Source: Acetivibrio cellulolyticus CD2 (lineage in GTDB: Bacteria > Bacillota > Clostridia > Acetivibrionales > Acetivibrionaceae). From it: a stretch of DNA of 64,000 nt. Numbering within the stretch: the stretch's first letter is position 1; the number at the start of each line of letters is the position of its first letter. A program made the translations under genes and the position numbers. The stretch covers positions 415,016 through 479,015 of the forward strand of contig NZ_JH556659.1 of the NCBI RefSeq assembly GCF_000179595.2, written 5' to 3'. Of this stretch, positions 1-64,000 are shown in pieces. Under the pieces are notes generated by a model, which worked only from the letters and a program-made list of their open reading frames with translations, did no database searches and was not told the origin of the DNA.

Positions 1-275
1 CTAGTACCCACCTGAATTGTCTCTTTAGAGTTATCTGAAGGCCATTTAAACGTTCCCTTTTCAAGTCGTCGGAAGTATAGCCAAAATCCGTTATGATCCC
101 AATGTAATATTTTTATCATTGTCCTGTTTTTATTGCAAAACACAAAAAGATTCGATGAAAATGGGTCGAGAGAAAAACATTGCTGAACTATTGCTGCCAA
201 ACCGTCGATAGAGCGTCTCATATCAGTACTTCCAATAGCAAGATATACTTTTTCTGTTCCACTTATGCTCAACAT
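1..275 (-). CDS. tnpB: IS66 family accessory protein TnpB (partial, runs off window)
   Basis: The minus-strand frame opens with ATG at 275-273 and stays open to position 1, giving 91 complete codons. The translation contains the IS66 TnpB (Orf2) hallmarks: an N-terminal VYLAIGSTDMRRSIDGLAAI, then a central LFVFCNKNR and KILHWDHNGFWLYFRRLEKG. The start overlaps the stop of tnpA (ATGTTGA at 269-275), the usual translationally coupled arrangement. TnpB is required for IS66 transposition, but its biochemical role is not settled. The C-terminal part lies outside the window, so intactness cannot be judged. Confidence 0.9.
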   Translation of the reverse strand, partial: MLSISGTEKVYLAIGSTDMRRSIDGLAAIVQQCFSLDPFSSNLFVFCNKNRTMIKILHWDHNGFWLYFRRLEKGTFKWPSDNSKETIQVGT

Positions 276-571
276 ATTGCCTCCAAGGATTTAACTATAG
301 TTTGCAAAAGTCTTTCGTCATATCCGTTCTCAATTTCAATTATAGCTTTACCTATTCTTATGTTGAGTTTTGATGTCATCATTGGTTCAAACTGAATTGG
401 CATCCAGTTTGTTTTGTTAATTTCTTCCTTGTTTTGATTATCTCTTCTATATTTTCTATATTGGAAATTGAATGCTTTGATTTTCAACCCCTTTTCCCTA
501 CACCACTGAGCCTGGGTTTTTCCGCTTTTTTCGAATTCTCTAATTAACTTTTCCCATTCTTTATATAACAT
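269..571 (-). CDS. tnpA: IS66 family accessory protein TnpA
   Basis: This 100-residue protein has an N-terminal helix-turn-helix-like segment (EKSGKTQAQWCREKGL, residues 14-29) followed by a basic stretch, as in IS66 TnpA/Orf1 proteins. These are thought to bind the element ends or assist the transposase. It is the first gene of the element, lies 76 bp inside the presumed terminal repeat, and its TGA overlaps the tnpB ATG. No frameshift or internal stop is seen, so this end of the element looks intact. Confidence 0.85.
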   Translation of the reverse strand: MLYKEWEKLIREFEKSGKTQAQWCREKGLKIKAFNFQYRKYRRDNQNKEEINKTNWMPIQFEPMMTSKLNIRIGKAIIEIENGYDERLLQTIVKSLEAIC

Positions 572-647
572 AAGACGCCTCCTGGTTTTTGGTGTATTAT
601 CTCATGCTAACAAATTGATTAACAGATGGGTTGTATTGTACGCTTAC

Positions 648-1164
648 GTTTGGGTTGCTTTGTTTTCCAGCGCACCTTAATTATGATAATTAAGAAAAAT
701 GTTGCAAATTGTAGAATATTGATATATAATAATATATGTTGTCACTTTTGATTACTTCTTTTGGTATGTATTACATTTCGATGGATATAGTTCAAGCAGT
801 TCTGTTAATTGTAGTACCTTATTTTTCAATTTTTAGTATTGTTGGAGTTTGTGATATATCTTGTTGATGTGTCAGATAGCAGTTAAAAGCTATTGTCTTT
901 TTTTGCATTTTATGATGTAACTAAAATATTAGTTACCATAATTTGTGTCTCATAACGAAGGCGGTTTTTTGAGGGCGAAAAGAACAAATACAGCAAGGAT
1001 ATTTTAATACCAAAGCTATAGGAAATTGGTTATGTTAAAAGCATTAGCTGAAACATAGCTATTATTTGGCATTGCTCAAAATTGTGAGCAAAGTTAATTA
1101 TAACAATAAAGTGCTTGATATAAAAGAAACAGAAACACAACAAATCAAAGGAAGGAGACTAACA
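648..1164. other. Intergenic, no gene recognised
   Basis: About 500 AT-rich bases lie between the IS66 end and the cheW ribosome-binding site. No convincing coding frame, RNA gene or terminator was recognised. An upstream in-frame extension of cheW from 1066 exists, but it has no ribosome-binding site and no resemblance to CheW. The promoter for the chemotaxis genes is presumably here but could not be assigned. Confidence 0.5.
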
Positions 1165-1659
1165 ATGAAACAAGCATTAGAAGAGAATATGATGCTGGAA
1201 GAAGATACGCAGAAGGACAAGTATCTTACCTTTGTATTGGGAAGGGAGGAATATGGAATAGGGATTAACTATGTAACCGAGATTGTGGGAATTCAATCGA
1301 TTACACAAATTCCTGAACTTCCCGACTATGTGAAAGGAATTATTAATTTGAGAGGTAAAATAATTCCTGTTATTGATGTTAGGCTCAGATTCGGTAAGGA
1401 AGTGAGGGAATACACTGACAGAACCTGTACAATCGTTATCGAAGTAAAAGACATAACTGTAGGGTTAATTGTAGATGCTGTGGCAGAAGTTTCTGCTATT
1501 ACCGAAAAAAATATTGTCCCTCCTCCGCAACTTAGTAGAGGCTATCATCAAAAGTACATAAAAGGTATAGGTAAAGTTGGAGACACAGTGAAGTTGCTTC
1601 TCGATTGTGACAGGCTTTTGAGTGATGATGAAGTGGAAGATTTGAGCAATATTGCATAG
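1165..1659 (+). CDS. cheW: Chemotaxis coupling protein CheW
   Basis: The product (164 aa) is a CheW-domain protein that links chemoreceptors to the histidine kinase CheA at the cytoplasmic face of the membrane. Recognisable family motifs are YLTFVLGREEYGIGINYVTE near the N-terminus, IPELPDYVKGIINLRGKIIP in the middle, and the VGLIVDAVAEV segment. The length is normal for CheW. The ATG at 1165 is chosen because GGAAGGAG (1150-1158) lies at the right distance. The longer frame from 1066 lacks a ribosome-binding site. The gene precedes a chemoreceptor by 57 bp, so the two are likely co-transcribed. No CheA is present in the window, so this may be an accessory coupling pair. Confidence 0.95.
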   Translation: MKQALEENMMLEEDTQKDKYLTFVLGREEYGIGINYVTEIVGIQSITQIPELPDYVKGIINLRGKIIPVIDVRLRFGKEVREYTDRTCTIVIEVKDITVGLIVDAVAEVSAITEKNIVPPPQLSRGYHQKYIKGIGKVGDTVKLLLDCDRLLSDDEVEDLSNIA

Positions 1660-1716
1660 GTGAGTAATTGCACTTTAGTTCTAAAAATAAAAGGAATATA
1701 AGGAGGCAATATATCT

Positions 1717-3570
1717 ATGAAGTGGTTCTATAATTTGAAGGTTTCTGCAAAATTATTAATTGGTTTTTTGACTGTAGCGGTGATAGCAGCAGTTATCGGA
1801 ATTGTTGGTGTAGTTAATATCAAGAATATAGATAATGCAGATACTCAACTATATGAACAAAATGTACGTGGGTTGGAATATGCAGGAAATGCAGATGTAT
1901 ATTTTCAGAGAATAAGAGTTAACTCTTTTAAAATGATTATGTATAGTGATTCAGAAGAGCGTACGAAGTTTATGGATAAAATTAGTAGCTATTTTGAAAA
2001 AGTAGATGAGTATGCACAAAAATATGAGAAAGAGACTTTAACCGAAGGAGACAAGGCGATATTTGCTGAAACGAAGTCTGCGTGGCAAAAGTATAAAGCA
2101 GAAATTCAAAGCGCAATGGACATGATAAAAGAAGGAAAAGATGCAGAAGCCAAGGATCAGGTTATGGTTAAAACAGCAGCAACAATAGATTCAGTACAGG
2201 AAAGTTTTGATAAATTATTTATATATAATTCATCCGCAGCAAAAGAAAAGTCCGACAGTAATGAGGATGCAGCAAATTCAGCAATAACAACAATGATAGT
2301 TATCATTCTTATTGGTGTTCTTGTAGCGATATCCCTTGGGATTTTTATCTCGCAAATTATAAGCAAACCGCTTAAAAATATGACAGACGCTGCTCAAAAG
2401 CTCGCACTTGGAGATGTAAATGTAAGAATTGAAGCGACTACAAAAGATGAAATAGGTAATCTGATGCATGCATTCTCGAAAATGGTTGAAAATATCAGGG
2501 AACAGGCATATGCTACCGAGAAAATTGCAGCAGGTGACATGACAGTACAAGTCAAAGTTAAATCTGAAAATGATCTGATGGGTATAAAACTTACAGAGAT
2601 GATAAAGACAAACAATGAAGTTCTTGGCACTATAAGTTCTGCTGCTGCTCAAGTAGCTGCAGGGGCAAGACAAGTGTCTGCTTCAAGCCAGATGCTTTCG
2701 CAGGGATCTACAGAACAGGCAAGTTCTATTGAAGAGGTTACAGTTTCTATGACACAGGTTGCGGATCAAACCAAGAAGAATGCAGTAAATGCAAATCAAG
2801 CAAACGAACTTGCATTATCTGCAAAGGAAAATGCTTTAAAAGGCAATAGCCAGATGCAGGAAATGATTAAAGCAATGACTGAGATAAATGATTCGTCAGC
2901 TAGCATATCCAAGATTATAAAGGTAATAGACGATATAGCGTTCCAGACCAATATTTTGGCATTGAATGCTGCTGTAGAAGCTGCAAGAGCAGGTCAGCAT
3001 GGCAAAGGTTTTGCTGTAGTGGCTGATGAGGTTAGAAATCTAGCAGCAAGAAGTGCAAATGCTGCAAAAGAAACTACAGAACTTATTGAAAATTCAATTA
3101 AGAAGGTTGAAGCGGGAAGCCAGATTGCAAATAATACTGCCCAAGCATTAAATGAAATTGTTGATGGAGTCGCAAAAGCCGCTGATCTTGTTGGAAATAT
3201 TGCTTCAGCATCAAATGAACAGGCCTCGGGTATTGCACAGATTAATCAGGCAATTTCACAGGTTGCTCAGGTTGTACAGACCAACTCTGCTACTGCAGAA
3301 GAAAGTGCTTCAGCCAGTGAAGAATTATCAAGTCAGGCAGATTTACTAAAAGAATCAGTCAGCAGGTTCAAGCTTAAAAAGGCTAGGGGTAATATGGAAA
3401 TTGAGGGACTGGATTCAGATACTATCCGTGCTATTGAAGATATTGTTGATAAAAAGAAGTCTCATAGGAATTTCGAACAATACGATAGTTATATGGGAGA
3501 AGATGTTCCGGTTAAAAGTAATTTAAAGAACACGATATCACTTGAGGATAATAACTTCGGCAAGTATTAA
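1717..3570 (+). CDS. Methyl-accepting chemotaxis protein
   Basis: A 617-aa transmembrane chemoreceptor. Residues about 10-32 form the first membrane helix. Residues 33-185 form a periplasmic-side four-helix-bundle sensor (4HB_MCP type). Residues about 188-212 form the second membrane helix. A HAMP domain follows (about 213-265), then a long coiled-coil signalling domain. The conserved hairpin tip is seen in segments [20 protein letters not shown] and [13 protein letters not shown]. Ala/Gln/Glu-rich heptads on either side are likely methylation regions. AAGGAGG precedes the ATG. The ligand cannot be read from the sequence. It lies directly downstream of cheW and directly upstream of a cheR fragment, which suggests a former cheW-mcp-cheR unit. 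Confidence 0.95.
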
Positions 3571-3574
3571 TTTA

Positions 3575-3697
3575 TATATAGTCAAAGGGGTAAAAGCAAA
3601 ATACGGAATAGATTTAGTAGACAAGTTTTATGAATGTATGGAACCAGGAGGTTACTTGTTTATAGGGCATTCTGAATCCCTAGATCGTGATATGTGA
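3575..3697 (+). pseudogene. CheR methyltransferase, C-terminal remnant
   Basis: The frame ending in TGA at 3695-3697 encodes DLVDKFYECMEPGGYLFIGH followed by SESLDRDM. This matches the C-terminal signature of the chemoreceptor methyltransferase CheR (a rfy..LkpGGyLfiGHSESL pattern). Only about 40 codons survive and they have no start codon or ribosome-binding site. The SAM-binding core is missing, so this is a deletion remnant. It lies immediately after the chemoreceptor gene, where a cheR would be expected. Confidence 0.75.
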
Positions 3698-3705
3698 TGC
3701 CAGCT

Positions 3706-3744
3706 ATATACACAAAACATTAGATGTTTTGTGTATATTTTTTT
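3706..3744 (+). terminator. Rho-independent terminator
   Basis: A 15-bp perfect stem (3706-3720 with 3724-3738) and a 3-nt loop are followed by a T-run ending near 3744. It closes the chemotaxis transcription unit after the cheR remnant. Confidence 0.9.
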
Positions 3745-3831
3745 GTTAGCCAATACCCCTAGCTATGCTAGGAAAGCTAATGAGCTTTAACTTCAAGTAG
3801 AAAAATAAAACCAATTTAAAAAATAATCTCA

Positions 3832-3860
3832 TTGACATAGATTTTGTGGAACAATAAAAT
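3832..3860 (+). promoter_or_regulatory. Sigma-A-type promoter of the Nudix/MoxR-vWA module
   Basis: TTGACA at 3832-3837 and TAAAAT at 3855-3860 are separated by 17 bp, a near-consensus vegetative promoter. It lies 48 bp upstream of the first gene of the module. The promoter of the paralogous Nudix gene at 38382 has the same -35 and the same spacing. Confidence 0.75.
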
Positions 3861-3874
3861 GTTAATAACAAGCT

Positions 3875-3890
3875 GTTAAGAACGTATAAT
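3875..3890 (+). promoter_or_regulatory. Candidate operator shared with the NAD-salvage promoter
   Basis: The segment GTTAAGAACGTATAAT lies just downstream of the -10 element. A close match, TTAACAAACGTATAAT, occupies the equivalent position in front of the paralogous regulator at 38415-38430. The shared core is AACGTATAAT preceded by TTAA. Conservation in otherwise different leaders suggests a common regulator, possibly the Nudix-wHTH protein itself. This is inference from two sites only. Confidence 0.4.
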
Positions 3891-3908
3891 TATATCAAGG
3901 AGATTAGG

Positions 3909-4814
3909 ATGGATAAAAAATATATTAAAAATAGACAGGGACTTACTGAGAAGGAGTTTCTGGGGCAATACGATGCCGGAATTTATGAAAGACCATCTGT
4001 AACAGTGGATATGCTGATCTTTACTGTAATGGATGAAGAGAAAGAAAATTATAGAAAACTACCTGAAAAGTCACTGAAACTGCTTCTGGTTAAAAGGGGT
4101 GACCATCCTTTTATTGCGGATTGGGCTTTGCCAGGAGGTTTTGTATCAGTGAACGAAAGTATTGATGAAGCTGCCATGAGGGAATTGAAGACTGAGACAA
4201 ATATAGATAATATTTATATGGAACAGCTTTATACATGGGGAGATGTAAAAAGGGATCCACGTACAAGGGTTATAAGCTGTTCATATATGGCGCTTATAGA
4301 TAGTACAACGCTTGATGTAAAGGCCGGCGACGATGCAGATGATGCTGCATGGTTTAATGTTAGCTATGATGTGATTGAGGAGAAAAAAAACGTACAGGAA
4401 AAGGGCTTTATTTTAGAAAAGTTAGTTAAAATAACTCTTTTTAACTCTTCGGATACCATTGAGGCAATCGTAAAAGTTGTGGAAACATGTGAAGGTAGTA
4501 CTACAAGAGTAAAAAGGGAGGTTACCAAATCCGAAGGACTTGCATTTGATCATGCCAAAATGATCGAGTATGCTATCGAGAGATTAAGAAATAAAATCAA
4601 CTACACGGATATAGCCTTTAACCTTATGCCGGAACTATTTACTCTATCAGAGCTTCAGCAGGTTTTTGAAATTGTCTTGGGAAAAGAGCTTCTTGCTGCC
4701 GCTTTCAGACGAAAAGTTGAGGATATGGTTATTGAAACAAACCAGTTTACTAAGGATGCAGGACATAGACCTTCAAAGTTATATAGGTTTAATCCAAATT
4801 GGCGGAATGCATAA
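3909..4814 (+). CDS. Nudix-winged-helix protein, NrtR-like regulator (copy 1)
   Basis: This 301-aa protein has a Nudix domain (about residues 30-160) and a C-terminal winged-helix region typical of NrtR-type regulators (about 220-300, ending KDAGHRPSKLYRFNPNW). NrtR proteins bind ADP-ribose-type ligands and repress NAD-metabolism genes; other members of the fold hydrolyse ADP-ribose. The Nudix box is GFVSVNESIDEAAMREL then KTETNI. The first glutamate of the metal-binding EE pair is a threonine, whereas copy 2 (38456) has KEE. Copy 1 may therefore sense rather than cleave its ligand. A strong AAGGAG precedes the ATG. It is the first gene of the methyltransferase/SWIM/MoxR/vWA block and probably controls it. 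Regulator versus hydrolase is not decided by sequence alone. Confidence 0.85.
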   Translation: MDKKYIKNRQGLTEKEFLGQYDAGIYERPSVTVDMLIFTVMDEEKENYRKLPEKSLKLLLVKRGDHPFIADWALPGGFVSVNESIDEAAMRELKTETNIDNIYMEQLYTWGDVKRDPRTRVISCSYMALIDSTTLDVKAGDDADDAAWFNVSYDVIEEKKNVQEKGFILEKLVKITLFNSSDTIEAIVKVVETCEGSTTRVKREVTKSEGLAFDHAKMIEYAIERLRNKINYTDIAFNLMPELFTLSELQQVFEIVLGKELLAAAFRRKVEDMVIETNQFTKDAGHRPSKLYRFNPNWRNA

Positions 4815-4853
4815 TAATGTTTAAAATATAAAAATGATAGAGGGTGTATAACA

Positions 4854-7406
4854 ATGAAACTTTACAGACCTGTAGGAATAAGTGAGCTCGAACTAATAAA
4901 ACAGTCAGGCATGACTAAATTTCCGCCTAGGCTTCCGGATCAGCCGATATTCTACCCTGTTCTCAATAGAAAGTATGCATGCCAGATTGCAAGGGAATGG
5001 AACACAAAAAGTGCACCTGGTTATGCGGGTTTTGTAACTGAGTTTGATGTTGATGATGATTATATTTCAAAATTTGAAGTAAAGACTGTAGGGGCGTTTG
5101 TACACACTGAATTGTGGATTCCAGCGGAAGAACTTGATGAATTTAACAGGCATATTATCGGGGAGATCAAAGTTATAGAATCGTATTATGGTGAAAACTA
5201 TAAAGGATCAAAAACAGAGATACCTGTGATGGAAAAAGCCAAGCTGGAGGAACCTGTGATAGAGGTACGTAATATAGAGATACCCAATATAGAGGTAACT
5301 AATATAGAGATAAATGAGCTGGAGGTAGCAAAATCGGAGATATATTCCTTGCAAGCTATCGAAGTACTAAAGAATGGTGACTTTAGGAGCTTAAAAAGTG
5401 AAAAATGGTTGATGTATCTAGCTTTGACGGCAGAACGGAACATCAACCTTGAGAGGCTTTATTCTCTTGAAGAGACCAGGAGCAATTATGTATTGAACTA
5501 TGTTGAGAAAACCCTTAAGCTCCTTTCTGAACTTGATCTGAACAAGTATCAAAAGCATATACTTGAGGAAACATTAAAGTGGTCTGAGGTGGCAAAATCT
5601 GGACTTAAACATCAAAGGGATCAGTGGATAAAGAATGGATACAACCTCTTTGCCCATAATATCGGATCAGCACAAATTTATCAGGAGCAATCGAATGAAG
5701 CAGATCTTGATATAAAGAGGATAGTATACGATCTGATTTTAACCCATGGCTTGATTGGTCAATACATCAGAGGAGAGATTCCTTTAATGGATAATAAACC
5801 TCTCTATCAACTTGTCATAGATAATAAACTTTCGGCCAAAGAATTGAAAGAAATATTGATGGCTCTGAATTTCTGTATCATAGCTGCAGTTGATGAATAT
5901 ATATGGCTGGATATAAAACTACAGGTTGAAGTAGTAATTGATTTTGTAATATCGGGACGGTTTGATAAGCAATATGAATTCAAAGACCGGTTAATACGTT
6001 TAAGACAGGTGTCTGCAAAAAACGGTGAAAACTTTGAAGCTGAATTTGCGAGAGTACTATCTGATTCGAGGCTAATATTGAGAATTGCCAGGTTGCTGGA
6101 TAAGGCTGATTTGTGGTATGTAGAGGCAGCAACGTATGACTTCTCCTTTGAAGAGTTTGTAAAGGTGTTTCTGATTATTGATCATGAAGTAAAGGTTGAA
6201 GAGATTAAACATATCAGTTTTGAGAGGTTCATGAAAGGTCTGTATTACCAGCATGAAGGGAAGAAGCGGGTTAATATTTATAAAAAGAGGATTATAGAAA
6301 AGTACCTTTCCGAAATCTCAATGGAGGACATATTGGAAGGCAGATTTAAAGAAAACCCCCATGTTGTGCATGAGATAGCATTCCTCGAAGATGTAGAAGA
6401 TACAATGTTTTTTAACTTCAATTTTTCTGCAGCAGGGAGCAAACTGATCGACTTTTGTATTGAAGCAGAGAAATCTGATGTGCTCTATGAAAGTGCTATT
6501 ATCATGTTGTTTGACCTGTTTGGACTTAGAAAAGATAAATATGACCGCTTCTATGAAGAGGAATCCTATCTTCAGACTATGAATCAGACAATAGATTATA
6601 AAAAAGTTATTTTAGATTATATTACAGGAAATAGTATTATTGATATAGGGCCTGGCGGCGGTGCGTTGATGGATCTCATATCGGAGAAGTTCCCGCAGAA
6701 GAAAGTATTTGGTGTAGATATTGCGCAGAATGTACTGGATAGTCTGAAAAAGAAAAAGCAGCTTGAGAATAGAAGTTGGGATGTACTTTACGGAGATGCT
6801 TTGAATTTAGGACAGTATATTGAAAAAGGGAAAGTGGATACAATCATTTTCTGTTCCATTTTGCATGAATTGTACTCCTATATTGAATTTAGCGGCAAAA
6901 AGTTTAACCACGACACGCTGGCAGCTGCATTTAAAAGTGCATTTGAAGTCTTACCGTCAGGAGGAAGGATTATCATACGTGATGGTATCATGACAGAACC
7001 CATTAGCCAGAAGAGAATAATAAGATTTTTATCTCAAGAGGGTATGGAATTCCTGATTAGATATACAAATGATTTTCAAGGAAGAGAAATCGAATATTCA
7101 GTAGTCGGGCAAAATGAAGTGCTTATGCCTGTAAACGATGCAATGGAGTTTTTATATACATATACCTGGGGAGAAAAGTCCTATGTTCATGAAGTTAATG
7201 AGCAGTTTGGATACTTCACTCCGAGCGGCTTCAGGGATTTCATAACAAAGGTGCTTGGCCCAATGGCAAGAATAGTAGAATTCAAACATTTTCTGCAAGA
7301 AGGTTATACGATTGCATTATCGCAGAAAATTGAGTTTTTCGATGAAAAAAGAAATCCTGTAAGGCTTCCGGATAGTACGTGTATTGTTGTAATTGAAAAA
7401 GGTTGA
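4854..7406 (+). CDS. Fusion: ADP-ribosylation/crystallin-J1-type N-domain plus SAM methyltransferase
   Basis: An 850-aa multidomain protein. Residues 1-115 (beginning MKLYRPVGISELELIKQSG, then FPPRLPDQPIFYPVLNRKYA and ELWIPAEELDEFNRHI) match, from memory, short bacterial proteins labelled 'ADP-ribosylation/crystallin J1'. That label is historical and the activity is unproven. Residues about 120-165 are a repetitive acidic linker of short IEV/NIE units. Residues about 165-590 are helical and unrecognised. Residues about 590-780 are a class I SAM-dependent methyltransferase with motif I IIDIGPGGGAL, an acidic VFGVDIAQNVLDSL strand and the FCSILHELYSY segment. No membrane segments are seen. It lies 39 bp after the Nudix gene and 18 bp before the SWIM gene, so it is clearly in the operon. 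The methyl acceptor is unknown. Confidence 0.75.
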   Translation: MKLYRPVGISELELIKQSGMTKFPPRLPDQPIFYPVLNRKYACQIAREWNTKSAPGYAGFVTEFDVDDDYISKFEVKTVGAFVHTELWIPAEELDEFNRHIIGEIKVIESYYGENYKGSKTEIPVMEKAKLEEPVIEVRNIEIPNIEVTNIEINELEVAKSEIYSLQAIEVLKNGDFRSLKSEKWLMYLALTAERNINLERLYSLEETRSNYVLNYVEKTLKLLSELDLNKYQKHILEETLKWSEVAKSGLKHQRDQWIKNGYNLFAHNIGSAQIYQEQSNEADLDIKRIVYDLILTHGLIGQYIRGEIPLMDNKPLYQLVIDNKLSAKELKEILMALNFCIIAAVDEYIWLDIKLQVEVVIDFVISGRFDKQYEFKDRLIRLRQVSAKNGENFEAEFARVLSDSRLILRIARLLDKADLWYVEAATYDFSFEEFVKVFLIIDHEVKVEEIKHISFERFMKGLYYQHEGKKRVNIYKKRIIEKYLSEISMEDILEGRFKENPHVVHEIAFLEDVEDTMFFNFNFSAAGSKLIDFCIEAEKSDVLYESAIIMLFDLFGLRKDKYDRFYEEESYLQTMNQTIDYKKVILDYITGNSIIDIGPGGGALMDLISEKFPQKKVFGVDIAQNVLDSLKKKKQLENRSWDVLYGDALNLGQYIEKGKVDTIIFCSILHELYSYIEFSGKKFNHDTLAAAFKSAFEVLPSGGRIIIRDGIMTEPISQKRIIRFLSQEGMEFLIRYTNDFQGREIEYSVVGQNEVLMPVNDAMEFLYTYTWGEKSYVHEVNEQFGYFTPSGFRDFITKVLGPMARIVEFKHFLQEGYTIALSQKIEFFDEKRNPVRLPDSTCIVVIEKG

Positions 7407-7424
7407 GGTAAGGGGGAGATTACT

Positions 7425-8294
7425 TTGAAAATTACTGAAGAATTCATAAATTCAATAGCTCCAAATCAGAATGCTGTTACAAATGGTTTAGGGCTTGTTA
7501 AAAAGAACAGCTTTGCAAAGCTGAACATTTCAAATGACGAGACAGTTTTGTTTGGTGAGTGTAAAGGAAGCGGAGCAAGTAATTATATCACATCTGCTGA
7601 TTTTATAAATCAGGACACTCCTGTTTTCCGCTGTACTTGCCCTAGCAGGCAGTTTCCGTGTAAACATTCAATAGGACTTTTGTTTGCTTACATAAATGGA
7701 AAGAAATTTGAAGCAGCAGAAATTCCGGCAGATATATTAGAAAAGCGTGAAAAGATTGAGCAGAGAGAGGAAAAGAAGAAAGCTGAGGGTGAAAAAGGAC
7801 CTAAAAAGATCAATAAATCGGCTTTGAAAAAGAAGATTGCTGCCCAGATTGAAGGCTTAGAGCTGCTTGAAAAAATCGTAGGGAATTTTGTTCAGGCTGG
7901 ACTTGGAACAATTAATGCCAAGACGATCCAAATCATGAATGAACAGGTCAAACAGTTAGGCAACTATTACCTTTCCGGACCTCAAACCGTATTGAAGGAT
8001 TTCTTGCTTCTGTTTGAACATGGTAATGACCGTGAGGAAATCTATTCACAGGCAGTTGATTTGCTTATTATGATGAATTCATTGTGCAGGAGGGGTAAGG
8101 AGTACTTGAATAAAAGGATTGAAGACCCTGAACTTGAGTCAGAACAAGATAGTATGATTGCTGAATTATTAGGTCATGCATGGCAGCTATCAGAGCTTAA
8201 GACACTTGGAAGGGTTCAAAACGATGTTGGATTGATACAGTTGTGTTTCAACTGTTTTGCCAGTGAAGGAAGAAATGAGTATGTGGATTATTGA
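7425..8294 (+). CDS. SWIM zinc-finger protein (N-terminal part of a split gene?)
   Basis: A 289-aa protein with a SWIM zinc finger: C70, C72, C79 and H81 in FRCTCPSRQFPCKH. SWIM fingers bind nucleic acid or protein. Related proteins of about 450 aa occur next to MoxR and vWA genes in many bacteria. Residues about 105-140 are Lys/Glu-rich and probably a coiled coil; the rest is helical. The TTG start at 7425 is chosen because AAGGGGGA lies 8 bp upstream. The frame ends at TGA 8292-8294, yet the next gene continues in the same frame only four codons later. This copy may therefore be the amino-terminal half of a SWIM protein interrupted by one stop codon. Confidence 0.8.
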   Translation: MKITEEFINSIAPNQNAVTNGLGLVKKNSFAKLNISNDETVLFGECKGSGASNYITSADFINQDTPVFRCTCPSRQFPCKHSIGLLFAYINGKKFEAAEIPADILEKREKIEQREEKKKAEGEKGPKKINKSALKKKIAAQIEGLELLEKIVGNFVQAGLGTINAKTIQIMNEQVKQLGNYYLSGPQTVLKDFLLLFEHGNDREEIYSQAVDLLIMMNSLCRRGKEYLNKRIEDPELESEQDSMIAELLGHAWQLSELKTLGRVQNDVGLIQLCFNCFASEGRNEYVDY

Positions 8295-8306
8295 ATATGG
8301 ATTAAC

Positions 8307-8846
8307 TTGAAAACGGGCGAAATACAGGAAACAATAAATTACAGGCCTTTTAAAGCTGTAAAATATATACGTGAGGATGATTCCTTCTATTCGGTTGCAC
8401 AGGTGAAGGAACTTTTTATATACCCGGGAGAGTTAAATCCAAGAATCAGGTGGGAAAACATGGAGATTAGAGAGGTTGCTTCAAAGGATTACAAGCTAAT
8501 AAAATCATTTGCTAAAACCTCATATACTGAAGTTATAAAGACTGTAAAAAATCAGATTAAAAATCCTCTTTCAGACAAAAATCCTCTGGCGTTATTAAGC
8601 TATGCAAGGATTGGACAGGTGGAAGGGCTATTTGTTGCAGAAGATGAAAAGGGGCAGAGAGTGCTGCTCGAAGACAATTACCTTTGTTTTGAGCCTCATA
8701 ATACATATATGTTGGAACTTGTTGATGAGAGTGTACTTAACAACAATTGCATGCTTGTGAGATTTCACCACAACCCGGATACCGGCAAACTTAGGGCTCA
8801 ACCGTTAAGCCTGATTACTGATGACAGGATAATACGCTTGATTTGA
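8307..8846 (+). CDS. Conserved protein of the SWIM/MoxR module (C-terminal half of the SWIM protein?)
   Basis: The 179-aa product has no motif I can name with certainty. Its C-terminus (TGKLRAQPLSLITDDRIIRL) resembles in pattern the C-termini of full-length SWIM-family proteins. The only available start is TTG at 8307, which has no clear ribosome-binding site. The reading frame is identical to that of the SWIM gene, separated by TGA (8292-8294) and four codons. Either translation restarts here by coupling, or the two are one gene broken by a nonsense codon. The joint length of about 470 residues would suit the family. It is followed after 41 bp by the HEAT-like gene. Confidence 0.55.
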   Translation: MKTGEIQETINYRPFKAVKYIREDDSFYSVAQVKELFIYPGELNPRIRWENMEIREVASKDYKLIKSFAKTSYTEVIKTVKNQIKNPLSDKNPLALLSYARIGQVEGLFVAEDEKGQRVLLEDNYLCFEPHNTYMLELVDESVLNNNCMLVRFHHNPDTGKLRAQPLSLITDDRIIRLI

Positions 8847-8887
8847 GTTCAAAACTATTTGAAGTATAGGAACGAGGAGTTGATATA

Positions 8888-10699
8888 ATGAGTATGGCTT
8901 TAATTTTTGAAGCACATGATGAAGTGAGAAAGCTTTTAATTGCAGGAAGTGAAATGGCAGTTGATAATTCCAAACTGAAAAAGATACTACCGGGCATGAG
9001 AAAATCGGGTGAGAGTGTTCCTGTTTTTGCAAAGTTAGCTGATGCAATCGAAGTTGCTATAAATCCCGGTACAGGAAAGTCACAGGAAAAACTTCTTGAG
9101 TTGGCAAATTTAATAAATGCAGTTGTATATACGCAGGGTGAGACTGGGGTTCAGGGCAAAATAGAAAAAGTTGATACGGCAGGATTGGATTTTTTAACGG
9201 AGGTTTCTTACAGAAAGCTTAACCCGGTGATAAGTGCATTAACAACAAAGGGCTCCGGCAGGCTTGAAGTAATAAGGCAGTTTTTTGCTGAAAGCTTTTA
9301 TAAAGATTTAAGACTTGTTGTTCCTCTTATATCTGCACTTGGAGATGGTTATTCTGAGATTGCCGATTTGGCGTATGAGGTTCTGAAGAAATACGGTGAT
9401 TCAATCATTCATGTTTTGAAAAAGAGTTTGAATATGAATGGCAGTAAGGGAGATGCAAGGATTATTGAACTTATTTCGGACTTGAACGGCAAAAAAGAAA
9501 AGGAGTTTTATCTTGATGCAATTGAAAAAGGATCTATAGAGGTCAAAGTTAGTTCAATTAAGGTCCTGAAAGATTTCCCGGAATGTGAAGATTTGTTGAT
9601 AGAGCTATCAAATGATAAGAAGAAGGAAGTTCGTGAGGCAGCATTTTATGCTCTTGGGAAAATCAAATCAGGAAGTGCTGTTAAGTGCTTGTTTAATGCA
9701 TTCAGGGGAAAGGACAGAGATATTGTCTCTGAGCCAATCAGAGAAAACGATTCGCAGGAAATTGTAAAAAGCCTTTTGGAAGAGGCTGAAAAAAGTATGG
9801 AATTGATTATGAGTTCTGATACCGGAAATAAATCCGAGAATGAAAAATTGGAAGTTGAGTATTTTGTTACGGTTTTAGATTGTATGCTTGGGAAAAGGGA
9901 TAATGGCATTTTTGAGTTTCTTAAAAAATGTATTGACCTCTCGAAAAAATTGACAAAGTTCAAGATTAACAATGCAGATGATACTATAATTCGTACATCA
10001 GCAAGGAATATTCTGGCGTTTGAAAGTTATGAGGCTTATGATTTCCTAGTATCAACCTTGGGGAAATATAATAATTCAATTATAGAGTTTTCCTTAGAAG
10101 CTGCAATAAGGTCAAAATCATCTGAATATGTATTTGAAAACTATTCACCTCTGATGGAAAATGGTAAAAAGTCTTTTGAGCGTAGTGAAATTATAAAGGT
10201 TATGTCATTTTACTGCGATTTTGATGAAGCGTACCGGATTCAGGATTATTATTACTCAAACATAAGGAACTACTATATAAATACAATTAATAAATATAAT
10301 ATAAGATGGGATAAACGCTGGGCAAAGTTACTTTTGAGTCAGGATGAAATTTCGTTGGGTTGCAAGCTTATTTCAAGGGGTGATATGAATTCATGTTTAA
10401 TTTTGCTTGAAAAACTGAAAGCCCATATGAAATTTGGCGACAGATACTTAAACTATATAATATTGGGTCTGTTTCAGGCTGGATATGAGAAAGTCAGGGA
10501 AGAGATTCTCAATGTTTTGGAGTTTAATTTCAATAACAATAAAAATTATATGAGATACTATTTGAATGACTTTGCGGGTGTAATGAAATTATTGCCAGCG
10601 AGTGATGTTCAATATATAGAGGAATTTGCAGCAAAGTTTAATAACGAAGGAACAGAAGTGCTAGCAGACGTTACATGGTATCTGAAAAATAAAAAATAA
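8888..10699 (+). CDS. HEAT-repeat-like protein
   Basis: A 603-aa, probably cytoplasmic, all-helical protein. Helical-pair repeats of HEAT/PBS-lyase type can be seen, for example around residues 220-265 (KKKEVREAAFYALGKIKSGS) and around 130-180. Such solenoids usually act as protein-binding scaffolds. No enzymatic motif is seen. A good ribosome-binding site (GAGGAG) precedes the ATG. The gene is followed after 18 bp by the MoxR ATPase, so it may be an adaptor or substrate for that ATPase. The exact family is not recognised. Confidence 0.7.
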   Translation: MSMALIFEAHDEVRKLLIAGSEMAVDNSKLKKILPGMRKSGESVPVFAKLADAIEVAINPGTGKSQEKLLELANLINAVVYTQGETGVQGKIEKVDTAGLDFLTEVSYRKLNPVISALTTKGSGRLEVIRQFFAESFYKDLRLVVPLISALGDGYSEIADLAYEVLKKYGDSIIHVLKKSLNMNGSKGDARIIELISDLNGKKEKEFYLDAIEKGSIEVKVSSIKVLKDFPECEDLLIELSNDKKKEVREAAFYALGKIKSGSAVKCLFNAFRGKDRDIVSEPIRENDSQEIVKSLLEEAEKSMELIMSSDTGNKSENEKLEVEYFVTVLDCMLGKRDNGIFEFLKKCIDLSKKLTKFKINNADDTIIRTSARNILAFESYEAYDFLVSTLGKYNNSIIEFSLEAAIRSKSSEYVFENYSPLMENGKKSFERSEIIKVMSFYCDFDEAYRIQDYYYSNIRNYYINTINKYNIRWDKRWAKLLLSQDEISLGCKLISRGDMNSCLILLEKLKAHMKFGDRYLNYIILGLFQAGYEKVREEILNVLEFNFNNNKNYMRYYLNDFAGVMKLLPASDVQYIEEFAAKFNNEGTEVLADVTWYLKNKK

Positions 10700-10717
10700 A
10701 GTGGGGGAGAATGGAAA

Positions 10718-11809
10718 ATGGCTGAATCTAATGAAGTATTGAGGTTGCCGGCGGAGCAAATGTATGCTCATGAAATAGAGGCGTTGATTTCTGCAGAAAC
10801 TGAGCGTATACCGACCGGATGGAAAATGTCGCCACGTTCAGTGCTGACTTATATAACCGGGGGAAAAGTTAAAGGAGTAGAGATTACTCCAAAGTACATA
10901 GGAAATAAAAGATTGGTTGAAATAGCTATATCTACACTTATAACTGATAGGGCGCTGCTCCTGATTGGAGAACCAGGAACCGCGAAGTCCTGGCTTTCAG
11001 AACATCTTACAGCTGCTATACATGGTGATTCTACAAAGGTTGTCCAGGGGACAGCAGGTACAACGGAAGAGCAAATTCGCTATTCATGGAATTATGCAAT
11101 GCTCCTTGCTAATGGTCCATCAAAGGAAGCATTGGTTAAAAGTCCAATATTTAGAGCTATGGAGCTTGGTGGAATTGCGAGATTTGAAGAAATATCCCGA
11201 TGTGCTTCGGAAGTCCAGGATGCATTGATTTCAATTCTTTCCGAAAAGAGAATTTCCATTCCTGAATTAGGATTTGAACTTCCAGCGGCGAAAGGCTTTT
11301 CAATAATAGCTACTGCAAATACACGGGACAGGGGTGTAAACGATATGTCCTCCGCTTTGAAGCGAAGATTCAACATTATTGTGCTGCCTACTCCGGGGGA
11401 TATTAATACGGAAATTGAAATTGTAAGAAAACGTGTAAAAGAACTGGCAGTAAACTTAGACCTTCAAGCGTCTCTTCCTTCTGAAGATGCAATTGAGAAG
11501 GTTGTTACAATTTTCCGTGAATTGAGAAACGGTATGACTTTAGACAGCAAAGAAAAGATTAAGCCACCGAGTGGCGTAATATCAACAGCAGAGGCTATAT
11601 CTCTACTTGCAAACAGTATGGCTCTTGCAGCAAGTTTTGGAGCAGGAAAGATTACAAATGAGGACATTGCTGCGGGGCTTCAGGGAGCAGTTGTGAAGGA
11701 TGAGGAAAAGGATAAACTGGTTTGGAAGGAATATATAGATAACGTATTAAAAAAACGTGGTTCCGAGTGGCGTGATTTGTACAATGCTTGTAAGGAGATG
11801 AATGTGTGA
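10718..11809 (+). CDS. MoxR-family AAA+ ATPase
   Basis: A 363-aa single-domain AAA+ ATPase. Walker A is GEPGTAKS (residues 84-91). The Walker B region is IARFEEISR (153-161), with Glu where Asp is usual. Sensor 1 lies in FSIIATANTRDRG, and an arginine-finger region in ALKRRFN follows. A C-terminal lid helix bundle ends the protein. MoxR ATPases act as chaperones or remodellers, typically with a vWA partner that carries a MIDAS site. Such a partner is encoded two genes downstream. GGGGGAG precedes the ATG, and the stop codon overlaps the start of the next gene. Substrates are unknown. Confidence 0.92.
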   Translation: MAESNEVLRLPAEQMYAHEIEALISAETERIPTGWKMSPRSVLTYITGGKVKGVEITPKYIGNKRLVEIAISTLITDRALLLIGEPGTAKSWLSEHLTAAIHGDSTKVVQGTAGTTEEQIRYSWNYAMLLANGPSKEALVKSPIFRAMELGGIARFEEISRCASEVQDALISILSEKRISIPELGFELPAAKGFSIIATANTRDRGVNDMSSALKRRFNIIVLPTPGDINTEIEIVRKRVKELAVNLDLQASLPSEDAIEKVVTIFRELRNGMTLDSKEKIKPPSGVISTAEAISLLANSMALAASFGAGKITNEDIAAGLQGAVVKDEEKDKLVWKEYIDNVLKKRGSEWRDLYNACKEMNV

Positions 11810-14190
11810 AGCATACAGAAAAGTCACCACATTTTTTTGGAGTCAGGCATTTATCACCCCAAGGAGCGCATCAATTGCTTAAATTTCTTGATGAAATAAT
11901 GCCCACGGCTGTACTTGTCGAAGGGTTATCCGATGCAAATCCGCAAATTGAGCATTTTACAGGCAAAGCTACCAAGCCTCCTGTTGCAATATTGGCATAC
12001 ACAGAGGAATTGCCTGTAAGGACACTTTTGTATCCTTTTGCAGAGTACTCTCCAGAATATCAGGCTTTCGTATGGTCAAAAAAGAATAACGCCCATGCAG
12101 AATTTATTGATCTGCCTTCCGATGTTTTTATAAATCTGGAGTATTCAAATAAAGATAGAGACAAAACTGACGGTACCGTCAAAAGCGGAGATGGCGAAAC
12201 CATAGAAAGTAAAGAAGAAGCTGATTTAAATAAAATTGAAAAGGGATCAGATAGCGAAAGTGAAGCAGTATATGCCACTACGATAAAAAACAAATCTGTT
12301 TATGAAAAATGGGCTCTAATGGCAGGAGATGATGACCATGATACATATTGGGAACGGAATTTTGAACATAATTTAAATAAAGATGCATACCGCCTTGCAG
12401 TTTTTGAGTTTGGGAAGAGTATAAGGCAGTTATCCCATGACAACAGATTTGAGGAAGCCAAAAACCTTGTCCGGGAAGCTTATATGAGGAAAAGAATTCA
12501 GGATACTATCAAATCCGGTCATAAACCGGAAAAGGTTGTAGTAGTAACTGGCGCATATCATTCGACGGCACTTGGCGGGGATTTACCACCTATGACCGAT
12601 GAAGAATTTTCAAGCCTTCCAAGGGTTAAGACAAAGCTTACCCTAATGCCATATTCATACTACAGGCTGTCATCAAGGTCGGGTTACGGCGCAGGCAACA
12701 CTGCACCCGCTTATTACGGCATGATGTGGGAATGCTTGAGAGAAAAGGACTTTGAGAAACTTCCATCTGAATATTTTTCGAGTATGGTATCATATTTAAG
12801 AGAAAGTGGAACACACAGGTCAGTGGCGGAGGTCATTGAAGCTGTGAGACTTTCGAATACACTTGCAGCGATGCATGGAGGCAGTGCACCAACACTTAAG
12901 GACTTAAGAGATGCTGCGGTAATTTGCCTTGGATATGGTGAGTTGACAGTGGTTGCCGAGGCTATGGCACATGTCGAAGTCGGTACAGCCATAGGAAGTC
13001 TTCCGGAAGGGGTAAGCAGGACTTCTATTCAGGATGATTTTTACAGGGAGCTTAAAAGGTTGAAATTGGAAAAGTATAAGTCCCCTGTTGCGATGGATCT
13101 GGAGCTTGATTTACGTGAAAACAGAAGGGTTAAATCCGAAGAGGCGGCATTTCTGGATTTGAACAGGTCTTGCTTCCTTCACAGACTAAAAGCTCTAAAC
13201 ATAAGCTTTCAGAAGTATAAGCCAAAAAGTCAGGATTCGGCAACTTGGGCAGAATCCTGGATTCTTAAGTGGACTCCTGAAGCAGAAATCGAACTTGTTG
13301 AATCTGTATTAAGGGGAGAAACTGTAGAGCTTGCAGTTGCTTTTGCCTTTAAGGAACGGTTGGAAAAGTGTGAGAAAATCGAAGAAGCTGCATTGGTAAT
13401 TCGTCAAGCTTGCGAATGTGGAATGATGGAGTCTATGGAGTATGCAAGAGAGGTCCTGCAGAGACTTGCTGTTGATACAGGTGCATTTAATGAGGCAGCA
13501 TTTGCAGCATTTCAGTTATCCCAGGTCATCAGTTATGGGGATATAAGGAAGTTTGACTCCTCAAAGCTTGTGCCACTGCTTGAACAGTTGTTTTTAAGGT
13601 CAACACTCCTTATGCTTGATGCTGCAAACTGCGACAATACGGCAGCTGCTGGGGTAGCGGAATCTATTAATATTTTGAATACAATAGCTCTGGAATACTA
13701 TAATATAGTGGATGAGGAACTATGGATCAGAAAGCTTACCGAATTGTCCGAAAGGGATGACAAAAATCCAAAACTTTCAGGCTTTGCTTGTTCGATACTT
13801 TTAGAGAGGAACCTTATGGACAGTGAAAAGCTTTCACAGGAAGTAGCGAGAAGATTGTCTCCTGGGATTGATGCAGATCTTGGAGCAGGGTGGTTTGAAG
13901 GCTTATCTATGAGAAACAGGTATGTTTTGCTTGCAAGAACAAGCCTGTGGAATCAGATTTCGGAGTATGTATCACAACTAGACAATGAACAGTTTAAGAG
14001 GGCCTTGGTTTTTCTTAGAAGAGCATTTGCTGATTTTAATACAGCCGAAAAGCGGGGTATATGTGAGAAACTTGGAGAGGTATGGGGCGTAGATAGTGAG
14101 GATGCCAGTGACCTTTTAAGCAGGGAGCTCTCAGAAGAGGAAGAGCAGAGTATATCGGAATTAAACGACTTTGATTTTGGAGATATATAA
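11806..14190 (+). CDS. DUF5682-family protein with EreA/ChaN-like N-terminus
   Basis: A 794-aa protein read from GTG 11806, overlapping the MoxR stop by 4 bp, with AAGGAG upstream. The N-terminus contains FFGVRHLSPQGAHQLL (residues 10-25) and a following VLVEGLSDANPQIEHF. A later segment reads VVVTGAYHSTALGG. A GxRH...P(D/T)xVLVEG pattern is characteristic of DUF5682 proteins, and I see a resemblance to the EreA/ChaN/TraB hydrolase superfamily, which carries a conserved early His. The acidic stretch at residues 120-155 looks disordered. The C-terminal half is helical. These proteins typically sit between a MoxR ATPase gene and a vWA gene. Catalytic activity is not shown. Confidence 0.75.
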   Translation: MKHTEKSPHFFGVRHLSPQGAHQLLKFLDEIMPTAVLVEGLSDANPQIEHFTGKATKPPVAILAYTEELPVRTLLYPFAEYSPEYQAFVWSKKNNAHAEFIDLPSDVFINLEYSNKDRDKTDGTVKSGDGETIESKEEADLNKIEKGSDSESEAVYATTIKNKSVYEKWALMAGDDDHDTYWERNFEHNLNKDAYRLAVFEFGKSIRQLSHDNRFEEAKNLVREAYMRKRIQDTIKSGHKPEKVVVVTGAYHSTALGGDLPPMTDEEFSSLPRVKTKLTLMPYSYYRLSSRSGYGAGNTAPAYYGMMWECLREKDFEKLPSEYFSSMVSYLRESGTHRSVAEVIEAVRLSNTLAAMHGGSAPTLKDLRDAAVICLGYGELTVVAEAMAHVEVGTAIGSLPEGVSRTSIQDDFYRELKRLKLEKYKSPVAMDLELDLRENRRVKSEEAAFLDLNRSCFLHRLKALNISFQKYKPKSQDSATWAESWILKWTPEAEIELVESVLRGETVELAVAFAFKERLEKCEKIEEAALVIRQACECGMMESMEYAREVLQRLAVDTGAFNEAAFAAFQLSQVISYGDIRKFDSSKLVPLLEQLFLRSTLLMLDAANCDNTAAAGVAESINILNTIALEYYNIVDEELWIRKLTELSERDDKNPKLSGFACSILLERNLMDSEKLSQEVARRLSPGIDADLGAGWFEGLSMRNRYVLLARTSLWNQISEYVSQLDNEQFKRALVFLRRAFADFNTAEKRGICEKLGEVWGVDSEDASDLLSRELSEEEEQSISELNDFDFGDI

Positions 14191-14192
14191 TT

Positions 14193-15398
14193 ATGATGGA
14201 TATGGAACAGGTAAAACGATGGAGATTGATTCTTGGAGAAGCCGGCGAAGAAATGCTTAATTCGTTTTCAGCATCCGATATTGGGCTTAGTGAAGACGAA
14301 ATTGCTATGGATGAGGCACTTGCAGCTATATATGATAAATCTACTGAGGGTGATGAAGGAGCTGCAAGGGGAAATACGGGTTCATCGAAGAGCTCGGCAG
14401 GTAAAGGATCTTCAGCCCCAAAGCTTGCAAAGTGGCTTGCTGATATCCGTACATACTTTACAGAAGATGTAGTTTCGGTCATACAAACGGATGCTATTGA
14501 ACGCAAAGGTTTGAGACAGTTGCTGTTCGAACCGGAAGTGCTCAGGAATGTACAACCGGATATAGACCTGGTTGCAACCTTTATGTCACTCAAAGGGAAA
14601 ATACCAGAAAAGACAAAGGAAACAGCAAGGCAGCTTGTAAGAATGGTAGTTGAGGATATCAATAAGAGAATGGAGAACGATTTGAGAAAAGCTATAACAG
14701 GTGCTTTGAACAAGAAAAATCATTCTCCAATTGCAAGTGCGGTGAGTATTGACTGGAAATATACGATAAACCATAACCTGAAGAATTACAACAAGGAATA
14801 TAAAAAACTCATTCCTGAACGGTTCTTCTTTTTTGACAGGGCCAGGAAAATGAACAACTGGAATGTAATTTTGGATATGGATCAGAGCGGGTCCATGGCT
14901 GATTCAATTATTTATGGATCTATAGCCGGATCAATATTTGCGAGCATGGCATCGCTGAATACCAAAATTGTGGCATTTGATACAGCAGTTGTTGATTTAT
15001 CGGAGGAGTATGGCAATGATCCGGTCGATATGCTTTTTGGAATACAGCTTGGTGGAGGGACGGATATCAATAAGTCGGTAGCTTATTGCCAGCAATTTAT
15101 TACTGACCCTTCAAAAACATTATTTATACTTCTTTCCGACCTTTACGAAGGTGGAAATCAGGCTTCACTCATAAAAAGAATGGAAGAAATGCATGAATCG
15201 GGTGTAAAGGTCATTTGTCTGCTTGCATTGTCAGACAGGGGAGTACCAAGTTATGATGAGGGGCTTGCACGCAGATTATCAAAAATAGGTATTCCATGCT
15301 TTGCATGTACGCCAACTCTTCTTCCTGAACTTTTGGAGGGTGCATTGAAAGGACATGATCTAAATGCACTTGCAGAGAGAATGAAGAATACTAAGTAA
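14193..15398 (+). CDS. vWA (von Willebrand factor A) domain protein with MIDAS motif
   Basis: A 401-aa protein with an N-terminal helical region (about 1-215, with an Ser/Gly-rich linker at 55-75) and a vWA domain (about 222-375). The MIDAS metal site DxSxS is D230-Q-S-G-S234 in LDMDQSGSMADS, with later metal ligands in GGGTDI and LSDLYEGG. No membrane helix is seen, so it is probably cytoplasmic. vWA proteins partner with MoxR ATPases and present substrates. It is the last gene of the block; after it there is a 95-bp gap before an unrelated tautomerase gene. Confidence 0.9.
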   Translation: MMDMEQVKRWRLILGEAGEEMLNSFSASDIGLSEDEIAMDEALAAIYDKSTEGDEGAARGNTGSSKSSAGKGSSAPKLAKWLADIRTYFTEDVVSVIQTDAIERKGLRQLLFEPEVLRNVQPDIDLVATFMSLKGKIPEKTKETARQLVRMVVEDINKRMENDLRKAITGALNKKNHSPIASAVSIDWKYTINHNLKNYNKEYKKLIPERFFFFDRARKMNNWNVILDMDQSGSMADSIIYGSIAGSIFASMASLNTKIVAFDTAVVDLSEEYGNDPVDMLFGIQLGGGTDINKSVAYCQQFITDPSKTLFILLSDLYEGGNQASLIKRMEEMHESGVKVICLLALSDRGVPSYDEGLARRLSKIGIPCFACTPTLLPELLEGALKGHDLNALAERMKNTK

Positions 15399-15493
15399 AA
15401 CAATAGTTTATATATTGTTAGTTGATAGATAAGTTTTGTGAAACGTATATCCATGTAGAAAGCAATTGATAAAATTATGATGGAGGAAAGTTT

Positions 15494-15883
15494 ATGCCGT
15501 TAACAAAGATAAGTATGATTGAGGGAAGAACACAGGAAGAAAAACTCAAAGTGGCAGAGGGTGTTCATAGTGCATTAGTTACATCATTTAAGATACCTGT
15601 CGGAGATAAAAATATAAGGATAGATGAATATAAAAAGCAGGATTTTATTCTTCCTGAAGGTAAGAGTGAACAATATGTAGTTGTTGAGATATCTGCATTT
15701 TCCGGAAGGAGTACAGATGCCAAAAGACTTTTGTACAGGACAATTGTTGAAAACCTTAGAAGTTTAGGGATTAAACCAGAAGATGTTTTTATACTTTTGC
15801 ATGAGGAGCCACTGGAAAACTGGGGAATACGCGGAGGAATTGCAGCATGTGATATTGACTTTGGATTTAATGTAAAGGTATAA
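15494..15883 (+). CDS. Tautomerase-fold protein (4-oxalocrotonate tautomerase/MSAD-like)
   Basis: A 129-aa protein starting Met-Pro, so that Pro becomes the N-terminal catalytic base after Met removal, as in the tautomerase superfamily. The N-terminal strand PLTKISMIEGRTQEEK and the later LYRTIVENLRSLGIKPEDVF fit the longer trimeric type of about 130 residues (malonate semialdehyde decarboxylase or cis-CaaD-like). TGGAGG precedes the ATG. The substrate is unknown. It is not obviously linked to the vWA operon. Confidence 0.85.
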   Translation: MPLTKISMIEGRTQEEKLKVAEGVHSALVTSFKIPVGDKNIRIDEYKKQDFILPEGKSEQYVVVEISAFSGRSTDAKRLLYRTIVENLRSLGIKPEDVFILLHEEPLENWGIRGGIAACDIDFGFNVKV

Positions 15884-15968
15884 AGGTTAAATATGTATTA
15901 GAATAACTGACTTGAGATTTATTGGTTTGGGAAGTATAATAAATCAATGCACAATTTGTAGAAAAAAG

Positions 15969-16243
15969 AACCCTTACAGGTATAGGGGGTTATAGGTACG
16001 ATAGTGAGACTGGACTGTATTATTTGCAGAGTAGATATTATAATCCAGACTGGGGCAGGTTTATTAATGCGGATGCATTGATTACCGGCAAAAGGAAAGC
16101 CAAATTCAACAGATAAACTTTATAATCCTGATGGTAGTGTAAAGCAAGAGAGATGGTATGGTCCTGATGGAAGGGTCGTTTTTTATTTAAAAAAATTTTT
16201 GAAACCCTTGATATATAGGCAATTTATTAAACTAGAAGTGTAA
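15969..16243 (+). pseudogene. rhs core C-terminus remnant with toxin-tip fragment
   Basis: A degenerate fragment of an Rhs/YD-repeat polymorphic toxin. One frame gives NPYRYRG, then after an extra G in the run 15985-15989 a second frame gives YRYDSETGLYYLQSRYYNPD and WGRFINADALI, the conserved Rhs-associated core end. After a further shift near 16095 a third frame gives NPDGSVKQERWYGPDGRVV, which looks like the beginning of a variable toxin tip, ending at TAA 16241-16243. No upstream Rhs repeats are present. It marks the left edge of an accessory island with several immunity-like genes. Confidence 0.85.
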
Positions 16244-16282
16244 AGTAGTTTACACTAACAGGCAGACCGTGAGGTGATTAAT

Positions 16283-16696
16283 ATGAAAAAGAAACATATT
16301 GTTTTTATTAGTTGTAGCTTAATAGTCTTAACTGTTGTATTGTTGTATAATATGTTTTGTCAAAATGTAAATGTTGATTTTACAGAGAAGATAACATTTA
16401 AATATGACTATTTCGAAAAGGAAATTAACGTTCAGATAACAGATGAAAATGATAAAAGTCTACTTGTTTCAATGTGCAAAGGGATGGCAATTTCAGATAG
16501 TCCTTCTTGTGGGTTTGGAACAGCAGAAATAATATTTGAAGGAAAGAACAAAAAAATATCAATATATCCAGCTTGTGATGGATGTGACTTGATGAGAGTT
16601 AATAATACAGAAAAATATTTTTCGATTGGAAAAGAAAATAGGAAAAAACTTGTTGAGATTCTTGAAAAATATGGTGCGAAATTTCCGTGTATTTAA
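16283..16696 (+). CDS. Small membrane-anchored protein, possible immunity protein
   Basis: A 137-aa protein with one N-terminal hydrophobic segment (about residues 6-25) and a soluble remainder containing Cys pairs (SPSCGFGT, PACDGCDLM and a C-terminal FPCI). The ATG at 16283 is chosen because GAGGTGATT lies just upstream. I do not recognise the family. It lies 40 bp after an rhs toxin remnant, the usual position for a cognate immunity gene, so an immunity role is possible by context only. Confidence 0.65.
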   Translation: MKKKHIVFISCSLIVLTVVLLYNMFCQNVNVDFTEKITFKYDYFEKEINVQITDENDKSLLVSMCKGMAISDSPSCGFGTAEIIFEGKNKKISIYPACDGCDLMRVNNTEKYFSIGKENRKKLVEILEKYGAKFPCI

Positions 16697-17149
16697 CATT
16701 AGGATAGACCATACGTGGTCTATTCTGGCTACGCGGGTCAGGGAACATCACATATCATTTAGCAGTTATTCCGAAGTTTAAGGCGGAAAAATACCTCTGT
16801 AGACTTAAACCATAGAGGTACACTTGGTTCAAAAACGCACCTTAAATTTCGAAATTGCGTGATGAACGAAGCCGCATAACTAGAAGCACATATTATGGGG
16901 ATTTAATTCTCCGAAGACTCCTTTGAATTAATACTTAATAAGTAACTTACTTAAATACTGGTAGCGTATTATGGCCAAAAACCTTTATCACCCTAAAAAT
17001 GGGCATATGAAACTAGGTCCATGTATGAGTCTTTTTCAGAATTATGAAGTTAGCAATTGTCTATTCCAGTAAAGCTCAGCTTTTTCAAAACGCCTGTTTA
17101 CATATCATTGCTGCATTACCATAAACAAAAGTTATAGGAGGTAGAATTT
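16697..17149. other. Intergenic with small hairpins, no gene recognised
   Basis: This 450-bp gap inside the rhs island has no convincing coding frame. It contains an 8-bp-stem hairpin with a TACG loop (16704-16723) and a second inverted repeat (TACCTCT with AGAGGTA, about 16789-16820). Neither is followed by a T-run. It may be decayed toxin or immunity sequence. AGGAGG near its end is the ribosome-binding site of the next gene. Confidence 0.4.
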
Positions 17150-17608
17150 ATGGATATGTATACTGCATTTTCTATGATATTGGATTCAATAAAAGATAAC
17201 ACTGGATATGAAGATAGTATATTTGATGAATTCATAATAGGATTTGAGGACGAATATAAAAAGTGTAAGGACATTCTTTCTAAGAAGTTTTCAGCATTCT
17301 TAGAGAAGAATGAATTTTTACATGACTCCGAAATAGTAGGAGTATCAGTTAAAAGCTACGTCTCAAATCAAAAGTACTTATGTGATATTGTTATGCAAAT
17401 TAAGACTTCTCAGAGAAAAGAAGTGCGCACAATTATATATAAGAAAGCTAGTAAGTTTACTGTTGAGAGGTATAAAGAAAGTGATTATAGCTGGACATGG
17501 GGGTATGGATATTTTAAAAAGCTTGAAGATAATTACATTGAACAGGGCATTATTTGCTTCCCAGGTTCACTTATAAAAATTAAATGTAAAAAGATTGTAC
17601 TCGGATAA
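17150..17608 (+). CDS. Uncharacterised protein of the rhs island, immunity-like
   Basis: A 152-aa cytoplasmic protein with no signal peptide, rich in Lys and Glu, with Trp/Tyr-rich SWTWGYGYFKKLEDNY near the C-terminus. TAGGAGG precedes the ATG at a proper distance. The family is not recognised. Size, isolation and position among rhs fragments fit an orphan immunity gene. A 7-bp GC-rich stem follows its stop. Confidence 0.6.
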   Translation: MDMYTAFSMILDSIKDNTGYEDSIFDEFIIGFEDEYKKCKDILSKKFSAFLEKNEFLHDSEIVGVSVKSYVSNQKYLCDIVMQIKTSQRKEVRTIIYKKASKFTVERYKESDYSWTWGYGYFKKLEDNYIEQGIICFPGSLIKIKCKKIVLG

Positions 17609-17621
17609 GGGAAATTAAAAA

Positions 17622-17650
17622 GCCTCGATTGAGTTAAACTCTTTCGAGGC
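17622..17650. terminator. Hairpin between two immunity-like genes
   Basis: GCCTCGA (17622-17628) pairs with TCGAGGC (17644-17650), and an inner GAGT/ACTC stem closes the loop. On the plus strand it is not followed by a clear T-run. On the minus strand it is followed by TTTTT, so it would work best as a minus-strand terminator, although no minus-strand gene is near. Confidence 0.45.
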
Positions 17651-17681
17651 CACCATTTTAAGAATAGAGGAGCAATCGAAA

Positions 17682-18002
17682 ATGAATGAAAGAATTTTTA
17701 TGAATGAATTAACTGAGCTTTTAAAAATGGTTAAAAATAAACCTGGAATGTACATAGGAAAAAAATCATTAACCCGTTTAAGAGCATTTTTAGATGGTTA
17801 TATATATGCAATGTATAGATTGAACGGCAATCAAGAGTATTTATGCTTTATCCCAGGATTCCAAGATTGGATTGCTGATAGGTATGAGATTAAATCTACA
17901 CATGGATGGAGTGAAATTATCAATTTTTTTTCACAAGATGAAGGGGAAGCATTTGACACATTTTATGAATTGCTTGATGAATACTTATCCGAAAAAGACT
18001 GA
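17682..18002 (+). CDS. Small acidic protein, likely immunity-type family
   Basis: A 106-aa soluble acidic protein. The segments KPGMYIGKKSLTRLRAFLDG, FIPGFQDWIADRY and a C-terminal EAFDTFYELLDEYL resemble proteins I recall being common next to rhs and other contact-toxin genes in Firmicutes, though I cannot assign a numbered immunity family. Start choice is uncertain: ATG 17682 has AGAGGAGC about 8 bp upstream, and a second ATG lies six codons later. Role by context: neutralisation of a lost or non-self toxin. Confidence 0.6.
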   Translation: MNERIFMNELTELLKMVKNKPGMYIGKKSLTRLRAFLDGYIYAMYRLNGNQEYLCFIPGFQDWIADRYEIKSTHGWSEIINFFSQDEGEAFDTFYELLDEYLSEKD

Positions 18003-18080
18003 ATAATCTTGGTTAGCCAATTTAATATGGTATAATAAGAGGGGATAAATAGTTTACTAAATCGTTATTGGAGTGTGATT

Positions 18081-18819
18081 ATGAAAAAAAGAATTATTTT
18101 TATTAGTGTTGTAGCCATTCTTATTAGTATTTTGTTTTTAGTCATAAAAATTGCAAGTATTAATTTAATAAATAATGCTGTAATTGTTATGGATACAAAA
18201 AGTAAATATACTAAAGATAAGAATTCATATCTTTATAATGAGCCTGTATTAAGAACTATATCAAGTCAAACAAACAATCGTGATAAGGATATTATCAGAT
18301 ATGATAAAGTAACTTTTTCGATTCCATGGAGTGACTTTACAAAAAAGAAAGAGTATGAAGGTTCTTTAGGTGTTTTTTCTGATAAGGAGTCTATATCTGT
18401 CTATAAGAAGAAAGAAAGCATAGAAAATATACTTAAAGAGACTGTTGATTCAAAGTCTATAGATGAATTTTTAAAGTTTGATAATGGTATTTTAAAAGAT
18501 GAGTATAAGCTACAAAAAAATATTTATGAGTAGCCCAGATAAAATTTCTTTTTCAAAATCTTACAAAGAAAATCTGTCTGAAAAAGTTTTTTTAACATTA
18601 AAAGATATGGAAATGGTAATGTATCTAACAAATAAAATTATCGAATTTAAAACAGAAAATATTAAAGGATTTCAGTATCAAGAAATTGTAGAGGGAAGAG
18701 TTTCATATAATATTGATTTTTACAATGATAAAGGTGATATGTATATTATGTTAATACATCGTAAAAAAATGAAACAGAGTGATATGGATTATATTTTGTC
18801 ATCTATTAAGATAGATTAG
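18081..18819 (+). pseudogene. Frameshifted membrane-anchored protein of the rhs island
   Basis: The first frame (18081-18533) encodes a membrane anchor (about residues 4-27) followed by a soluble domain, and ends at TAG just after KLQKNIYE. A second overlapping frame (to 18819) continues with SSPDKISFSKSYKENL to SSIKID and has no good ribosome-binding site. A single-base insertion in the A7 run at 18514-18520 would explain the break and fuse both into one protein of about 245 aa. It may be a true frameshift mutation or a sequencing error. The family is not recognised; immunity-like by context. Confidence 0.65.
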
Positions 18820-18984
18820 ATATAAAAAGATTATGATATATATTTGAAGCTTAATATTTTACTTGGTTATTTAGGTCTGTAAAGTGCCATAATTGACGAG
18901 TTTGTTTTGTTAGACTTATCAATTATTGCAATGAAATTTGACTTATTAATAAGCTTAGTAGTATGTTTTCAAAGGAGGGGTTTT

Positions 18985-19527
18985 TTGGATCCGTATATAG
19001 TACTGGGAATTGATCCTGATTCATCTGAAATTGAGGTGAAAAAAGCATATAGAATGCTTGCTTTAAAATATCATCCTGATAGGTGTCCAAAAGAATTAAG
19101 ACATAGCTATGAAGAAAAATTTAAGGAAATTACTGCTGCATATAAAAAAATAACTGAGAACAAGGATAATGCTTTCAGTAAAAAGGAAAGTATAAATATT
19201 GTTTTAGAGGAAGTTGAAGCCAAAGACAAAATTAGAAATTGGTTTGATAATAATTTACCAGTTTTGGGGGTTTGTTTAAAAATAGGTTTCTGGACAGCTC
19301 TTATTTTCATAGTAGCTGTTCGTGCTCTTTTAATTCTAGCGGAGTATTATTCATATTTTTATTCTATTATTGATATTTGTTTTTGGTCGGTGCCGGTTCT
19401 TATATTTATGTACTTATATTTGGTTTTAAGGCGAAATTATAATTTGATACCAATTTTGCTTTTTGCATTATTAACCTCAAGTATTTTTATAGGTATAATT
19501 GAATTTTTTGTAAATTTAAGACCTTAA
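18985..19527 (+). CDS. Membrane-bound J-domain (DnaJ-like) protein
   Basis: A 180-aa protein with an N-terminal J domain ([20 protein letters not shown], then [10 protein letters not shown] with the HPD motif) followed by three predicted membrane helices (about residues 90-115, 128-148 and 153-175). J domains stimulate Hsp70 ATPase; here the cofactor would be tethered to the membrane, with no zinc-finger or client-binding domains. The TTG at 18985 is chosen because AAAGGAGGGG (18971-18980) is directly upstream. The in-frame extension to 18907 lacks a ribosome-binding site. It lies within the rhs island, and its relation to the neighbours is unknown. Confidence 0.8.
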
Positions 19528-19548
19528 ATAACCTTTTAACCAACACAT

Positions 19549-19708
19549 ACGAATCACAGACCAGTAAACTGATGGGAATTACCTACGGAAAGGTTATGAA
19601 TATGACAGTTTATACAGGGTTACTGCCAAAAAGTATAACGATAGCGTAAGGTATAAGTATACACACGATGAAAATGTGGGCTATAAGGAAGATCTTGTAA
19701 ATGGTTAA
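19549..19708 (+). pseudogene. rhs/YD-repeat fragment
   Basis: The frame 19592-19708 encodes GYEYDSLYRVTAKKYNDSVR followed by YKYTHDENVGYKEDLVNG and a stop. This is recognisable YD-repeat sequence of an Rhs protein. Just upstream, another frame reads YESQTSKLMGITYGK, consistent with a preceding repeat shifted by one base. No start codon or ribosome-binding site is present. A second relic of the same toxin class as that at 15969. Confidence 0.7.
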
Positions 19709-19723
19709 ACTATAGATATAATT

Positions 19724-19960
19724 ATGATATGGCTGATAGACGATAGACTTGCAGTTGTAGAAGATTCAAAAGGTTACAGCACAAGCTTTGAGTTTGACTT
19801 AAACAACGCACTTGACCCTCATGGTTATGCAACAAAGAGGCTGCAAGATTACGCAAGTGGAGGCTGGGCAGGTGTAACATCTAATATTCCATCATTACCA
19901 TGGAAAAAAATCGGACCAATTGATAACCCAACATACATTGTAAATCCGTTTGAAGAATAA
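19724..19960 (+). CDS. Short open frame, possibly a toxin-tip remnant
   Basis: A 78-codon frame that begins 16 bp after the rhs fragment without a visible ribosome-binding site. The sequence (VEDSKGYSTSFEFDLNNALD, ending SLPWKKIGPIDNPTYIVNPFEE) is protein-like but has no motif that I recognise. It may be a separate small gene or the C-terminal end of a decayed toxin or secreted protein. A perfect palindrome follows 12 bp after its stop. Confidence 0.35.
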   Translation: MIWLIDDRLAVVEDSKGYSTSFEFDLNNALDPHGYATKRLQDYASGGWAGVTSNIPSLPWKKIGPIDNPTYIVNPFEE

Positions 19961-19971
19961 ATTCAAAAAAC

Positions 19972-20013
19972 ATGACACCAAGAGAATATATTAATATATT
20001 CTCTTGGTGTCAT
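19972..20013. repeat. Perfect 42-bp palindrome
   Basis: Positions 19972-19992 are the exact reverse complement of 19993-20013, giving 21-bp arms with no spacer. On the minus strand it is followed by a run of six T, so it could act as a terminator for minus-strand transcription. On the plus strand it is followed by AAAACTT. It lies 34 bp before the ATG of the next gene, so it could also act as an operator or recombination-generated cruciform. The perfect symmetry is unusual for a simple terminator. Confidence 0.9.
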
Positions 20014-20047
20014 AAAACTTATTATTGCGAGGAAAGGGGTTAACATA

Positions 20048-20689
20048 ATGAGAAAACGCTTATTGATATTTACAATCATACCATTACTTAGCGTGTTTTT
20101 ATTATTAGGAACAGTTATATATTTACATGTTACACACTGGAGTAATAAATATATTTTTGATAATACAGAAATAAAATTATCAGTTCAGGTTACAAATGTT
20201 GCTGGAGCATTTAGTGAAATAGAAAGAGAGGCAAAGAAATGGAGAAAGGATGCAATTCTGACTAATATTTTAATGTATTTTGATAATGCAGAATCTATAA
20301 GTAACCGCAAGGGGATAATTACGTATTCGTTCTACGCAAAAAATAAGAGTTTTCTCGGGAAACCCTTTGCTATATATTTTATTAAGGTAGATATGGAGAA
20401 ACAGGCAATTGTTGAGCGTACTTCCTTAGGTATAAAAAACTCTAGCTCAAAAAAACAAGTAAATATTAATAATGTTAATGTTGACATTACTAATATTTTC
20501 GATATTCTTGAAAAACAAGAAGGTAAAAACTTTATTGCTAACTATCCTAGTCCGAAGGTAATAATTTCATTAAAGGATAATGAGGCTGATTTTTTTATAG
20601 AATATCAAAATAACCAAAATAAAAGTAGGGACTTTTTCAAAGTAGATATTAAAAATGCAAAAGTAAGTGAGGTTAGAAAAGCTAAGTAA
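20048..20689 (+). CDS. Membrane-anchored protein of the rhs island, unknown family
   Basis: A 213-aa protein with a short basic N-terminus, one strong membrane helix (about residues 5-26) and a soluble exported or cytoplasmic domain rich in Asn and Lys. GGAAAGGGG precedes the ATG. No motif is recognised. Its architecture matches the other anchored proteins of this island (16283, 18081), and it could be an immunity protein acting at the membrane. Its end abuts an epimerase remnant. Confidence 0.6.
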   Translation: MRKRLLIFTIIPLLSVFLLLGTVIYLHVTHWSNKYIFDNTEIKLSVQVTNVAGAFSEIEREAKKWRKDAILTNILMYFDNAESISNRKGIITYSFYAKNKSFLGKPFAIYFIKVDMEKQAIVERTSLGIKNSSSKKQVNINNVNVDITNIFDILEKQEGKNFIANYPSPKVIISLKDNEADFFIEYQNNQNKSRDFFKVDIKNAKVSEVRKAK

Positions 20690-20690
20690 A

Positions 20691-20855
20691 TTATTCCATC
20701 TATCCAATAGGCTTCTGGACGAGGGCTATGAGGTTATTGGTTTGGATAATCTAAATTCCTATTACGAAGTCTCTCTAAAAGAGTTCAGACTAAACATACT
20801 ATGCAAAAGAGAAAAATTTAACTTCATAAAAGCCTCACTTGAGTCGAAAGAATTT
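20691..20855 (+). pseudogene. UDP-sugar epimerase (GalE/UDP-glucuronate epimerase type), N-terminal remnant
   Basis: The translation FHLSNRLLDEGYEVIGLDNL then NSYYEVSLKEFRLNIL and FNFIKASLE matches the start of NAD-dependent UDP-glucuronate 4-epimerases after the Rossmann GxxGxxG motif. The glycine motif itself and everything beyond about 55 residues are missing. There is no own start site, and a terminator hairpin follows closely. It is a relic, perhaps of a surface-polysaccharide gene disrupted when the island formed. Confidence 0.75.
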
Positions 20856-20903
20856 TCTTGTTTGCAAATACAATTAAAGATTTTGAATAAAATTCTGATA
20901 TTT

Positions 20904-20935
20904 CAGGGACTTGTTTCGACAAGTTCCTGTTTGTT
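20904..20935 (+). terminator. Hairpin terminator
   Basis: CAGGGACTTGT pairs with ACAAGTTCCTG around a TTCG loop (20904-20929, one G-T pair), followed by TTTGTT. It ends the transcription of the rhs island. Confidence 0.75.
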
Positions 20936-20994
20936 ACTTACCATGCCCTTAAAAAACAAATTTTGCTGAACGATGTATTCAGTAGGGTTAGCTT

Positions 20995-21021
20995 TTGCAT
21001 ATGATAGTTATGTAGTATAAT
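20995..21021 (+). promoter_or_regulatory. Possible promoter of the beta-helix protein gene
   Basis: TATAAT at 21016-21021 is a consensus -10. The best -35 options are TTGCAT at 20995 (15-bp spacing) or TTTTGC at 20993 (17-bp spacing), both weak. The start codon lies 63 bp downstream. Confidence 0.35.
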
Positions 21022-21083
21022 AAGTCTTATAAATAATTTGGTAATATTGATGATGTAGTGATTTATATTAGGGGAGATATATT

Positions 21084-22925
21084 ATGAGACTGGGAAGTTT
21101 TAAAATTGATCTAAACAGGAAGACTATCATAATATCATTGATAGTTTTAGTGACGTTGGCAGCTGTTTCAATTAGTCTGATGCTAATAAGGCGCAATGAA
21201 AAAGATGTTGCAAACAATAATAATGTACCTATAGCCACCTCGCCTAGGTATGCAAGCCCTACGCCTAACAATGTAAGCCCTACCCCTAATAATGAGGTTG
21301 TCGTAAATAATGCGAAGGAATTTGCAGATGCTCTAAAGCCGGATGTATTAGTTAAGCTGATGCCTGGGGACTACGACTTGAATAAACTTGCTGAAACTTT
21401 TTCGAATGAATATTTTAAAGACGGAAAAATAACAGGGATAAAGAATGTAACTATTGTGGGCTCAGGTGATACAACTTTGGATTTTATTACATATAATACT
21501 TATTTACCTGTACTGAATATTGATAATTGCGAAAATATAGTGATAAGAAATTTGAATATGGGTCATGACCCCAAAATAGGAAATGACGTGTGTGTAGGGT
21601 ATGTGGTGTTAGCGTCTAACAGCAAGAACATAACTTTTGATGGATGTATTTTATTCGGATGTGGTTTGAGGGGACTAAACCTAAATGCTGTTGATGGTTT
21701 GGAGTTTAAAAATTCAACTATAAAGGAATGTTCAAGTCAAACTATGTCTCTTAGCAATTCACGCAATCTGAAGTTTGAAGATTCCAAGTTTGTTAATAAC
21801 GGCGAAGGTGTAAGTACATTAAGTTGTCAAAATATTAAGATTTCAAATTGCAGTTTTGTTGGAGATGGGTATACTCCGAATATAGTTGATAGTGATTTTT
21901 CCGTATACCTTAGTGCTGAGGGTACTTTGTTTAGTGATCTTGGTGGATATGCCTCAAGGTATTTTGAAAGCTATGATGATGGGATTTCTAATGTAAGCCT
22001 TGAAAAAGTCTGGTTTTCAAATAAATTGTTTTATGATGAAAACTTAAAAATCTATAATAATTTTAAAGAGGCAATGGGAGATACTCTGAAAGCTGTCAAT
22101 ATACATGATGTAGGTGAAGGAAAACAAAAAGAGGAAGCATTATGGGAAGTTATACTGAAATTGGACAAAGAAGAAAAAACAATCTCTAAGGTTGATATTT
22201 CAAAAAACATAAAGAAGTTGTCCGGCAAAATTAATGAGATAAAAGATAGTTCACCTAAACAGTATATTTTTAAGTTGTTGTCAAAAGACAATAACTGCGT
22301 AATTGAAATTACGTTCAATAAATCAAATTTGGTCAATTTTTTAATGGACAAAAAAAGGAATGATTTTGAGGGCTTTTCTGAAAGTTCTATAAAATCAAGT
22401 CTGGTACCACCTTCTAAAATATTTGGTATGGATGTAGACTATCTAAGTGGTGCTGAAGCACTTGGAATTCTTGAAAAGCTTGTAGATGTAAAAAGGGAGG
22501 TGAATGACCCTGACTATGTAAATGGCGGAGACTTCCAGAAGTTTAATTATAAAGGTACGCAAGGTTATGGAGGAGAGTGCTGTCATTATATAGACCTGGA
22601 GCAAAAGTTGCCTCTGCTGGGGGATTTTATACACTATAGTAAAATAGGAACTTTCAAAGTAAGTTGTTCATCAGGAACGGTGTATTATATAAGTGGAGAG
22701 GAAGCTGAGCAGAAGTTGGAAAAGATAAGTGAAGATATCAAGCAGGCAGTTATTGATTATGCTAAGTCAGATGTAAATACATCAGGAAGATTTGATGAAG
22801 ATAAATCGGTATTTATTCTATTGGATATTGGAAAAGATAAAAAGGCTGTTGATGTGGAATTGTTTAATAATGAAGGTGTATGCGGAACAAAAAGGTATTA
22901 CCTTATGAAAAAGGAGAAGTATTGA
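21084..22925 (+). CDS. Membrane-anchored right-handed beta-helix surface protein
   Basis: A 613-aa protein with an N-terminal membrane anchor or uncleaved signal (about residues 14-34), a Thr/Pro/Asn-rich linker (about 45-70), and a beta-helix of short parallel repeats (about 110-260). The helix has the typical N-I-x-I-x-x-C/S-x-F pattern, for example CENIVIRNLNMG, SKNITFDGCILFG and CQNIKISNCSFVG. The C-terminal 300 residues are unrecognised. Beta-helix proteins of this type bind or cleave polysaccharide, or serve as surface structures; no catalytic residues can be assigned. GGGGAGAT precedes the ATG. It is monocistronic, about 100 bp ahead of the selenium cluster. Confidence 0.75.
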   Translation: MRLGSFKIDLNRKTIIISLIVLVTLAAVSISLMLIRRNEKDVANNNNVPIATSPRYASPTPNNVSPTPNNEVVVNNAKEFADALKPDVLVKLMPGDYDLNKLAETFSNEYFKDGKITGIKNVTIVGSGDTTLDFITYNTYLPVLNIDNCENIVIRNLNMGHDPKIGNDVCVGYVVLASNSKNITFDGCILFGCGLRGLNLNAVDGLEFKNSTIKECSSQTMSLSNSRNLKFEDSKFVNNGEGVSTLSCQNIKISNCSFVGDGYTPNIVDSDFSVYLSAEGTLFSDLGGYASRYFESYDDGISNVSLEKVWFSNKLFYDENLKIYNNFKEAMGDTLKAVNIHDVGEGKQKEEALWEVILKLDKEEKTISKVDISKNIKKLSGKINEIKDSSPKQYIFKLLSKDNNCVIEITFNKSNLVNFLMDKKRNDFEGFSESSIKSSLVPPSKIFGMDVDYLSGAEALGILEKLVDVKREVNDPDYVNGGDFQKFNYKGTQGYGGECCHYIDLEQKLPLLGDFIHYSKIGTFKVSCSSGTVYYISGEEAEQKLEKISEDIKQAVIDYAKSDVNTSGRFDEDKSVFILLDIGKDKKAVDVELFNNEGVCGTKRYYLMKKEKY

Positions 22926-23023
22926 GTAGTGTCCTCGGAAGAAAACTTTACTGATAGAAGTTGATTGTATACAGCGCAAATATTTGCGACACAAATAAAT
23001 AAAAATATATAAGGAGACAAGCA

Positions 23024-23359
23024 ATGAAAAAAGCAATTATAATTAACAGTGAAGTAATGGGTAAAGGCGATGATGCATTAGGAATCAGATTAATGGGAAA
23101 TTTCTTGAGGAAGCTTTGGGCAAGCAATGATAAGCCGGACATAATTGCCTTTTATAATTCAGGTGTAAAGTTGATGGGAGAAGGGTCGTCTGTTTTAGAT
23201 GCACTTACTGCCTTGCATGATCAGGGTGTGGAATTGGTTGCGTGTGGTACATGTATTGATTTTTATGACCTGGATAAGAAGATAAAAGTCGGCAGAAGAA
23301 CGGATATGGTTGAGATTGTATCAATTATGATGGAAGCAGAGAAAGTTGTAACTATTTAG
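23024..23359 (+). CDS. YedF-like selenium-metabolism protein (DsrE-fold, short form)
   Basis: A 111-aa protein beginning [20 protein letters not shown] and containing [10 protein letters not shown] and [14 protein letters not shown]. This matches the C-terminal DsrE-like half of YedF, a sulfurtransferase-like protein found next to selD. The N-terminal TusA-like (SirA) half of full-length YedF is absent. The CGTC pair (residues 74-77) is the likely redox or sulfur/selenium-carrying site. AAGGAGA precedes the ATG. It lies upstream of selD and selU, so a role in delivering reduced selenium is a reasonable inference. A terminator overlaps its stop codon. Confidence 0.8.
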
Positions 23360-23371
23360 TTACAACTTTTT
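23342..23371 (+). terminator. Terminator overlapping the yedF-like stop codon
   Basis: AAAGTTGTAACT (23342-23353) pairs perfectly with AGTTACAACTTT (23358-23369) across a 4-nt loop and ends in a T-run. The TAG stop codon lies in the loop/stem, so the last codons form part of the terminator. It separates this gene from selD. Confidence 0.85.
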
Positions 23372-23561
23372 AAGAATCTTAGTAAATCCTTCGAAATCAA
23401 GTTTTGCTGCGGATATAGCAACTCTATATGGAGTAAAGTGGATTGTATTCCAAAATGTGTTTAGAGTTCAGATTCTATTTAGGAATGTTTTTTGGGACTT
23501 TAAATGTGTTATAATAAAATTCAAAAGCAAGAATTTAATCAAACAGATAAGGGATGTCATT

Positions 23562-24593
23562 ATGGAAAATATTAAGTTAACTGAATACAGCCATGGTGCC
23601 GGATGTGGCTGCAAAATCGCTCCAGCTGTTTTAGAATCAATATTAAAAACACAAAGGGATACTATCAGTTATCCTAAATTACTTGTTGGATATGGCAGCA
23701 AAGATGATGCTGCAGCCTATGATTTGGGGAATGGAACCTCAGTTTTGAGTACTACAGACTTTTTTATGCCGATTGTAGATGATCCATTTACTTTTGGAAG
23801 GATTGCTGCGACAAATGCCATTAGTGATATATATGCAATGGGCGGCAGGCCGCTTATGGCTATTTCGATATTGGGATGGCCTGTAAAAGTTCTTTCAGAA
23901 GAAATAGCAAGACTGGTTATAGATGGTGGGCGTTCTGTATGTGATGCAGCAGGTATTCCTCTTGCTGGAGGTCACTCAATTGATTCACCTGAGCCATTTT
24001 TTGGACTAGCCGTTACAGGTTTGGTTGATAATAAACAATTAAAACAAAACAATAAAGCTGTTCCGGGATGTGACATATTTATAACCAAGCCGCTTGGAAT
24101 AGGCATCCTGACAACTGCACAGAAGCGGAAGAAGATAGAAGCGGGACATATAGACCCCGCAATTGATGCAATGTGTACTCTTAATAAAATTGGTTCTGAG
24201 ATTTCAGCTTTAGAAGGAGTAGTTGCCTTAACCGATGTTACGGGATTCGGACTGATGGGACATTTAGGAGAGGTTTGCGAAGGCAGCGGTATTTCGGCTG
24301 AGGTTTATTATGACAGGATACCGTTACTGCCGAATACAAAAAAATATCTTGAAATGGGTTGTACTCCTGGTGGAACAACAAACAACTTTAAGAGCTACGG
24401 GCATACAATTTCTGAAATATCAGATGAGCAAAAGTATGTTTTATGTGATCCACAGACTTCAGGTGGACTGCTTGCAATTGTAAAAAAAGAAAGTGTTGCT
24501 GAGTTCTTGAAGCTAACAACTGCCCATGGATTATCACTTGAACCTATAGGTAAAACAATAGAACATGGTGATAAACTGGTCAAGGTTATATAG
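23562..24593 (+). CDS. selD: Selenide, water dikinase SelD
   Basis: SelD makes selenophosphate from selenide and ATP, the selenium donor for selenocysteine and 2-selenouridine. This 343-aa protein has the catalytic HGAGCGCK motif at residues 11-18 (C15, C17, K18). It is the cysteine form, not the selenocysteine form seen in some clostridia. Later motifs include the ATP-binding DDAAAYDLG and [11 protein letters not shown]. The ATG at 23562 fits the family start; the longer frame from 23457 has no matching N-terminus. It lies 15 bp before selU, so the pair is an operon directed at tRNA selenation, although selenoprotein synthesis elsewhere in the genome cannot be excluded. Confidence 0.95.
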
Positions 24594-24608
24594 ATGGATG
24601 TGTGAAAA

Positions 24609-25718
24609 ATGATTGATAAAACAAGCAGTGATTTTGAGCGGATTGTTATTGAAGGAATACCCCTAATAGATGTACGTGCTCCAATTGAGTATGAAAAAGG
24701 AGCATTTATAAATTCTGTAAATTTACCAATTATGGATGATGAGGAAAGACGCCTTGTTGGGATATGTTATAAGGAGAAGGGGAACGAAGAAGCGGTTAAA
24801 TTGGGACACAAATTAGTGTCTGGTGAAGTTAAACAAGCACGTATAGATGCCTGGAGTTCTTTTGTTGAAAAGAACCCTGACTGTATGCTTTATTGCTTCA
24901 GGGGAGGGCAGCGCTCAGCGATAAGTCAGGAGTGGCTATATGAAAGGACAGGAAAAGTAATAACCCGTCTTGAAGGTGGATATAAAGCTTTCCGTAACTA
25001 TTTGATTAATTCACTTGAACCATCTGAACAAAATGCAATACCTGTTTTGCTTGGAGGTTATACGGGTTCGAGTAAAACGAAATTATTGAAAATGCTAGAA
25101 AATTCGGTTGACCTTGAAGGGCTTGCAAATCATAGGGGTTCAACGTTTGGAAGATATATCACGCCTCAGCCTACGCAGATTGACTTTGAAAACAATCTGG
25201 CTTATGTAATGATACATCACAAACATAAGTCGTATAAGCATATTATACTGGAAGATGAAGGCTCCAATGTCGGTAGATGCTATATTCCGAAGCCTCTGCA
25301 TGGGTTTTTCAGCAGTGGGGATTATGTACTTATAGACCTCCCGGTTGAAGAACGTGTTCAAAACACTGTGAATGAGTATGTAGTCCAATCACAAGCTGAT
25401 TATGTTAAGACCTTTGGTGAAGAACAAGGATTAAAGGAGTGGTTTGGCTATATAAGCAGTAGTATAGAAAGGATAAAGAAAAGGCTCGGTGGCGATCGAT
25501 ACAAACTCATAATGGATTCATTTGAGCAGGCATTTAAAGAACAGATGACTTCAGGAAGTTATCACCATCACGAAGGCTGGATAGAATTGCTTCTAAAGGA
25601 ATACTATGATCCTATGTATTATCACCAGATACAAAACAGCACGAGGAAAATCTTATTCAGAGGAAACTATGAAGATACTTGGGAGTATTTGAAAACCCTT
25701 AATCAAATTAGGGTTTAA
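24609..25718 (+). CDS. mnmH: tRNA 2-selenouridine synthase SelU/MnmH
   Basis: SelU converts 2-thiouridine to 2-selenouridine at the wobble position of some tRNAs, via S-geranylation, using selenophosphate. This 369-aa protein has an N-terminal rhodanese domain with catalytic C96 in LYCFRGGQRSA and a P-loop at residues 149-157 (GGYTGSSKT), matching the two-domain family. The length is normal. It is the second gene of a selD-selU operon. A weak inverted repeat overlaps its stop (25693-25716) but is not followed by a T-run. Confidence 0.95.
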   Translation: MIDKTSSDFERIVIEGIPLIDVRAPIEYEKGAFINSVNLPIMDDEERRLVGICYKEKGNEEAVKLGHKLVSGEVKQARIDAWSSFVEKNPDCMLYCFRGGQRSAISQEWLYERTGKVITRLEGGYKAFRNYLINSLEPSEQNAIPVLLGGYTGSSKTKLLKMLENSVDLEGLANHRGSTFGRYITPQPTQIDFENNLAYVMIHHKHKSYKHIILEDEGSNVGRCYIPKPLHGFFSSGDYVLIDLPVEERVQNTVNEYVVQSQADYVKTFGEEQGLKEWFGYISSSIERIKKRLGGDRYKLIMDSFEQAFKEQMTSGSYHHHEGWIELLLKEYYDPMYYHQIQNSTRKILFRGNYEDTWEYLKTLNQIRV

Positions 25719-26184
25719 CAGGATAGAGTAAGGAATGCCGAAAATACAACTTTGGCAATAGTTTCACGATTTGGCCTTATTTTGATTCAATTTGGCCTTA
25801 GATGGATTTTTTGACAAGATAGGTTAGATTATAAGAGATAATGCCGAAATTAATGTGAATTAGAGTAATAATATAATCTAATTAGCGCTAATAACTAATA
25901 TTTGGCGAATTTGTGTAATTGGCCAAATTTAAAATATTTGTGATTCATATTATAATTATTGTGGTTGAATATGGTTTAAAATACTAAAGAACATTAAAAT
26001 AGCAGGTGCTATAAGGGGGTACAATGGCGTATGCCTTTGGTAAAACGGTTATTATAATTGCCGGTAATACTAATATGAGCGTAGGTCATTTGCTTTGTAA
26101 AGATTAAGTTTCATTTATTTATCCGTATAGTACTTTTAGCTATTATGTTGTATACAATATACAAAGAGTGAAAGAAGGGGTTGG
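25719..26184. other. Upstream region of the Ech operon with repeated TTTGGC words
   Basis: No gene is seen in this 466-bp AT-rich gap. The word TTTGGC recurs: at 25751; in two ATTTGGCCTTA copies at 25769 and 25790, spaced 21 bp apart; at 25901; and as an inverse GGCCAAAT near 25921-25928. The last two form an inverted repeat. TTGACA at 25811 may be a -35 box, but no clear -10 partner was found. The spacing of two helical turns suggests regulator binding sites for the hydrogenase operon. GAAGGGG before 26185 is the echA ribosome-binding site. Confidence 0.45.
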
Positions 26185-28068
26185 ATGGCTGTACTGATTT
26201 TCTTGGTGTTATTTCCTCTAGGTGTTGCATTATTAACAGCTTTAGCACCAAATTATCAATTGAGGAATTGGGTTGTAAGAATATCCGCAGTAATAGTTGC
26301 TGTAGCAACTATAGCATTGACTGTTTTAAATTTAAAACTTGAAAAGATTTCCTATAAAGTTGATGCTGAAATTATTAATAAGATAATGTTGTGTTTGGAG
26401 CTTGCAATTGGGGTATTTATTATTTATATGGGTATAAAGTATAAAAAATACCTTGTGTCATTGCTGATGGTGCTTCAGGGAATAGTTCTATGTTGGATAG
26501 AATTTAAATTGCTTCACGGTATAGAGATAGAGTCTAACATGTTTATAGATAAGTTTTCACTAATAATGGCTATAATAGTTGGAATTATCGGAAGCTTGAT
26601 ATGCATTTATGCAGTAGGTTATATGGATGACTATCACCACCATCATAAAGAAATAAAAGATGAGAGAAGAAAATTCTTTTTTGTGATATTTGTTTTCTTA
26701 TCAGCAATGTTTGGTATAGTATTTTCAAATAATTTGATGTGGCTTTATTTCTTCTGGGAGATAACTACATTGTGTTCTTTCTTGCTGATTGGTTATACTA
26801 AAACAGAGGAAGCAACTAATAATGCCTTTAGAGCTTTGTTACTAAACCTTTTAGGCGGACTTGGGTTTGCAATAGCTCTTGCTTATCTTGCTCGTAATGT
26901 GGGAATTATGGAGCTTGATAAAATGGTTAGTGGAGAAAAGGCTATTATGCTAATTCCGGCAGTTCTGATTTGTTTTTCCGGACTTACAAAGTCAGCTCAA
27001 ATGCCGTTTTCTTCATGGCTTTTAGGTGCCATGGTAGCGCCTACACCAACATCAGCTTTGCTGCATTCAAGTACAATGGTTAAAGCGGGAGTATATGTTA
27101 TAATTAGACTTGCGCCCATATTGAACGGCACAGCAGCAGGTTTTATGGTAGCTTTGGTAGGTGGGTTTACATTCTTAGTGGCATCGCTGATTGCCATTGC
27201 GCAAAGTGATGCTAAAAAAGTGCTTGCTTATTCTACAATTGCGAATTTGGGACTTATTGTTACATGCGGTGGTATTGGAACCTATGAATCTGTTTGGGCC
27301 GCTGTTTTACTCATTATATTCCATGCAGTTGCCAAGTCACTTTTGTTCCTCTGTGTTGGAACGGTTGAACACAACATTGGCAGCAGAAACATTGAGGCAA
27401 TGCACGGATTAATTAAAAAGATGCCTAAGTTGGCAGTTATGATGATAGTAGGTATTGCAGGAATGTTCCTTGCACCGTTTGGAATGTTGATTAGTAAGTG
27501 GGCTGCACTAAAGGCCATAGTGGATACAAATCCTGTCTTAACAATATTCATTGCTTTTGGAAGTGCTGCTACTTTGTTCTTCTGGACTAAGTGGATGGGG
27601 AAAATTATTGCAATTCCTCAAGATGAGCAACACATGGAGAGTAAAGTAAAAAAGAGTGAGGTATTACCGTTAGGAGTGCTGACTTGTTCGACAATTTTGG
27701 TATGTCTATTGTTTCCAATAATATCATCGGTTCTTGTAAACCCATATGTGGTAGAAGTATTTGGACATGGAGCTTCAATGGATCGGGGAAATGTAATTAT
27801 TATGTTGATCATGATGGGCTTGGTTTTACTGCTTCCTATAAGGCTATTCACATATGGAAAGCATATGAAAGAGGTTTCGATATACATGGGAGGAGCAAAT
27901 GCTGATGAGCCAAAAAGATTCCATGGCTCAATGGGTTCAGTTCAAAAGTTGTATATGGAAAACTACTATATGGATAGGTACTTTGGGGAAGGTAGTTTGC
28001 TTAAGTTTGGCAGTGGAATTTGTTTAGCAGTTATTTTATTGATGTTGGTTTTAGCATTTATTTACTAA
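26185..28068 (+). CDS. echA: Energy-converting hydrogenase subunit EchA (NuoL/MrpA-like)
   Basis: A 627-aa polytopic membrane protein of the NuoL/MrpA antiporter family, the proton- or sodium-translocating subunit of Ech-type [NiFe] hydrogenase. The proton-conducting core is visible in MWLYFFWEITTLCSFLLIGY with its membrane Glu, in the LTKSAQMPFSSWL segment with Lys, and in PTSALLHSSTMVKAGVYV. At least 14 hydrophobic helices are present. A short His-rich loop (DDYHHHHKE) lies near residue 150. It opens a 12-gene echABCDEF-hypABFCDE run on one strand. The start has GAAGGGG upstream. Confidence 0.95.
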   Translation: MAVLIFLVLFPLGVALLTALAPNYQLRNWVVRISAVIVAVATIALTVLNLKLEKISYKVDAEIINKIMLCLELAIGVFIIYMGIKYKKYLVSLLMVLQGIVLCWIEFKLLHGIEIESNMFIDKFSLIMAIIVGIIGSLICIYAVGYMDDYHHHHKEIKDERRKFFFVIFVFLSAMFGIVFSNNLMWLYFFWEITTLCSFLLIGYTKTEEATNNAFRALLLNLLGGLGFAIALAYLARNVGIMELDKMVSGEKAIMLIPAVLICFSGLTKSAQMPFSSWLLGAMVAPTPTSALLHSSTMVKAGVYVIIRLAPILNGTAAGFMVALVGGFTFLVASLIAIAQSDAKKVLAYSTIANLGLIVTCGGIGTYESVWAAVLLIIFHAVAKSLLFLCVGTVEHNIGSRNIEAMHGLIKKMPKLAVMMIVGIAGMFLAPFGMLISKWAALKAIVDTNPVLTIFIAFGSAATLFFWTKWMGKIIAIPQDEQHMESKVKKSEVLPLGVLTCSTILVCLLFPIISSVLVNPYVVEVFGHGASMDRGNVIIMLIMMGLVLLLPIRLFTYGKHMKEVSIYMGGANADEPKRFHGSMGSVQKLYMENYYMDRYFGEGSLLKFGSGICLAVILLMLVLAFIY

Positions 28069-28150
28069 GGGTGTTAAAAGCTCTTAGTAAATATTAAATG
28101 CTTATATAGAGTCTTTATTTAATTATACCTTGGATAAAGGGGGAGCAGGT

Positions 28151-29002
28151 TTGAGAATCGCAATTGCTGTTACATTATTTATAATATTAGGGCCTTTGGT
28201 AGGTGGATTGCTATCGGGCATAGACAGAATTATTTCTGCAAGAATGCAGGGAAGAGTAGGGCCACCATTACTTCAGCCTTTTTATGATGTTTTAAAATTA
28301 GTGAAAAAGGAAACTCTTATAGTTAATAAGTCGCAGAATTTTTATGTATTTGCTTTCTTAGTAGTAATTATCTTTACGGGTTGCCTGTTTTTTGCAGGAG
28401 AAGATTTACTGCTGGTAGTTTTTGCACTGACTCTTGCAAGTATATTTCTTGTTTTGGCAGGTTTTTCGACATCGTCTCCATATAGTCATATTGGTGCTGA
28501 AAGGGAATTAATTCAGATGATGTCCTATGAGCCGATGGTGATTATTATGACAGTTGGTATGTATATGGTCACAAAGAGCTTTTATGTTTCGAGTATTGTG
28601 TCATTTGATAAGCCTTTGATAGTATATCTGCCAGGAGTTTTTCTAGGATTTCTTTATATATTGACAATAAAATTCAGGAAGTCTCCCTTTGACTTGTCAA
28701 TGTCGCACCACGCACATCAGGAAATCGTAAGAGGGATAACTACAGAATTTTCAGGTAAGAAGCTGGCTATGATCGAAATTGCTCATTGGTATGAAAATGT
28801 ATTTTTGTTGGGCTTTGTTTATATGTTTTTCGGAAGCAACCCTGTAGTGGCAATTATAGCTACTTTACTGACATTCTTCCTGGAGATATTTATAGATAAC
28901 AGTAATGCAAGAGCAAAATGGGAGTTTACAATGGGTTCATCGTGGATTGTTGCCATAGTACTCGGAATGGGCAATATAGTTGTATTGAATTTTATTAGAT
29001 AG
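28151..29002 (+). CDS. echB: Energy-converting hydrogenase subunit EchB (NuoH-like)
   Basis: A membrane subunit homologous to NuoH, about 283 aa with eight hydrophobic helices. It anchors the hydrogenase module to the membrane domain. Family motifs are GLLSGIDRIISARMQGRVGP near the N-terminus, and RKSPFDLSMSHHAHQE and AHWYENVFLLGF further on. I take TTG 28151 as the start because AAGGGGGAG (28137-28145) lies just upstream. A longer frame from TTG 28130 would place the ribosome-binding site inside the gene. It is 82 bp after echA and 12 bp before echC. Confidence 0.93.
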   Translation: MRIAIAVTLFIILGPLVGGLLSGIDRIISARMQGRVGPPLLQPFYDVLKLVKKETLIVNKSQNFYVFAFLVVIIFTGCLFFAGEDLLLVVFALTLASIFLVLAGFSTSSPYSHIGAERELIQMMSYEPMVIIMTVGMYMVTKSFYVSSIVSFDKPLIVYLPGVFLGFLYILTIKFRKSPFDLSMSHHAHQEIVRGITTEFSGKKLAMIEIAHWYENVFLLGFVYMFFGSNPVVAIIATLLTFFLEIFIDNSNARAKWEFTMGSSWIVAIVLGMGNIVVLNFIR

Positions 29003-29014
29003 GAGGATAAAAAA

Positions 29015-29479
29015 ATGTCTTCTTTAGCAAAATCACCCTGGATTCTTCATTATGATGCATCCAGTTGCAATGGTTGTGATATTGAAGTGCTCGCATGTTT
29101 GACACCAATGTATGATGCAGAACGTTTTGGTATTATTAATACTGGGAATCCTAAGCATGCAGATATTTTTGTAGTAACGGGCTCTGTAAATGAGCAGAAT
29201 ATAGATGTTATAAAAAATCTTTATAACCAGATGCCGGATCCCAAGGTAGTCGTAGCTGTTGGAATTTGTGCTGCGACTGGTGGAATATTCAGTGAATGTT
29301 ATAATATTCAGGGCGGCATTGACAAGGTTTTGCCTGTTGATGTTTATGTAGCAGGATGTGCTGCACGACCTGAAGCAATAATTGATGGCATTGTGCAGGC
29401 AGTTGGAATACTTGAAGAAAAGCACAAAAAGATGAAGAATGGCAAATCTTTAAAAGAAGAAGGTAGGGAAAAACCATGA
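29015..29479 (+). CDS. echC: Ech hydrogenase small subunit EchC ([4Fe-4S], NuoB-like)
   Basis: A 154-aa hydrogenase small subunit that binds the proximal [4Fe-4S] cluster and passes electrons to the [NiFe] site. Cluster ligands are C18 and C21 in SSCNGCDIEV, a third in VGICAATGG and a fourth in VAGCAARPEA. It belongs to the short complex-I-like type with no Tat signal, so it faces the cytoplasm. The stop overlaps the echD start by 4 bp. Confidence 0.95.
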   Translation: MSSLAKSPWILHYDASSCNGCDIEVLACLTPMYDAERFGIINTGNPKHADIFVVTGSVNEQNIDVIKNLYNQMPDPKVVVAVGICAATGGIFSECYNIQGGIDKVLPVDVYVAGCAARPEAIIDGIVQAVGILEEKHKKMKNGKSLKEEGREKP

Positions 29480-29820
29480 GTGAAAAACAGGAAATGAGAG
29501 AAGTAACTGTCGATAAATTGGTCAGCACAGTGAAGAACTTTTCAACTCAAGGATATAGGCTGGTGCAGATAAGCTGTACCAAACTAAATGAAAATCTTGA
29601 AATCAACTATTCCTTTGACAAGGATTACGAATTTGTATACTTGAAGTTAAATGTCCCAATGAATGCCGAATTGCCAAGTGTTAGTGAAGTATACTGGAGT
29701 GCAATGTTATATGAAAACGAAATACATGACCTGTTTGGTTTAAAGATCAACGGGATGGCAATTGATTTTAAAGGAAATTTATATAAAACAACAGTAAAAA
29801 CGCCTTTCGGCAGCTGTTAG
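29476..29820 (+). CDS. echD: Ech hydrogenase subunit EchD (NuoC-like)
   Basis: A 114-aa NuoC-related subunit. The conserved part is SEVYWSAMLYENEIHDLFGL, the 30-kDa-subunit signature, near residues 73-92. It is short compared with NuoC, as usual in Ech complexes. It overlaps echC by 4 bp and lies 33 bp before echE. It has no cofactor and is structural. Confidence 0.9.
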   Translation: MSEKQEMREVTVDKLVSTVKNFSTQGYRLVQISCTKLNENLEINYSFDKDYEFVYLKLNVPMNAELPSVSEVYWSAMLYENEIHDLFGLKINGMAIDFKGNLYKTTVKTPFGSC

Positions 29821-29853
29821 GATAAGCGAGAAGAGAGGCAGGAGGATATATAT

Positions 29854-30933
29854 ATGTCAAAAAGAACCATTATCCCATTTGGACCACAGCACCCTGTTTT
29901 ACCGGAACCGATTCATCTTGACCTGGTGCTGGAGGACGAAAAAGTAGTTGAAGCGATTCCATCAATTGGATTTGTGCATAGAGGGTTGGAAAAGCTTGTA
30001 GAGAAAAAGGATTTTATTGAGTATATTTATGTAGCTGAGAGAATATGCGGAATATGCAGCTTTATGCATGGAATGGGCTATTCCCAAGCTATTGAACAGA
30101 TTATGAAAATAGAAGTGCCTGAACGTGCGGTATATTTGCGTACTATTTGGGCGGAGTTCTCAAGGCTTCACAGTCATATGCTATGGCTGGGGCTTTTGGC
30201 AGATGCTTTCGGATTTGAAAATCTGTTTATGCATTGCTGGAGGGTAAGAGAAAAGATATTAGATATAATAGAGGAAACTACAGGTGGAAGAGTAATTTTT
30301 GGCTCCTGTAAAGTTGGTGGTGTTAGAAAGGATATCGATCCTGTAACACTAAAAAGAATGAGTAAATTTGTAGTTGATCTGGAAAAGGAAATTAAAGAAA
30401 TAAGCAGCATGTTTATGAACGAATACACTGTAAAACATAGATTGGTCGGTGTAGGTGTACTTTCAAAAGAAGATGCGCATACTTTAGGTGCTGTTGGACC
30501 TATGATGCGTGCAAGCGGTATAGCTCAGGATATGAGAAAATTGGGCTATGGTGCATACTCACAATTAGAGTTTGAACCAATTACACGCACAAATGGAGAC
30601 AGCTATGACAGGTGTGCAGTTAGAATTGATGAGTTGTTTCAGTCAATAAGCCTGATAAGACAGGCAATTGATAAAATACCTGATGGCCCTGTTGATGTTA
30701 AAGTTACAGGAAATCCTGACGGAGAGTTCTTTGCTCGATTAGAGCAGCCAAGAGGTGAGGTTATATACTATGTTAAAGGTAACGGAACAAAATTCCTTGA
30801 TAGGGTAAGAGTTCGTACACCAACATTTGCTAACATTCCTTCACTGCTTAAGATGCTTCAGGGTTGCGATTTTGCCGATGTACCTATTTTAATATTAACT
30901 ATTGATCCATGTATTAGTTGTACGGAGAGGTGA
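29854..30933 (+). CDS. echE: Ech hydrogenase large subunit EchE ([NiFe] site)
   Basis: The 359-aa catalytic subunit. The four nickel ligands are C65 and C68 in RICGIC and C353 and C356 in DPCISC. The remaining sequence is NuoD-like. The protein ends DPCISCTER, directly after the last ligand, so there is no C-terminal extension of the kind usually removed by a maturation endopeptidase. Consistently, no endopeptidase gene is in the cluster. It accepts electrons from reduced ferredoxin via EchF/EchC and reduces protons to hydrogen while pumping ions, or works in reverse. AGGAGG precedes the ATG. Confidence 0.96.
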   Translation: MSKRTIIPFGPQHPVLPEPIHLDLVLEDEKVVEAIPSIGFVHRGLEKLVEKKDFIEYIYVAERICGICSFMHGMGYSQAIEQIMKIEVPERAVYLRTIWAEFSRLHSHMLWLGLLADAFGFENLFMHCWRVREKILDIIEETTGGRVIFGSCKVGGVRKDIDPVTLKRMSKFVVDLEKEIKEISSMFMNEYTVKHRLVGVGVLSKEDAHTLGAVGPMMRASGIAQDMRKLGYGAYSQLEFEPITRTNGDSYDRCAVRIDELFQSISLIRQAIDKIPDGPVDVKVTGNPDGEFFARLEQPRGEVIYYVKGNGTKFLDRVRVRTPTFANIPSLLKMLQGCDFADVPILILTIDPCISCTER

Positions 30934-30938
30934 TAAAA

Positions 30939-31304
30939 ATGTTTGCTTTTAATATGGCAAAAACAATCTTTGCTAATTTGTTTAGAAAACCAGCGACATT
31001 AATGTATCCTGTTGTAAAGCGTGAGTTTACACGCAATACTAGAGGGAAGGTAGAACTAAATATTGAAACTTGTGTATTTTGTGGAATATGCCAGAAAAAA
31101 TGCCCTACAGGTGCTATTACAGTGGACAGAGCGAATAAGAAATGGGAGATTGAGCGCTTTAAATGCATAGCATGTAGTTATTGCGTGGAGTCTTGTCCAA
31201 AGAAGTGTCTTGCAATGGGCAATGAATATTCCAAACCAAGTGCAACAAAAGATAAGGAAGTATTTGAAGATGCACGAGTACTCGATAACGCAACAAATAG
31301 TTAA
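30939..31304 (+). CDS. echF: Ech hydrogenase ferredoxin-type subunit EchF
   Basis: A 121-aa protein with two [4Fe-4S] motifs, CVFCGICQKKCP and CIACSYCVESCP, homologous to NuoI. It is the likely electron entry from soluble ferredoxin. The ATG at 30939 with GAGAGGTGA upstream is preferred over the in-frame TTG 30918, which lies inside the echE end. The C-terminal tail overlaps the hypA start by 35 bp. Confidence 0.93.
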   Translation: MFAFNMAKTIFANLFRKPATLMYPVVKREFTRNTRGKVELNIETCVFCGICQKKCPTGAITVDRANKKWEIERFKCIACSYCVESCPKKCLAMGNEYSKPSATKDKEVFEDARVLDNATNS

Positions 31305-31617
31305 GATAGCTGAAGAAAATGCAAAAAGTCATGGGGGTGTCAGAATTGAGCGGATTGCGCTGGTGGTCGGCGAATTGTCCGGTTTCATTGGGGAATCCAT
31401 TCAAATGTATTTTGACATCCTTGCAAAGGGTACATTGGCTGAGGGGGCGCAATTAGATATAACCTACATTAAGCCGCAGTTAAAATGTACTAAGTGTAAT
31501 ACCTATTTTTACCGCAAGAGGTTCAGCTTTGAATGCCCTGAGTGCGGTGGGATGGGTGCACCTACAGATATCGGGAAAGCGTTCTATGTTAAGGATATTG
31601 ATATTTGCACAGAGTAG
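31270..31617 (+). CDS. hypA: Hydrogenase nickel-insertion protein HypA
   Basis: A 115-aa HypA metallochaperone. The protein must start MHEYSIT, with the Met-His nickel site at the N-terminus, so the ATG at 31270 is used although an open frame extends to 31210. AAGGAAG (31254-31260) is the ribosome-binding site and lies within echF. The zinc site is two CxxC pairs in CTKCNTYF and FECPECGG. It works with HypB to load nickel into EchE. Confidence 0.95.
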   Translation: MHEYSITQQIVKIAEENAKSHGGVRIERIALVVGELSGFIGESIQMYFDILAKGTLAEGAQLDITYIKPQLKCTKCNTYFYRKRFSFECPECGGMGAPTDIGKAFYVKDIDICTE

Positions 31618-31678
31618 GGGCATTTAATAATGCACTTCCTCTGTAAGTAACTAAAGTATTGGGGGAGGACTAAATCCT

Positions 31679-32329
31679 ATGGAACTTCAAAAAGTTGAAG
31701 TGGTACAGAATATTTACAGTGAAAACGAGAAGATTGCCTTTTCTTTAAAGGAAAAGCTCAGTCATATGGGGATTTTTGCTGTTAATGTTTTAGGTTCGCC
31801 TGGAGCTGGTAAGACCTCAACATTAAAACAAATTATTACCAGATTGCCTGATGTTAAATCCTATGTTATAGAAGGTGATTTGGAATCGGATATTGATACA
31901 CAAACAATGAGATCAATTGGGGTTGATACCTATCAGATAAACACTGGTGGGGCATGCCATTTAGATGCGCCTATACTCCAATCCGCGTTAGAAAAACTTG
32001 ACCCAAAGGAAAAAGGTCTTCTGTTTATTGAGAACATTGGAAATTTGGTATGTACTGCAGAGTTTGTTATAGGAGAGCATGTCAAAATGCTTATATGTTC
32101 TGTTGCTGAGGGAAGTGACAAGCCATATAAGTATCCGATAATTTTTGAAAATGCCGATGTGATTATACTGAATAAAAGTGACTTAAAACCTTATGTAGAT
32201 TTTGATGATAAGTTTTTTTATGATGGTATTGCAGCTTTAAATAAAAATGCTCCTGTTTTTGAAGTATGTGCAAAGACCGGAGAAGGGTTCGATAAGGTTG
32301 TACAATGGATAAACAAGGTAAGGATTTAA
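31679..32329 (+). CDS. hypB: Hydrogenase nickel-insertion GTPase HypB
   Basis: A 216-aa P-loop GTPase (GSPGAGKTS, residues 39-47) of the HypB family, with LNKSDLKPYV as guanine-specificity loop and NTGGACHLDA at the metal site. It lacks the N-terminal His-rich nickel-storage tail found in some HypB proteins. GGGGGAGG precedes the ATG. Its end overlaps the start of hypF by 25 bp. Confidence 0.95.
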   Translation: MELQKVEVVQNIYSENEKIAFSLKEKLSHMGIFAVNVLGSPGAGKTSTLKQIITRLPDVKSYVIEGDLESDIDTQTMRSIGVDTYQINTGGACHLDAPILQSALEKLDPKEKGLLFIENIGNLVCTAEFVIGEHVKMLICSVAEGSDKPYKYPIIFENADVIILNKSDLKPYVDFDDKFFYDGIAALNKNAPVFEVCAKTGEGFDKVVQWINKVRI

Positions 32330-34689
32330 CAAAGGTTTATAAGATAAGAATATGGGGAACTGTTCAGGGGGTTGGTTTTAGGCCGTTTGTTCACCGTATG
32401 GCTAAAGAGCATAATCTGGGCGGTTTTGTCTCAAATGATGGAGCAAGTGTACTTATTGTTGTCAGGGCAGAAGAAAAACAGCTAATAGATTTTGTTGAAG
32501 GTATAAGGGTTAAGAAGCCGCAATCTTCAGACATTGTAAGTTTAGATGTGACTGAAATGATTTGCGGCTGTGTTGATTTAGCCTCTTGTAGTGAAATAAA
32601 AGAGGATGAATGCCTCCGAGATATTGATTTTAATCATTTTAAAATCGACTTGAGTTCTGATAATCCAGATAGCCAGGTATTTATCACACCGGATCTGGCA
32701 ATGTGTGACAACTGTCTAAAAGACTTGTATGAAGTCGGTAACCTAAGATATTTACATCCGTTTATCAGCTGTATGGAGTGCGGACCGCGCTATAGCATAA
32801 TGGAGAGTATTCCATATGACAGAGGAAATACTACTATGTCGGACTTTTCCATGTGCAGTTCTTGTTCAAATGAGTATAAAAGCATAAAGGATAGGCGCTA
32901 TCATGCTCAAACTATTTCTTGCCATCAATGCGGCCCTCAGTTAAAATTTAGAAAAACGGAAAGCCAAGATGACATAACGGGACCTGAAGCCTTCAGATCG
33001 GCTCTTGGAATTTTGAGGCAGGGCGGAGTTTTGGCTGTCAAAGGAATTGGTGGATTCCATCTCTGCTGTAGTCCTTTTGATACAGATTCAGTTGAGATGC
33101 TCAGGGAACTTAAAGGGCGGGAAGAAAAACCCTTTGCTGTTATGTTCGATGATGTTGAACAGGTTGAGAAATACTGTATTGTTACTGATGAAGAGAAGAA
33201 ACAACTTTTATCTAGGGAAAGACCTATAGTACTGCTTAGAAGAAGAGAATCGGATATATCGAAAGCTGTTTTCAAATCCAGCAGATTTCTTGGCTGTTTC
33301 TTGCCATACACACCTCTGCATAAAATGATAATAAATTCATTAGGGCCACTTGTTATGACAAGTGCAAACCTTTCAGGAGAACCAATTATTACTGACAACG
33401 ATAGGATGATGTCACTAGACAGTGAAAGGTTATCTGGTGTTCTATATAATGAGAGAAGAATATTGACAGGAATAGATGACTCAGTATTAAAAGTAAGTCC
33501 TGGAAATGGTATTCAGTTTATAAGAAGGGCAAGAGGTTTTGTTCCCTTACCCGTATATTTAGGCGAAAGGGCCAGAAATTGCAGACCCATACTTGCTTGT
33601 GGAAGTGATTTGAAAAACTCTTTCTGCCTTACGCAAAACGGTTATGCTTACTTGAGTCAATACGGCGGCGATCTTGAAGAAGTCGGAAATTACATCGCAT
33701 ATAAGCAAAATATAAACAGGCTTAAAGAGCTTTTGCGCATTAATCCCAAGAAACTGTGCTGCGACCTGCACCCTGGATACCAGTCCTCAAAATTTGCCCG
33801 GGAGTATGGTGTTGATGTTTTAGAAGTTCAACACCACTATGCTCACATTTTGTCTGTTATGGCGGAAAATAACTTGTCTCATAATGTTATAGGAGTAGCT
33901 TTTGATGGAACGGGTTATGGAACAGACGGTAATATGTGGGGAGGAGAATTCCTTATAGCATCGCCTGTTGGCTTTAAACGGGCAGGCCATTTGATGTATG
34001 TTCCTATGCTGGGTGGAGATTCAAGTGTAAAAGAAGCATGGAAAACAGGATATTCATATTTGTACAGTGCAGGTCTGGAGGCACGTATAGATGATGAAAG
34101 GTGGCCTGTTATAAAAGCGGCGCTTACTTATAATGTCAATAAGGTAATGTCCTCAAGTATGGGAAGGTTTTTTGATGCTGTGAGCTTTTTGGCCGGTATT
34201 AAAGACTATGCAAGCTTTGAGGGTGAATGTGCCATTTTACTGGAAAATCACGCCTCGGATTATATATCATCATACAAGAAGCCTGGTATATTTGGGAAAT
34301 ATAATGCTGAGCAGCCTGATGAGTGGTATAAGCCGTACAATTATGATATCATTGATATGAATGGAACGTTTGTTGGTAATATGAACCGATGTATAAGGCA
34401 AATAGTCACCAAAAGTATGGATGGAGTAGAAAAAGCTGTTATAGCATGGAGATTTCACATGACTATAATTGATTATATCTTAAATATGTGTACAAGAATT
34501 CGTGAGTTATTTAAAATTAATGATGTAGCATTAAGCGGAGGAGTTTTTCAAAATTCCATAATTTTTGAAGGAGCTGTAAATATTCTCAAGCAAAATGGGT
34601 TTAATGTGTTTTTTAATACCAAAGTACCCGTTAATGATGGTGGTATTTCGCTCGGACAGGCCTATGCAGCTACGTTTGCGGATGACTGA
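32305..34689 (+). CDS. hypF: Carbamoyltransferase HypF
   Basis: A 794-aa HypF that makes the cyanide ligands of the [NiFe] centre from carbamoyl phosphate and ATP, passing them to HypE. The domains are in order: acylphosphatase (residues 10-100, GTVQGVGFRPFV), two C4 zinc fingers (CDNCLKDL...CMECGPRY and CSSCSNEY...CHQCGPQL), a YrdC-like domain (about 225-400, ending FIRRARGFVP), and a Kae1-like carbamoyltransferase domain (about 410-790, QHHYAHILSVMAEN and FDGTGYGTDGNMWGGEF). Full length, no defect seen. Confidence 0.96.
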   Translation: MDKQGKDLTKVYKIRIWGTVQGVGFRPFVHRMAKEHNLGGFVSNDGASVLIVVRAEEKQLIDFVEGIRVKKPQSSDIVSLDVTEMICGCVDLASCSEIKEDECLRDIDFNHFKIDLSSDNPDSQVFITPDLAMCDNCLKDLYEVGNLRYLHPFISCMECGPRYSIMESIPYDRGNTTMSDFSMCSSCSNEYKSIKDRRYHAQTISCHQCGPQLKFRKTESQDDITGPEAFRSALGILRQGGVLAVKGIGGFHLCCSPFDTDSVEMLRELKGREEKPFAVMFDDVEQVEKYCIVTDEEKKQLLSRERPIVLLRRRESDISKAVFKSSRFLGCFLPYTPLHKMIINSLGPLVMTSANLSGEPIITDNDRMMSLDSERLSGVLYNERRILTGIDDSVLKVSPGNGIQFIRRARGFVPLPVYLGERARNCRPILACGSDLKNSFCLTQNGYAYLSQYGGDLEEVGNYIAYKQNINRLKELLRINPKKLCCDLHPGYQSSKFAREYGVDVLEVQHHYAHILSVMAENNLSHNVIGVAFDGTGYGTDGNMWGGEFLIASPVGFKRAGHLMYVPMLGGDSSVKEAWKTGYSYLYSAGLEARIDDERWPVIKAALTYNVNKVMSSSMGRFFDAVSFLAGIKDYASFEGECAILLENHASDYISSYKKPGIFGKYNAEQPDEWYKPYNYDIIDMNGTFVGNMNRCIRQIVTKSMDGVEKAVIAWRFHMTIIDYILNMCTRIRELFKINDVALSGGVFQNSIIFEGAVNILKQNGFNVFFNTKVPVNDGGISLGQAYAATFADD

Positions 34690-34762
34690 TTCTTTGATAA
34701 AATACGAATTGAGGAAGTTTAAGTTTGGATGATTTTTAATAATATTTTAGGATGTGAAAATT

Positions 34763-34990
34763 ATGTGTGTTGCAATACCAGGAAAAGTAATTGAACTCAA
34801 TGGTAAAATTGGTAAAGTGGATTTTAACGGTAATATTATAGAGGTAAATGTAAGTCTGGTTGATGTAGAAGTTGGAAGTTATGTTCTTGTACATGCAGGC
34901 TATGCGGTTGAGACAGTTAAAAGAGAGCAGGCAGAAGAACTGTCCAACCTTTTTGCAGACCTGGAGGATGCCCTAAATGATGAACCTTGA
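34763..34990 (+). CDS. hypC: Hydrogenase assembly chaperone HypC
   Basis: A 75-aa chaperone starting MCVAIPGKVIEL. The second-position Cys is essential for holding the Fe(CN)2CO unit with HypD, so the ATG at 34763 is preferred over the upstream in-frame GTG 34754. TTAGGATG serves as a modest ribosome-binding site. It overlaps hypD by 14 bp. Confidence 0.95.
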   Translation: MCVAIPGKVIELNGKIGKVDFNGNIIEVNVSLVDVEVGSYVLVHAGYAVETVKREQAEELSNLFADLEDALNDEP

Positions 34991-36023
34991 AGATATTAAG
35001 CGTTTACTAATTGAATATTCGGGGCCGGAGATAAAGCTTATGGAGGTATGTGGTACTCATACCGGCAGTATAGTAAAAAATGGTATACGCTCTATACTAT
35101 CAGCAAATATCAAACTTGTATCAGGTCCTGGGTGTCCTGTATGCGTAACACCAGCGAAATACATTGATTCAGCAGTTGATTTTGCTGGTAGGAAAAACTA
35201 TACGGTTTTATCCTTTGGAGATTTGCTTAGAGTTCCAGGTAGCAAATTATCCCTGTCTGAAGCTAAAGCATTGGGTGGAAGTGTTGATATTATCTATTCT
35301 CCGGAAGAGGTAATAAAAAAAGCCCTGGATAATCCTGGATATAATTATGTTTTAGCAGCCGTAGGATTTGAGACAACTATTCCGGCATATGCTCTTTTAA
35401 TGGATAAGTTGGTTGAACATTCTATAAAAAATGTCAGGTTATTAACCAGTTTAAAAACTATTGTGCCGGCACTTGACTGGCTGTGCACCAATGAACCGGA
35501 TATTGACGGGTTTATTGCACCGGGACATGTAGCTACAATTACCGGTACGAAGGTGTATAATTATTTGGCGGATAAATACCACAAACCATTTTCGGTTGCA
35601 GGCTTTGAAGCAGAGCATATTCTGATTTCCATATATGACCTTGCAATTCAAATCAGTAAGGATAAGGCAGAGGTACACAATTTATACAAAAGTGTAGTAT
35701 CGGCTCAAGGAAATGTTCAGGCAATGGAGATTATAAATCGATATTTTGAGCCTGCACCTGCTTATTGGAGAGGTATTGGTTTGATAGATAATTCCGGATA
35801 CATTGTCAAGAAGGAATATATAGATTATAGTATGAATATTTCTATGATTGATGATACAACACCAGATACGACGTCAGGCTGTAGATGTGGTGAAGTTATT
35901 ATCGGAAGAATTGAACCTTGTCAGTGTCCGTTGTTTGGAAAGGTGTGTACACCATCAAAACCTGTTGGGCCATGTATGGTTTCGCAGGAAGGAACTTGCG
36001 GTATTCATTATTCTGAAGTATAG
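34977..36023 (+). CDS. hypD: Hydrogenase Fe-ligand assembly protein HypD
   Basis: A 348-aa HypD. Motifs: MEVCGTHTGSIVKNGI (near residue 22), GPGCPVCVTP (about 55), FAVGFETT-type AAVGFETTIPAY, and the C-terminal cluster ligands in CRCGEVIIG, CQCPLFGKVC and GPCMVSQEGTC. It carries a [4Fe-4S] cluster and assembles the Fe(CN)2CO centre with HypC and HypE. Two adjacent ATG codons (34977 and 34980) are possible starts. Confidence 0.96.
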   Translation: MMNLEDIKRLLIEYSGPEIKLMEVCGTHTGSIVKNGIRSILSANIKLVSGPGCPVCVTPAKYIDSAVDFAGRKNYTVLSFGDLLRVPGSKLSLSEAKALGGSVDIIYSPEEVIKKALDNPGYNYVLAAVGFETTIPAYALLMDKLVEHSIKNVRLLTSLKTIVPALDWLCTNEPDIDGFIAPGHVATITGTKVYNYLADKYHKPFSVAGFEAEHILISIYDLAIQISKDKAEVHNLYKSVVSAQGNVQAMEIINRYFEPAPAYWRGIGLIDNSGYIVKKEYIDYSMNISMIDDTTPDTTSGCRCGEVIIGRIEPCQCPLFGKVCTPSKPVGPCMVSQEGTCGIHYSEV

Positions 36024-36125
36024 ATGAATGAAGGATATTGTTTCAGATATTAAGGTTTTAACTCAATTCTGGAATTAATATCAAGATAACTAAACTACAA
36101 TGCAATAGAAGAAAGTCGGGTGGAG

Positions 36126-37127
36126 ATGATGGAAGAAAATCAAAGAATTACAATGGCGCATGGAAGCGGTGGAAGTGCAACAAGGAAACTTGTACAAGAC
36201 TTGTTTTATACTTATTTTAAAAACGATGCTTTAAATAAAATGGAAGATGCTGCTGTACTTGATGTTCCAGCAGGAAAAATTGCATATACAACTGATTCGT
36301 TTGTTGTAACACCGATTATTTTTCCAGGTGGTGATATTGGCAAATTGTCAGTTTGCGGTACATTAAATGATCTTGTGGTTATGGGAGCAGTTCCTAAATA
36401 TCTTACAGCTGGTTTTATTATTGAAGAAGGACTGGAAATGAATGTGCTGGAGGAAGTAGTAAAATCAATGGCGCTAACCGCAAAGGAAGCAGGTGTTGGA
36501 ATTGTAGCCGGAGATACAAAGGTAATTGAAGGACACGGCGGGATTTATATAAATACCTCGGGTATAGGCTTTATTAATCAAAAGCCATTGCATACGTCAA
36601 ATGTGAAACCTGGGGATGCAGTAATAGTAAGTGGTGCTTTGGGCAACCACCATGCCTGTATTCTATCGCATCGAATGAACATTAAAAATACGATTATAAG
36701 TGATTGTGCTTATCTTGGTGACATGGTTCAAAACCTTATAAAAGAAGGAATAGAGATAAAGACCATGAGGGATGTCACGAGGGGAGGTCTCGCTACTGTT
36801 TTGAATGAAATTGCTGATGGTTCTGATACTACTATAGATTTGCTGGAAGAAAATATACCTGTAGACATTGAAGTTAAGAGCTTTTGTGGCATACTTGGGC
36901 TTGACCCTCTCTATATGGGTAATGAGGGTAAACTGGTTTGCTTTGTTGCTGAAAAAGATGCACAAAGGGCATTGGGGATAATACGAAACAGCAAATTTGG
37001 AGAAAAGGCTTCAATTACTGCAACAGTTTCAAAACGGGAAAATGCTCCTGTAACAGTAAAGACCAGAATCGGTGGCAGAAGAATATTGAATGTGCTTCAA
37101 GGAGAAGGCCTTCCTAGGATATGCTAG
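36126..37127 (+). CDS. hypE: Carbamoyl dehydratase HypE
   Basis: HypE dehydrates the thiocarbamate on its C-terminal cysteine to thiocyanate for the Fe ligands. The product of about 333 aa belongs to the PurM/SelD-like ATPase fold: TMAHGSGGSATRKLV at the N-terminus, AGDTKVIEGHG in the middle, and the diagnostic C-terminal ...GLPRIC ending in Cys. The start is uncertain between ATG 36126 and 36129, with GGGTGGAG just upstream; an in-frame GTG at 36120 overlaps that site. It is the last gene of the operon, followed by a terminator. Confidence 0.95.
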   Translation: MMEENQRITMAHGSGGSATRKLVQDLFYTYFKNDALNKMEDAAVLDVPAGKIAYTTDSFVVTPIIFPGGDIGKLSVCGTLNDLVVMGAVPKYLTAGFIIEEGLEMNVLEEVVKSMALTAKEAGVGIVAGDTKVIEGHGGIYINTSGIGFINQKPLHTSNVKPGDAVIVSGALGNHHACILSHRMNIKNTIISDCAYLGDMVQNLIKEGIEIKTMRDVTRGGLATVLNEIADGSDTTIDLLEENIPVDIEVKSFCGILGLDPLYMGNEGKLVCFVAEKDAQRALGIIRNSKFGEKASITATVSKRENAPVTVKTRIGGRRILNVLQGEGLPRIC

Positions 37128-37177
37128 TATTGATAAATATTTAAGTTTGTTGAAAATGAAGAAATAGTAAATGTGTA

Positions 37178-37210
37178 AAAAGCAGGATTACCAAAAGGTA
37201 TCCTGCTTTT
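37178..37210. terminator. Bidirectional terminator between hypE and the AraC-type gene
   Basis: AAAAGCAGGATTACC and GGTATCCTGCTTTT form a stem with one bulged T and an AAAA loop. The A-run on one side and T-run on the other would allow termination from both directions, fitting the convergent genes. Confidence 0.85.
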
Positions 37211-37284
37211 GACGTCATAACTAACTTAATATAAAGTCTATTAAAAAGTTTTATGCCAACATCAACCTTTAACCTTTTAAAAAG

Positions 37285-38142
37285 TTATTTTTTCCTGACA
37301 GGAATCCAAATTTCACTGTAATAGTTTTCATCCTGATTGCCTTTTGGATAATCGGCTGTATTGGTGTACATTTCAATATTATAACCAGCTGCAATTTCGT
37401 AATCTTTACAGTTGGGCAGCCATTCTGAGAAGATTTTTTGATTCACATCATGCAGAGCTTTTGGCATTGGACCCTTGCACGCAAAAATAGCCCAAGTATG
37501 TTTCGGAATAACCTTTGTTACAAAACCTTCAGGAACTTCTGTGGAAGCAATATAATCATCGGCAATCAAATATTCAAATTCATCTGACCCCATGCTTTCA
37601 TCTATACATACCCCGTACATTCCACATACTATTTCACCTTTTCCTGATTGAAAGTGCTCTTCCCAGAACTGCGGAATTTCTGAAGATCCACTGTCATATT
37701 TGTACATCCTCGATACTCCCATGACTGTAAATGCTTCCTTTTCAATAATTTTGTAATCCATAATATAACCACCTTCCAATGAAAATTTGATTTTAAGTGA
37801 AGCATATGACTTAATCATTGCTCCATCTTTTCGAACAGCAGTAGGTGTGACGCCATGGAAACGAGTAAAAGCTTTTGTGAAACTATCTGGTGAGTCATAG
37901 CCATATTTCAAAGCAATATCAATAATTTTATTATCGGTGAAAACAAGCTCACTGGCAGCAAGAGTAAGCCTACGCTGTCTGATATACTCTCCTACTGTAA
38001 AACCACAAAGCATTGCAAATCCTTTTTGAAAATAGAACGTAGACACGTGTGCCTGCTTTGCAATATTGTCTATTGTAAGCTCTTCGGTGATATTCTCTTC
38101 AATATAGTCGATAGCTTCACTAATACCTTCAATCCATCCCAT
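37285..38142 (-). CDS. AraC-family regulator with GyrI-like effector domain
   Basis: A 285-aa protein with an N-terminal AraC/XylS double helix-turn-helix (about residues 8-105: LTIDNIAKQAHVSTFYFQKG and IIDIALKYGYDSPDSFTKAF) and a C-terminal GyrI-like/AraC effector-binding domain (about 125-285, ending YYSEIWIPVRK). Such proteins bind small amphipathic or aromatic ligands and often control drug or stress responses. No adjacent target gene is obvious. It faces hypE convergently and is divergent from the NAD-salvage operon, separated by 313 bp. Confidence 0.9.
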   Translation of the reverse strand: MGWIEGISEAIDYIEENITEELTIDNIAKQAHVSTFYFQKGFAMLCGFTVGEYIRQRRLTLAASELVFTDNKIIDIALKYGYDSPDSFTKAFTRFHGVTPTAVRKDGAMIKSYASLKIKFSLEGGYIMDYKIIEKEAFTVMGVSRMYKYDSGSSEIPQFWEEHFQSGKGEIVCGMYGVCIDESMGSDEFEYLIADDYIASTEVPEGFVTKVIPKHTWAIFACKGPMPKALHDVNQKIFSEWLPNCKDYEIAAGYNIEMYTNTADYPKGNQDENYYSEIWIPVRKK

Positions 38143-38381
38143 AATAGCCCTTCCTCTCTGTATTTATATCTTATTACTTTTCAGGTAGGTGTTCCCGACA
38201 TTTTGTGCTGTGTTTTGTCTTGAATGCAGTATATCTCTATATTCAACGTAGTTATCACTATATCCTCCTCAAAATAACTTCACCTAAATAATGTTTTGCA
38301 TAATTATACTTTTGCGTAATTTTCAATTATTTATTTGCATTAGGCTGGCCTCAACAATTTAATATTTTTTATGTAAGTACA

Positions 38382-38410
38382 TTGACAGGAAGAATAAATA
38401 GTATTATAAT
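38382..38410 (+). promoter_or_regulatory. Consensus sigma-A promoter of the NAD-salvage operon
   Basis: TTGACA (38382-38387) and TATAAT (38405-38410) with a 17-bp spacer form a perfect vegetative promoter 45 bp before the first gene. The rest of the 313-bp divergent gap (38143-38381) shows nothing else that I can name. Confidence 0.9.
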
Positions 38411-38414
38411 GATA

Positions 38415-38430
38415 TTAACAAACGTATAAT
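38415..38430 (+). promoter_or_regulatory. Candidate operator shared with the MoxR-vWA module promoter
   Basis: TTAACAAACGTATAAT lies at the expected transcription start, directly after the -10 element. The matching site at 3875-3890 has the same core AACGTATAAT in the same relative place. It could be the autoregulatory site of the Nudix-wHTH proteins. Inference from two occurrences. Confidence 0.4.
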
Positions 38431-38455
38431 AACAAGTACTGCGAGGGTAAAAAAT

Positions 38456-39370
38456 ATGAATGAAAATAAACTGATAAATAAACAGGGGCTTTCAGAAGAG
38501 GAATTCTTAAAGACTTATGATGCGGGCAAGTACGAGAGGCCTTCCGTAACAGTTGATATGCTGATTTTTACTATAACTGACGAAGAAAAGAAGAATTACA
38601 GGAAGCTGCCTGAAAAAGTGTTGAAGTTACTTATGATCAAAAGGGGTGACCACCCGTATATAGGACAATGGGCGCTTCCAGGTGGGTTTGTGAATATGGA
38701 TGAAAGCATGGATGAAGCTGCACGAAGGGAACTGAAAGAGGAAACCAACATTGACAATATATACATGGAACAGCTTTATACATGGGGAGATGTTGGCAGA
38801 GATCCACGTACAAGAATTATAAGTACATCCTATATGTCTTTGGTTGACAGTAAAACTCTTGATGTAAAAGCCGATGATGATGCTGATGATGCTGAGTGGT
38901 TCACGGTTTCTTGCAAATTGTATCAGGAGCAAAAGACGGTGACTCAGGGGGGATATGTACTGCAAAGACTTTTTAAGTTGAATCTGTCAAATGAAGAGGA
39001 TAAACTTTCTGCAACTATAAAAATAGAAAAGACTGTTGAGAACAGAGTTACAAAAATTCACAGAGAAATTGTTGAATCAAAGGGAATAGCTTTTGACCAT
39101 GCAAAAATTATTGAGTACGGAATCGAGCGGCTCAGAAATAAAATAGAATATACAGATATTGCCTTCAACCTGATGCCCGAGGTATTTACGCTAACTGAAC
39201 TTCAGCAGGTATATGAGATTATTCTGGATACTGAACTGTTAAAAGCAAACTTTAGAAGGAAGATTGCAGATATGGTTATTGAAACAAATGAGTATACGAA
39301 GGATGTAGGTCATAGGCCTTCGAAATTGTTTAGGTTCAATCCAAATTGGCAGAATATCTTGGAAGCATAG
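38456..39370 (+). CDS. Nudix-winged-helix protein, NrtR-like regulator of NAD salvage (copy 2)
   Basis: A 304-aa paralogue of the protein at 3909, alike along the entire length (shared blocks RPSVTVDMLIF, YMEQLYTWGDV, FDHAKIIEYGIERLRNKI, GHRPSKLFRFNPNWQN). It has the same Nudix domain and C-terminal winged helix. The Nudix box here is intact, GFVNMDESMDEAARRELKEE, so ADP-ribose-type hydrolysis is possible in addition to regulation. It heads an operon with nicotinamidase and nicotinate phosphoribosyltransferase, the classic context of NrtR. Regulation by NAD-derived ligands is therefore likely. Confidence 0.88.
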   Translation: MNENKLINKQGLSEEEFLKTYDAGKYERPSVTVDMLIFTITDEEKKNYRKLPEKVLKLLMIKRGDHPYIGQWALPGGFVNMDESMDEAARRELKEETNIDNIYMEQLYTWGDVGRDPRTRIISTSYMSLVDSKTLDVKADDDADDAEWFTVSCKLYQEQKTVTQGGYVLQRLFKLNLSNEEDKLSATIKIEKTVENRVTKIHREIVESKGIAFDHAKIIEYGIERLRNKIEYTDIAFNLMPEVFTLTELQQVYEIILDTELLKANFRRKIADMVIETNEYTKDVGHRPSKLFRFNPNWQNILEA

Positions 39371-39406
39371 AGTTTTAAAATAATGAAATGAAAGGGGAAG
39401 ATCAAA

Positions 39407-40081
39407 ATGAAAAATATAAATAGGAAAGAATTTTTGAAAAGAAGTGCACAAACTCTCGGAGAAATAGTTGATATGCTTGAAGGCCTTCCGGAGATAAAAC
39501 TAAAAGATTTGCAATGCAAGCAAACAGCTCTGATTATAGTAGATATGATAAATGGTTTTGCAAGGGAAGGAGCCCTTAAAAGTCCAAGGGTTGAAGACTT
39601 AATTCCCGAGATAGTTAAATTATCAAAGAAGTGCACTAAAATGGATATTAAGAAGGTGGCATTTGCAGATTGTCACACTGAAGCTTCGCCTGAGTTTGGT
39701 GCATATCCTGAACACTGTATGGTGGGAACTAGTGAAGCTGAAATTGTTGATGAAATTAAAGAGGTAGGCGGATACAAGCTTATACCTAAAAATTCAACAA
39801 ATGGTTTCCATGAAGAAGAGTTTAAAAAATGGCTTGAGGAAAATCCGCAGCTAAATACCTTTATAATTACCGGAGATTGCACGGACATATGTGTTCAGCA
39901 GTTTGCAATAACGTTAAAGACATGGTTTAATATGCAAAATAAGAAATACAGGGTAATTGTTCCTGTAAATGCTGTTGAAACCTACGATTTGGGGTTGCAT
40001 AACGGTGATCTTATGAATGTAATGGCTCTATACAACATGGTGATTAATGGAATAGAATTAGTTAGGGAAATTGAAATCTAG
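39407..40081 (+). CDS. pncA: Nicotinamidase (isochorismatase-like cysteine hydrolase)
   Basis: A 224-aa cysteine hydrolase that deamidates nicotinamide to nicotinate. The catalytic triad is visible as D46 in LIIVDMINGF, K128 in LIPKNSTNGF and C162 in GDCTDICVQQFA. D88/H90 in FADCHTEA fit metal-site ligands. It lies 36 bp after the Nudix regulator and 51 bp before pncB, so the operon recycles nicotinamide to NAD. The start has AAGGGGAAG upstream. Confidence 0.93.
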   Translation: MKNINRKEFLKRSAQTLGEIVDMLEGLPEIKLKDLQCKQTALIIVDMINGFAREGALKSPRVEDLIPEIVKLSKKCTKMDIKKVAFADCHTEASPEFGAYPEHCMVGTSEAEIVDEIKEVGGYKLIPKNSTNGFHEEEFKKWLEENPQLNTFIITGDCTDICVQQFAITLKTWFNMQNKKYRVIVPVNAVETYDLGLHNGDLMNVMALYNMVINGIELVREIEI

Positions 40082-40132
40082 GAATATTAATGCTGTATGT
40101 GGAACGAAGACAATAAACAGGGGGTAATTTAA

Positions 40133-41575
40133 ATGGATAAGACTAATTTAACGATGTTAACTGACTTTTATGAGTTGACCATGGCTAATGGATATTTTCA
40201 GAATGGACTTAAAGACAAAATAGCATATTTTGATATGTTTTTCAGAAAGGTACCTGATGGTGGCGGATTTGCGATAATGGCAGGTGTTGAGCAGCTTATT
40301 GAATACCTGAAGAATCTGAAATTTGAGGATAGCGACATAGAGTACCTAAGAAGCAAGAAAATATTTGGTGAAGAGTTTCTACAATATTTAAAAGATTTTA
40401 AGTTTAGCTGCGATGTATGGGCTATACCTGAAGGGACTCCTATATTTCCTAATGAACCGGTAATAACGGTGAGGGGTCCGGTTATTGAAGCTCAGTTTGT
40501 TGAAACTATGATACTTTTGACAGTTAATCACCAAAGCCTTATAGCTACAAAAGCCAACCGTATTGTAAGAGCAGCGCAGGGGCGTGATGTAATGGAGTTC
40601 GGTTCTAGAAGAGCTCAAGGCTATGATGGAGCAATTTATGGGGCAAGAGCTGCATATATCGGTGGCTGTATAGGTACAGCATGTACTATTGCAGAGAGAG
40701 ATTTTGAAATTCCGGCTATTGGCACAATGGCACACAGCTGGATTCAGATGTTCCATACAGAGCTTGAAGCTTTTAAAGCTTATGCTGAGGCTTATCCTGA
40801 TAATTGTACACTTCTTGTAGATACATATAATGTACTTAAGTCGGGTGTACCAAATGCAATAAAGGTATTTAATGAAGTGTTGATTCCAAAGGGATTCAGA
40901 CCAAAAGGAATAAGAATAGACAGCGGAGATATCACATATCTGTCGAAGGAAGCCAGAAAAATGCTGGATGAAGCAGGATTTAAAGATTGTAAAATTGTGG
41001 CATCCAATTCGCTCGATGAATATATTATCCGTGACATTCTAATGCAGGGTGCACAGATTGATTTATTTGGTGTTGGTGAACGCCTGATAACTTCGAAATC
41101 TGAACCTGTGTTCGGTGGAGTTTACAAGCTGGTAGCCATTGAAGAGGGTGGTACTATAATTCCCAAAATAAAGCTCAGTGAGAATGTAGTAAAAATAACC
41201 AACCCGGGATTTAAACTGCTTTGGAGGCTTTTTGACAGGGATACAGGAAAAGCCATAGCAGATGTATTGACTACCAATGAGGAGATAATAGATGATAGTA
41301 AACCCTATGAGGTATTTGATCCTGAGCATACATGGAAGAGAAAGACAATAACTAACTTCTATGCAAAAAGGTTGTTAGAAAGAGTTTTTGATAAAGGAAC
41401 CTGTGTTTATGAAAGCCCAAGATTAAAACATATTAAGGGCTATTGTATGGAGCAGATAGAAAATTTGTGGGATGAAGTAAAAAGGTTTGAAAATCCGCAT
41501 AATTACTATGTTGACCTGTCAACCCCGTTATGGGAGATGAAGCAGAGGCTGCTCCGCGAGTATTCGGTAAAGTAG
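40133..41575 (+). CDS. pncB: Nicotinate phosphoribosyltransferase
   Basis: A 480-aa enzyme joining nicotinate and PRPP to make nicotinate mononucleotide. Family motifs: LTDFYELTMANGYFQNG at the N-terminus, EFGSRRAQGYDGAIYGARAA, GTMAHSWIQMF with the catalytic His, and RIDSGDITYLSKEARKML. The length is typical of the longer bacterial/archaeal type. GGGGGT precedes the ATG. It follows nicotinamidase in the pathway order. Confidence 0.96.
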   Translation: MDKTNLTMLTDFYELTMANGYFQNGLKDKIAYFDMFFRKVPDGGGFAIMAGVEQLIEYLKNLKFEDSDIEYLRSKKIFGEEFLQYLKDFKFSCDVWAIPEGTPIFPNEPVITVRGPVIEAQFVETMILLTVNHQSLIATKANRIVRAAQGRDVMEFGSRRAQGYDGAIYGARAAYIGGCIGTACTIAERDFEIPAIGTMAHSWIQMFHTELEAFKAYAEAYPDNCTLLVDTYNVLKSGVPNAIKVFNEVLIPKGFRPKGIRIDSGDITYLSKEARKMLDEAGFKDCKIVASNSLDEYIIRDILMQGAQIDLFGVGERLITSKSEPVFGGVYKLVAIEEGGTIIPKIKLSENVVKITNPGFKLLWRLFDRDTGKAIADVLTTNEEIIDDSKPYEVFDPEHTWKRKTITNFYAKRLLERVFDKGTCVYESPRLKHIKGYCMEQIENLWDEVKRFENPHNYYVDLSTPLWEMKQRLLREYSVK

Positions 41576-41605
41576 TATTTAGCTTTATAAATATAATAGT
41601 TGGTA

Positions 41606-42979
41606 ATGGAGATAAAAGAGGAAGTGAGCAATATTTTTGAAACCAGAAGGCAGGTAGAGAGCTTTATATATAGTTCTTATTTAAGAGCAATTAAAAATAT
41701 TGATATCAGGCTGCCGGATAGGGAGACTAGAACTCCCAAACTTACGAAGCAGTTGCTTAACATGGTCCAAAATCCTGATTCGAAACAAAGAAATGTACTG
41801 GTTACCGGAAGCAAGGGTAAGGGGTCAGTAAGCAGAATGATATCAAAACTCCTTGAGGCACATGGCTATCGAGTTGGCCTCTTTACAAGCCCGCACCTGG
41901 TTAATTTCAACGAGAGAATCAGAATTAACGGAATTGCAATTTCTGATGAAAATCTAATAAAGTATGCAGAAATTGTAAAGCCATATGTTGATGAAATCGA
42001 AAAAAAGTTGCCGGATAATAAGTATATTGGCCCGGTTGGGCTGACATCAGTAATGGCAATGCTATATTTTTATGATAACAAGACTGATTTTAACATTGTT
42101 GAGTGTGGAAAAGGTGCTAGATATGATGATGTGTGCATGAATGAAAGCGAGATTTCCGTAATAAACAATGTTTTTTTAGAGCATGTTCCTCAGTTGGGAA
42201 ATAATCTGGCAGAAATAGCGTATAATAAAGCCGGAATTGTTAAAAGCTCACAAAAAGCAGTCTTTTCAGCTGAACAACCTAAGGAAGTCAGTAATATAAT
42301 AGAAGAGACAGCAAAAAATTTGAAGATTGAACTTAAAATTTATGGGTATAACTATATAAGCAAAAATATAAAAATTTCGAGTAAAGGTACTACTTTTGAT
42401 ATTATTACAGCTAATAAAGAATATCCGAATCTGCAATTAACCCTTTTAGGAAGGCATCAGGCGAAAAATGCCGCTTTGGCAGTTGGTGTTGCAGAGAGCT
42501 TGATAGGCGAGTTAGATCAGATTAGGGTAAGAGAGAGTTTTAGAAAGCTAACATGGCCAGGAAGACTGGAATTAGTAAACCTAAATCCGTTGACTATTCT
42601 GGATGGATGTATAAATAGGGAGTGTGCAAGTTATGTGAAGGAAATAATAAAGGAAATTGGAAAAGAGAAGATGGTGTTTGTTATTGGTATCCCAGATGAT
42701 AAGGATTTTGAAGGAGTACTAGATGAATTCAGCGAAGATGCTTATAAGATAATAATGACAACGACGAAACACCAGCATCATAAGTTTTCAAGCTTACAGC
42801 AGGTTAGAGCGTTGGAGATGATAAAGGAAAAATATTTATATAAAGACATCGTAGATGACGCAATCAGAGAAGCATATGAGATTTTAGAAGGTGGTGGCTT
42901 ACTGGTTATATTAGGTACACAGTCTTTGATAAGGGAGACAAAAGAATTCTTTAATCAGGACACAACCAATTTAGACTAA
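41606..42979 (+). CDS. Divergent FolC/Mur-ligase-like protein in the NAD operon
   Basis: A protein of about 457 aa with the folylpolyglutamate-synthase/Mur-ligase fold. The P-loop is VTGSKGKGSVSRMI (compare GTNGKGS in FolC), followed by LFTSPHLVNFNERIRING. The usual FolC signature GLGGRLDATN is replaced by CGKGARYDDVCMN, and the C-terminal DGAHNP motif by DGCINREC. A role other than folate glutamylation is therefore possible. Starts are ambiguous: ATG 41606 has only a weak ribosome-binding site, and TTG 41600 or GTG 41624 are alternatives. Position as last gene of the NAD-salvage operon hints at ligation of an amino acid to a nicotinate-related or other carboxylate, which is inference. Confidence 0.75.
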   Translation: MEIKEEVSNIFETRRQVESFIYSSYLRAIKNIDIRLPDRETRTPKLTKQLLNMVQNPDSKQRNVLVTGSKGKGSVSRMISKLLEAHGYRVGLFTSPHLVNFNERIRINGIAISDENLIKYAEIVKPYVDEIEKKLPDNKYIGPVGLTSVMAMLYFYDNKTDFNIVECGKGARYDDVCMNESEISVINNVFLEHVPQLGNNLAEIAYNKAGIVKSSQKAVFSAEQPKEVSNIIEETAKNLKIELKIYGYNYISKNIKISSKGTTFDIITANKEYPNLQLTLLGRHQAKNAALAVGVAESLIGELDQIRVRESFRKLTWPGRLELVNLNPLTILDGCINRECASYVKEIIKEIGKEKMVFVIGIPDDKDFEGVLDEFSEDAYKIIMTTTKHQHHKFSSLQQVRALEMIKEKYLYKDIVDDAIREAYEILEGGGLLVILGTQSLIRETKEFFNQDTTNLD

Positions 42980-43018
42980 AGATTGAAAAATCCCTGAATA
43001 AAAAACCTAAAACACTTG

Positions 43019-43047
43019 TTGAAATTTATATTTATTTGTGGTAGGAT
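43019..43047 (+). promoter_or_regulatory. Probable promoter of the PEP carboxykinase gene
   Basis: TTGAAA (43019-43024) and TAGGAT (43042-43047) are 17 bp apart. The leader of about 125 nt that follows contains two hairpins (ACCGAA/TTCGGT at 43098-43120 and TATTGC/GCAATA at 43132-43149) without T-runs, which may stabilise the mRNA. Confidence 0.6.
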
Positions 43048-43181
43048 GTTACTTAGTGAAAAAATTAACTAACTGAAGGTTTATTTTCCAGTTCATTACC
43101 GAATCTTAATTAAGTTCGGTTTACACATCTGATATTGCAGTTTTGCAATAGCATATAACACTATTTGGAGGGAGAATTTTA

Positions 43182-44978
43182 ATGAGCACAAACAATCAAA
43201 AATTACAAGCTTGGGTAAAAGAAATGGCTGATATGTGTCAGCCAGACCAGATTTACTGGTGTGATGGTTCAGAAGCAGAATATCAACGTTTGCTTAAAGA
43301 AATGGTAGATTCAGGTGCAGCTACTCCGCTTAATCCTGAAAAACGTCCTGGATGTTATCTCTTCCGCAGTGATGCATCTGACGTAGCACGTGTTGAGGAT
43401 AGAACTTATATTTCTTCTAAAAAGCAAGAAGATGCTGGTCCTACAAACAACTGGGTTAATCCTGATGAGCTCAAAGCTACAATGAGAGAATTATACAAGG
43501 GCTGTATGAAGGGAAGAACAATGTATGTTATTCCTTTCTCAATGGGTCCTATAGGTTCACCTATATCAAAGATCGGTATAGAAGTAACAGACAGCCCATA
43601 CGTTGTTGTTAACATGCGTATAATGACTCGTATAGGAGGCAAAGTATTGGAAACTCTTGGAGACAATGGAGAATTCGTTCCTTGCTTACATTCAGTAGGC
43701 GCTCCATTAGCTGAAGGTCAAAAAGATTCTTCATGGCCTTGTGCACCAATTGAAAAGAAATATATCAGCCATTTCCCAGAAGAAAAGACTATCTGGTCTT
43801 ACGGTTCAGGATACGGCGGAAATGCTCTTTTAGGTAAGAAATGCTTTGCACTTCGTATAGCTTCTTCAATAGCTCGTGAAGAAGGTTGGTTGGCTGAACA
43901 TATGCTTATCCTTCGTCTTACAGATCCAAAGGGTAATGTAAAATATGTTTGCGGTGCTTTCCCAAGTGCTTGCGGTAAGACAAATCTTGCAATGCTTGTT
44001 CCAACTATTCCAGGCTGGAAAGTTGAAACAATCGGTGATGATATAGCTTGGATGAAATTCGGAAAAGATGGACGCTTATATGCAATCAATCCTGAAGCTG
44101 GATTCTTCGGAGTTGCTCCAGGTACATCCATGGATTCAAATCCAAATGCTATGCACAGTATAGAAAAGAACACTATATTCACAAACGTTGCTTTAACTGA
44201 TGATGGTGATGTTTGGTGGGAAGGTATCGGTCATGATGCTCCATCACATCTTGTTGACTGGAAAGGTAAAGATTGGGCACCAGGCGCAGAAGCTCCTGCA
44301 GCTCATCCAAACGCTCGTTTTACAGCACCTGCAGAGCAATGTCCTGTTATAGCTCCTGAATGGGAAGATCCAAATGGTGTGCCGATTTCAGCTATATTGG
44401 TTGGTGGACGTCGTCCAAGCACTATTCCATTGGTTCATGAAAGCTTTAGCTGGGAACATGGTGTATTCATGGGTTCAATCATGGGATCAGAAATAACTGC
44501 AGCTGCTATATCAGCAAATATCGGTCAGGTTCGTAGGGATCCATTTGCTATGTTGCCATTCATTGGTTACCATGTAGGTGATTATTTGCAACACTGGTTG
44601 GATGTTGGAGCAAAAGCTGATGCTGATAAACTTCCAAAAATATTCTATGTTAACTGGTTCCGTAAAGATAAGAACGGCAAATGGTTGTGGCCTGGATATG
44701 GCGAAAACAGCCGTGTTCTTAAATGGATCTGTGAAAGAGTATCCGGTGAAGGTAGTGCAGTTAAGACTCCTATCGGTTACATGCCTACAGAAGATGCTAT
44801 TGATACTGCAGGACTTGATGTTAGTGCAGAAGATATGGCGGAACTTCTCAAAGTAAATAAGGAAGAATGGTTGAAGGAAGTTGAATCAATCAGAGCTCAT
44901 TATGCTAATTATGGTGCAAAAATGCCTAAAGAATTATTTGCACAATTAGATGCTTTGGAAAGCCGTTTGAAAGGCTAA
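43182..44978 (+). CDS. pckG: Phosphoenolpyruvate carboxykinase (GTP)
   Basis: A 598-aa GTP-dependent PEPCK interconverting oxaloacetate and PEP. The active-site loop and P-loop are in [14 protein letters not shown] (around residue 265), with metal and nucleotide contacts in [13 protein letters not shown] and [15 protein letters not shown]. The length is typical of the GTP class. GGAGGGAG precedes the ATG. Codon choice looks biased toward that of highly expressed genes, unlike its neighbours. In cellulolytic clostridia this enzyme runs in the PEP-to-oxaloacetate direction in a malate shunt; this organism may do the same, by analogy. Confidence 0.97.
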
Positions 44979-45005
44979 TTTAAATAATTAAAGTATTTTA
45001 ATATG

Positions 45006-45059
45006 AACCGGCTGATTGTTAGGCTTACAGGCTTGACATGTCAGTCGGTTTTATATTTT
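45006..45059 (+). terminator. Terminator after PEP carboxykinase
   Basis: AACCGGCTGA pairs with TCAGTCGGTT (one G-T pair) and is followed by a T-rich run. The loop is long (about 24 nt) and may fold further. Confidence 0.7.
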
Positions 45060-45228
45060 AAAATCAAGATATAAATTGATTGAGGTCTAACGGATATGGG
45101 TATCTTATAGATGAAAAACACTAAATAAAATTTATAAGGATGTTTTTCAAAATTAGCTAGTGTTTAAGTGCTAGGTAGATTTAACTTAAATATTAGATAA
45201 TTGATTAAAATGCAGGAGGTAATTCATC

Positions 45229-46035
45229 ATGGATACTTTGGCAGGTCTGAATCCTGTAATTCAAGCACTTATAGCGACTGGTTTTACATGGTTTATGACA
45301 GCATTGGGTTCTGCTATGGTTTTTTTCTTTAAATCTATAAAACGTAAGGTTCTAGATACAATGCTTGGGTTTGCTGCCGGTGTTATGATTGCTGCCAGCT
45401 TTTGGTCGTTGTTAGCCCCCGCAATTGAAATGTCTGAAGCAGCAGGAAATATAAAATGGTTTCCACCATTGATAGGCTTTTTAGCCGGAGGGATATTTCT
45501 AAAACTTACTGATACACTAATGCCGCATTTGCATATCGGTATGCCGGAAAAGCCGGAGGGAATAAAGACTGATTGGAAGAGAAGTATACTTCTTGTAGCT
45601 GCCATTACACTTCATAATATACCTGAGGGGCTTGCGGTGGGTGTTGCTTTTGGAGCTGCTGCTTCAGGGTTACCTTCAGCTTCTATTGCCGGTGCTATTT
45701 CGTTGGCGGTAGGGATGGGCATTCAGAATTTTCCGGAAGGTTCTGCGGTTTCAATACCTTTAAGAAGAGAGGGCTTAAGCAGAAGAAAAAGTTTTTTGTA
45801 TGGGCAGATGTCAGGTTTGGTTGAACCTGTTGCCGGGGTAATCGGTGCAGCAGCAGTAATGGTAATGCAACCTTTACTTCCTTATGCATTGTCCTTTGCT
45901 GCTGGTGCTATGATTTATGTTGTTGTGGAGGAATTGATACCGGAAGCCCAGTCATCCGGAAGTTCAGATAATGCAACTATGGGTACTTTATTTGGATTTG
46001 CAATTATGATGCTTTTGGATGTTGCATTAGGTTAA
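45229..46035 (+). CDS. ZIP-family metal transporter
   Basis: A 268-aa membrane protein with eight predicted helices, of the GufA/ZupT branch of ZIP importers (zinc, iron or manganese). The metal-binding motifs in helices IV and V are HNIPEGLAVGVAFG and QNFPEGSAVSIPL. GCAGGAGG precedes the ATG. It is a single gene with a 250-bp leader after pckG, in which I see no regulator box. Confidence 0.92.
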   Translation: MDTLAGLNPVIQALIATGFTWFMTALGSAMVFFFKSIKRKVLDTMLGFAAGVMIAASFWSLLAPAIEMSEAAGNIKWFPPLIGFLAGGIFLKLTDTLMPHLHIGMPEKPEGIKTDWKRSILLVAAITLHNIPEGLAVGVAFGAAASGLPSASIAGAISLAVGMGIQNFPEGSAVSIPLRREGLSRRKSFLYGQMSGLVEPVAGVIGAAAVMVMQPLLPYALSFAAGAMIYVVVEELIPEAQSSGSSDNATMGTLFGFAIMMLLDVALG

Positions 46036-46080
46036 TAGGTGCTATTAGCAGTGATTTTTAGAAGACAGCAAAAAATAATG

Positions 46081-46878
46081 TTACAAGAAGAAAAAGGCAA
46101 CTCCTAGAATTAAATAGGAGACAATAAGGACAACTCCTTCAAACCAGTTTGTTTTACCGTCTTGAAAGACAAAAAGTGATAGTCCGATAGAGATTAGCAT
46201 AGCTACAAGTTCAAATTCGTTATAGACATAAATCATTGGATTTCCAATGATGAAACTAATGAGGATTAGAAGAGGAGCTACAAAAAGGGCTATTTGAATA
46301 CTTGAGCCTATTGCAATCTCAATACATAAGTCGATTTTGTTTTTTATTGCCATTAAAATGGCAGATATGTTTTCTGCAATATTGCCAAGGATTGGAATAA
46401 GGATAATTCCTATGAAGACTTCTGGAAGACCATAGTTTTTAATTATTTGTTCAACATAATTGACCAACATTTCACTTTCTATAGCAATGAAGAAGGCGGA
46501 AAAACAAAGAATGCATAGAGATTTGGGCAAACTCCACTTGGCAACCTCAGTTGTGTTAGCCTCCACGTTTTGATTTATAAATATATTTTTATGTGTCAAA
46601 AGGGAGAATATTAAGCCTGAAACGTAAGTAACCAGAAGAGCTATAGCTATACTGAAACTTATAGTATTAAGCCCTTTAGTTATGTTTGTATTTTTTTGCA
46701 TTCTGATTGCATATTGAAATGCGAATGGTATTATTGTGGTCATTGCCACAAAAAACAGCAATATAAAATTGCTTCTTGCGATATTTTTGTTAAAGGTCTG
46801 ACTCTGTTGTTTTAAACCACCTAGAAATATACTAAAACCGAGAACTAATAAAATATTACAAATAATAGATCCTGACAT
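46081..46878 (-). CDS. CaCA-family cation antiporter, apparently N-terminally truncated
   Basis: A 265-aa membrane protein similar to Ca2+/H+ antiporters of the CAX type. The second alpha-repeat is present (ILGNIAENISAILMAIKNKI, with GNxxEN-type ion-binding residues). The first repeat is missing: homology starts at LVLASMSGSIICNILLVLGF, which in full-length proteins (about 350 aa) lies some 80 residues in and directly after the first GNAVE motif. The upstream frame runs only 13 codons before a stop and shows no missing domain. It is probably a pseudogene, or a half-size member needing a partner. Confidence 0.75.
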   Translation of the reverse strand: MSGSIICNILLVLGFSIFLGGLKQQSQTFNKNIARSNFILLFFVAMTTIIPFAFQYAIRMQKNTNITKGLNTISFSIAIALLVTYVSGLIFSLLTHKNIFINQNVEANTTEVAKWSLPKSLCILCFSAFFIAIESEMLVNYVEQIIKNYGLPEVFIGIILIPILGNIAENISAILMAIKNKIDLCIEIAIGSSIQIALFVAPLLILISFIIGNPMIYVYNEFELVAMLISIGLSLFVFQDGKTNWFEGVVLIVSYLILGVAFFFL

Positions 46879-47025
46879 ACTGGCAAGAACCAGGTTGTAA
46901 AGGGTAAATGATTGTGCTTGTCTTTAATACAACCTTAGTTATTAGCGAAGCGAATTTTCTTGACTTTTCATAAATATATATTTTATAATATACGAGTATT
47001 AAAAAAATATTGAATTAAAACTGAC

Positions 47026-47080
47026 ACATGTGGTGCTTAGCACGTAAATCTGATTACGGTTTAAGCAGTCGTCATGTGTT
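47026..47080 (+). promoter_or_regulatory. Structured leader/attenuator upstream of the DUF2798 gene
   Basis: ACACATG pairs with CATGTGT, which is followed by TTTTTTT. Between them are two small hairpins (GTGC-TTA-GCAC and GTAA..TTAC). It lies 65-120 bp before the gene start, with no plus-strand gene directly in front. It could be a terminator for read-through from the ZIP gene or an attenuator for the DUF2798 gene. It is not a riboswitch class that I recognise. Confidence 0.5.
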
Positions 47081-47144
47081 TTTTTAATGTCTATAAGAAA
47101 TCATGGCATCAAATTTTTAAATTAAAGGAAGGAGAATGTTATTT

Positions 47145-47654
47145 ATGCCAACATCAAAATTTCAGAGGGTAGTTTTTGCTTTTTTGACTGTTACAATTAC
47201 GGTCCATTTATTTGTGTTTTATAATCTTGCTATTTCCATGGGAGGAATGTCCAATGAGGTGTTTAAAGCATCTCGTGGTATAGTTGGAATTGAATTTGTT
47301 TTTGCGTTTTTACTTGAAGTATTTATTGTAGGATCACTAGCAGAAAAACTGGCTTTCAAAGTTGTAAACCCGGCTGAAGAAAAACCATATATCATAACAA
47401 CAGCAATCATATGTGCAACAGTAGGTCTCATGTGTCCAATGATGAGCTTTATCGCAACCATTCTATATAACGGTATTAACATAGAGTTTCTTGCAAATTG
47501 GATGCAGAAAATAGTAATCAATTTTCCATTTGCACTTTTATCACAACTGTTTTTTATACAACCCTTTGTAAGATTCCTTTTTGGCACTATTTTCAAAAAG
47601 CAAGGGGAAAACAAGGAAAACCAATATGTACCAGAAAGTATGGAATTTGAGTAA
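47145..47654 (+). CDS. DUF2798-family membrane protein
   Basis: A 169-aa protein with four membrane helices in two similar halves, matching tandem DUF2798 units (RVVFAFLTVTITVHLFVFYN and later INFPFALLSQLFFIQPFVRF). Function unknown. The ATG at 47145 fits the AAGGAAGGAG ribosome-binding site better than ATG 47136, which would be only one base away from it. It is monocistronic, followed by a terminator. Confidence 0.8.
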   Translation: MPTSKFQRVVFAFLTVTITVHLFVFYNLAISMGGMSNEVFKASRGIVGIEFVFAFLLEVFIVGSLAEKLAFKVVNPAEEKPYIITTAIICATVGLMCPMMSFIATILYNGINIEFLANWMQKIVINFPFALLSQLFFIQPFVRFLFGTIFKKQGENKENQYVPESMEFE

Positions 47655-47677
47655 ATATTTGAGATAGATCAGTTTAG

Positions 47678-47712
47678 CCCTGTAGGAGTTTATTGCCTGC
47701 AGGGTATTTTAT
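47678..47712 (+). terminator. Rho-independent terminator
   Basis: CCCTGTAGG (47678-47686) pairs with CCTGCAGGG (47696-47704), one G-T pair, followed by TATTTTATAT. Confidence 0.85.
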
Positions 47713-47766
47713 ATATTTTGGATATTTTGGAGATAAAGAATTGTACAATTAACCTAAAATGGTCGT

Positions 47767-48741
47767 TTATGCGCAAAAAAATTTAAGAAGTATGAGGCAT
47801 ACACCTAAAACACAAAGGTAAAGAGCAGAAACGGGAAATGTAGGAAAAGCTAAAAGCAGCATTATACTTGTTGCTATACAAATAACTCCTGGGATTGTCA
47901 GCTTGTTACGGTTAATGAATTCGTTAAAGGTGCTTTTTGATATGAAAGTTTCAATAGGCAAATGCTCAATATATGGGATAGTTTCAGTTTTAGTAATAAT
48001 AGGTACATATCCGGTTAAACCACAAGCATAAATTTCCAGCCATACATCATCATAGTAGTTTAGAGTATCTAGGAAATCACCACCAAAAAGAAAATTTAAT
48101 TCTCTTTCATCAAAAAGAGTATATAAATCTTCTTCACCAAAAATAAGTTCCATATCCTCATCATTAAAGCAATATTGAGAACTTGTATCTAAACCCGTAT
48201 TGTGCCTGTAAGCTACGAGTCTGTTTACACTTAGCTTAGTCTTCTTCTTTAACCTTATAGGTTTATATATACCGTTCCGGGCAGAAGTAACATACATAAT
48301 AGTGCTTTCAGCTAAAGTTGTTGAATAGGGGATGAATTTGTTGGGGCAAATACATGAATTGCCTGAAATATAACAACAGAAGCCATGTTTATCATAAACT
48401 TTCAACCATAGTTGTCCCTTGATAATCAATTTTGATATTAAATAAATTTTGTCAAAGCGATATAAGCTAATAGTAATTTCAGAATTTAAATCAGGTTTTT
48501 CATAGCAAGAAAGTGAATCTTGAATCACATAGCAGTAATTCCGAAGATCAACCAATTTGGTTTTACTGTTGATAAAGCCTATGAAAAAGTTATCTTCAAG
48601 GACTTCGATCCATTGCTCGTCATTTTCCCAGGAAGAATAACCAAGATCTATTATTCCGCCATCTCTGATTTTCCTGATGGCATTATTGGAAAATCCTTTT
48701 CCACTATAAATGTAAGTTCCACCAATAACCATTTTTTTCAT
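47767..48741 (-). CDS. SH3-like domain protein with C-terminal membrane segments
   Basis: A protein of about 324 aa. The N-terminal 250 residues look like bacterial SH3-type beta domains (for example WENDEQWIEVLEDNFFIGFI and IKGQLWLKVYDKHGFCCYIS). The C-terminus has two membrane helices (about 285-305 and 307-323). The ATG at 48741 fits GGTGGAG better than the in-frame TTG 48750. It lies 119 bp downstream of tgl on the same strand, so a role in the spore or cell envelope is possible. The family is not named. Confidence 0.6.
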   Translation of the reverse strand: MKKMVIGGTYIYSGKGFSNNAIRKIRDGGIIDLGYSSWENDEQWIEVLEDNFFIGFINSKTKLVDLRNYCYVIQDSLSCYEKPDLNSEITISLYRFDKIYLISKLIIKGQLWLKVYDKHGFCCYISGNSCICPNKFIPYSTTLAESTIMYVTSARNGIYKPIRLKKKTKLSVNRLVAYRHNTGLDTSSQYCFNDEDMELIFGEEDLYTLFDERELNFLFGGDFLDTLNYYDDVWLEIYACGLTGYVPIITKTETIPYIEHLPIETFISKSTFNEFINRNKLTIPGVICIATSIMLLLAFPTFPVSALYLCVLGVCLILLKFFCA

Positions 48742-48860
48742 TATGTACAATGCTCCACCAATTTTTTCAATACTTCTAACATTTTACCACGAAATATAAA
48801 GGGTGTACATATGTGCTCAGATAAATAGTGGTATAGGAAACATATTCTGTAGAAATGATA

Positions 48861-49616
48861 TCATGTATTCTTAAATAAATGAAACAGGTGTTTAAAATCT
48901 GGGAGTGTACAAGATTCAAGGAGATACGCTGATACTTCTGAACCATCCTTTCTATGAGCATTCAGAGCATGAATTATGCCATCGGAAGTTGACATACCAA
49001 GCCCGTGGCCATAGTAATAGCTATCCCCTAAATCAATAGTGTTTTCACCCTGCCACTCAGGTGTTAAAGGGTCAACATCTGGATTTCTGAAATATCTGCA
49101 GTCCCCGGGAAAGTAATCGGATGGTTTTCTATAATTAATGACAGTAAGGTTTCCATCGAGGTTTTGCCAGTCCATTAAATAAATATCAGTGAACAAACTG
49201 TTAAATAAATTATCACCGAAAGTGTCCAGTACAGCTTTGTAATAGACGATGACAATTGCAGTAGCGCATTCAGTGCCATAAATTCGTCCGTGTTCAAAAA
49301 TATCATTAATGGCATCCGTGGGTTTTATATCGTCTTTTACCAAAAAGCCACCTTCCTCACTTCTCTTCCAGAAGTATTCATTACATTCTGATTCATCAAA
49401 TGTTCTGAAACGTATACGGCTTCTAAGTAGCATTTTTGAAGCTTTTACGATGTTTTTTCTCATATTGAGTACAAAGAGAAGTTCTTCATTTGAAGAGAAA
49501 TTGTATGTGTTAGTGCTGGTATGCATTATGCCCAGTATTTTAGCCTGGATTTCATCAGGATTAAGACTTGAGGATATAGTTTCCGGATCAATAGTTTTAT
49601 CTGATATTATCAGCAT
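48861..49616 (-). CDS. tgl: Protein-glutamine gamma-glutamyltransferase (spore coat transglutaminase) Tgl
   Basis: A 251-aa homologue of Bacillus subtilis Tgl, which cross-links spore coat proteins through Gln-Lys isopeptide bonds. The active-site Cys is C117 in GRIYGTECATAIVIVYYKAV, corresponding to C116 of B. subtilis Tgl. Other conserved parts are LMDW, FPGDCRYFRNPDVDP, WQGENTIDLGDSYYYGHGLG and SAYLLESC. The length is normal. GGAGG precedes the ATG, and the start overlaps the upstream gene by 7 bp. Expression is expected in the mother cell, but no sporulation promoter could be assigned. Confidence 0.93.
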   Translation of the reverse strand: MLIISDKTIDPETISSSLNPDEIQAKILGIMHTSTNTYNFSSNEELLFVLNMRKNIVKASKMLLRSRIRFRTFDESECNEYFWKRSEEGGFLVKDDIKPTDAINDIFEHGRIYGTECATAIVIVYYKAVLDTFGDNLFNSLFTDIYLMDWQNLDGNLTVINYRKPSDYFPGDCRYFRNPDVDPLTPEWQGENTIDLGDSYYYGHGLGMSTSDGIIHALNAHRKDGSEVSAYLLESCTLPDFKHLFHLFKNT

Positions 49617-50725
49617 AGTGTACCTCCTAATCTAGCACATGCTATTTTTAATTGTTCACTTACCGGATTATGGATCCAGTTGTTCCACAAATAGATGTTT
49701 TGATTGTGCAAAATAAATGAATAATTGGAGAGTAGAAGCTTGTTTTTTTCATCTATGCTGTTAAAAATATTCTCAATCCTTAGCTCATCTTCAGTTAGTT
49801 CACTTTCGATTATACCGTTATCAACTGATACTTTTTTGTACAGGTACTTAGAGGCTAAAGATACTTCAAAAGGTGAGGGGTTAGGCTTTTGCTGGAAGCT
49901 CTCGTCGGTATAATATAAAAATGGAAAGTTGTCTCTAAACCAATAAAATATACTTAAGTATTGCATCTCTTCATTAAGCGTATTGTTTTTGACACATGGA
50001 ATAAACCTTAGGAGTTTTTTGGATATTTCAACATCCTTTTTGTCATCTGATTTCAGACCTTCTGCGAGCATCATTATGCAGTTTGGATCGCGCGATTCAA
50101 AAAATGCCCAGACCAGGTCATGAATAAACAGACCTTTTCTATTGCGATTATATATGATATCCCTGACTACAGGCAGTATTGAATTGTCTTTGTATTCCCT
50201 GACAAGTATTAAAGAACAAGAATCCAAAATTTTATCATATTGGCCCCTCAATCCGCTTTCATCTTTGCCAGTTTCAAGTATCCATTTTAGTATTGACGGT
50301 GTATTGTCGCCAATATTGCGTGATATGTAACTAAAACGGGAAAAGTTTTTAGAATTTATTGCGTTTGTAAGCATTAGAACATTTTTATTCCGTGTATTCA
50401 AGTATCGATTAATAGGAGTTCGATTAATTTGAGGTTCCAGCAAAAATAGCGATGGAAAGCTAAGCGTATCCTCATTAATTAATGAGATAGCTTTAGTAGT
50501 ATCAGTTCTAAGAAATTTATAAAAATAATTGGATAATTCACGATTTCCCCTGCTGGTCCGCACTTTATCGAGGGTGCTCAAGGAGTTTGGGCTAAAATCG
50601 GGCATATAAAACCTCAAAAACAATAAGTTTACTATTACTATTAATATGCTTGCTGGCACAAGATTGGAACAGAAATGTAAAAAATATAAAATTATCATAT
50701 TTGTAATAGATACCAAATCATGCAT
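49610..50725 (-). CDS. Membrane-anchored protein in the tgl operon, unknown family
   Basis: A 371-aa protein with one long N-terminal hydrophobic region (about residues 8-40, possibly two helices) and a helical soluble domain that may be HEAT-like around residues 195-245. It overlaps tgl by 7 bp and is therefore co-translated. Its start has no clear ribosome-binding site; a later start is possible. By association it may act in spore coat assembly. No motif recognised. Confidence 0.6.
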   Translation of the reverse strand: MHDLVSITNMIILYFLHFCSNLVPASILIVIVNLLFLRFYMPDFSPNSLSTLDKVRTSRGNRELSNYFYKFLRTDTTKAISLINEDTLSFPSLFLLEPQINRTPINRYLNTRNKNVLMLTNAINSKNFSRFSYISRNIGDNTPSILKWILETGKDESGLRGQYDKILDSCSLILVREYKDNSILPVVRDIIYNRNRKGLFIHDLVWAFFESRDPNCIMMLAEGLKSDDKKDVEISKKLLRFIPCVKNNTLNEEMQYLSIFYWFRDNFPFLYYTDESFQQKPNPSPFEVSLASKYLYKKVSVDNGIIESELTEDELRIENIFNSIDEKNKLLLSNYSFILHNQNIYLWNNWIHNPVSEQLKIACARLGGTLC

Positions 50726-50806
50726 GTCAATTTCTTATTCCAAAAACTATAGATTGTATGGTAGAATAGTACATAGCCATAAAATATATTTTAAAGGGAG
50801 GTCTTG

Positions 50807-51706
50807 ATGAGGAATTTAAAAAGAAAGGGCATTCTTATTGCTCTAGTTATTATGGTATGTTTGAGTTCAGTGTTTTATTGTGATGCGAGTACGTTAACCG
50901 AGCAGATATTTGTGACAGTAAAGGTAAACGATAAGTGTATTAAGATGGATTCCGAGCCGTACATAAAGGATGGTAGGACCTATGTTTCGGTACGTTTTAT
51001 CGCAGAAGCTTTAGGAGCCAAAGTTGAGTGGTTTCCTGAAGGAAAGAAAGTTTTAATTAGAAAAAGTGATGAGGAAAAGGAAGTAAAAACCAATGCAAAT
51101 GAAACTGTTGCCGGTGCGGTTTATGCTAATGAAAATGAAGCAATAAAACTACTGATCGGCAGCAAGGAATTAGTTGCTTATGGTGAAAAGAAACAAATGG
51201 ACGCTGCTGCCCAAATAGTAAATGGGCGTACAATGGTACCACTAAGGTTTGTTTCTGAAAATCTTGATTGCGATGTAAAATGGGACGAACTAACCTATTC
51301 CGTATTGATTTATAAAAAAGGCATTGTAGTTCCACAACAATATATTGAAAACAGATCTTATACAGATGAAGATTTAATATGGCTGGCACGTATAGTACAC
51401 GTAGAAGTTAAGGGGTTGTCAATTAATGGGAAGGTTGCGGTTGCCAATGTGGTGTTAAACAGGGTTAAGAGCCCGGAATTCCCCGATACTGTATATGATG
51501 TTATTTTTGCCAGTGGACAGTTTCCACCTGTGAAAAAAGCTGGTTTTAAGGAATTAATACCTTCAAAGGACTGTATTATTGCCGCAAAGATGGCTCTAGA
51601 AGGTGTAAATAATGTGGAAAACTGCGTGTATTTCAATAATGTAAAATTCAAAAGCAAGAATGTTACTCTTTATAAGAGAATCGATGGCGAATATTTTTAC
51701 TATTAA
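50807..51706 (+). CDS. Secreted SleB/CwlJ-type cell wall hydrolase with copper-amine-oxidase-N domain
   Basis: A 299-aa exported protein. The signal peptide covers about residues 1-28. Two-part copper amine oxidase N-terminal-like domain (about 30-165: VKVNDKCIKMDSEPYIKDGR and VNGRTMVPLRFVSENL), a common wall-binding module in clostridia. The C-terminal Hydrolase_2 (SleB-like) domain (about 180-299) has WLARIVHVEVKGLSINGKVA and VANVVLNRVKSPEFP with the catalytic Glu in the first. It cleaves peptidoglycan, probably in germination or wall turnover. AAAGGGAGG precedes the ATG. It is divergent from the tgl operon and ends at a strong terminator. Confidence 0.92.
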   Translation: MRNLKRKGILIALVIMVCLSSVFYCDASTLTEQIFVTVKVNDKCIKMDSEPYIKDGRTYVSVRFIAEALGAKVEWFPEGKKVLIRKSDEEKEVKTNANETVAGAVYANENEAIKLLIGSKELVAYGEKKQMDAAAQIVNGRTMVPLRFVSENLDCDVKWDELTYSVLIYKKGIVVPQQYIENRSYTDEDLIWLARIVHVEVKGLSINGKVAVANVVLNRVKSPEFPDTVYDVIFASGQFPPVKKAGFKELIPSKDCIIAAKMALEGVNNVENCVYFNNVKFKSKNVTLYKRIDGEYFYY

Positions 51707-51785
51707 GATGACACAGAAAATTCCACACTATAATAAACATTCTAATTTTGAGAAAAGTTATACCAAGAATTTAAAAGCTATTTTT

Positions 51786-51827
51786 AAACTGCCTGGACTT
51801 CACTGACCAGGCAGTTTATTTTTTTTT
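51786..51827 (+). terminator. Strong rho-independent terminator
   Basis: AAACTGCCTGG (51786-51796) pairs perfectly with CCAGGCAGTTT (51807-51817), followed by a run of nine T. Confidence 0.95.
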
Positions 51828-51896
51828 GAAAAGTTTGAAAAGTAAAAAAATTAGGGGAAATAATCTATAGGGGTATTACATTTACTTAAATAGGTG

Positions 51897-51923
51897 TATA
51901 ATATAAATGCAAATGATTTGCAT
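51897..51923 (+). promoter_or_regulatory. Promoter -10 with palindromic metalloregulator (Zur/Fur-type) box
   Basis: TATAAT at 51897-51902 is followed at 51907-51923 by ATGCAAATGATTTGCAT, an 8-1-8 perfect palindrome. Its size and symmetry fit Fur-family (Zur, Fur) operators, and it overlaps the expected transcription start of a zinc/manganese ABC transporter operon. Repression under metal sufficiency is inferred. The -35 element is weak. Confidence 0.7.
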
Positions 51924-51949
51924 TTGCGAAAAAATACGTGGAGGTTTTT

Positions 51950-52891
51950 ATGAAGTCAATCAGGATTTTACCGATAATATTAATAATGATGTTGATATTT
52001 GGTGCATGCAGCAATAATGGAACGAAAAATACAAGTAATGTTGCCGGTGGAAGCAAGGTTAAAATAGTGACCTCCTTTTATCCTATGTATATATTTACCC
52101 AAAATATAACAAAGGATATTGAGGGAGTAAGTGTAGTTAATATGGCTGAACCAAAGACCGGATGCCTTCATGATTATCAAATGTCTCCAGCAGATATGAA
52201 GACGGTTGAAGATTCTGACATTATGGTAATTAACGGAGCAGGTATGGAATCTTTTTTGGAGAAGATTATAAATGAAGCACCTGACCTTAAGATAGTTGAA
52301 GCTAGTAAAGGTCTTGAGTTGTTGAAGGAAGAAGAAGGAAATGATGTTAAGCATGAAGATGATGAATCGGAACATAATGTAAATGCACATATATGGGTAA
52401 GCATTTCTGGAGCAATAGAAGAAGTGAAAAATATAGGTGAGCAACTGGCAGTTGCTGATCCTGACAATGCTGAAAAGTATAAAAGTAATACTGAGGAATA
52501 TGTAAAAAAGCTGGAGGACCAAAAGAAAAAAATGGTTAGTGCCTTAAAGGATATTAAGAATAGGAACATAGTGACATTTCATGAGGCATTTCCATACTTT
52601 GCAAAAGAGTTTAATCTGAATATAGTAGAGGTAATACAAAATGAGTCGGGCAGCGAACCTAGTGCGGGAGAATTAGCTGATTCAATCAAGAAGATAAAGG
52701 AATCGAATGTTAAAGCACTTTTTGCAGAACCACAGTATTCAACAAATACTGTAGAGACTGTATCTAAGGAAACAGGTATCAAGGTTTATGAATTGGATCC
52801 TGTTGTTACAGGTCCTGAAAATCCAGATCTGGATGCGTATGTAAAGGCTATGGATGAAAATTTAAAGGTATTGTTAGAGGCGTTGAAATGA
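51950..52891 (+). CDS. znuA: Zinc/manganese ABC transporter substrate-binding lipoprotein (ZnuA-like)
   Basis: A 313-aa lipoprotein with lipobox IFGAC (C20), of the cluster A-I (SBP_bac_9) metal-binding proteins. Metal ligands are expected at the His in GCLHDYQMSP, the His in NAHIWVS, the His in ITFHEAFPYFA-type NIVTFHEAFPYFA and the Asp/Glu region YELDPV near the C-terminus. A short acidic His loop (VKHEDDESEHNVNAH) is typical of zinc-specific members. The ATG at 51950 with GTGGAGG upstream is used rather than the in-frame GTG 51938. First gene of a three-gene operon. Confidence 0.93.
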   Translation: MKSIRILPIILIMMLIFGACSNNGTKNTSNVAGGSKVKIVTSFYPMYIFTQNITKDIEGVSVVNMAEPKTGCLHDYQMSPADMKTVEDSDIMVINGAGMESFLEKIINEAPDLKIVEASKGLELLKEEEGNDVKHEDDESEHNVNAHIWVSISGAIEEVKNIGEQLAVADPDNAEKYKSNTEEYVKKLEDQKKKMVSALKDIKNRNIVTFHEAFPYFAKEFNLNIVEVIQNESGSEPSAGELADSIKKIKESNVKALFAEPQYSTNTVETVSKETGIKVYELDPVVTGPENPDLDAYVKAMDENLKVLLEALK

Positions 52892-53691
52892 TGAGTACAA
52901 AACATAATGGATGTTGTCAGAATGGATGTTGTGGGTTGTGTTGTACCAAAATTGAAAACTTTGGAGTGACATTCGGAAAGACTCAGGTCTTAAAGGATGT
53001 CAATCTACATATACATTGTGGAGAGCTTACAGCTTTGATAGGACCGAATGGTGCTGGCAAAAGTACTCTTTTAAAAGCTATTCTTGGAGAAGTAAAGCAT
53101 ACAGGTGAGTTAAAGTTCATGGATTCCAAAGGGGAGAAGAATGACAAGCTGATTGTTGGTTATGTACCCCAACATTTGAACTTTGATACTGGATCACCTG
53201 TTAGTGTATTCGATTTGTTTATGTCAAGTATTGTAAGATCACCTTCGTGGCTGTACAAGCCAAAGGGGCTGAGGAAAAGGGTACAGGAAAGTCTTGCCAA
53301 AGTAAAAGCAGAATACTTGATAGACAGACGTTTAGGTGCCCTTTCCGGGGGAGAGCTTCAGAGAGTTCTTCTTGCACTGGCACTAGAGCCAATTCCACAT
53401 CTTTTGCTTTTGGACGAACCCGTCTCGGGCATAGATCAAAATGGACTTGAGATGTTTTATAGTACCTTAATGGAGCTCAAAGATAGCTATGATCTTTCAA
53501 TAATACTTATTTCCCACGATCTTGATCTTGTAATGGAATATGCAGATAGAATTGTACTGGTAAAGGGTACTGTTTTGGGAAGCGGAACTCCAAAGGAAAT
53601 GTGTAAAAATGAAATGCTGTTAAAAACTTTCGGGATGTCATGGTATAAAGAGAACACTGATAAAGGTAATGGGGGGGATAGGAAGCAATGA
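52888..53691 (+). CDS. znuC: Metal ABC transporter ATPase (ZnuC-like) with Cys-rich N-terminus
   Basis: A 267-aa ATPase. Walker A GPNGAGKST, signature LSGGELQR, Walker B LLLLDEPVSG and switch His in LISHDLDL are all intact. Before the ATPase domain there is a short extension with six cysteines (CC at 9-10, 14-15 and 18-19, in NGCCQNGCCGLCCTK) that could bind metal and tune the transporter. The start overlaps the znuA-like stop (ATGATGA), and its end overlaps the permease start by 4 bp. Confidence 0.93.
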   Translation: MMSTKHNGCCQNGCCGLCCTKIENFGVTFGKTQVLKDVNLHIHCGELTALIGPNGAGKSTLLKAILGEVKHTGELKFMDSKGEKNDKLIVGYVPQHLNFDTGSPVSVFDLFMSSIVRSPSWLYKPKGLRKRVQESLAKVKAEYLIDRRLGALSGGELQRVLLALALEPIPHLLLLDEPVSGIDQNGLEMFYSTLMELKDSYDLSIILISHDLDLVMEYADRIVLVKGTVLGSGTPKEMCKNEMLLKTFGMSWYKENTDKGNGGDRKQ

Positions 53692-54527
53692 TTAGTTTTT
53701 GGTATTCACTTATAGACACTATCCTGCCTTTTCAATGGGTTGAGCTTGATTTTATGAAAAATGCTTTACTTGCGGTGTTGCTTATTTCTCCGATTTTCGG
53801 AATACTTGGAACAATGATAGTTAATAATAGGATGGCCTTTTTTTCGGATGCATTAGGCCATGGAGCATTCACAGGCATGGCAATCGGAAGTATTATGGGG
53901 ATTTTTAATCCTGTTTTTGGTGCAATTGGTTTTTCAATAGCGTTTTCAGTGCTGATAACAATTGTCAAAAATAAAAGCAAAACTTCTACAGATACGATCA
54001 TTGGTGTGTTTTCATCAATAGCCATATCAGTGGGTCTTATTCTTCTTTCTATTGGAGGAAAAAATAAATTACCAAATTATCTTTATGGTGATCTGCTTAG
54101 CATTACCCCTTCCGACATAGTTATGCTGCTGATTGTTTTTGTAGGTGTAATTGCATTATGGTTGCTTATGTTTAATAAAATGCTCCTAATCAGTGTAAAT
54201 CAATCATTGGCTAGAAGCAGAGGGATCAATACTCTTGCGGTTGAGATAATATTTACATCCGCAATCGCAGTAATAGTAACTGTGGCAATTCAATGGGTAG
54301 GGCTCCTAATCATAAACTCGCTTGTAGTACTACCGGCGGCTGCAGCAAGGAATGTGACCGTTAATGTAAGGCAGTACCATTTAGTGTCCGTCCTTATTGC
54401 CCTTGTTTCAGGATTATCAGGACTTATACTTTCTTATTACTGGAATTCAACAACTGGAGCAACAATTGTTCTTTTTTCGGCATGTATATACTTTATTACA
54501 CTTGCTTTAAGAAATAGAGTTGGATAA
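53688..54527 (+). CDS. znuB: Metal ABC transporter permease (ZnuB-like)
   Basis: A 279-aa permease of the ABC-3 family with about eight membrane helices. Conserved parts are MAFFSDALGHGAFTGMAIG and VQWVGLLIINSLVVLPAAAARN-like AIQWVGLLIINSLVVLPAAA. Third gene of the operon, overlapping the ATPase gene. Substrate zinc or manganese, as for the binding protein. Confidence 0.94.
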   Translation: MISFWYSLIDTILPFQWVELDFMKNALLAVLLISPIFGILGTMIVNNRMAFFSDALGHGAFTGMAIGSIMGIFNPVFGAIGFSIAFSVLITIVKNKSKTSTDTIIGVFSSIAISVGLILLSIGGKNKLPNYLYGDLLSITPSDIVMLLIVFVGVIALWLLMFNKMLLISVNQSLARSRGINTLAVEIIFTSAIAVIVTVAIQWVGLLIINSLVVLPAAAARNVTVNVRQYHLVSVLIALVSGLSGLILSYYWNSTTGATIVLFSACIYFITLALRNRVG

Positions 54528-54631
54528 TATAACGAGGCAAAACTTCTGCCTTGTTGAAATGGTGTGTTGCAATTGAAAACTATTGATTTCATATATTATA
54601 CAAGAATAATTTTAATTTAAGGGTGAGGCAT

Positions 54632-56986
54632 GTGAGGGTCAGGTTTAATTTTAAACTATGGATTTCGTTAACAGTTTTTATTATTGTATCAGGACTCTGG
54701 TGTTCAGAAAGCTTTTTAACAGTACAAGCGGCTCCGGCAGCAAAGCAGATCACGATGTCTGTGGACTGGGAGGAATTAAAATTTGATGTTCCGCCTACAA
54801 TAATAGAAGGCAGGACGATGGTTCCCTTAAGGGCTATTTTTGATGCACTGGAAGCAGAGTTAGAATGGGCTGGCGCAACAAAGACTATAACGGGATATCG
54901 GGGTAATACAAGCATTAGTCTTGTTGTAGGTAGCAAGCTTGCTACAGTAAATGGAGAAGAAGTTCAGCTGGATGTGCCAGCAACTATTATTTCAGGTAGG
55001 ACTCTTGTGCCGACAAGATTTATATCAGAAAGTCTTGGGGCAAAGGTTTCCTGGGATGGTAATTTACGCAAAGTTACAATACTGACGCAGGATGTAATTG
55101 ATATTCCTGACAGTAATTTTAAAAAAATAATTAGAAAAAAAATAAAAAAATACTCAGGAGATATATTTTCGAGTGATTTAAAGCAGATAGAAGTTTTAGA
55201 AGCTAGAGAAGCAGATATATCCAACCTTGAAGGTATTCAGTATATGAAAAATGCCAAGTCAATTTATATGGAAGGGAATAATATTGGGGATATCAGTTTC
55301 CTATCAGGTTTACATGAACTTGAAACAATCAGCCTTAATGAAAATAAAATTGCAGATATCAGCCCACTGGCTAAGTTGACAAATCTTAAAATAGTTTATC
55401 TTCATACAAACTTTATAAGAGATTTAACACCGATCAGGTCTCTAATTAATTTGGAGGAATTGTATTTAGGTGGAAACGATATTAAAGACATCGAACCGTT
55501 ATCTTCTCTTTCGAAGCTTAAGTACCTTTATCTTGGAGATAATCAGATAAGTGATCTGAGTACTCTTAAGAACTTAAGCAATCTTAAGTATTTGGACATT
55601 TATGAAAATTCTACATTGGATATATCGGCACTGAAGTCTTTGAAAAAGCTGGAAGAAGTCTATATAGAACACTATGAGGAAGAATCTGAACTGAATGATA
55701 AACTTTTCGAAAAATATAATGATATGATGGTTAAAGCAAAAGATATAGTCGCAAAGGTTGTAAAACCCGGTATGTCCGATCTGGAAAAGGAACTTGCACT
55801 TCATGACTATCTGGTTTTCAACACTGTCTATGATTATGAAAACTATCTGGCAGATACAGTGCCTGATGAATCACACGAACCTTATGGTGTTTTGGTTAAA
55901 AAGGTTGCGGTTTGTGATGGTTTTGCCAGGACAATGCAGATTTTATTGAATATGGTTGGAATAGAGAATGAGTTTGTGCATGGTGATTCAGATGGAGAAA
56001 AGGGATGGATTGGCCATGCCTGGAATATAGTTAAGATTGATGGAGAATATTTTCACCTGGATGTTACCTTTGACAATATAGATAAGGATAATACAAAAAT
56101 AGAAAATGACTCCATAACTCACACATACTTTAACATATCCGACAAGCAGATAGCTATTGACCATAGATGGGAAAAAAGCCCTTATCCTTCCTGCAATGTC
56201 GATAGTGATTATTTTACACGGATAAGTGAGCTGAATGGGGACCGGATTATTAATGGAGACAATGCCTTTTACTTGGATTCAGAAAATAGTATTGTAAAAT
56301 TAAATCTTGTTGATTATACATCTTCAAAGCTAACTAAGAATAGGGCTGAAAGAATAGTTTTGGATAATGATTTTATTTATTATTTAAACACTTCGGAAGA
56401 AACTGGGGATGTGATCTATAAAGTTAGAACTGATGGCGCTGATGAAACAAAAGTATATGAAGGTGACATAAACTCTCTTAAAGAGAATGACGGGGAAATT
56501 TACTTTATTGATGGAGAAGGCATACTTAACAGATTAAATGAATCCGGCACAGGAGTTCGGGAAATCAATAACGGATCAATAACATCTGTAACGTACTTTA
56601 CAGAGGATTATATTATCTGTAAGGCGTATAAATGGAATTTAGGGGGCGGACTTTATAGAATATCAAAAGATACCGAGGATACAGAAATGATTGTTTCCGA
56701 CATGCCTTCAGGTTTTTCGTATTCGTCCGATTCGGGGATTTTGACGTATTATTATTCTCCACTTGAAAGGGTTATTGATGACTGGATTTATTACGTTAAT
56801 GAAGAAGACGGAAGCAGTTTATATAAGGTGAAAGTAGATGGAACAAACAGAACCAGGCTCAATAGCTTTGATAGCACCATAATTGATATAATTGGAGACT
56901 GGCTGTACTACCATAATAATAGTGATATGTCCAAAGTTTATAGAGTAAAAATTGATGGTAGCGAGAATAGTAAGGTGCAGGGATAG
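54632..56986 (+). CDS. Secreted LRR and transglutaminase-like surface protein with copper-amine-oxidase-N domain
   Basis: A protein of about 784 aa. Signal peptide about 1-34, copper amine oxidase N-terminal-like domain (about 40-150), seven internalin-type 22-residue leucine-rich repeats (about 185-340, for example LEELYLGGNDIKDIEPLSSL), then a transglutaminase/protease-like domain. That domain has the triad Cys in VAVCDGFARTMQ, His in WIGHAWNIVKI and Asp in HLDVTFDN (about residues 428, 461 and 476). The C-terminus is a DUF5050-like beta-propeller segment with DDWIYYVNEEDGSSLYKVK-type repeats. GTG 54632 is taken as start; GTG 54623 is an alternative. It is probably a surface protein acting on the wall or on proteins. 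Confidence 0.8.
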   Translation: MRVRFNFKLWISLTVFIIVSGLWCSESFLTVQAAPAAKQITMSVDWEELKFDVPPTIIEGRTMVPLRAIFDALEAELEWAGATKTITGYRGNTSISLVVGSKLATVNGEEVQLDVPATIISGRTLVPTRFISESLGAKVSWDGNLRKVTILTQDVIDIPDSNFKKIIRKKIKKYSGDIFSSDLKQIEVLEAREADISNLEGIQYMKNAKSIYMEGNNIGDISFLSGLHELETISLNENKIADISPLAKLTNLKIVYLHTNFIRDLTPIRSLINLEELYLGGNDIKDIEPLSSLSKLKYLYLGDNQISDLSTLKNLSNLKYLDIYENSTLDISALKSLKKLEEVYIEHYEEESELNDKLFEKYNDMMVKAKDIVAKVVKPGMSDLEKELALHDYLVFNTVYDYENYLADTVPDESHEPYGVLVKKVAVCDGFARTMQILLNMVGIENEFVHGDSDGEKGWIGHAWNIVKIDGEYFHLDVTFDNIDKDNTKIENDSITHTYFNISDKQIAIDHRWEKSPYPSCNVDSDYFTRISELNGDRIINGDNAFYLDSENSIVKLNLVDYTSSKLTKNRAERIVLDNDFIYYLNTSEETGDVIYKVRTDGADETKVYEGDINSLKENDGEIYFIDGEGILNRLNESGTGVREINNGSITSVTYFTEDYIICKAYKWNLGGGLYRISKDTEDTEMIVSDMPSGFSYSSDSGILTYYYSPLERVIDDWIYYVNEEDGSSLYKVKVDGTNRTRLNSFDSTIIDIIGDWLYYHNNSDMSKVYRVKIDGSENSKVQG

Positions 56987-57069
56987 ATTTAAAAAAGTAG
57001 TTTACATTCTAATGGAAATTGGTTAAGATATACACATAAACTATAAACTAACAAGAGAGGCTAATAGGT

Positions 57070-57798
57070 ATGATCGAAGTTGTAAACATAACGAAAACCT
57101 ATAGTGGAGCATTAAAAGCCGTTGACAACCTGAGTATTACAATAGAGGATGGCGAAATATTTGGTTTCCTGGGACCTAATGGTGCTGGAAAAACCACAAC
57201 TATAAAAATGATAACAGGTATTTTAAGGCCTGACAGTGGAAATATAAGAATTAACGGGACAGATATAAACGAAAGTCCTTTAGAGGCAAAAAAGAAATTC
57301 GGGTTTGTGCCGGATGACCCAAACATATTTTTGAGATTAAAAGGAATAGAATATCTGAATTTTATGGCGGATATGTATGATGTGTCAGCGGGTGACAGAA
57401 AGCAACGGATTGAAAGCCTTGCTGAGAGATTCGAAATGTCCAGTGCACTTTATGACCAGATCCAGAGCTATTCACATGGTATGCGCCAAAAAATTGTTAT
57501 TATGGGTGTGTTAATACATAACCCGCCTGTGTGGGTATTAGATGAGCCGATGACAGGGCTGGACCCAAAATCGTCATTTACCTTGAAGGAAATGATGAGA
57601 GAGCATGCATCCGGGGGAAATACGGTGTTCTTCTCAACGCATGTACTTGAGGTGGCTGAAAAGTTATGTGACAAAGTTGCAATAATCAATAAGGGTAAGA
57701 TACTTTTTGCAGGAAAGCTTGAAGAAATGAGAGAGCATTTTAAGAACAACCAATCTTTTGAAAAAATGTTTTTGGAGTTGACTGAAAATGGGCAATAA
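57070..57798 (+). CDS. ABC transporter ATP-binding protein
   Basis: A 242-aa ABC-2-type ATPase. Walker A GPNGAGKTT, signature SHGMRQK (degenerate LSGGQ), Walker B VWVLDEPMTGLDP and switch His in FFSTHVLEVAE. It overlaps the permease gene by 11 bp. Signature and pairing fit exporters of the CcmA/NatA class. The substrate is unknown. Confidence 0.9.
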   Translation: MIEVVNITKTYSGALKAVDNLSITIEDGEIFGFLGPNGAGKTTTIKMITGILRPDSGNIRINGTDINESPLEAKKKFGFVPDDPNIFLRLKGIEYLNFMADMYDVSAGDRKQRIESLAERFEMSSALYDQIQSYSHGMRQKIVIMGVLIHNPPVWVLDEPMTGLDPKSSFTLKEMMREHASGGNTVFFSTHVLEVAEKLCDKVAIINKGKILFAGKLEEMREHFKNNQSFEKMFLELTENGQ

Positions 57799-59452
57799 AC
57801 TTATTCTACTGACAAAAGTACTACTTAAAAATGGTTTTGGTATAAAGGCAAATGGTAAAAAGAAAATAAGGCAGATAGCTTTTATATTTCTAATTGCTTT
57901 GTGCTTTGTACCTGTTGTTACCGGTCTCATTTCTTTTATTTCTATGCTGTATGATTCACTTAAAATTATAGGGCAGGAAGAGGTAATCATAAGTCTTGGA
58001 GTTGCAATAACGTCATTTACCATATTTTTCTTCGGCGTGTTTTATATAATTAATGTCTTTTACTATTCAGATGATGTCGAAAACCTTCTTCCGCTTCCCC
58101 TAAAGCCTTCAGAAATAATAGGGGCGAAGTTTCTAGTCACGGTAATATATGAATATCTTACTGAAATTGTAATATTGCTGCCACTGTTTATTGTTTATGC
58201 CATAAAAAGTGGAGCATCGTTGATGTATTACATCTATGCATTGGTGGTTTTTGTCTTTGTTCCTGTTGTACCTCTTGCAATTGCTTCAATTATGGTTATG
58301 ATAATTATGCGTTTTACTGGACTCGCTAGAAATAGGGATCGTTTTAAAATGGTAGGAGGCTTAATAGCAATGTTTGGGGCTATTGGGTTTAACTCTGTGA
58401 TACAGAAGTTTGCATCACGGGGCGCTGATCCGGAGCAACTTCAGCAAATGTTTAGTCAGGGGAAGAATTCAATGGTTGATTTAGTTGCAAGAATTTTTCC
58501 TGGTGCAAGGTTTGCAGCATTAAGTATTGTCAACAATTCCAATATTAATGGCATAACTAATTTGTTTATTTTTGTTTTAATTACTTTGGTAAGCTTTATA
58601 TTGTTTTTGTATATTGGCGAGATCCTATATTTTAGAGGTGTAATTGGTATTTCTGAGATGTCAGCAAAGAGAAAGAAGGTCAGCGGTGATGAAATTGGAA
58701 AGCTGAGCACCCGTAAATCAAAACTAAAGGCATGTACTCTAAAAGAGCTAAACATTCTTTTCAGGACCCCAATTTATTTTATGAACTGCGTTTTGATTAA
58801 TTTTATATGGCCTATAGTTTTGCTAATACCATTATTTACTCAGTCACAGGATCTCAGTGATCTTGAGAGTCTCAAGTTTTTTTTGCAAAATGAAAAATAT
58901 GCAGGTATTGTTATTGCAGCCGGATTCGCAGCAGCAATGTTTATTTCGGCATCTAATGCTGTAACATCATCATCGATATCAAGGGAAGGCCAAAATTTGT
59001 ATGTAAGCAAATATTTGCCTGCTCCATATAAAGTTCAGATAATGGCAAAAGTACTTTCAGGTGTGGTTATTTCTCTTATAGGTTTGACGCTTATGCTTAT
59101 AATTGCCGGAGTGCTTTTGAAGATACCATTATATATGATAATACTGATAGCTATAGCTGCTCTAGTTGGAATAATATTTATCTCTTTTACCGGAGTAATA
59201 ATTGACCTGTTCAATCCAAAACTCCACTGGGACAACGAGCAAAAGGCTGTTAAGCAGAATTTGAATGTTTTGTTTAATATGCTTGTAGGTGCCATTTTTG
59301 CAGGGTTAACTGTATTTGTGTCGGTTGAATTTGAATTTGACATATTTATGGTTTGCGGTATTATTTTTATTGGGTTTGGTCTTATGGATGTTATGCTTTA
59401 CAGGTTTATATCATCAAAAGGTGTAAAGTTGTTTAATGGTATTGAAGTGTAA
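57788..59452 (+). CDS. ABC transporter permease
   Basis: A 554-aa membrane protein with about 12 hydrophobic helices in two halves. It resembles large ABC-2-type permeases of Firmicutes that pair with a single ATPase. Landmarks are DDVENLLPLPLKPSEIIGAK and SREGQNLYVSKYLPAPYKVQ, the repeated coupling-helix-like segments. It overlaps the ATPase gene by 11 bp. The substrate is unknown. Confidence 0.85.
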   Translation: MGNKLILLTKVLLKNGFGIKANGKKKIRQIAFIFLIALCFVPVVTGLISFISMLYDSLKIIGQEEVIISLGVAITSFTIFFFGVFYIINVFYYSDDVENLLPLPLKPSEIIGAKFLVTVIYEYLTEIVILLPLFIVYAIKSGASLMYYIYALVVFVFVPVVPLAIASIMVMIIMRFTGLARNRDRFKMVGGLIAMFGAIGFNSVIQKFASRGADPEQLQQMFSQGKNSMVDLVARIFPGARFAALSIVNNSNINGITNLFIFVLITLVSFILFLYIGEILYFRGVIGISEMSAKRKKVSGDEIGKLSTRKSKLKACTLKELNILFRTPIYFMNCVLINFIWPIVLLIPLFTQSQDLSDLESLKFFLQNEKYAGIVIAAGFAAAMFISASNAVTSSSISREGQNLYVSKYLPAPYKVQIMAKVLSGVVISLIGLTLMLIIAGVLLKIPLYMIILIAIAALVGIIFISFTGVIIDLFNPKLHWDNEQKAVKQNLNVLFNMLVGAIFAGLTVFVSVEFEFDIFMVCGIIFIGFGLMDVMLYRFISSKGVKLFNGIEV

Positions 59453-59473
59453 AGGTTATATGTAGAGTATAGT

Positions 59474-59513
59474 AACAGGAAGGTGATGAGTGATTATCAC
59501 CTTCCTGTTTTTA
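59474..59513 (+). terminator. Rho-independent terminator of the ABC exporter operon
   Basis: AACAGGAAGGTGAT pairs with ATCACCTTCCTGTT and is followed by TTTAATTT. The A/T-rich partner side lacks a T-run on the minus strand, so it works mainly for the plus strand. Confidence 0.9.
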
Positions 59514-59520
59514 ATTTATT

Positions 59521-60363
59521 CTACTTTTTGCAGCACTTATCATGTTTATGTTTCTTTAAGCACATACATATCAATAACAATATGGCTGCTAATGCAATTA
59601 ATGCGAGTAGTATCAAAAGGATACAAAAACACGGAGTTATAGGACACGGAGGTTTTGGTGGACAAGTATGTGTAGGACATACAGCTGTACTTGTCGGAGT
59701 AACAGTTGGCGTCGGTGTAACAGTCGGAGTAGCGGTCGGTGTTGGTGTTTCAGTAGGCTTTGGTGTTTCAGTAGGAGTAGCAGTCGGTGTTGGTGTTTCA
59801 GTAGGAGTAGCAGTAGGCTTTGGTGTTTTAGTAGGCTTTGGTGTTTCAGTAGGAGTAGCAGTCGGTGTTGGTGTTTCAGTAGGGGTAGCAGTAGGCTTTG
59901 GTGTTTTAGTAGGAGTAGCAGTCGGTGTCGCAGTAACAGTCGGTGTAGGAGTTCCTACAGGTTTGTATATGACAGACACATGACTCACGTCGTATGGCCT
60001 GCCTGTGTTAGGGTTAATAGGAGCATACAGGAAGTAATCGCTGCGCACGTCACTAGTGTAAATATATTCGTTAAAACCTGGCCCTCCTTTTACAATTACT
60101 GCATAGATAGGTATCTGGCTAACCCAGGATACTCCTTGGCCGATATCAGTGTTTACGATGTTTACTGTTATAACTCCAGGAATAGTGAATGAATCAGGAA
60201 GAGGAGGTGTTACATCATGTTTGGAATACACATATCCAACTGGAGTTAGTACATTTGGGTCATCGTTGACTGTTCCAACAACTAAAATTACAGCTGCGGA
60301 TACTGTTGCAGTGAGTAAAAACATTAGTGCAACAATAATGCTTAAAAAGCTTAGTTTTTTCAC
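59521..60363 (-). CDS. Surface protein with Pro-Thr repeat stalk and C-terminal membrane anchor
   Basis: A 280-aa protein read from GTG 60363 with AAGGAGATG upstream. A signal peptide (about 1-23) is followed by a compact beta-rich domain (about 25-130), a stalk of [14 protein letters not shown] units (about 136-228), a Cys/Pro-rich segment ([19 protein letters not shown]) and a C-terminal membrane helix (about 246-266) with a basic, Cys-containing tail ([11 protein letters not shown]). It is probably held on the outer membrane face, with the head projecting through the wall. The function of the head is unknown. Confidence 0.8.
59680..59958. repeat. Tandem Pro/Thr-coding repeat
   Basis: Short in-frame units coding [12 protein letters not shown] and [13 protein letters not shown] on the minus strand, about seven to eight copies. 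The reverse strand is also open across the repeat. Such arrays change copy number by slippage, so stalk length may vary between strains. Confidence 0.85.
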
Positions 60364-60518
60364 GCAAAAACATCTCCTTATTTATATATTATGTCTACTC
60401 TAAAATATGCATGGAAATGTTTATGTGTTACTTTTAGGATAGAATTTTATGAAGATAATTAATTCTGCTTACGAAATGTAATGAAAGAGAAAAATCCCAA
60501 GTAATTTTCAGTTGTTTA

Positions 60519-61238
60519 TTATATGAATTCTTCTTCCAGTGTGATTTGAGGTGCTATAATAATCTTTTGATTATTAACAAATACTTTATCACTGTACTCT
60601 TTTCCAGCCCAATTTTTTACTGTATTATATGCCTTCAGATATATGTCATAATCCTCAAGCTTATGAGCATCAGAAGCTACAAAGTTTACTAAATTTAACT
60701 CAATAAGCTTTTTGGCAAATTTTTTGACCTTTATACCATAAACTCCAACTATGCTAGCTGCATCCAGCTGTACGAAACAGCCTGTTTCAATAAAATCAAT
60801 GAATTTGCTCATGGATTTTACGAAATAGTTGTTTCTCTCAGGATGTGCTATAACAGGAACTATTCCTTCTGAGTGAAGTTTCAACAAGACTTCATTTAGA
60901 TTGATCGGCATAATATCAAAGGGAAGCTCAAATAATAGGTACTTGGATCTGTTAAGGGTATACTTTTCTTTTTTGGAGATAACATCAGTAAGTGACGAAC
61001 ATAAAAAGACTTCATGTCCTAGAAATAATTCTATTCCAAAGCCCTTTACTCTTGACTTAAGGTCATAAAAATTATCAAGTACCCTATCAGAGTGAAAAAA
61101 GCCATTATGAAAATGAGGGGTAGCAATTAATGCTTTTACTCCAAGTTTTTCGGCCTCCAGTACCATTCTGATAGAATCTTGAATTGTTGCAGGACCATCA
61201 TCGACGCCAAAAATAATATGACAATGCATATCAATCAT
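60519..61238 (-). CDS. Tyrosine-protein phosphatase CpsB/YwqE (PHP family)
   Basis: A 239-aa manganese-dependent PHP phosphatase that dephosphorylates the BY-kinase of the capsule/exopolysaccharide system. Metal ligands appear in MIDMHCHIIFGVDDGP, ATPHFHNGFF, IAHPERNNYF and FVASDAHKLEDYD. It overlaps the kinase gene by 8 bp. Last gene of the minus-strand operon. Confidence 0.94.
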   Translation of the reverse strand: MIDMHCHIIFGVDDGPATIQDSIRMVLEAEKLGVKALIATPHFHNGFFHSDRVLDNFYDLKSRVKGFGIELFLGHEVFLCSSLTDVISKKEKYTLNRSKYLLFELPFDIMPINLNEVLLKLHSEGIVPVIAHPERNNYFVKSMSKFIDFIETGCFVQLDAASIVGVYGIKVKKFAKKLIELNLVNFVASDAHKLEDYDIYLKAYNTVKNWAGKEYSDKVFVNNQKIIIAPQITLEEEFI

Positions 61239-61971
61239 GTTTTTTCCTCTTTTGGTCCTTAAGTAAATCGGACCATTTTTTTAAATACTTTTTTTGGGAG
61301 TTATAATAATCGTAACTTCCATAGTAGCTTTTATAATCCGATTTACTTATCTTATTGAGAACGGCCCCAAGTATATTGGCGTTTGCTTTTTGAAGCTGTT
61401 CCTTCATTCTTAACATATTTATGCGCTTTATAGCATTTGATTCAATAACAATAATTGTTCCATCCACTTGTGCAGCAATAACAGCGGCATCGATAACACT
61501 GCCAAGTGGTGGTGTGTCTATAATAACCAGATCGAATAATTTCTCAACTTCGTGAAGGAAATTGGTGAACTGGTCAGAAGATATAAGTTCGCCTGGATTA
61601 TTTGTTTTTACACCGCAGGTAATAAAGCTGAATCCATCAATATCAGATTTGTTAACTATTTCTTCAAGTTTGACCTGTCCCAGTATATAATTGGTGAGGC
61701 CTTTCAAGTTGCTGCTTGTAAAATATTTGAAAGGCATTGGTTTACGTATATCTGCATCTACGTACAAAACCTTCATTCCAGCATTCGCCATAGATATCCC
61801 AAGATTTATTGAAGTTGTTGATTTTCCTTCTCCAGGGCTATAACTTGTAATAGCTATTGTTTTGATTTTTTTATTTAACCCGCAGAACTGGATATTTGCT
61901 CTTAAAACTTTGTAGGATTCCTCTGCTGTCTTGGTTAAGTTATATTTAACTGCGTAGCAAATTTCTGCCAC
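61231..61971 (-). CDS. Bacterial tyrosine kinase CpsD/CapB (BY-kinase)
   Basis: A 246-aa cytoplasmic BY-kinase. Walker A SPGEGKST and Walker A' VLYVDADIRKP are visible, with Walker B VIIDTPPLG. The C-terminal tyrosine cluster, the autophosphorylation site, is SDYKSYYGSYDYYNSQKKYL. It starts at GTG 61971 behind GGAGGT. It works with the membrane activator encoded just upstream to regulate polymer length and export. Confidence 0.94.
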   Translation of the reverse strand: MAEICYAVKYNLTKTAEESYKVLRANIQFCGLNKKIKTIAITSYSPGEGKSTTSINLGISMANAGMKVLYVDADIRKPMPFKYFTSSNLKGLTNYILGQVKLEEIVNKSDIDGFSFITCGVKTNNPGELISSDQFTNFLHEVEKLFDLVIIDTPPLGSVIDAAVIAAQVDGTIIVIESNAIKRINMLRMKEQLQKANANILGAVLNKISKSDYKSYYGSYDYYNSQKKYLKKWSDLLKDQKRKKHD

Positions 61972-61983
61972 TTATAGCACCTC

Positions 61984-62649
61984 CTATTTGATGTTAAACG
62001 AAGGTATAGTCCCAAGAACATTTAGTCCCAAGTATGTTTCTATATCTTCTGATGTTTTTATAGTTTCATTTATTATTTCTAATATATAGAATATGACTAG
62101 AGTTATTAAAATGCTTATTAAAAAAGTTAATACTGTATAAACCAGGGGTTTTGGTTTTACAGGACTGGTTGGTATTTCAGCAGGGTCTACAATACTTACA
62201 TTATAGGTTTTAGTAAGGTCTGAAGATTTTTTTATAAAAATCTCGCATATTTTGTTTGAAATTTCCATACACCTGGTTGGATATATATCTTCTACCTTTA
62301 TTTCCAATACTCTGGTGTCATTTTTTGAGCTTACAGTAATTTTTCTTGATAATGCAGCAGGAGTAATATCACGTATATTTAATTCTTCTAGAACTGTTTT
62401 TATAATAAGTTTGCTTTTTATAAGTTCCCTATAGTCATTAACCAATTGCTGATTTGTCAGCATTTCTTCATAAGTTACCTCGCTTCCTAAAACATTTTGA
62501 TTAATAATATAGAGAGTTGAAGAAGCTATATATGAAGGTGTAATTAAAAATGCACTTGCAAAAGAGGCAATAGTTGACATGAAGATAGGAATTAAAATAA
62601 TAAATATTAACTTTTTCTTTATCATTATAAAAAAATGTACGAGTTCCAT
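61984..62649 (-). CDS. Wzz/CapA-type chain-length determinant and kinase activator
   Basis: A 221-aa protein with two membrane helices (about 11-32 and 175-197) flanking an extracellular domain, of the Wzz family. Typical motifs: SYIASSTLYIINQ near the start and the DPAEIPTSPVKPKPLVYT segment before the second helix. The short cytoplasmic end activates the BY-kinase. AGGAGAT precedes the ATG. Confidence 0.93.
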   Translation of the reverse strand: MELVHFFIMIKKKLIFIILIPIFMSTIASFASAFLITPSYIASSTLYIINQNVLGSEVTYEEMLTNQQLVNDYRELIKSKLIIKTVLEELNIRDITPAALSRKITVSSKNDTRVLEIKVEDIYPTRCMEISNKICEIFIKKSSDLTKTYNVSIVDPAEIPTSPVKPKPLVYTVLTFLISILITLVIFYILEIINETIKTSEDIETYLGLNVLGTIPSFNIK

Positions 62650-62671
62650 TTAAATCTCCTTTTTAAAAATC

Positions 62672-63007
62672 TCAAATCTCAATTCTATGGCATTTTTTGC
62701 AAACAAATCTACCGATTATACCTAATATAACACCTAATATTATTGCTGCAAGAATGCTAAGAAGCCCATATAGCTTATCAAAATGTACCCAGTAAAAATG
62801 CTCTGCAAGATCGTCTACAGTTTTAATGCCCTTAAAACAAAATAGACCTGTAATGTTTATTATAAAAATGAATAAATCAAATATCAGTCCCACAATTACA
62901 AAACTTTTTTCTTTGCACCGGGATATTAAATAAAACAACCTTTCGGAAATAAATCCTGGAACTATGAGTAACAGGAATAAAATAATAGCACCTAACACCT
63001 TTAACAT
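62672..63007 (-). CDS. Small membrane protein at the head of the EPS operon
   Basis: A 111-aa protein with three predicted membrane helices and a Cys-containing basic C-terminus (FVCKKCHRIEI). AAGGAGA precedes the ATG. The family is not recognised. It is co-directional with, and 22 bp ahead of, the Wzz-like gene. Confidence 0.7.
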   Translation of the reverse strand: MLKVLGAIILFLLLIVPGFISERLFYLISRCKEKSFVIVGLIFDLFIFIINITGLFCFKGIKTVDDLAEHFYWVHFDKLYGLLSILAAIILGVILGIIGRFVCKKCHRIEI

Positions 63008-63064
63008 ATTTCATTCTCCTTTCAATACAAATCGAAAATTATTTCATTATTATAATATTCTAGA

Positions 63065-63073
63065 GGGGGGGGG
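63065..63073. repeat. G9 homopolymer tract between divergent EPS operons
   Basis: Nine consecutive G in a strongly AT-rich, 266-bp divergent intergenic region (63008-63273), 58-66 bp upstream of the minus-strand EPS operon. A tract this long is prone to slippage and could vary promoter spacing. Nothing else certain is seen in this gap, apart from the hairpin listed next. Confidence 0.6.
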
Positions 63074-63218
63074 TGAGTTCCATGTATTTACAGAAAAATA
63101 AATATTACATTTTAAATTTTTAATTTTTAATTAACATTTATCTGGAGTATTACATAATATGAATGGTATTATGATTCAAAATATGACAAATATAACATAC
63201 ACATGTAGCGGTGTTGAG

Positions 63219-63254
63219 ATCTGCTTTGTTTAGTGCTGTTTTGAGCAGATTTTT
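63219..63254 (+). promoter_or_regulatory. Terminator-like hairpin just upstream of the CapD-like gene
   Basis: ATCTGCT (63219-63225) pairs with AGCAGAT (63244-63250) and runs directly into TTTTT. It ends 20 bp before the start codon. There is no gene on this strand immediately upstream, so it may be a transcription attenuator in the leader of the exopolysaccharide gene. Confidence 0.5.
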
Positions 63255-63273
63255 GAAACGGGAGGTAATTGAT

Positions 63274-64000
63274 TTGAGAAATGCTAACAATAGGATTTTC
63301 TTAGTACTGGATTGTTTTCTTGTAAACATAGCATTATGTATTGGACTGATGATAAAATTTGATGCAAGTATTCCAGCATCGTTTTTGGGAGTACTTCCTA
63401 TTACTTTTGTTTTTACAACAATAATAAGTATTGCAGTTTATTTTTTGTTTGGCCTTTATTCGACGCTATGGACTTATGCAAGTGTAAATGAGCATATAAT
63501 GATTTTTTTTGCCACTGTAACGGCATCAATAGTGCAATGTTTTTTTGCTGCTTGCTGCGGGATGATGTTCCCGGTTATGTTGTATATTCTCAATTGGATG
63601 ATTACATTTTTTTTAGTAGAAGGTATTAGAATTATAAGCCGCGTGATAAAGAATATAAAAATAGTGAAAAAAAGAAATTCTCATAAGAAAAGAATAATGA
63701 TAGCAGGTGCGGGTGAAGCTGCTTCTATTTTAATTAAGGAAATGAAGAATAATCAACGCAGCACATTTGAACCTGTAGTTGCTGTGGATGATAATCCTGA
63801 AAAATATAAAACACAGATAAATGGGGTCCCTGTGATTGGTGGGAGAGAAAAAATTGTAAGAGCTGCAATGGAAATGGATATTGATGAAATAGTTATTGCT
63901 ATACCCTCCATTTCAAGGAAAGAAACTGTAGATATTATAAATATATGTAAAAAAACTTCATGCAAATTAAAGGTACTTCCAAGTGTATATAGTTTGGTAA
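63274..64000 (+). CDS. CapD-like polysaccharide biosynthesis protein (partial, runs off window)
   Basis: The frame from TTG 63274 (GGGAGGT upstream) stays open to the window end, 242 codons. Four membrane helices (about 10-120) are followed by a nucleotide-binding region IMIAGAGEAASILIKEM, as in membrane-bound UDP-sugar 4,6-dehydratase/epimerase proteins of the CapD/FlaA1/WbpM family. The catalytic second domain lies beyond the window. It is divergent from the EPS regulatory operon, so the two make up one polysaccharide locus. Confidence 0.88.
   Translation, partial: MRNANNRIFLVLDCFLVNIALCIGLMIKFDASIPASFLGVLPITFVFTTIISIAVYFLFGLYSTLWTYASVNEHIMIFFATVTASIVQCFFAACCGMMFPVMLYILNWMITFFLVEGIRIISRVIKNIKIVKKRNSHKKRIMIAGAGEAASILIKEMKNNQRSTFEPVVAVDDNPEKYKTQINGVPVIGGREKIVRAAMEMDIDEIVIAIPSISRKETVDIINICKKTSCKLKVLPSVYSLV

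Follow-up and report, generated by a model that had tools for sequence, protein, structure and literature searches.

A MoxR-vWA remodelling gene set, also found in E. coli, appears to lie behind an ADP-ribose-type switch in Acetivibrio cellulolyticus

The window, a 64-kb stretch of the A. cellulolyticus CD2 genome, contains eight ORFs at 3909-15398, all on the + strand and downstream of a single promoter in our ORF and promoter scan. They start at 3909, 4854, 7425, 8307, 8888, 10718, 11806 and 14193, with intergenic gaps of -4 to +41 bp, and their Pfam matches read, from 5' to 3', NUDIX plus NrtR_WHD, Methyltransf_12, SWIM, none, HEAT_2, AAA_5, DUF5682 and VWA_CoxE. The ORF, Pfam and promoter scans uphold the description in an earlier note of eight co-directional genes behind one near-consensus promoter. 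The features are:

3706..3738, +: terminator-like hairpin separating the chemotaxis genes upstream from the operon promoter (15-pair stem, loop of 3, T-rich tail)
3832..3860, +: sigma-70-type promoter, TTGACA-17-TAAAAT (11/12 consensus positions)
3859..3884, +: predicted NrtR-type operator overlapping the -10 (8.1 bits; 0 mismatches in the genome pattern search)
3909..4814, +: P0001, NrtR-like Nudix-winged-helix regulator (PF21906 73.8 bits, PF00293 51.4 bits)
4854..7406, +: P0002, predicted ART-like fold domain 'CJ1' (residues 1-~113; AlphaFold2) fused to a PRK06922-type methyltransferase, MT (164-849; NF005379)
7425..8294, +: SWIM zinc-finger protein, N-terminal part (PF04434), stopping at an in-frame TGA at 8292-8294
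8307..8846, +: remaining, C-terminal portion of the SWIM gene, in the same frame, aligning through the stop with relatives
8888..10699, +: HEAT-repeat protein (PF13646 35.6 bits)
10718..11809, +: MoxR-type AAA+ ATPase, YehL-like (AAA_5 133 bits; 40% identity to E. coli YehL over 361 aa)
11806..14190, +: DUF5682 protein, YehM-like (PF18934 468.6 bits)
14193..15398, +: VWA_CoxE-type vWA protein, YehP-like, with MIDAS (PF05762 154.6 bits; DQSGS at residues 230-234)
38409..38434, +: predicted NrtR operator at the NAD-salvage operon, serving as reference (23.8 bits, best in 64 kb)
38456..39370, +: NrtR2, paralogue of P0001 (69% identity)
39407..41575, +: pncA and pncB

The operon promoter ties with a site at 15912 as the best of the promoter scan. 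As a class, promoter-like sites in the window are not above chance (42 found versus 44.4 expected), but the operon promoter overlaps the NrtR-type operator. On the + strand from 3738 to 15398, the scan returned no terminator-like site except one within the Nudix gene at 4333.

P0001 joins a Nudix domain to an NrtR winged helix, with Pfam cut-offs of 21.1 and 27 bits, respectively. Its Nudix box, RELKTETNI, is missing one Glu, and it scores 181 bits, below the NCBIfam NrtR equivalog cut-off of 400. NrtR2, 34 kb further downstream, is the first gene of a pncA-pncB operon; we take the ORF at 39407-40081 to be a nicotinamidase-like pncA and that at 40133-41575 a nicotinate phosphoribosyltransferase-like pncB, and the gene order NrtR-pncA-pncB is found again in relatives. 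P0001 resembles the NrtR of NAD metabolism in its Nudix and NrtR_WHD domains, its impaired Nudix box and a candidate operator that overlaps the -10, as at pncAB promoters. It differs in falling into a sister clade that heads ADP-ribose-processing operons, and in also heading a MoxR-vWA core here: in the tree it groups with three NrtRs in a 100/100 clade, two of the three heading Macro and NADAR-PARG-KptA operons. In the NrtR family, as described in the portions of the literature drawn on here (PMC6800001, PMC4666351), ADP-ribose binding releases the DNA, with the exceptions of one member that responds to NAD and one subgroup that responds to arabinose.

A matrix derived from six NrtR promoters, all from genomes other than this one, ranks the predicted operator second among the sites of the 64 kb (P = 0.0045 for the 250 bp upstream), and the operator's position has the same geometry as that at 38409. 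Its 8.1 bits lie within the range of the 64-kb null (maxima averaging 6.3, sd 3.6, up to 18.6), so what gives the site weight is where it lies and the count of pattern matches over the genome. A pattern search of the 6.16-Mb genome that allowed one mismatch found just four sites, belonging to the MoxR-vWA operon, NrtR2-pncAB, NADAR-PARG-KptA and an SPFH gene, and each overlaps a TTGACA-17-TA(A/T)AAT promoter alike. The matrix gave no site of at least 8 bits at 8 of 10 core loci elsewhere (L004, L006, L009, L028, L030, L031, L033, L034). The other two have one match each (12.5 bits in L029, 12.6 bits in L040), some 2 kb ahead of SWIM and off its promoter; these chance-like matches outscore the operator of the window.

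The methyltransferase part of P0002 matches NCBIfam PRK06922 with 847 bits, and its match to Hen1 (13.1 bits) is far under the cut-off of 340. Residues 1-123 have no Pfam match up to an E-value of 0.1, ADP_ribosyl_GH (PF03747) included, and an ADP-ribosylglycohydrolase or crystallin J1 identity was dropped for lack of that match. The term 'crystallin-J1-type' in the earlier note is thus a mere label, while its suggestion of a possible ADP-ribose-related domain stands, since structure prediction of the N-domain of this 850-aa protein gives matches to ADP-ribosyltransferase (ART)-fold structures. The AlphaFold2 model has a pLDDT of 89, and its VIA-align rows are almost all ARTs, with Z-scores of 8.8 (7rt7) and 7.9 (8tg3, Tpt1); KptA/Tpt1 is among the solved folds closest to the model. 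The match is distant, because Foldseek returned nothing at or below 0.001 (best E-value 9.3e-3). As modeled, the CJ1 N-domain is an ART-like fold. As candidate catalytic residues, R5, Y34, Y41 and E86 are invariant in 13/13 CJ1 sequences.

The SWIM gene begins 18 bp after CJ1-MT. The earlier note's two-part SWIM protein is correct as to the two ORFs present, but alignment with nine relatives reveals one gene split by the in-frame TGA: the stop occupies a position that is glycine in 9/9, and SWIM is a single ORF in all of them. The gene stands in the right place for a YehL-M-P-Q-type cluster, with the TGA inside it. Its N-terminal part keeps the zinc ligands (CTC..CKH), the C-terminal part has no Pfam match, and a genome search turned up no further copy of the gene. 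Compared with the related locus L004, pN/pS is 0.188 for the C-terminal part and 0.219 for the N-terminal part. In Rhizobium (L045), a SWIM gene less closely related likewise reads as two overlapping ORFs, and a Planctomycetota locus (L007) lacks a SWIM match in the 8.7 kb that precede MoxR.

The remaining genes form the core. The HEAT protein sits between SWIM and MoxR in nine other loci, and the vWA protein carries the DQSGS signature of the MIDAS that had been claimed for it. TraB/Tiki proteins are marked by two motifs ending in H, an E after strand 2, and R..M ahead of the second motif. In DUF5682, R14, H15, E39, R223, M227, G249 and H252 are invariant in 23/23 sequences, and hhalign aligns its N-terminal part to TraB/GumN with an E-value of 1.5e-4 at a probability of 51%. 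Pfam gives no PF01963 match and a ChaN score of 13.5 bits, under the cut-off of 27.7, and the structure model (pLDDT 47) is too poor for use. A resemblance of this N-terminal part to TraB/Tiki-type hydrolases is weakly supported. Relative to L004, pN/pS of core genes is 0.07-0.30, with pS (0.72-0.81) near saturation.

MoxR and vWA adjoin DUF5682 in 24 of 25 other loci, as they do in the window, and the 25th (L005) ends at a contig edge. The MoxR-DUF5682-vWA order is kept from E. coli to Fusobacterium, and the set with SWIM occurs in loci from eight phyla, in agreement with the earlier statement that these four genes are a known co-occurring set. Within the class the core is patchy (3/291 genomes). 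The E. coli cluster yehI-yehL-yehM-yehP-yehQ (MoxR YehL, DUF5682 YehM, vWA YehP, SWIM YehQ) has the homologues in the same order, yet there SWIM follows vWA instead of preceding MoxR, the cluster has DUF4132 YehI and the window the HEAT protein, and no Nudix regulator or CJ1-MT lies at the locus. Clusters of SWIM-DUF5691-MoxR-DUF5682-vWA (Deinococcus, Rhizobium and Hymenobacter plasmids) share the SWIM-first order, with 56% identity of MoxR to that of Deinococcus, but DUF5691, fused to SWIM in Hymenobacter, replaces the HEAT protein, and hhalign does not join the two (E-value 0.056). NorQ-NorD and RavA-ViaA share the principle of remodelling by an AAA+ ring and a vWA protein, with partner genes other than those of the window. 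In the literature searched, we found no title or abstract assigning a function to the MoxR-DUF5682-vWA-SWIM set.

Two predicted kinds of conflict system are also comparable. The ARG-centred systems (Iyer et al. 2022, PMC9503650), in the parts of that study used here, likewise combine a Nudix-HTH regulator, vWA proteins and ADP-ribose enzymes in one regulon; the window operon lacks ARG, has the full MoxR-vWA-SWIM-DUF5682 core, and leaves the ADP-ribose hydrolases to a separate operon. The ternary systems (Kaur et al. 2020, PMC7159879) have the MoxR-vWA couple as their core, but the Pfam scan of the eight genes gives no match over cut-off to their third components VMAP, iSTAND, FtsH or beta-propeller; bpMoxR scores 25.9 bits, below the cut-off of 27. 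The words SWIM, DUF5682 and yeh are absent from the main text of that paper.

Beside the core at the 25 other DUF5682 loci there is no Nudix gene (0/25) and no methyltransferase gene (0/25), and the CJ1 N-domain occurs once (1/25), in L004, 34 bp before SWIM. The earlier idea of a core placed under an NAD/ADP-ribose-sensing regulator, with an ADP-ribose-related domain and a methyltransferase, is supported for this genome, on the operator, the NrtR tree and the operons of relatives, the regulator being one of the ADP-ribose-sensing NrtR family; by the refutation test that the note itself set, these neighbourhood counts do not support a conserved system. Among the loci examined, the full linkage is seen in this genome only; the core and NrtR-type regulation are each of known kinds. 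The main caveats are the broken SWIM gene and a linkage that elsewhere is only partial and in one relative.

Operons of relatives bring the same families together: Nudix-Macro-DUF4291-CJ1-MT (L098), Nudix-NADAR-PARG-ARH-KptA-DUF7638-184 aa-CJ1 (L099), NrtR-pncA-pncB-Macro-radicalSAM/Nudix-MT (L100) and, at a contig start, pncA-pncB-ARH-KptA-MT (L109). PARG adjoins CJ1 in three of seven loci examined from a viral collection, and none was seen by CJ1 in the other four. The ART-like fold of CJ1, together with the genes that accompany it in some genomes (PARG, Ro60, KptA, NADAR), also suggests a family new to this field of ADP-ribose biology.

We propose, with roughly even confidence, that an operon inducible by ADP-ribose, a product of the breakdown of the coenzyme NAD, unites two known modules by placing an ADP-ribose-related protein together with a MoxR-vWA remodelling machine. 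A poorly understood remodelling gene set also present in E. coli appears, by sequence, to be placed behind an ADP-ribose-type switch. P0001 would act at the predicted operator, which overlaps the -10 of the promoter driving P0001 itself; NAD consumption would raise ADP-ribose and release the regulator, by analogy with NrtR family biochemistry. One product would be the ART-like domain fused to a methyltransferase, both families being kept by relatives among ADP-ribose-processing genes; the other would be the YehL-M-P-Q-type set, in which the MoxR ring and its vWA co-factor may remodel a protein or ribonucleoprotein (RNP) target as NorQ-NorD does (for the MoxR-vWA mechanism, see parts of PMC9976466). 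SWIM would be a nucleic-acid or metal-binding protein, HEAT a scaffold and the DUF5682 N-terminal part, with weak support, a TraB/Tiki-type hydrolase. The likely job would be to clean up and remodel, in times of NAD/ADP-ribose stress, protein or RNP that is ADP-ribosylated or damaged in another way, as suggested by the other operator-bearing operons. This natural fusion of the core operon to an ADP-ribose-type regulator offers a testable clue to the use of the machine in such stress.

Alternatively, and somewhat improbably in our view, the core is a chance passenger, inserted behind CJ1-MT of an NrtR-controlled operon and co-transcribed, functionally unlinked and decaying. The whole linkage is confined to this genome among the loci examined, the core is patchy, and the TGA interrupts SWIM; in two genomes of the same genus, CJ1-MT or CJ1 lies upstream of CheW-MCP and there is neither DUF5682 nor a P0001 orthologue, unlike the window, where the block sits after CheW-MCP. 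Against this, the low pN/pS, about equal in both SWIM halves, indicates that any decay is at most recent, with the caveat that pS is near saturation. CJ1 also directly precedes SWIM in L004, yet the histories differ: the window and L004 are sisters in the core tree (100/100), and their grouping is rejected in the CJ1 tree (AU p 0.0101), which suggests that CJ1 and the core came together, or stayed together, on more than one occasion.

An unlikely reading is RNA-end repair or RNP quality control, with KptA, NADAR, PARG and CJ1-MT processing NAD-dependent RNA 2'-phosphate and RNA ADP-ribose, and SWIM-MoxR-vWA remodelling a damaged RNP or tRNA-enzyme complex. KptA, treated as RNA repair in the part of PMC9503650 used here, lies under a predicted NrtR operator in this genome (NADAR-PARG-KptA) and in genome G325 (Macro-KptA), KptA/Tpt1 rank among the nearest solved folds for CJ1, and CJ1 is accompanied by PARG and a Ro60/TROVE-vWA protein in L123 and L124. 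However, the Pfam matches of the eight genes include no RNA ligase, polynucleotide kinase or cyclic phosphodiesterase, and the Hen1 score of MT is low. More doubtful still, CJ1 proteins may be unrecognised ART-fold NAD-dependent RNA or protein repair enzymes, the NrtR regulon (NAD salvage, NADAR-PARG-KptA, SPFH, CJ1-MT) being an ADP-ribose-triggered damage response that recruited YehL-M-P-Q as its ATP-driven remodeller; if so, the E. coli machine would have a role, to extract or repair RNP or protein that has been ADP-ribosylated, DUF5682 serving as the hydrolase of the machine.

Very unlikely is an anti-invader system triggered by NAD depletion, as suggested in the earlier note, answering the rise of ADP-ribose under phage NADase or ADP-ribosyltransferase attack: parts of PMC9503650 do predict host systems against viral ADP-ribosylation that are centred on ARG and include Nudix-HTH regulators and vWA chaperones, and parts of PMC7159879 predict conflict systems with MoxR-vWA pairs as core, but Pfam gives the eight genes no match to ARG (PF03747) and none over cut-off to a VMAP, iSTAND, FtsH or beta-propeller partner (VMAP not sought by name), PADLOC matches are only weak (best E-value 8.1e-5), yehM occurs in 5284/5426 E. 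coli genomes (5166 with 80% or more of the gene covered), a near-universal presence unlike a defence-island pattern, and the regulon holds genes of NAD salvage and RNA 2'-phosphate processing, which suits housekeeping stress.

Eight tightly packed genes make up the operon in our ORF listing. This agrees with the earlier note apart from two corrections, and the gene family calls are backed by Pfam and NCBIfam matches. The operon and the two genes upstream of it are as follows:

1066-1659: CheW gene, upstream of the operon
1717-3570: methyl-accepting chemotaxis gene (MCP), upstream of the operon (Pfam)
3909-4814, + strand: P0001, NrtR-like Nudix-winged-helix regulator (ORF, Pfam/NCBIfam)
4854-7406, + strand: P0002, CJ1 N-domain fused to a PRK06922-type methyltransferase (MT) (ORF, Pfam/NCBIfam)
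7425-8294, + strand: SWIM, N part (ORF, Pfam)
8307-8846, + strand: SWIM, C part (ORF)
8888-10699, + strand: HEAT (ORF, Pfam)
10718-11809, + strand: MoxR (ORF, Pfam)
11806-14190, + strand: DUF5682 (ORF, Pfam)
14193-15398, + strand: vWA (ORF, Pfam)

The promoter already noted ahead of the operon was recovered at 3832-3860, where it scores 11/12 and ties with a site at 15912 as the best of the window scan; a hairpin terminator (3706-3738) precedes it. The tautomerase gene at 15494 may be part of the operon transcript, since the scan lists no terminator on the + strand after the vWA gene and ahead of it. Farther downstream, 15980-19527 resembles by eye an RHS-repeat core end with several small ORFs behind it, and may be an eroded polymorphic-toxin/immunity region.

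The SWIM protein had been described as being in two parts, yet both parts share one frame and SWIM is a single ORF in all nine relatives aligned (L004, L006, L009, L028, L029, L030, L033, L034 and L040). The intervening TGA (8292-8294) occupies the position of a glycine invariant in these nine. Compared with L004, the nearest relative, the two halves are under similar constraint (pN/pS 0.219 and 0.188; pS is close to saturated). No second SWIM copy turned up when the genome was searched. The TGA reflects a nonsense mutation of recent date, an error in sequencing or a stop that is read through. Selenocysteine was set aside because the 57 nt around the TGA fold weakly (z -0.94), the window has no Rfam match at the gathering score, and the aligned residue is glycine. 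On a Rhizobium sp. Kim5 plasmid (L045:5102-6510), the SWIM of the core cluster likewise consists of two overlapping ORFs.

NAD/ADP-ribose control of the operon is well supported in this genome by comparative sequence evidence. NrtR2, a paralogue with 69% identity to P0001, lies 34 kb away in the same window (38456-39370) and heads pncA-pncB in an NAD-salvage operon (38456-41575). One glutamate of the Nudix box is lost in P0001 and kept in NrtR2. NrtR regulators are described as having impaired Nudix boxes; several release DNA on ADP-ribose, and one instead responds to NAD (PMC4666351, PMC6800001). NrtR promoters of other genomes have in common two direct half-sites overlapping the -10, from which we built an operator matrix (six promoters: L100, L102, L104, L106, L113 and L114, four of them beside pncAB within the stretch examined). 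In the 64-kb window, the best match is the NrtR2 promoter (38409-38434, 23.8 bits) and the second is a predicted operator in the P0001 promoter (3859, 8.1 bits), with the same placement relative to the -10. Against a rough null of first-order Markov sequence, 8.1 bits falls inside the 64-kb distribution (maxima with mean 6.3 and sd 3.6, up to 18.6), with P = 0.0045 for a 250-bp upstream region. Such a score can arise by chance, since matches of 12.5 and 12.6 bits lie about 2 kb before SWIM at the core loci L029 and L040.

A pattern built to cover both window sites has only four matches with up to one mismatch in the 6.16-Mb genome. They precede P0001, NrtR2-pncA-pncB and the following two operons with predicted NrtR operators:

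G000:C3:661559 (L145): NADAR-PARG-KptA operon, site about 73 bp ahead
G000:C9:883542 (L146): Band_7/SPFH gene and an uncharacterised gene, site about 51 bp ahead

All four overlap the end of a TTGACA-17-TA(A/T)AAT promoter alike. The pattern was fitted to the two window sites, so only those at L145 and L146 count as independent evidence. Allowing three mismatches adds three genome matches, compared with four in all for a reversed-pattern control. In 12 relatives, the pattern has 37 matches with up to two mismatches, some of which are a single site counted once per strand; the reversed pattern has 7. Genes were checked for a part of these matches, and sites were found before pncAB (G180, G112, G291 and G323), PARG-PnuC-like-NadR-like-ARH (G320), Macro-PnuC-like-NadR-like (G312) and Macro-KptA (G325). 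None of the NAD genes used as references was matched at two 2-mismatch sites (G086:C63 and G222:C1:4796751), and at G325:C72 there is nothing beyond an isochorismatase match below threshold and a kinase-like gene. P0001 belongs to a clade of four (100/100), separate from the NrtR2 clade. The three other members of the P0001 clade head Nudix-Macro-DUF4291-CJ1-MT (L098), Nudix-NADAR-PARG-ARH-KptA-DUF7638-184 aa-CJ1 (L099), and an unannotated gene with a HAD-like gene (L111). The NrtR2-pncAB paralogue, promoter site, four-site pattern, sites in relatives and P0001 clade together argue that the NAD/ADP-ribose link is real in this genome. As side observations, Band_7 adjoins a PRK06922 methyltransferase in L098 and L100, and L100:4500-6515 encodes a radical-SAM/HemN-like and Nudix fusion within an NrtR-pncA-pncB-Macro-MT operon.

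The core set is already known. The E. coli K-12 counterpart is yehI-yehK-yehL-yehM-yehP-yehQ, with 40% identity between the window MoxR and YehL, and plasmids of Deinococcus, Rhizobium and Hymenobacter have the order SWIM-DUF5691-MoxR-DUF5682-vWA. Neither the HEAT protein with DUF5691 (profile comparison E 0.056) nor the window SWIM with YehQ (at best E 0.0043 at a probability of 8%, over the C-terminal half) could be joined, and one genome (G320) has both a SWIM-HEAT-MoxR-DUF5682-vWA and a yehI-type cluster (L030, L031). The core is patchily distributed, in 3 of 291 genomes of the class and 6 of 148 among relatives; yehM is found in 5284 of 5426 E. coli genomes. A literature search on the term DUF5682 found no paper, and the two naming at least two of YehL, YehM, YehP and YehQ were, by their titles, genome papers. 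We do not favour a phage source for the core: the sole phage-collection match, an unverified faecal scaffold labelled 'Bacteriophage sp.' (L044, MT835988.1), has MoxR-DUF5682-vWA near MgsA, DUF5717 and DUF5716 genes and is probably bacterial.

We searched 25 other DUF5682 loci with the window proteins using tblastn. MoxR and vWA adjoin DUF5682 in 24, with the remaining one cut by a contig end, and nine have the complete SWIM-HEAT-MoxR-DUF5682-vWA set; L007 has MoxR and vWA, with no SWIM/HEAT match found in the 8.7 kb before MoxR. The earlier note proposed an integrated system, but the Nudix and methyltransferase genes are not conserved with the core: P0001-like genes and the methyltransferase were each found at 0/25 loci and CJ1 at one (L004), with stretches short on one side for L005, L008, L009, L032 and L044. 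By the same search, pncA, pncB, NADAR, PARG, KptA, Macro, ARH and Band_7 were also at 0/25, and a NUDIX gene annotated upstream of the core in Hymenobacter (L046) lacks similarity to P0001. The earlier interpretation is partly supported: the proposed placement under NAD/ADP-ribose sensing stands as predicted control in this genome, an integrated system conserved across core loci is not supported, and an anti-invader role is possible.

In L004, CJ1 is a gene of its own, with its end 34 bp ahead of SWIM. The window and L004 are sisters in the core tree (100/100), whereas the window CJ1 groups with its own genus (87/90) and a window-L004 clade of CJ1 is rejected (AU p 0.0101). The two histories are therefore separate, and the CJ1-core adjacency either arose twice or survived replacement of the CJ1 gene. 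CJ1 or MT also occurs in four of the six core-bearing genomes among relatives (the window genome G000 as well as G312, G320 and G325); we do not count this as evidence because they do not adjoin the core outside G000 and all four genomes belong to one order. Among 291 class genomes, CJ1 was found in five (two as short matches) and DUF5682 in three, with both only in G000. Deinococcus taeanensis plasmid p_TS293_3 carries a core cluster (L041) as well as a CJ1 gene adjoining NADAR (L134), the two lying about 109 kb apart.

Two genomes of the window's genus (G086 and G222) are without DUF5682 in our search, and their NrtR2 orthologue is the only P0001-like gene. Their gene orders are 412 aa - 258 aa - 435 aa - CJ1-MT - CheW-like - MCP (G086) and 412 aa - 258 aa - extra gene - 435 aa - CJ1 - CheW-like - MCP (G222), with NrtR-pncA-pncB farther along. 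The window genome has the same three upstream genes, then other genes, CheW (75% to that of G222), MCP and P0001-CJ1-MT-core. Just after MCP, a leftover fragment (3571-3690) resembles by eye the C-terminal end of CheR. Given this fragment and the different order, the block looks rearranged or inserted after MCP, and the fragment is likely a scar of the rearrangement that put the operon there.

CJ1 has no Pfam match, and neither its profile nor the DUF5682 sequence gave a significant match when searched directly against the PDB. For an AlphaFold2 model of CJ1 from 13 sequences (pLDDT 89.2, pTM 0.83), the first 20 Foldseek rows are Tpt1/KptA, CC0527, ParT, the toxin domain of RhsP2 and a PARP domain from a plant (best E 9.3e-3, none at or below 0.001 among the matches listed). 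Nearly all VIA-align rows have the ADP-ribosyltransferase fold (top 7rt7, Z 8.8 over 90 residues at 2.0 A; Tpt1 8tg3, Z 7.9). No ADP-ribosylglycohydrolase is among the rows listed, which excludes nothing. The match is distant and the list uniform, and the model points to an ADP-ribosyltransferase-like fold, in keeping with the possible ADP-ribose-related N-domain suggested earlier. Neighbours of CJ1 agree in part. Among seven of 12 viral-collection loci examined, PARG immediately precedes CJ1 in L123 (481 kb contig) and L126 (267 kb) and is one ORF ahead in L124 (268 kb contig), with none by CJ1 in the remaining four. A Ro60/TROVE-vWA gene is upstream in L123 and L124, and the three loci are a possible phage ADP-ribose/RNP set; in L124 the CJ1 domain is fused to GIY-YIG. 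CJ1 adjoins NADAR on a Deinococcus plasmid, and three Streptomyces plasmid loci have no annotated NAD gene near it.

MoxR-vWA pairs remodel targets, as where the NorD vWA domain plugs the NorQ ring (PMC9976466). Iyer et al. predict operons that combine an ADP-ribosylglycohydrolase and chaperones, of vWA type or other, with a repressor of the Nudix- or WYL-HTH kind; ADP-ribose set free would switch such operons on, and ADP-ribosylated proteins would be their target (PMC9503650). The window operon is a variant of this logic, in which a full MoxR-vWA-SWIM-DUF5682 machine stands in for the chaperone and the ADP-ribose hydrolases belong to a separate operon under the same predicted control. ADP-ribose would then induce the operon, and the machine would probably act on protein or RNP that is ADP-ribosylated or damaged in another way.

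An AlphaFold2 model of DUF5682 (7 sequences) was too poor to use (pLDDT 47). Residues R14, H15, E39, D102, R223, E224, M227, G249 and H252 are invariant in 23 sequences. We take the layout, RH...VLIEG...REAYM..I...VVVTGxxH, to resemble the TraB/Tiki superfamily. The TraB set was centred on the GxxH motif, with E. coli YbaP added and 7 of the 25 TraB rows left out for lacking the motif as we defined it (L165, L167, L168, L169, L170, L173 and L174). Alignment of the second motif in global mode gives no independent support because end-to-end alignment is forced. Profile comparison of DUF5682 with TraB/GumN gave E 1.5e-4 (probability 51%), compared with control values of 0.025 (CJ1), 0.81 (DUF5682 C part) and 0.16 (CJ1 vs TraB), which makes a TraB/Tiki-type DUF5682 a lead.
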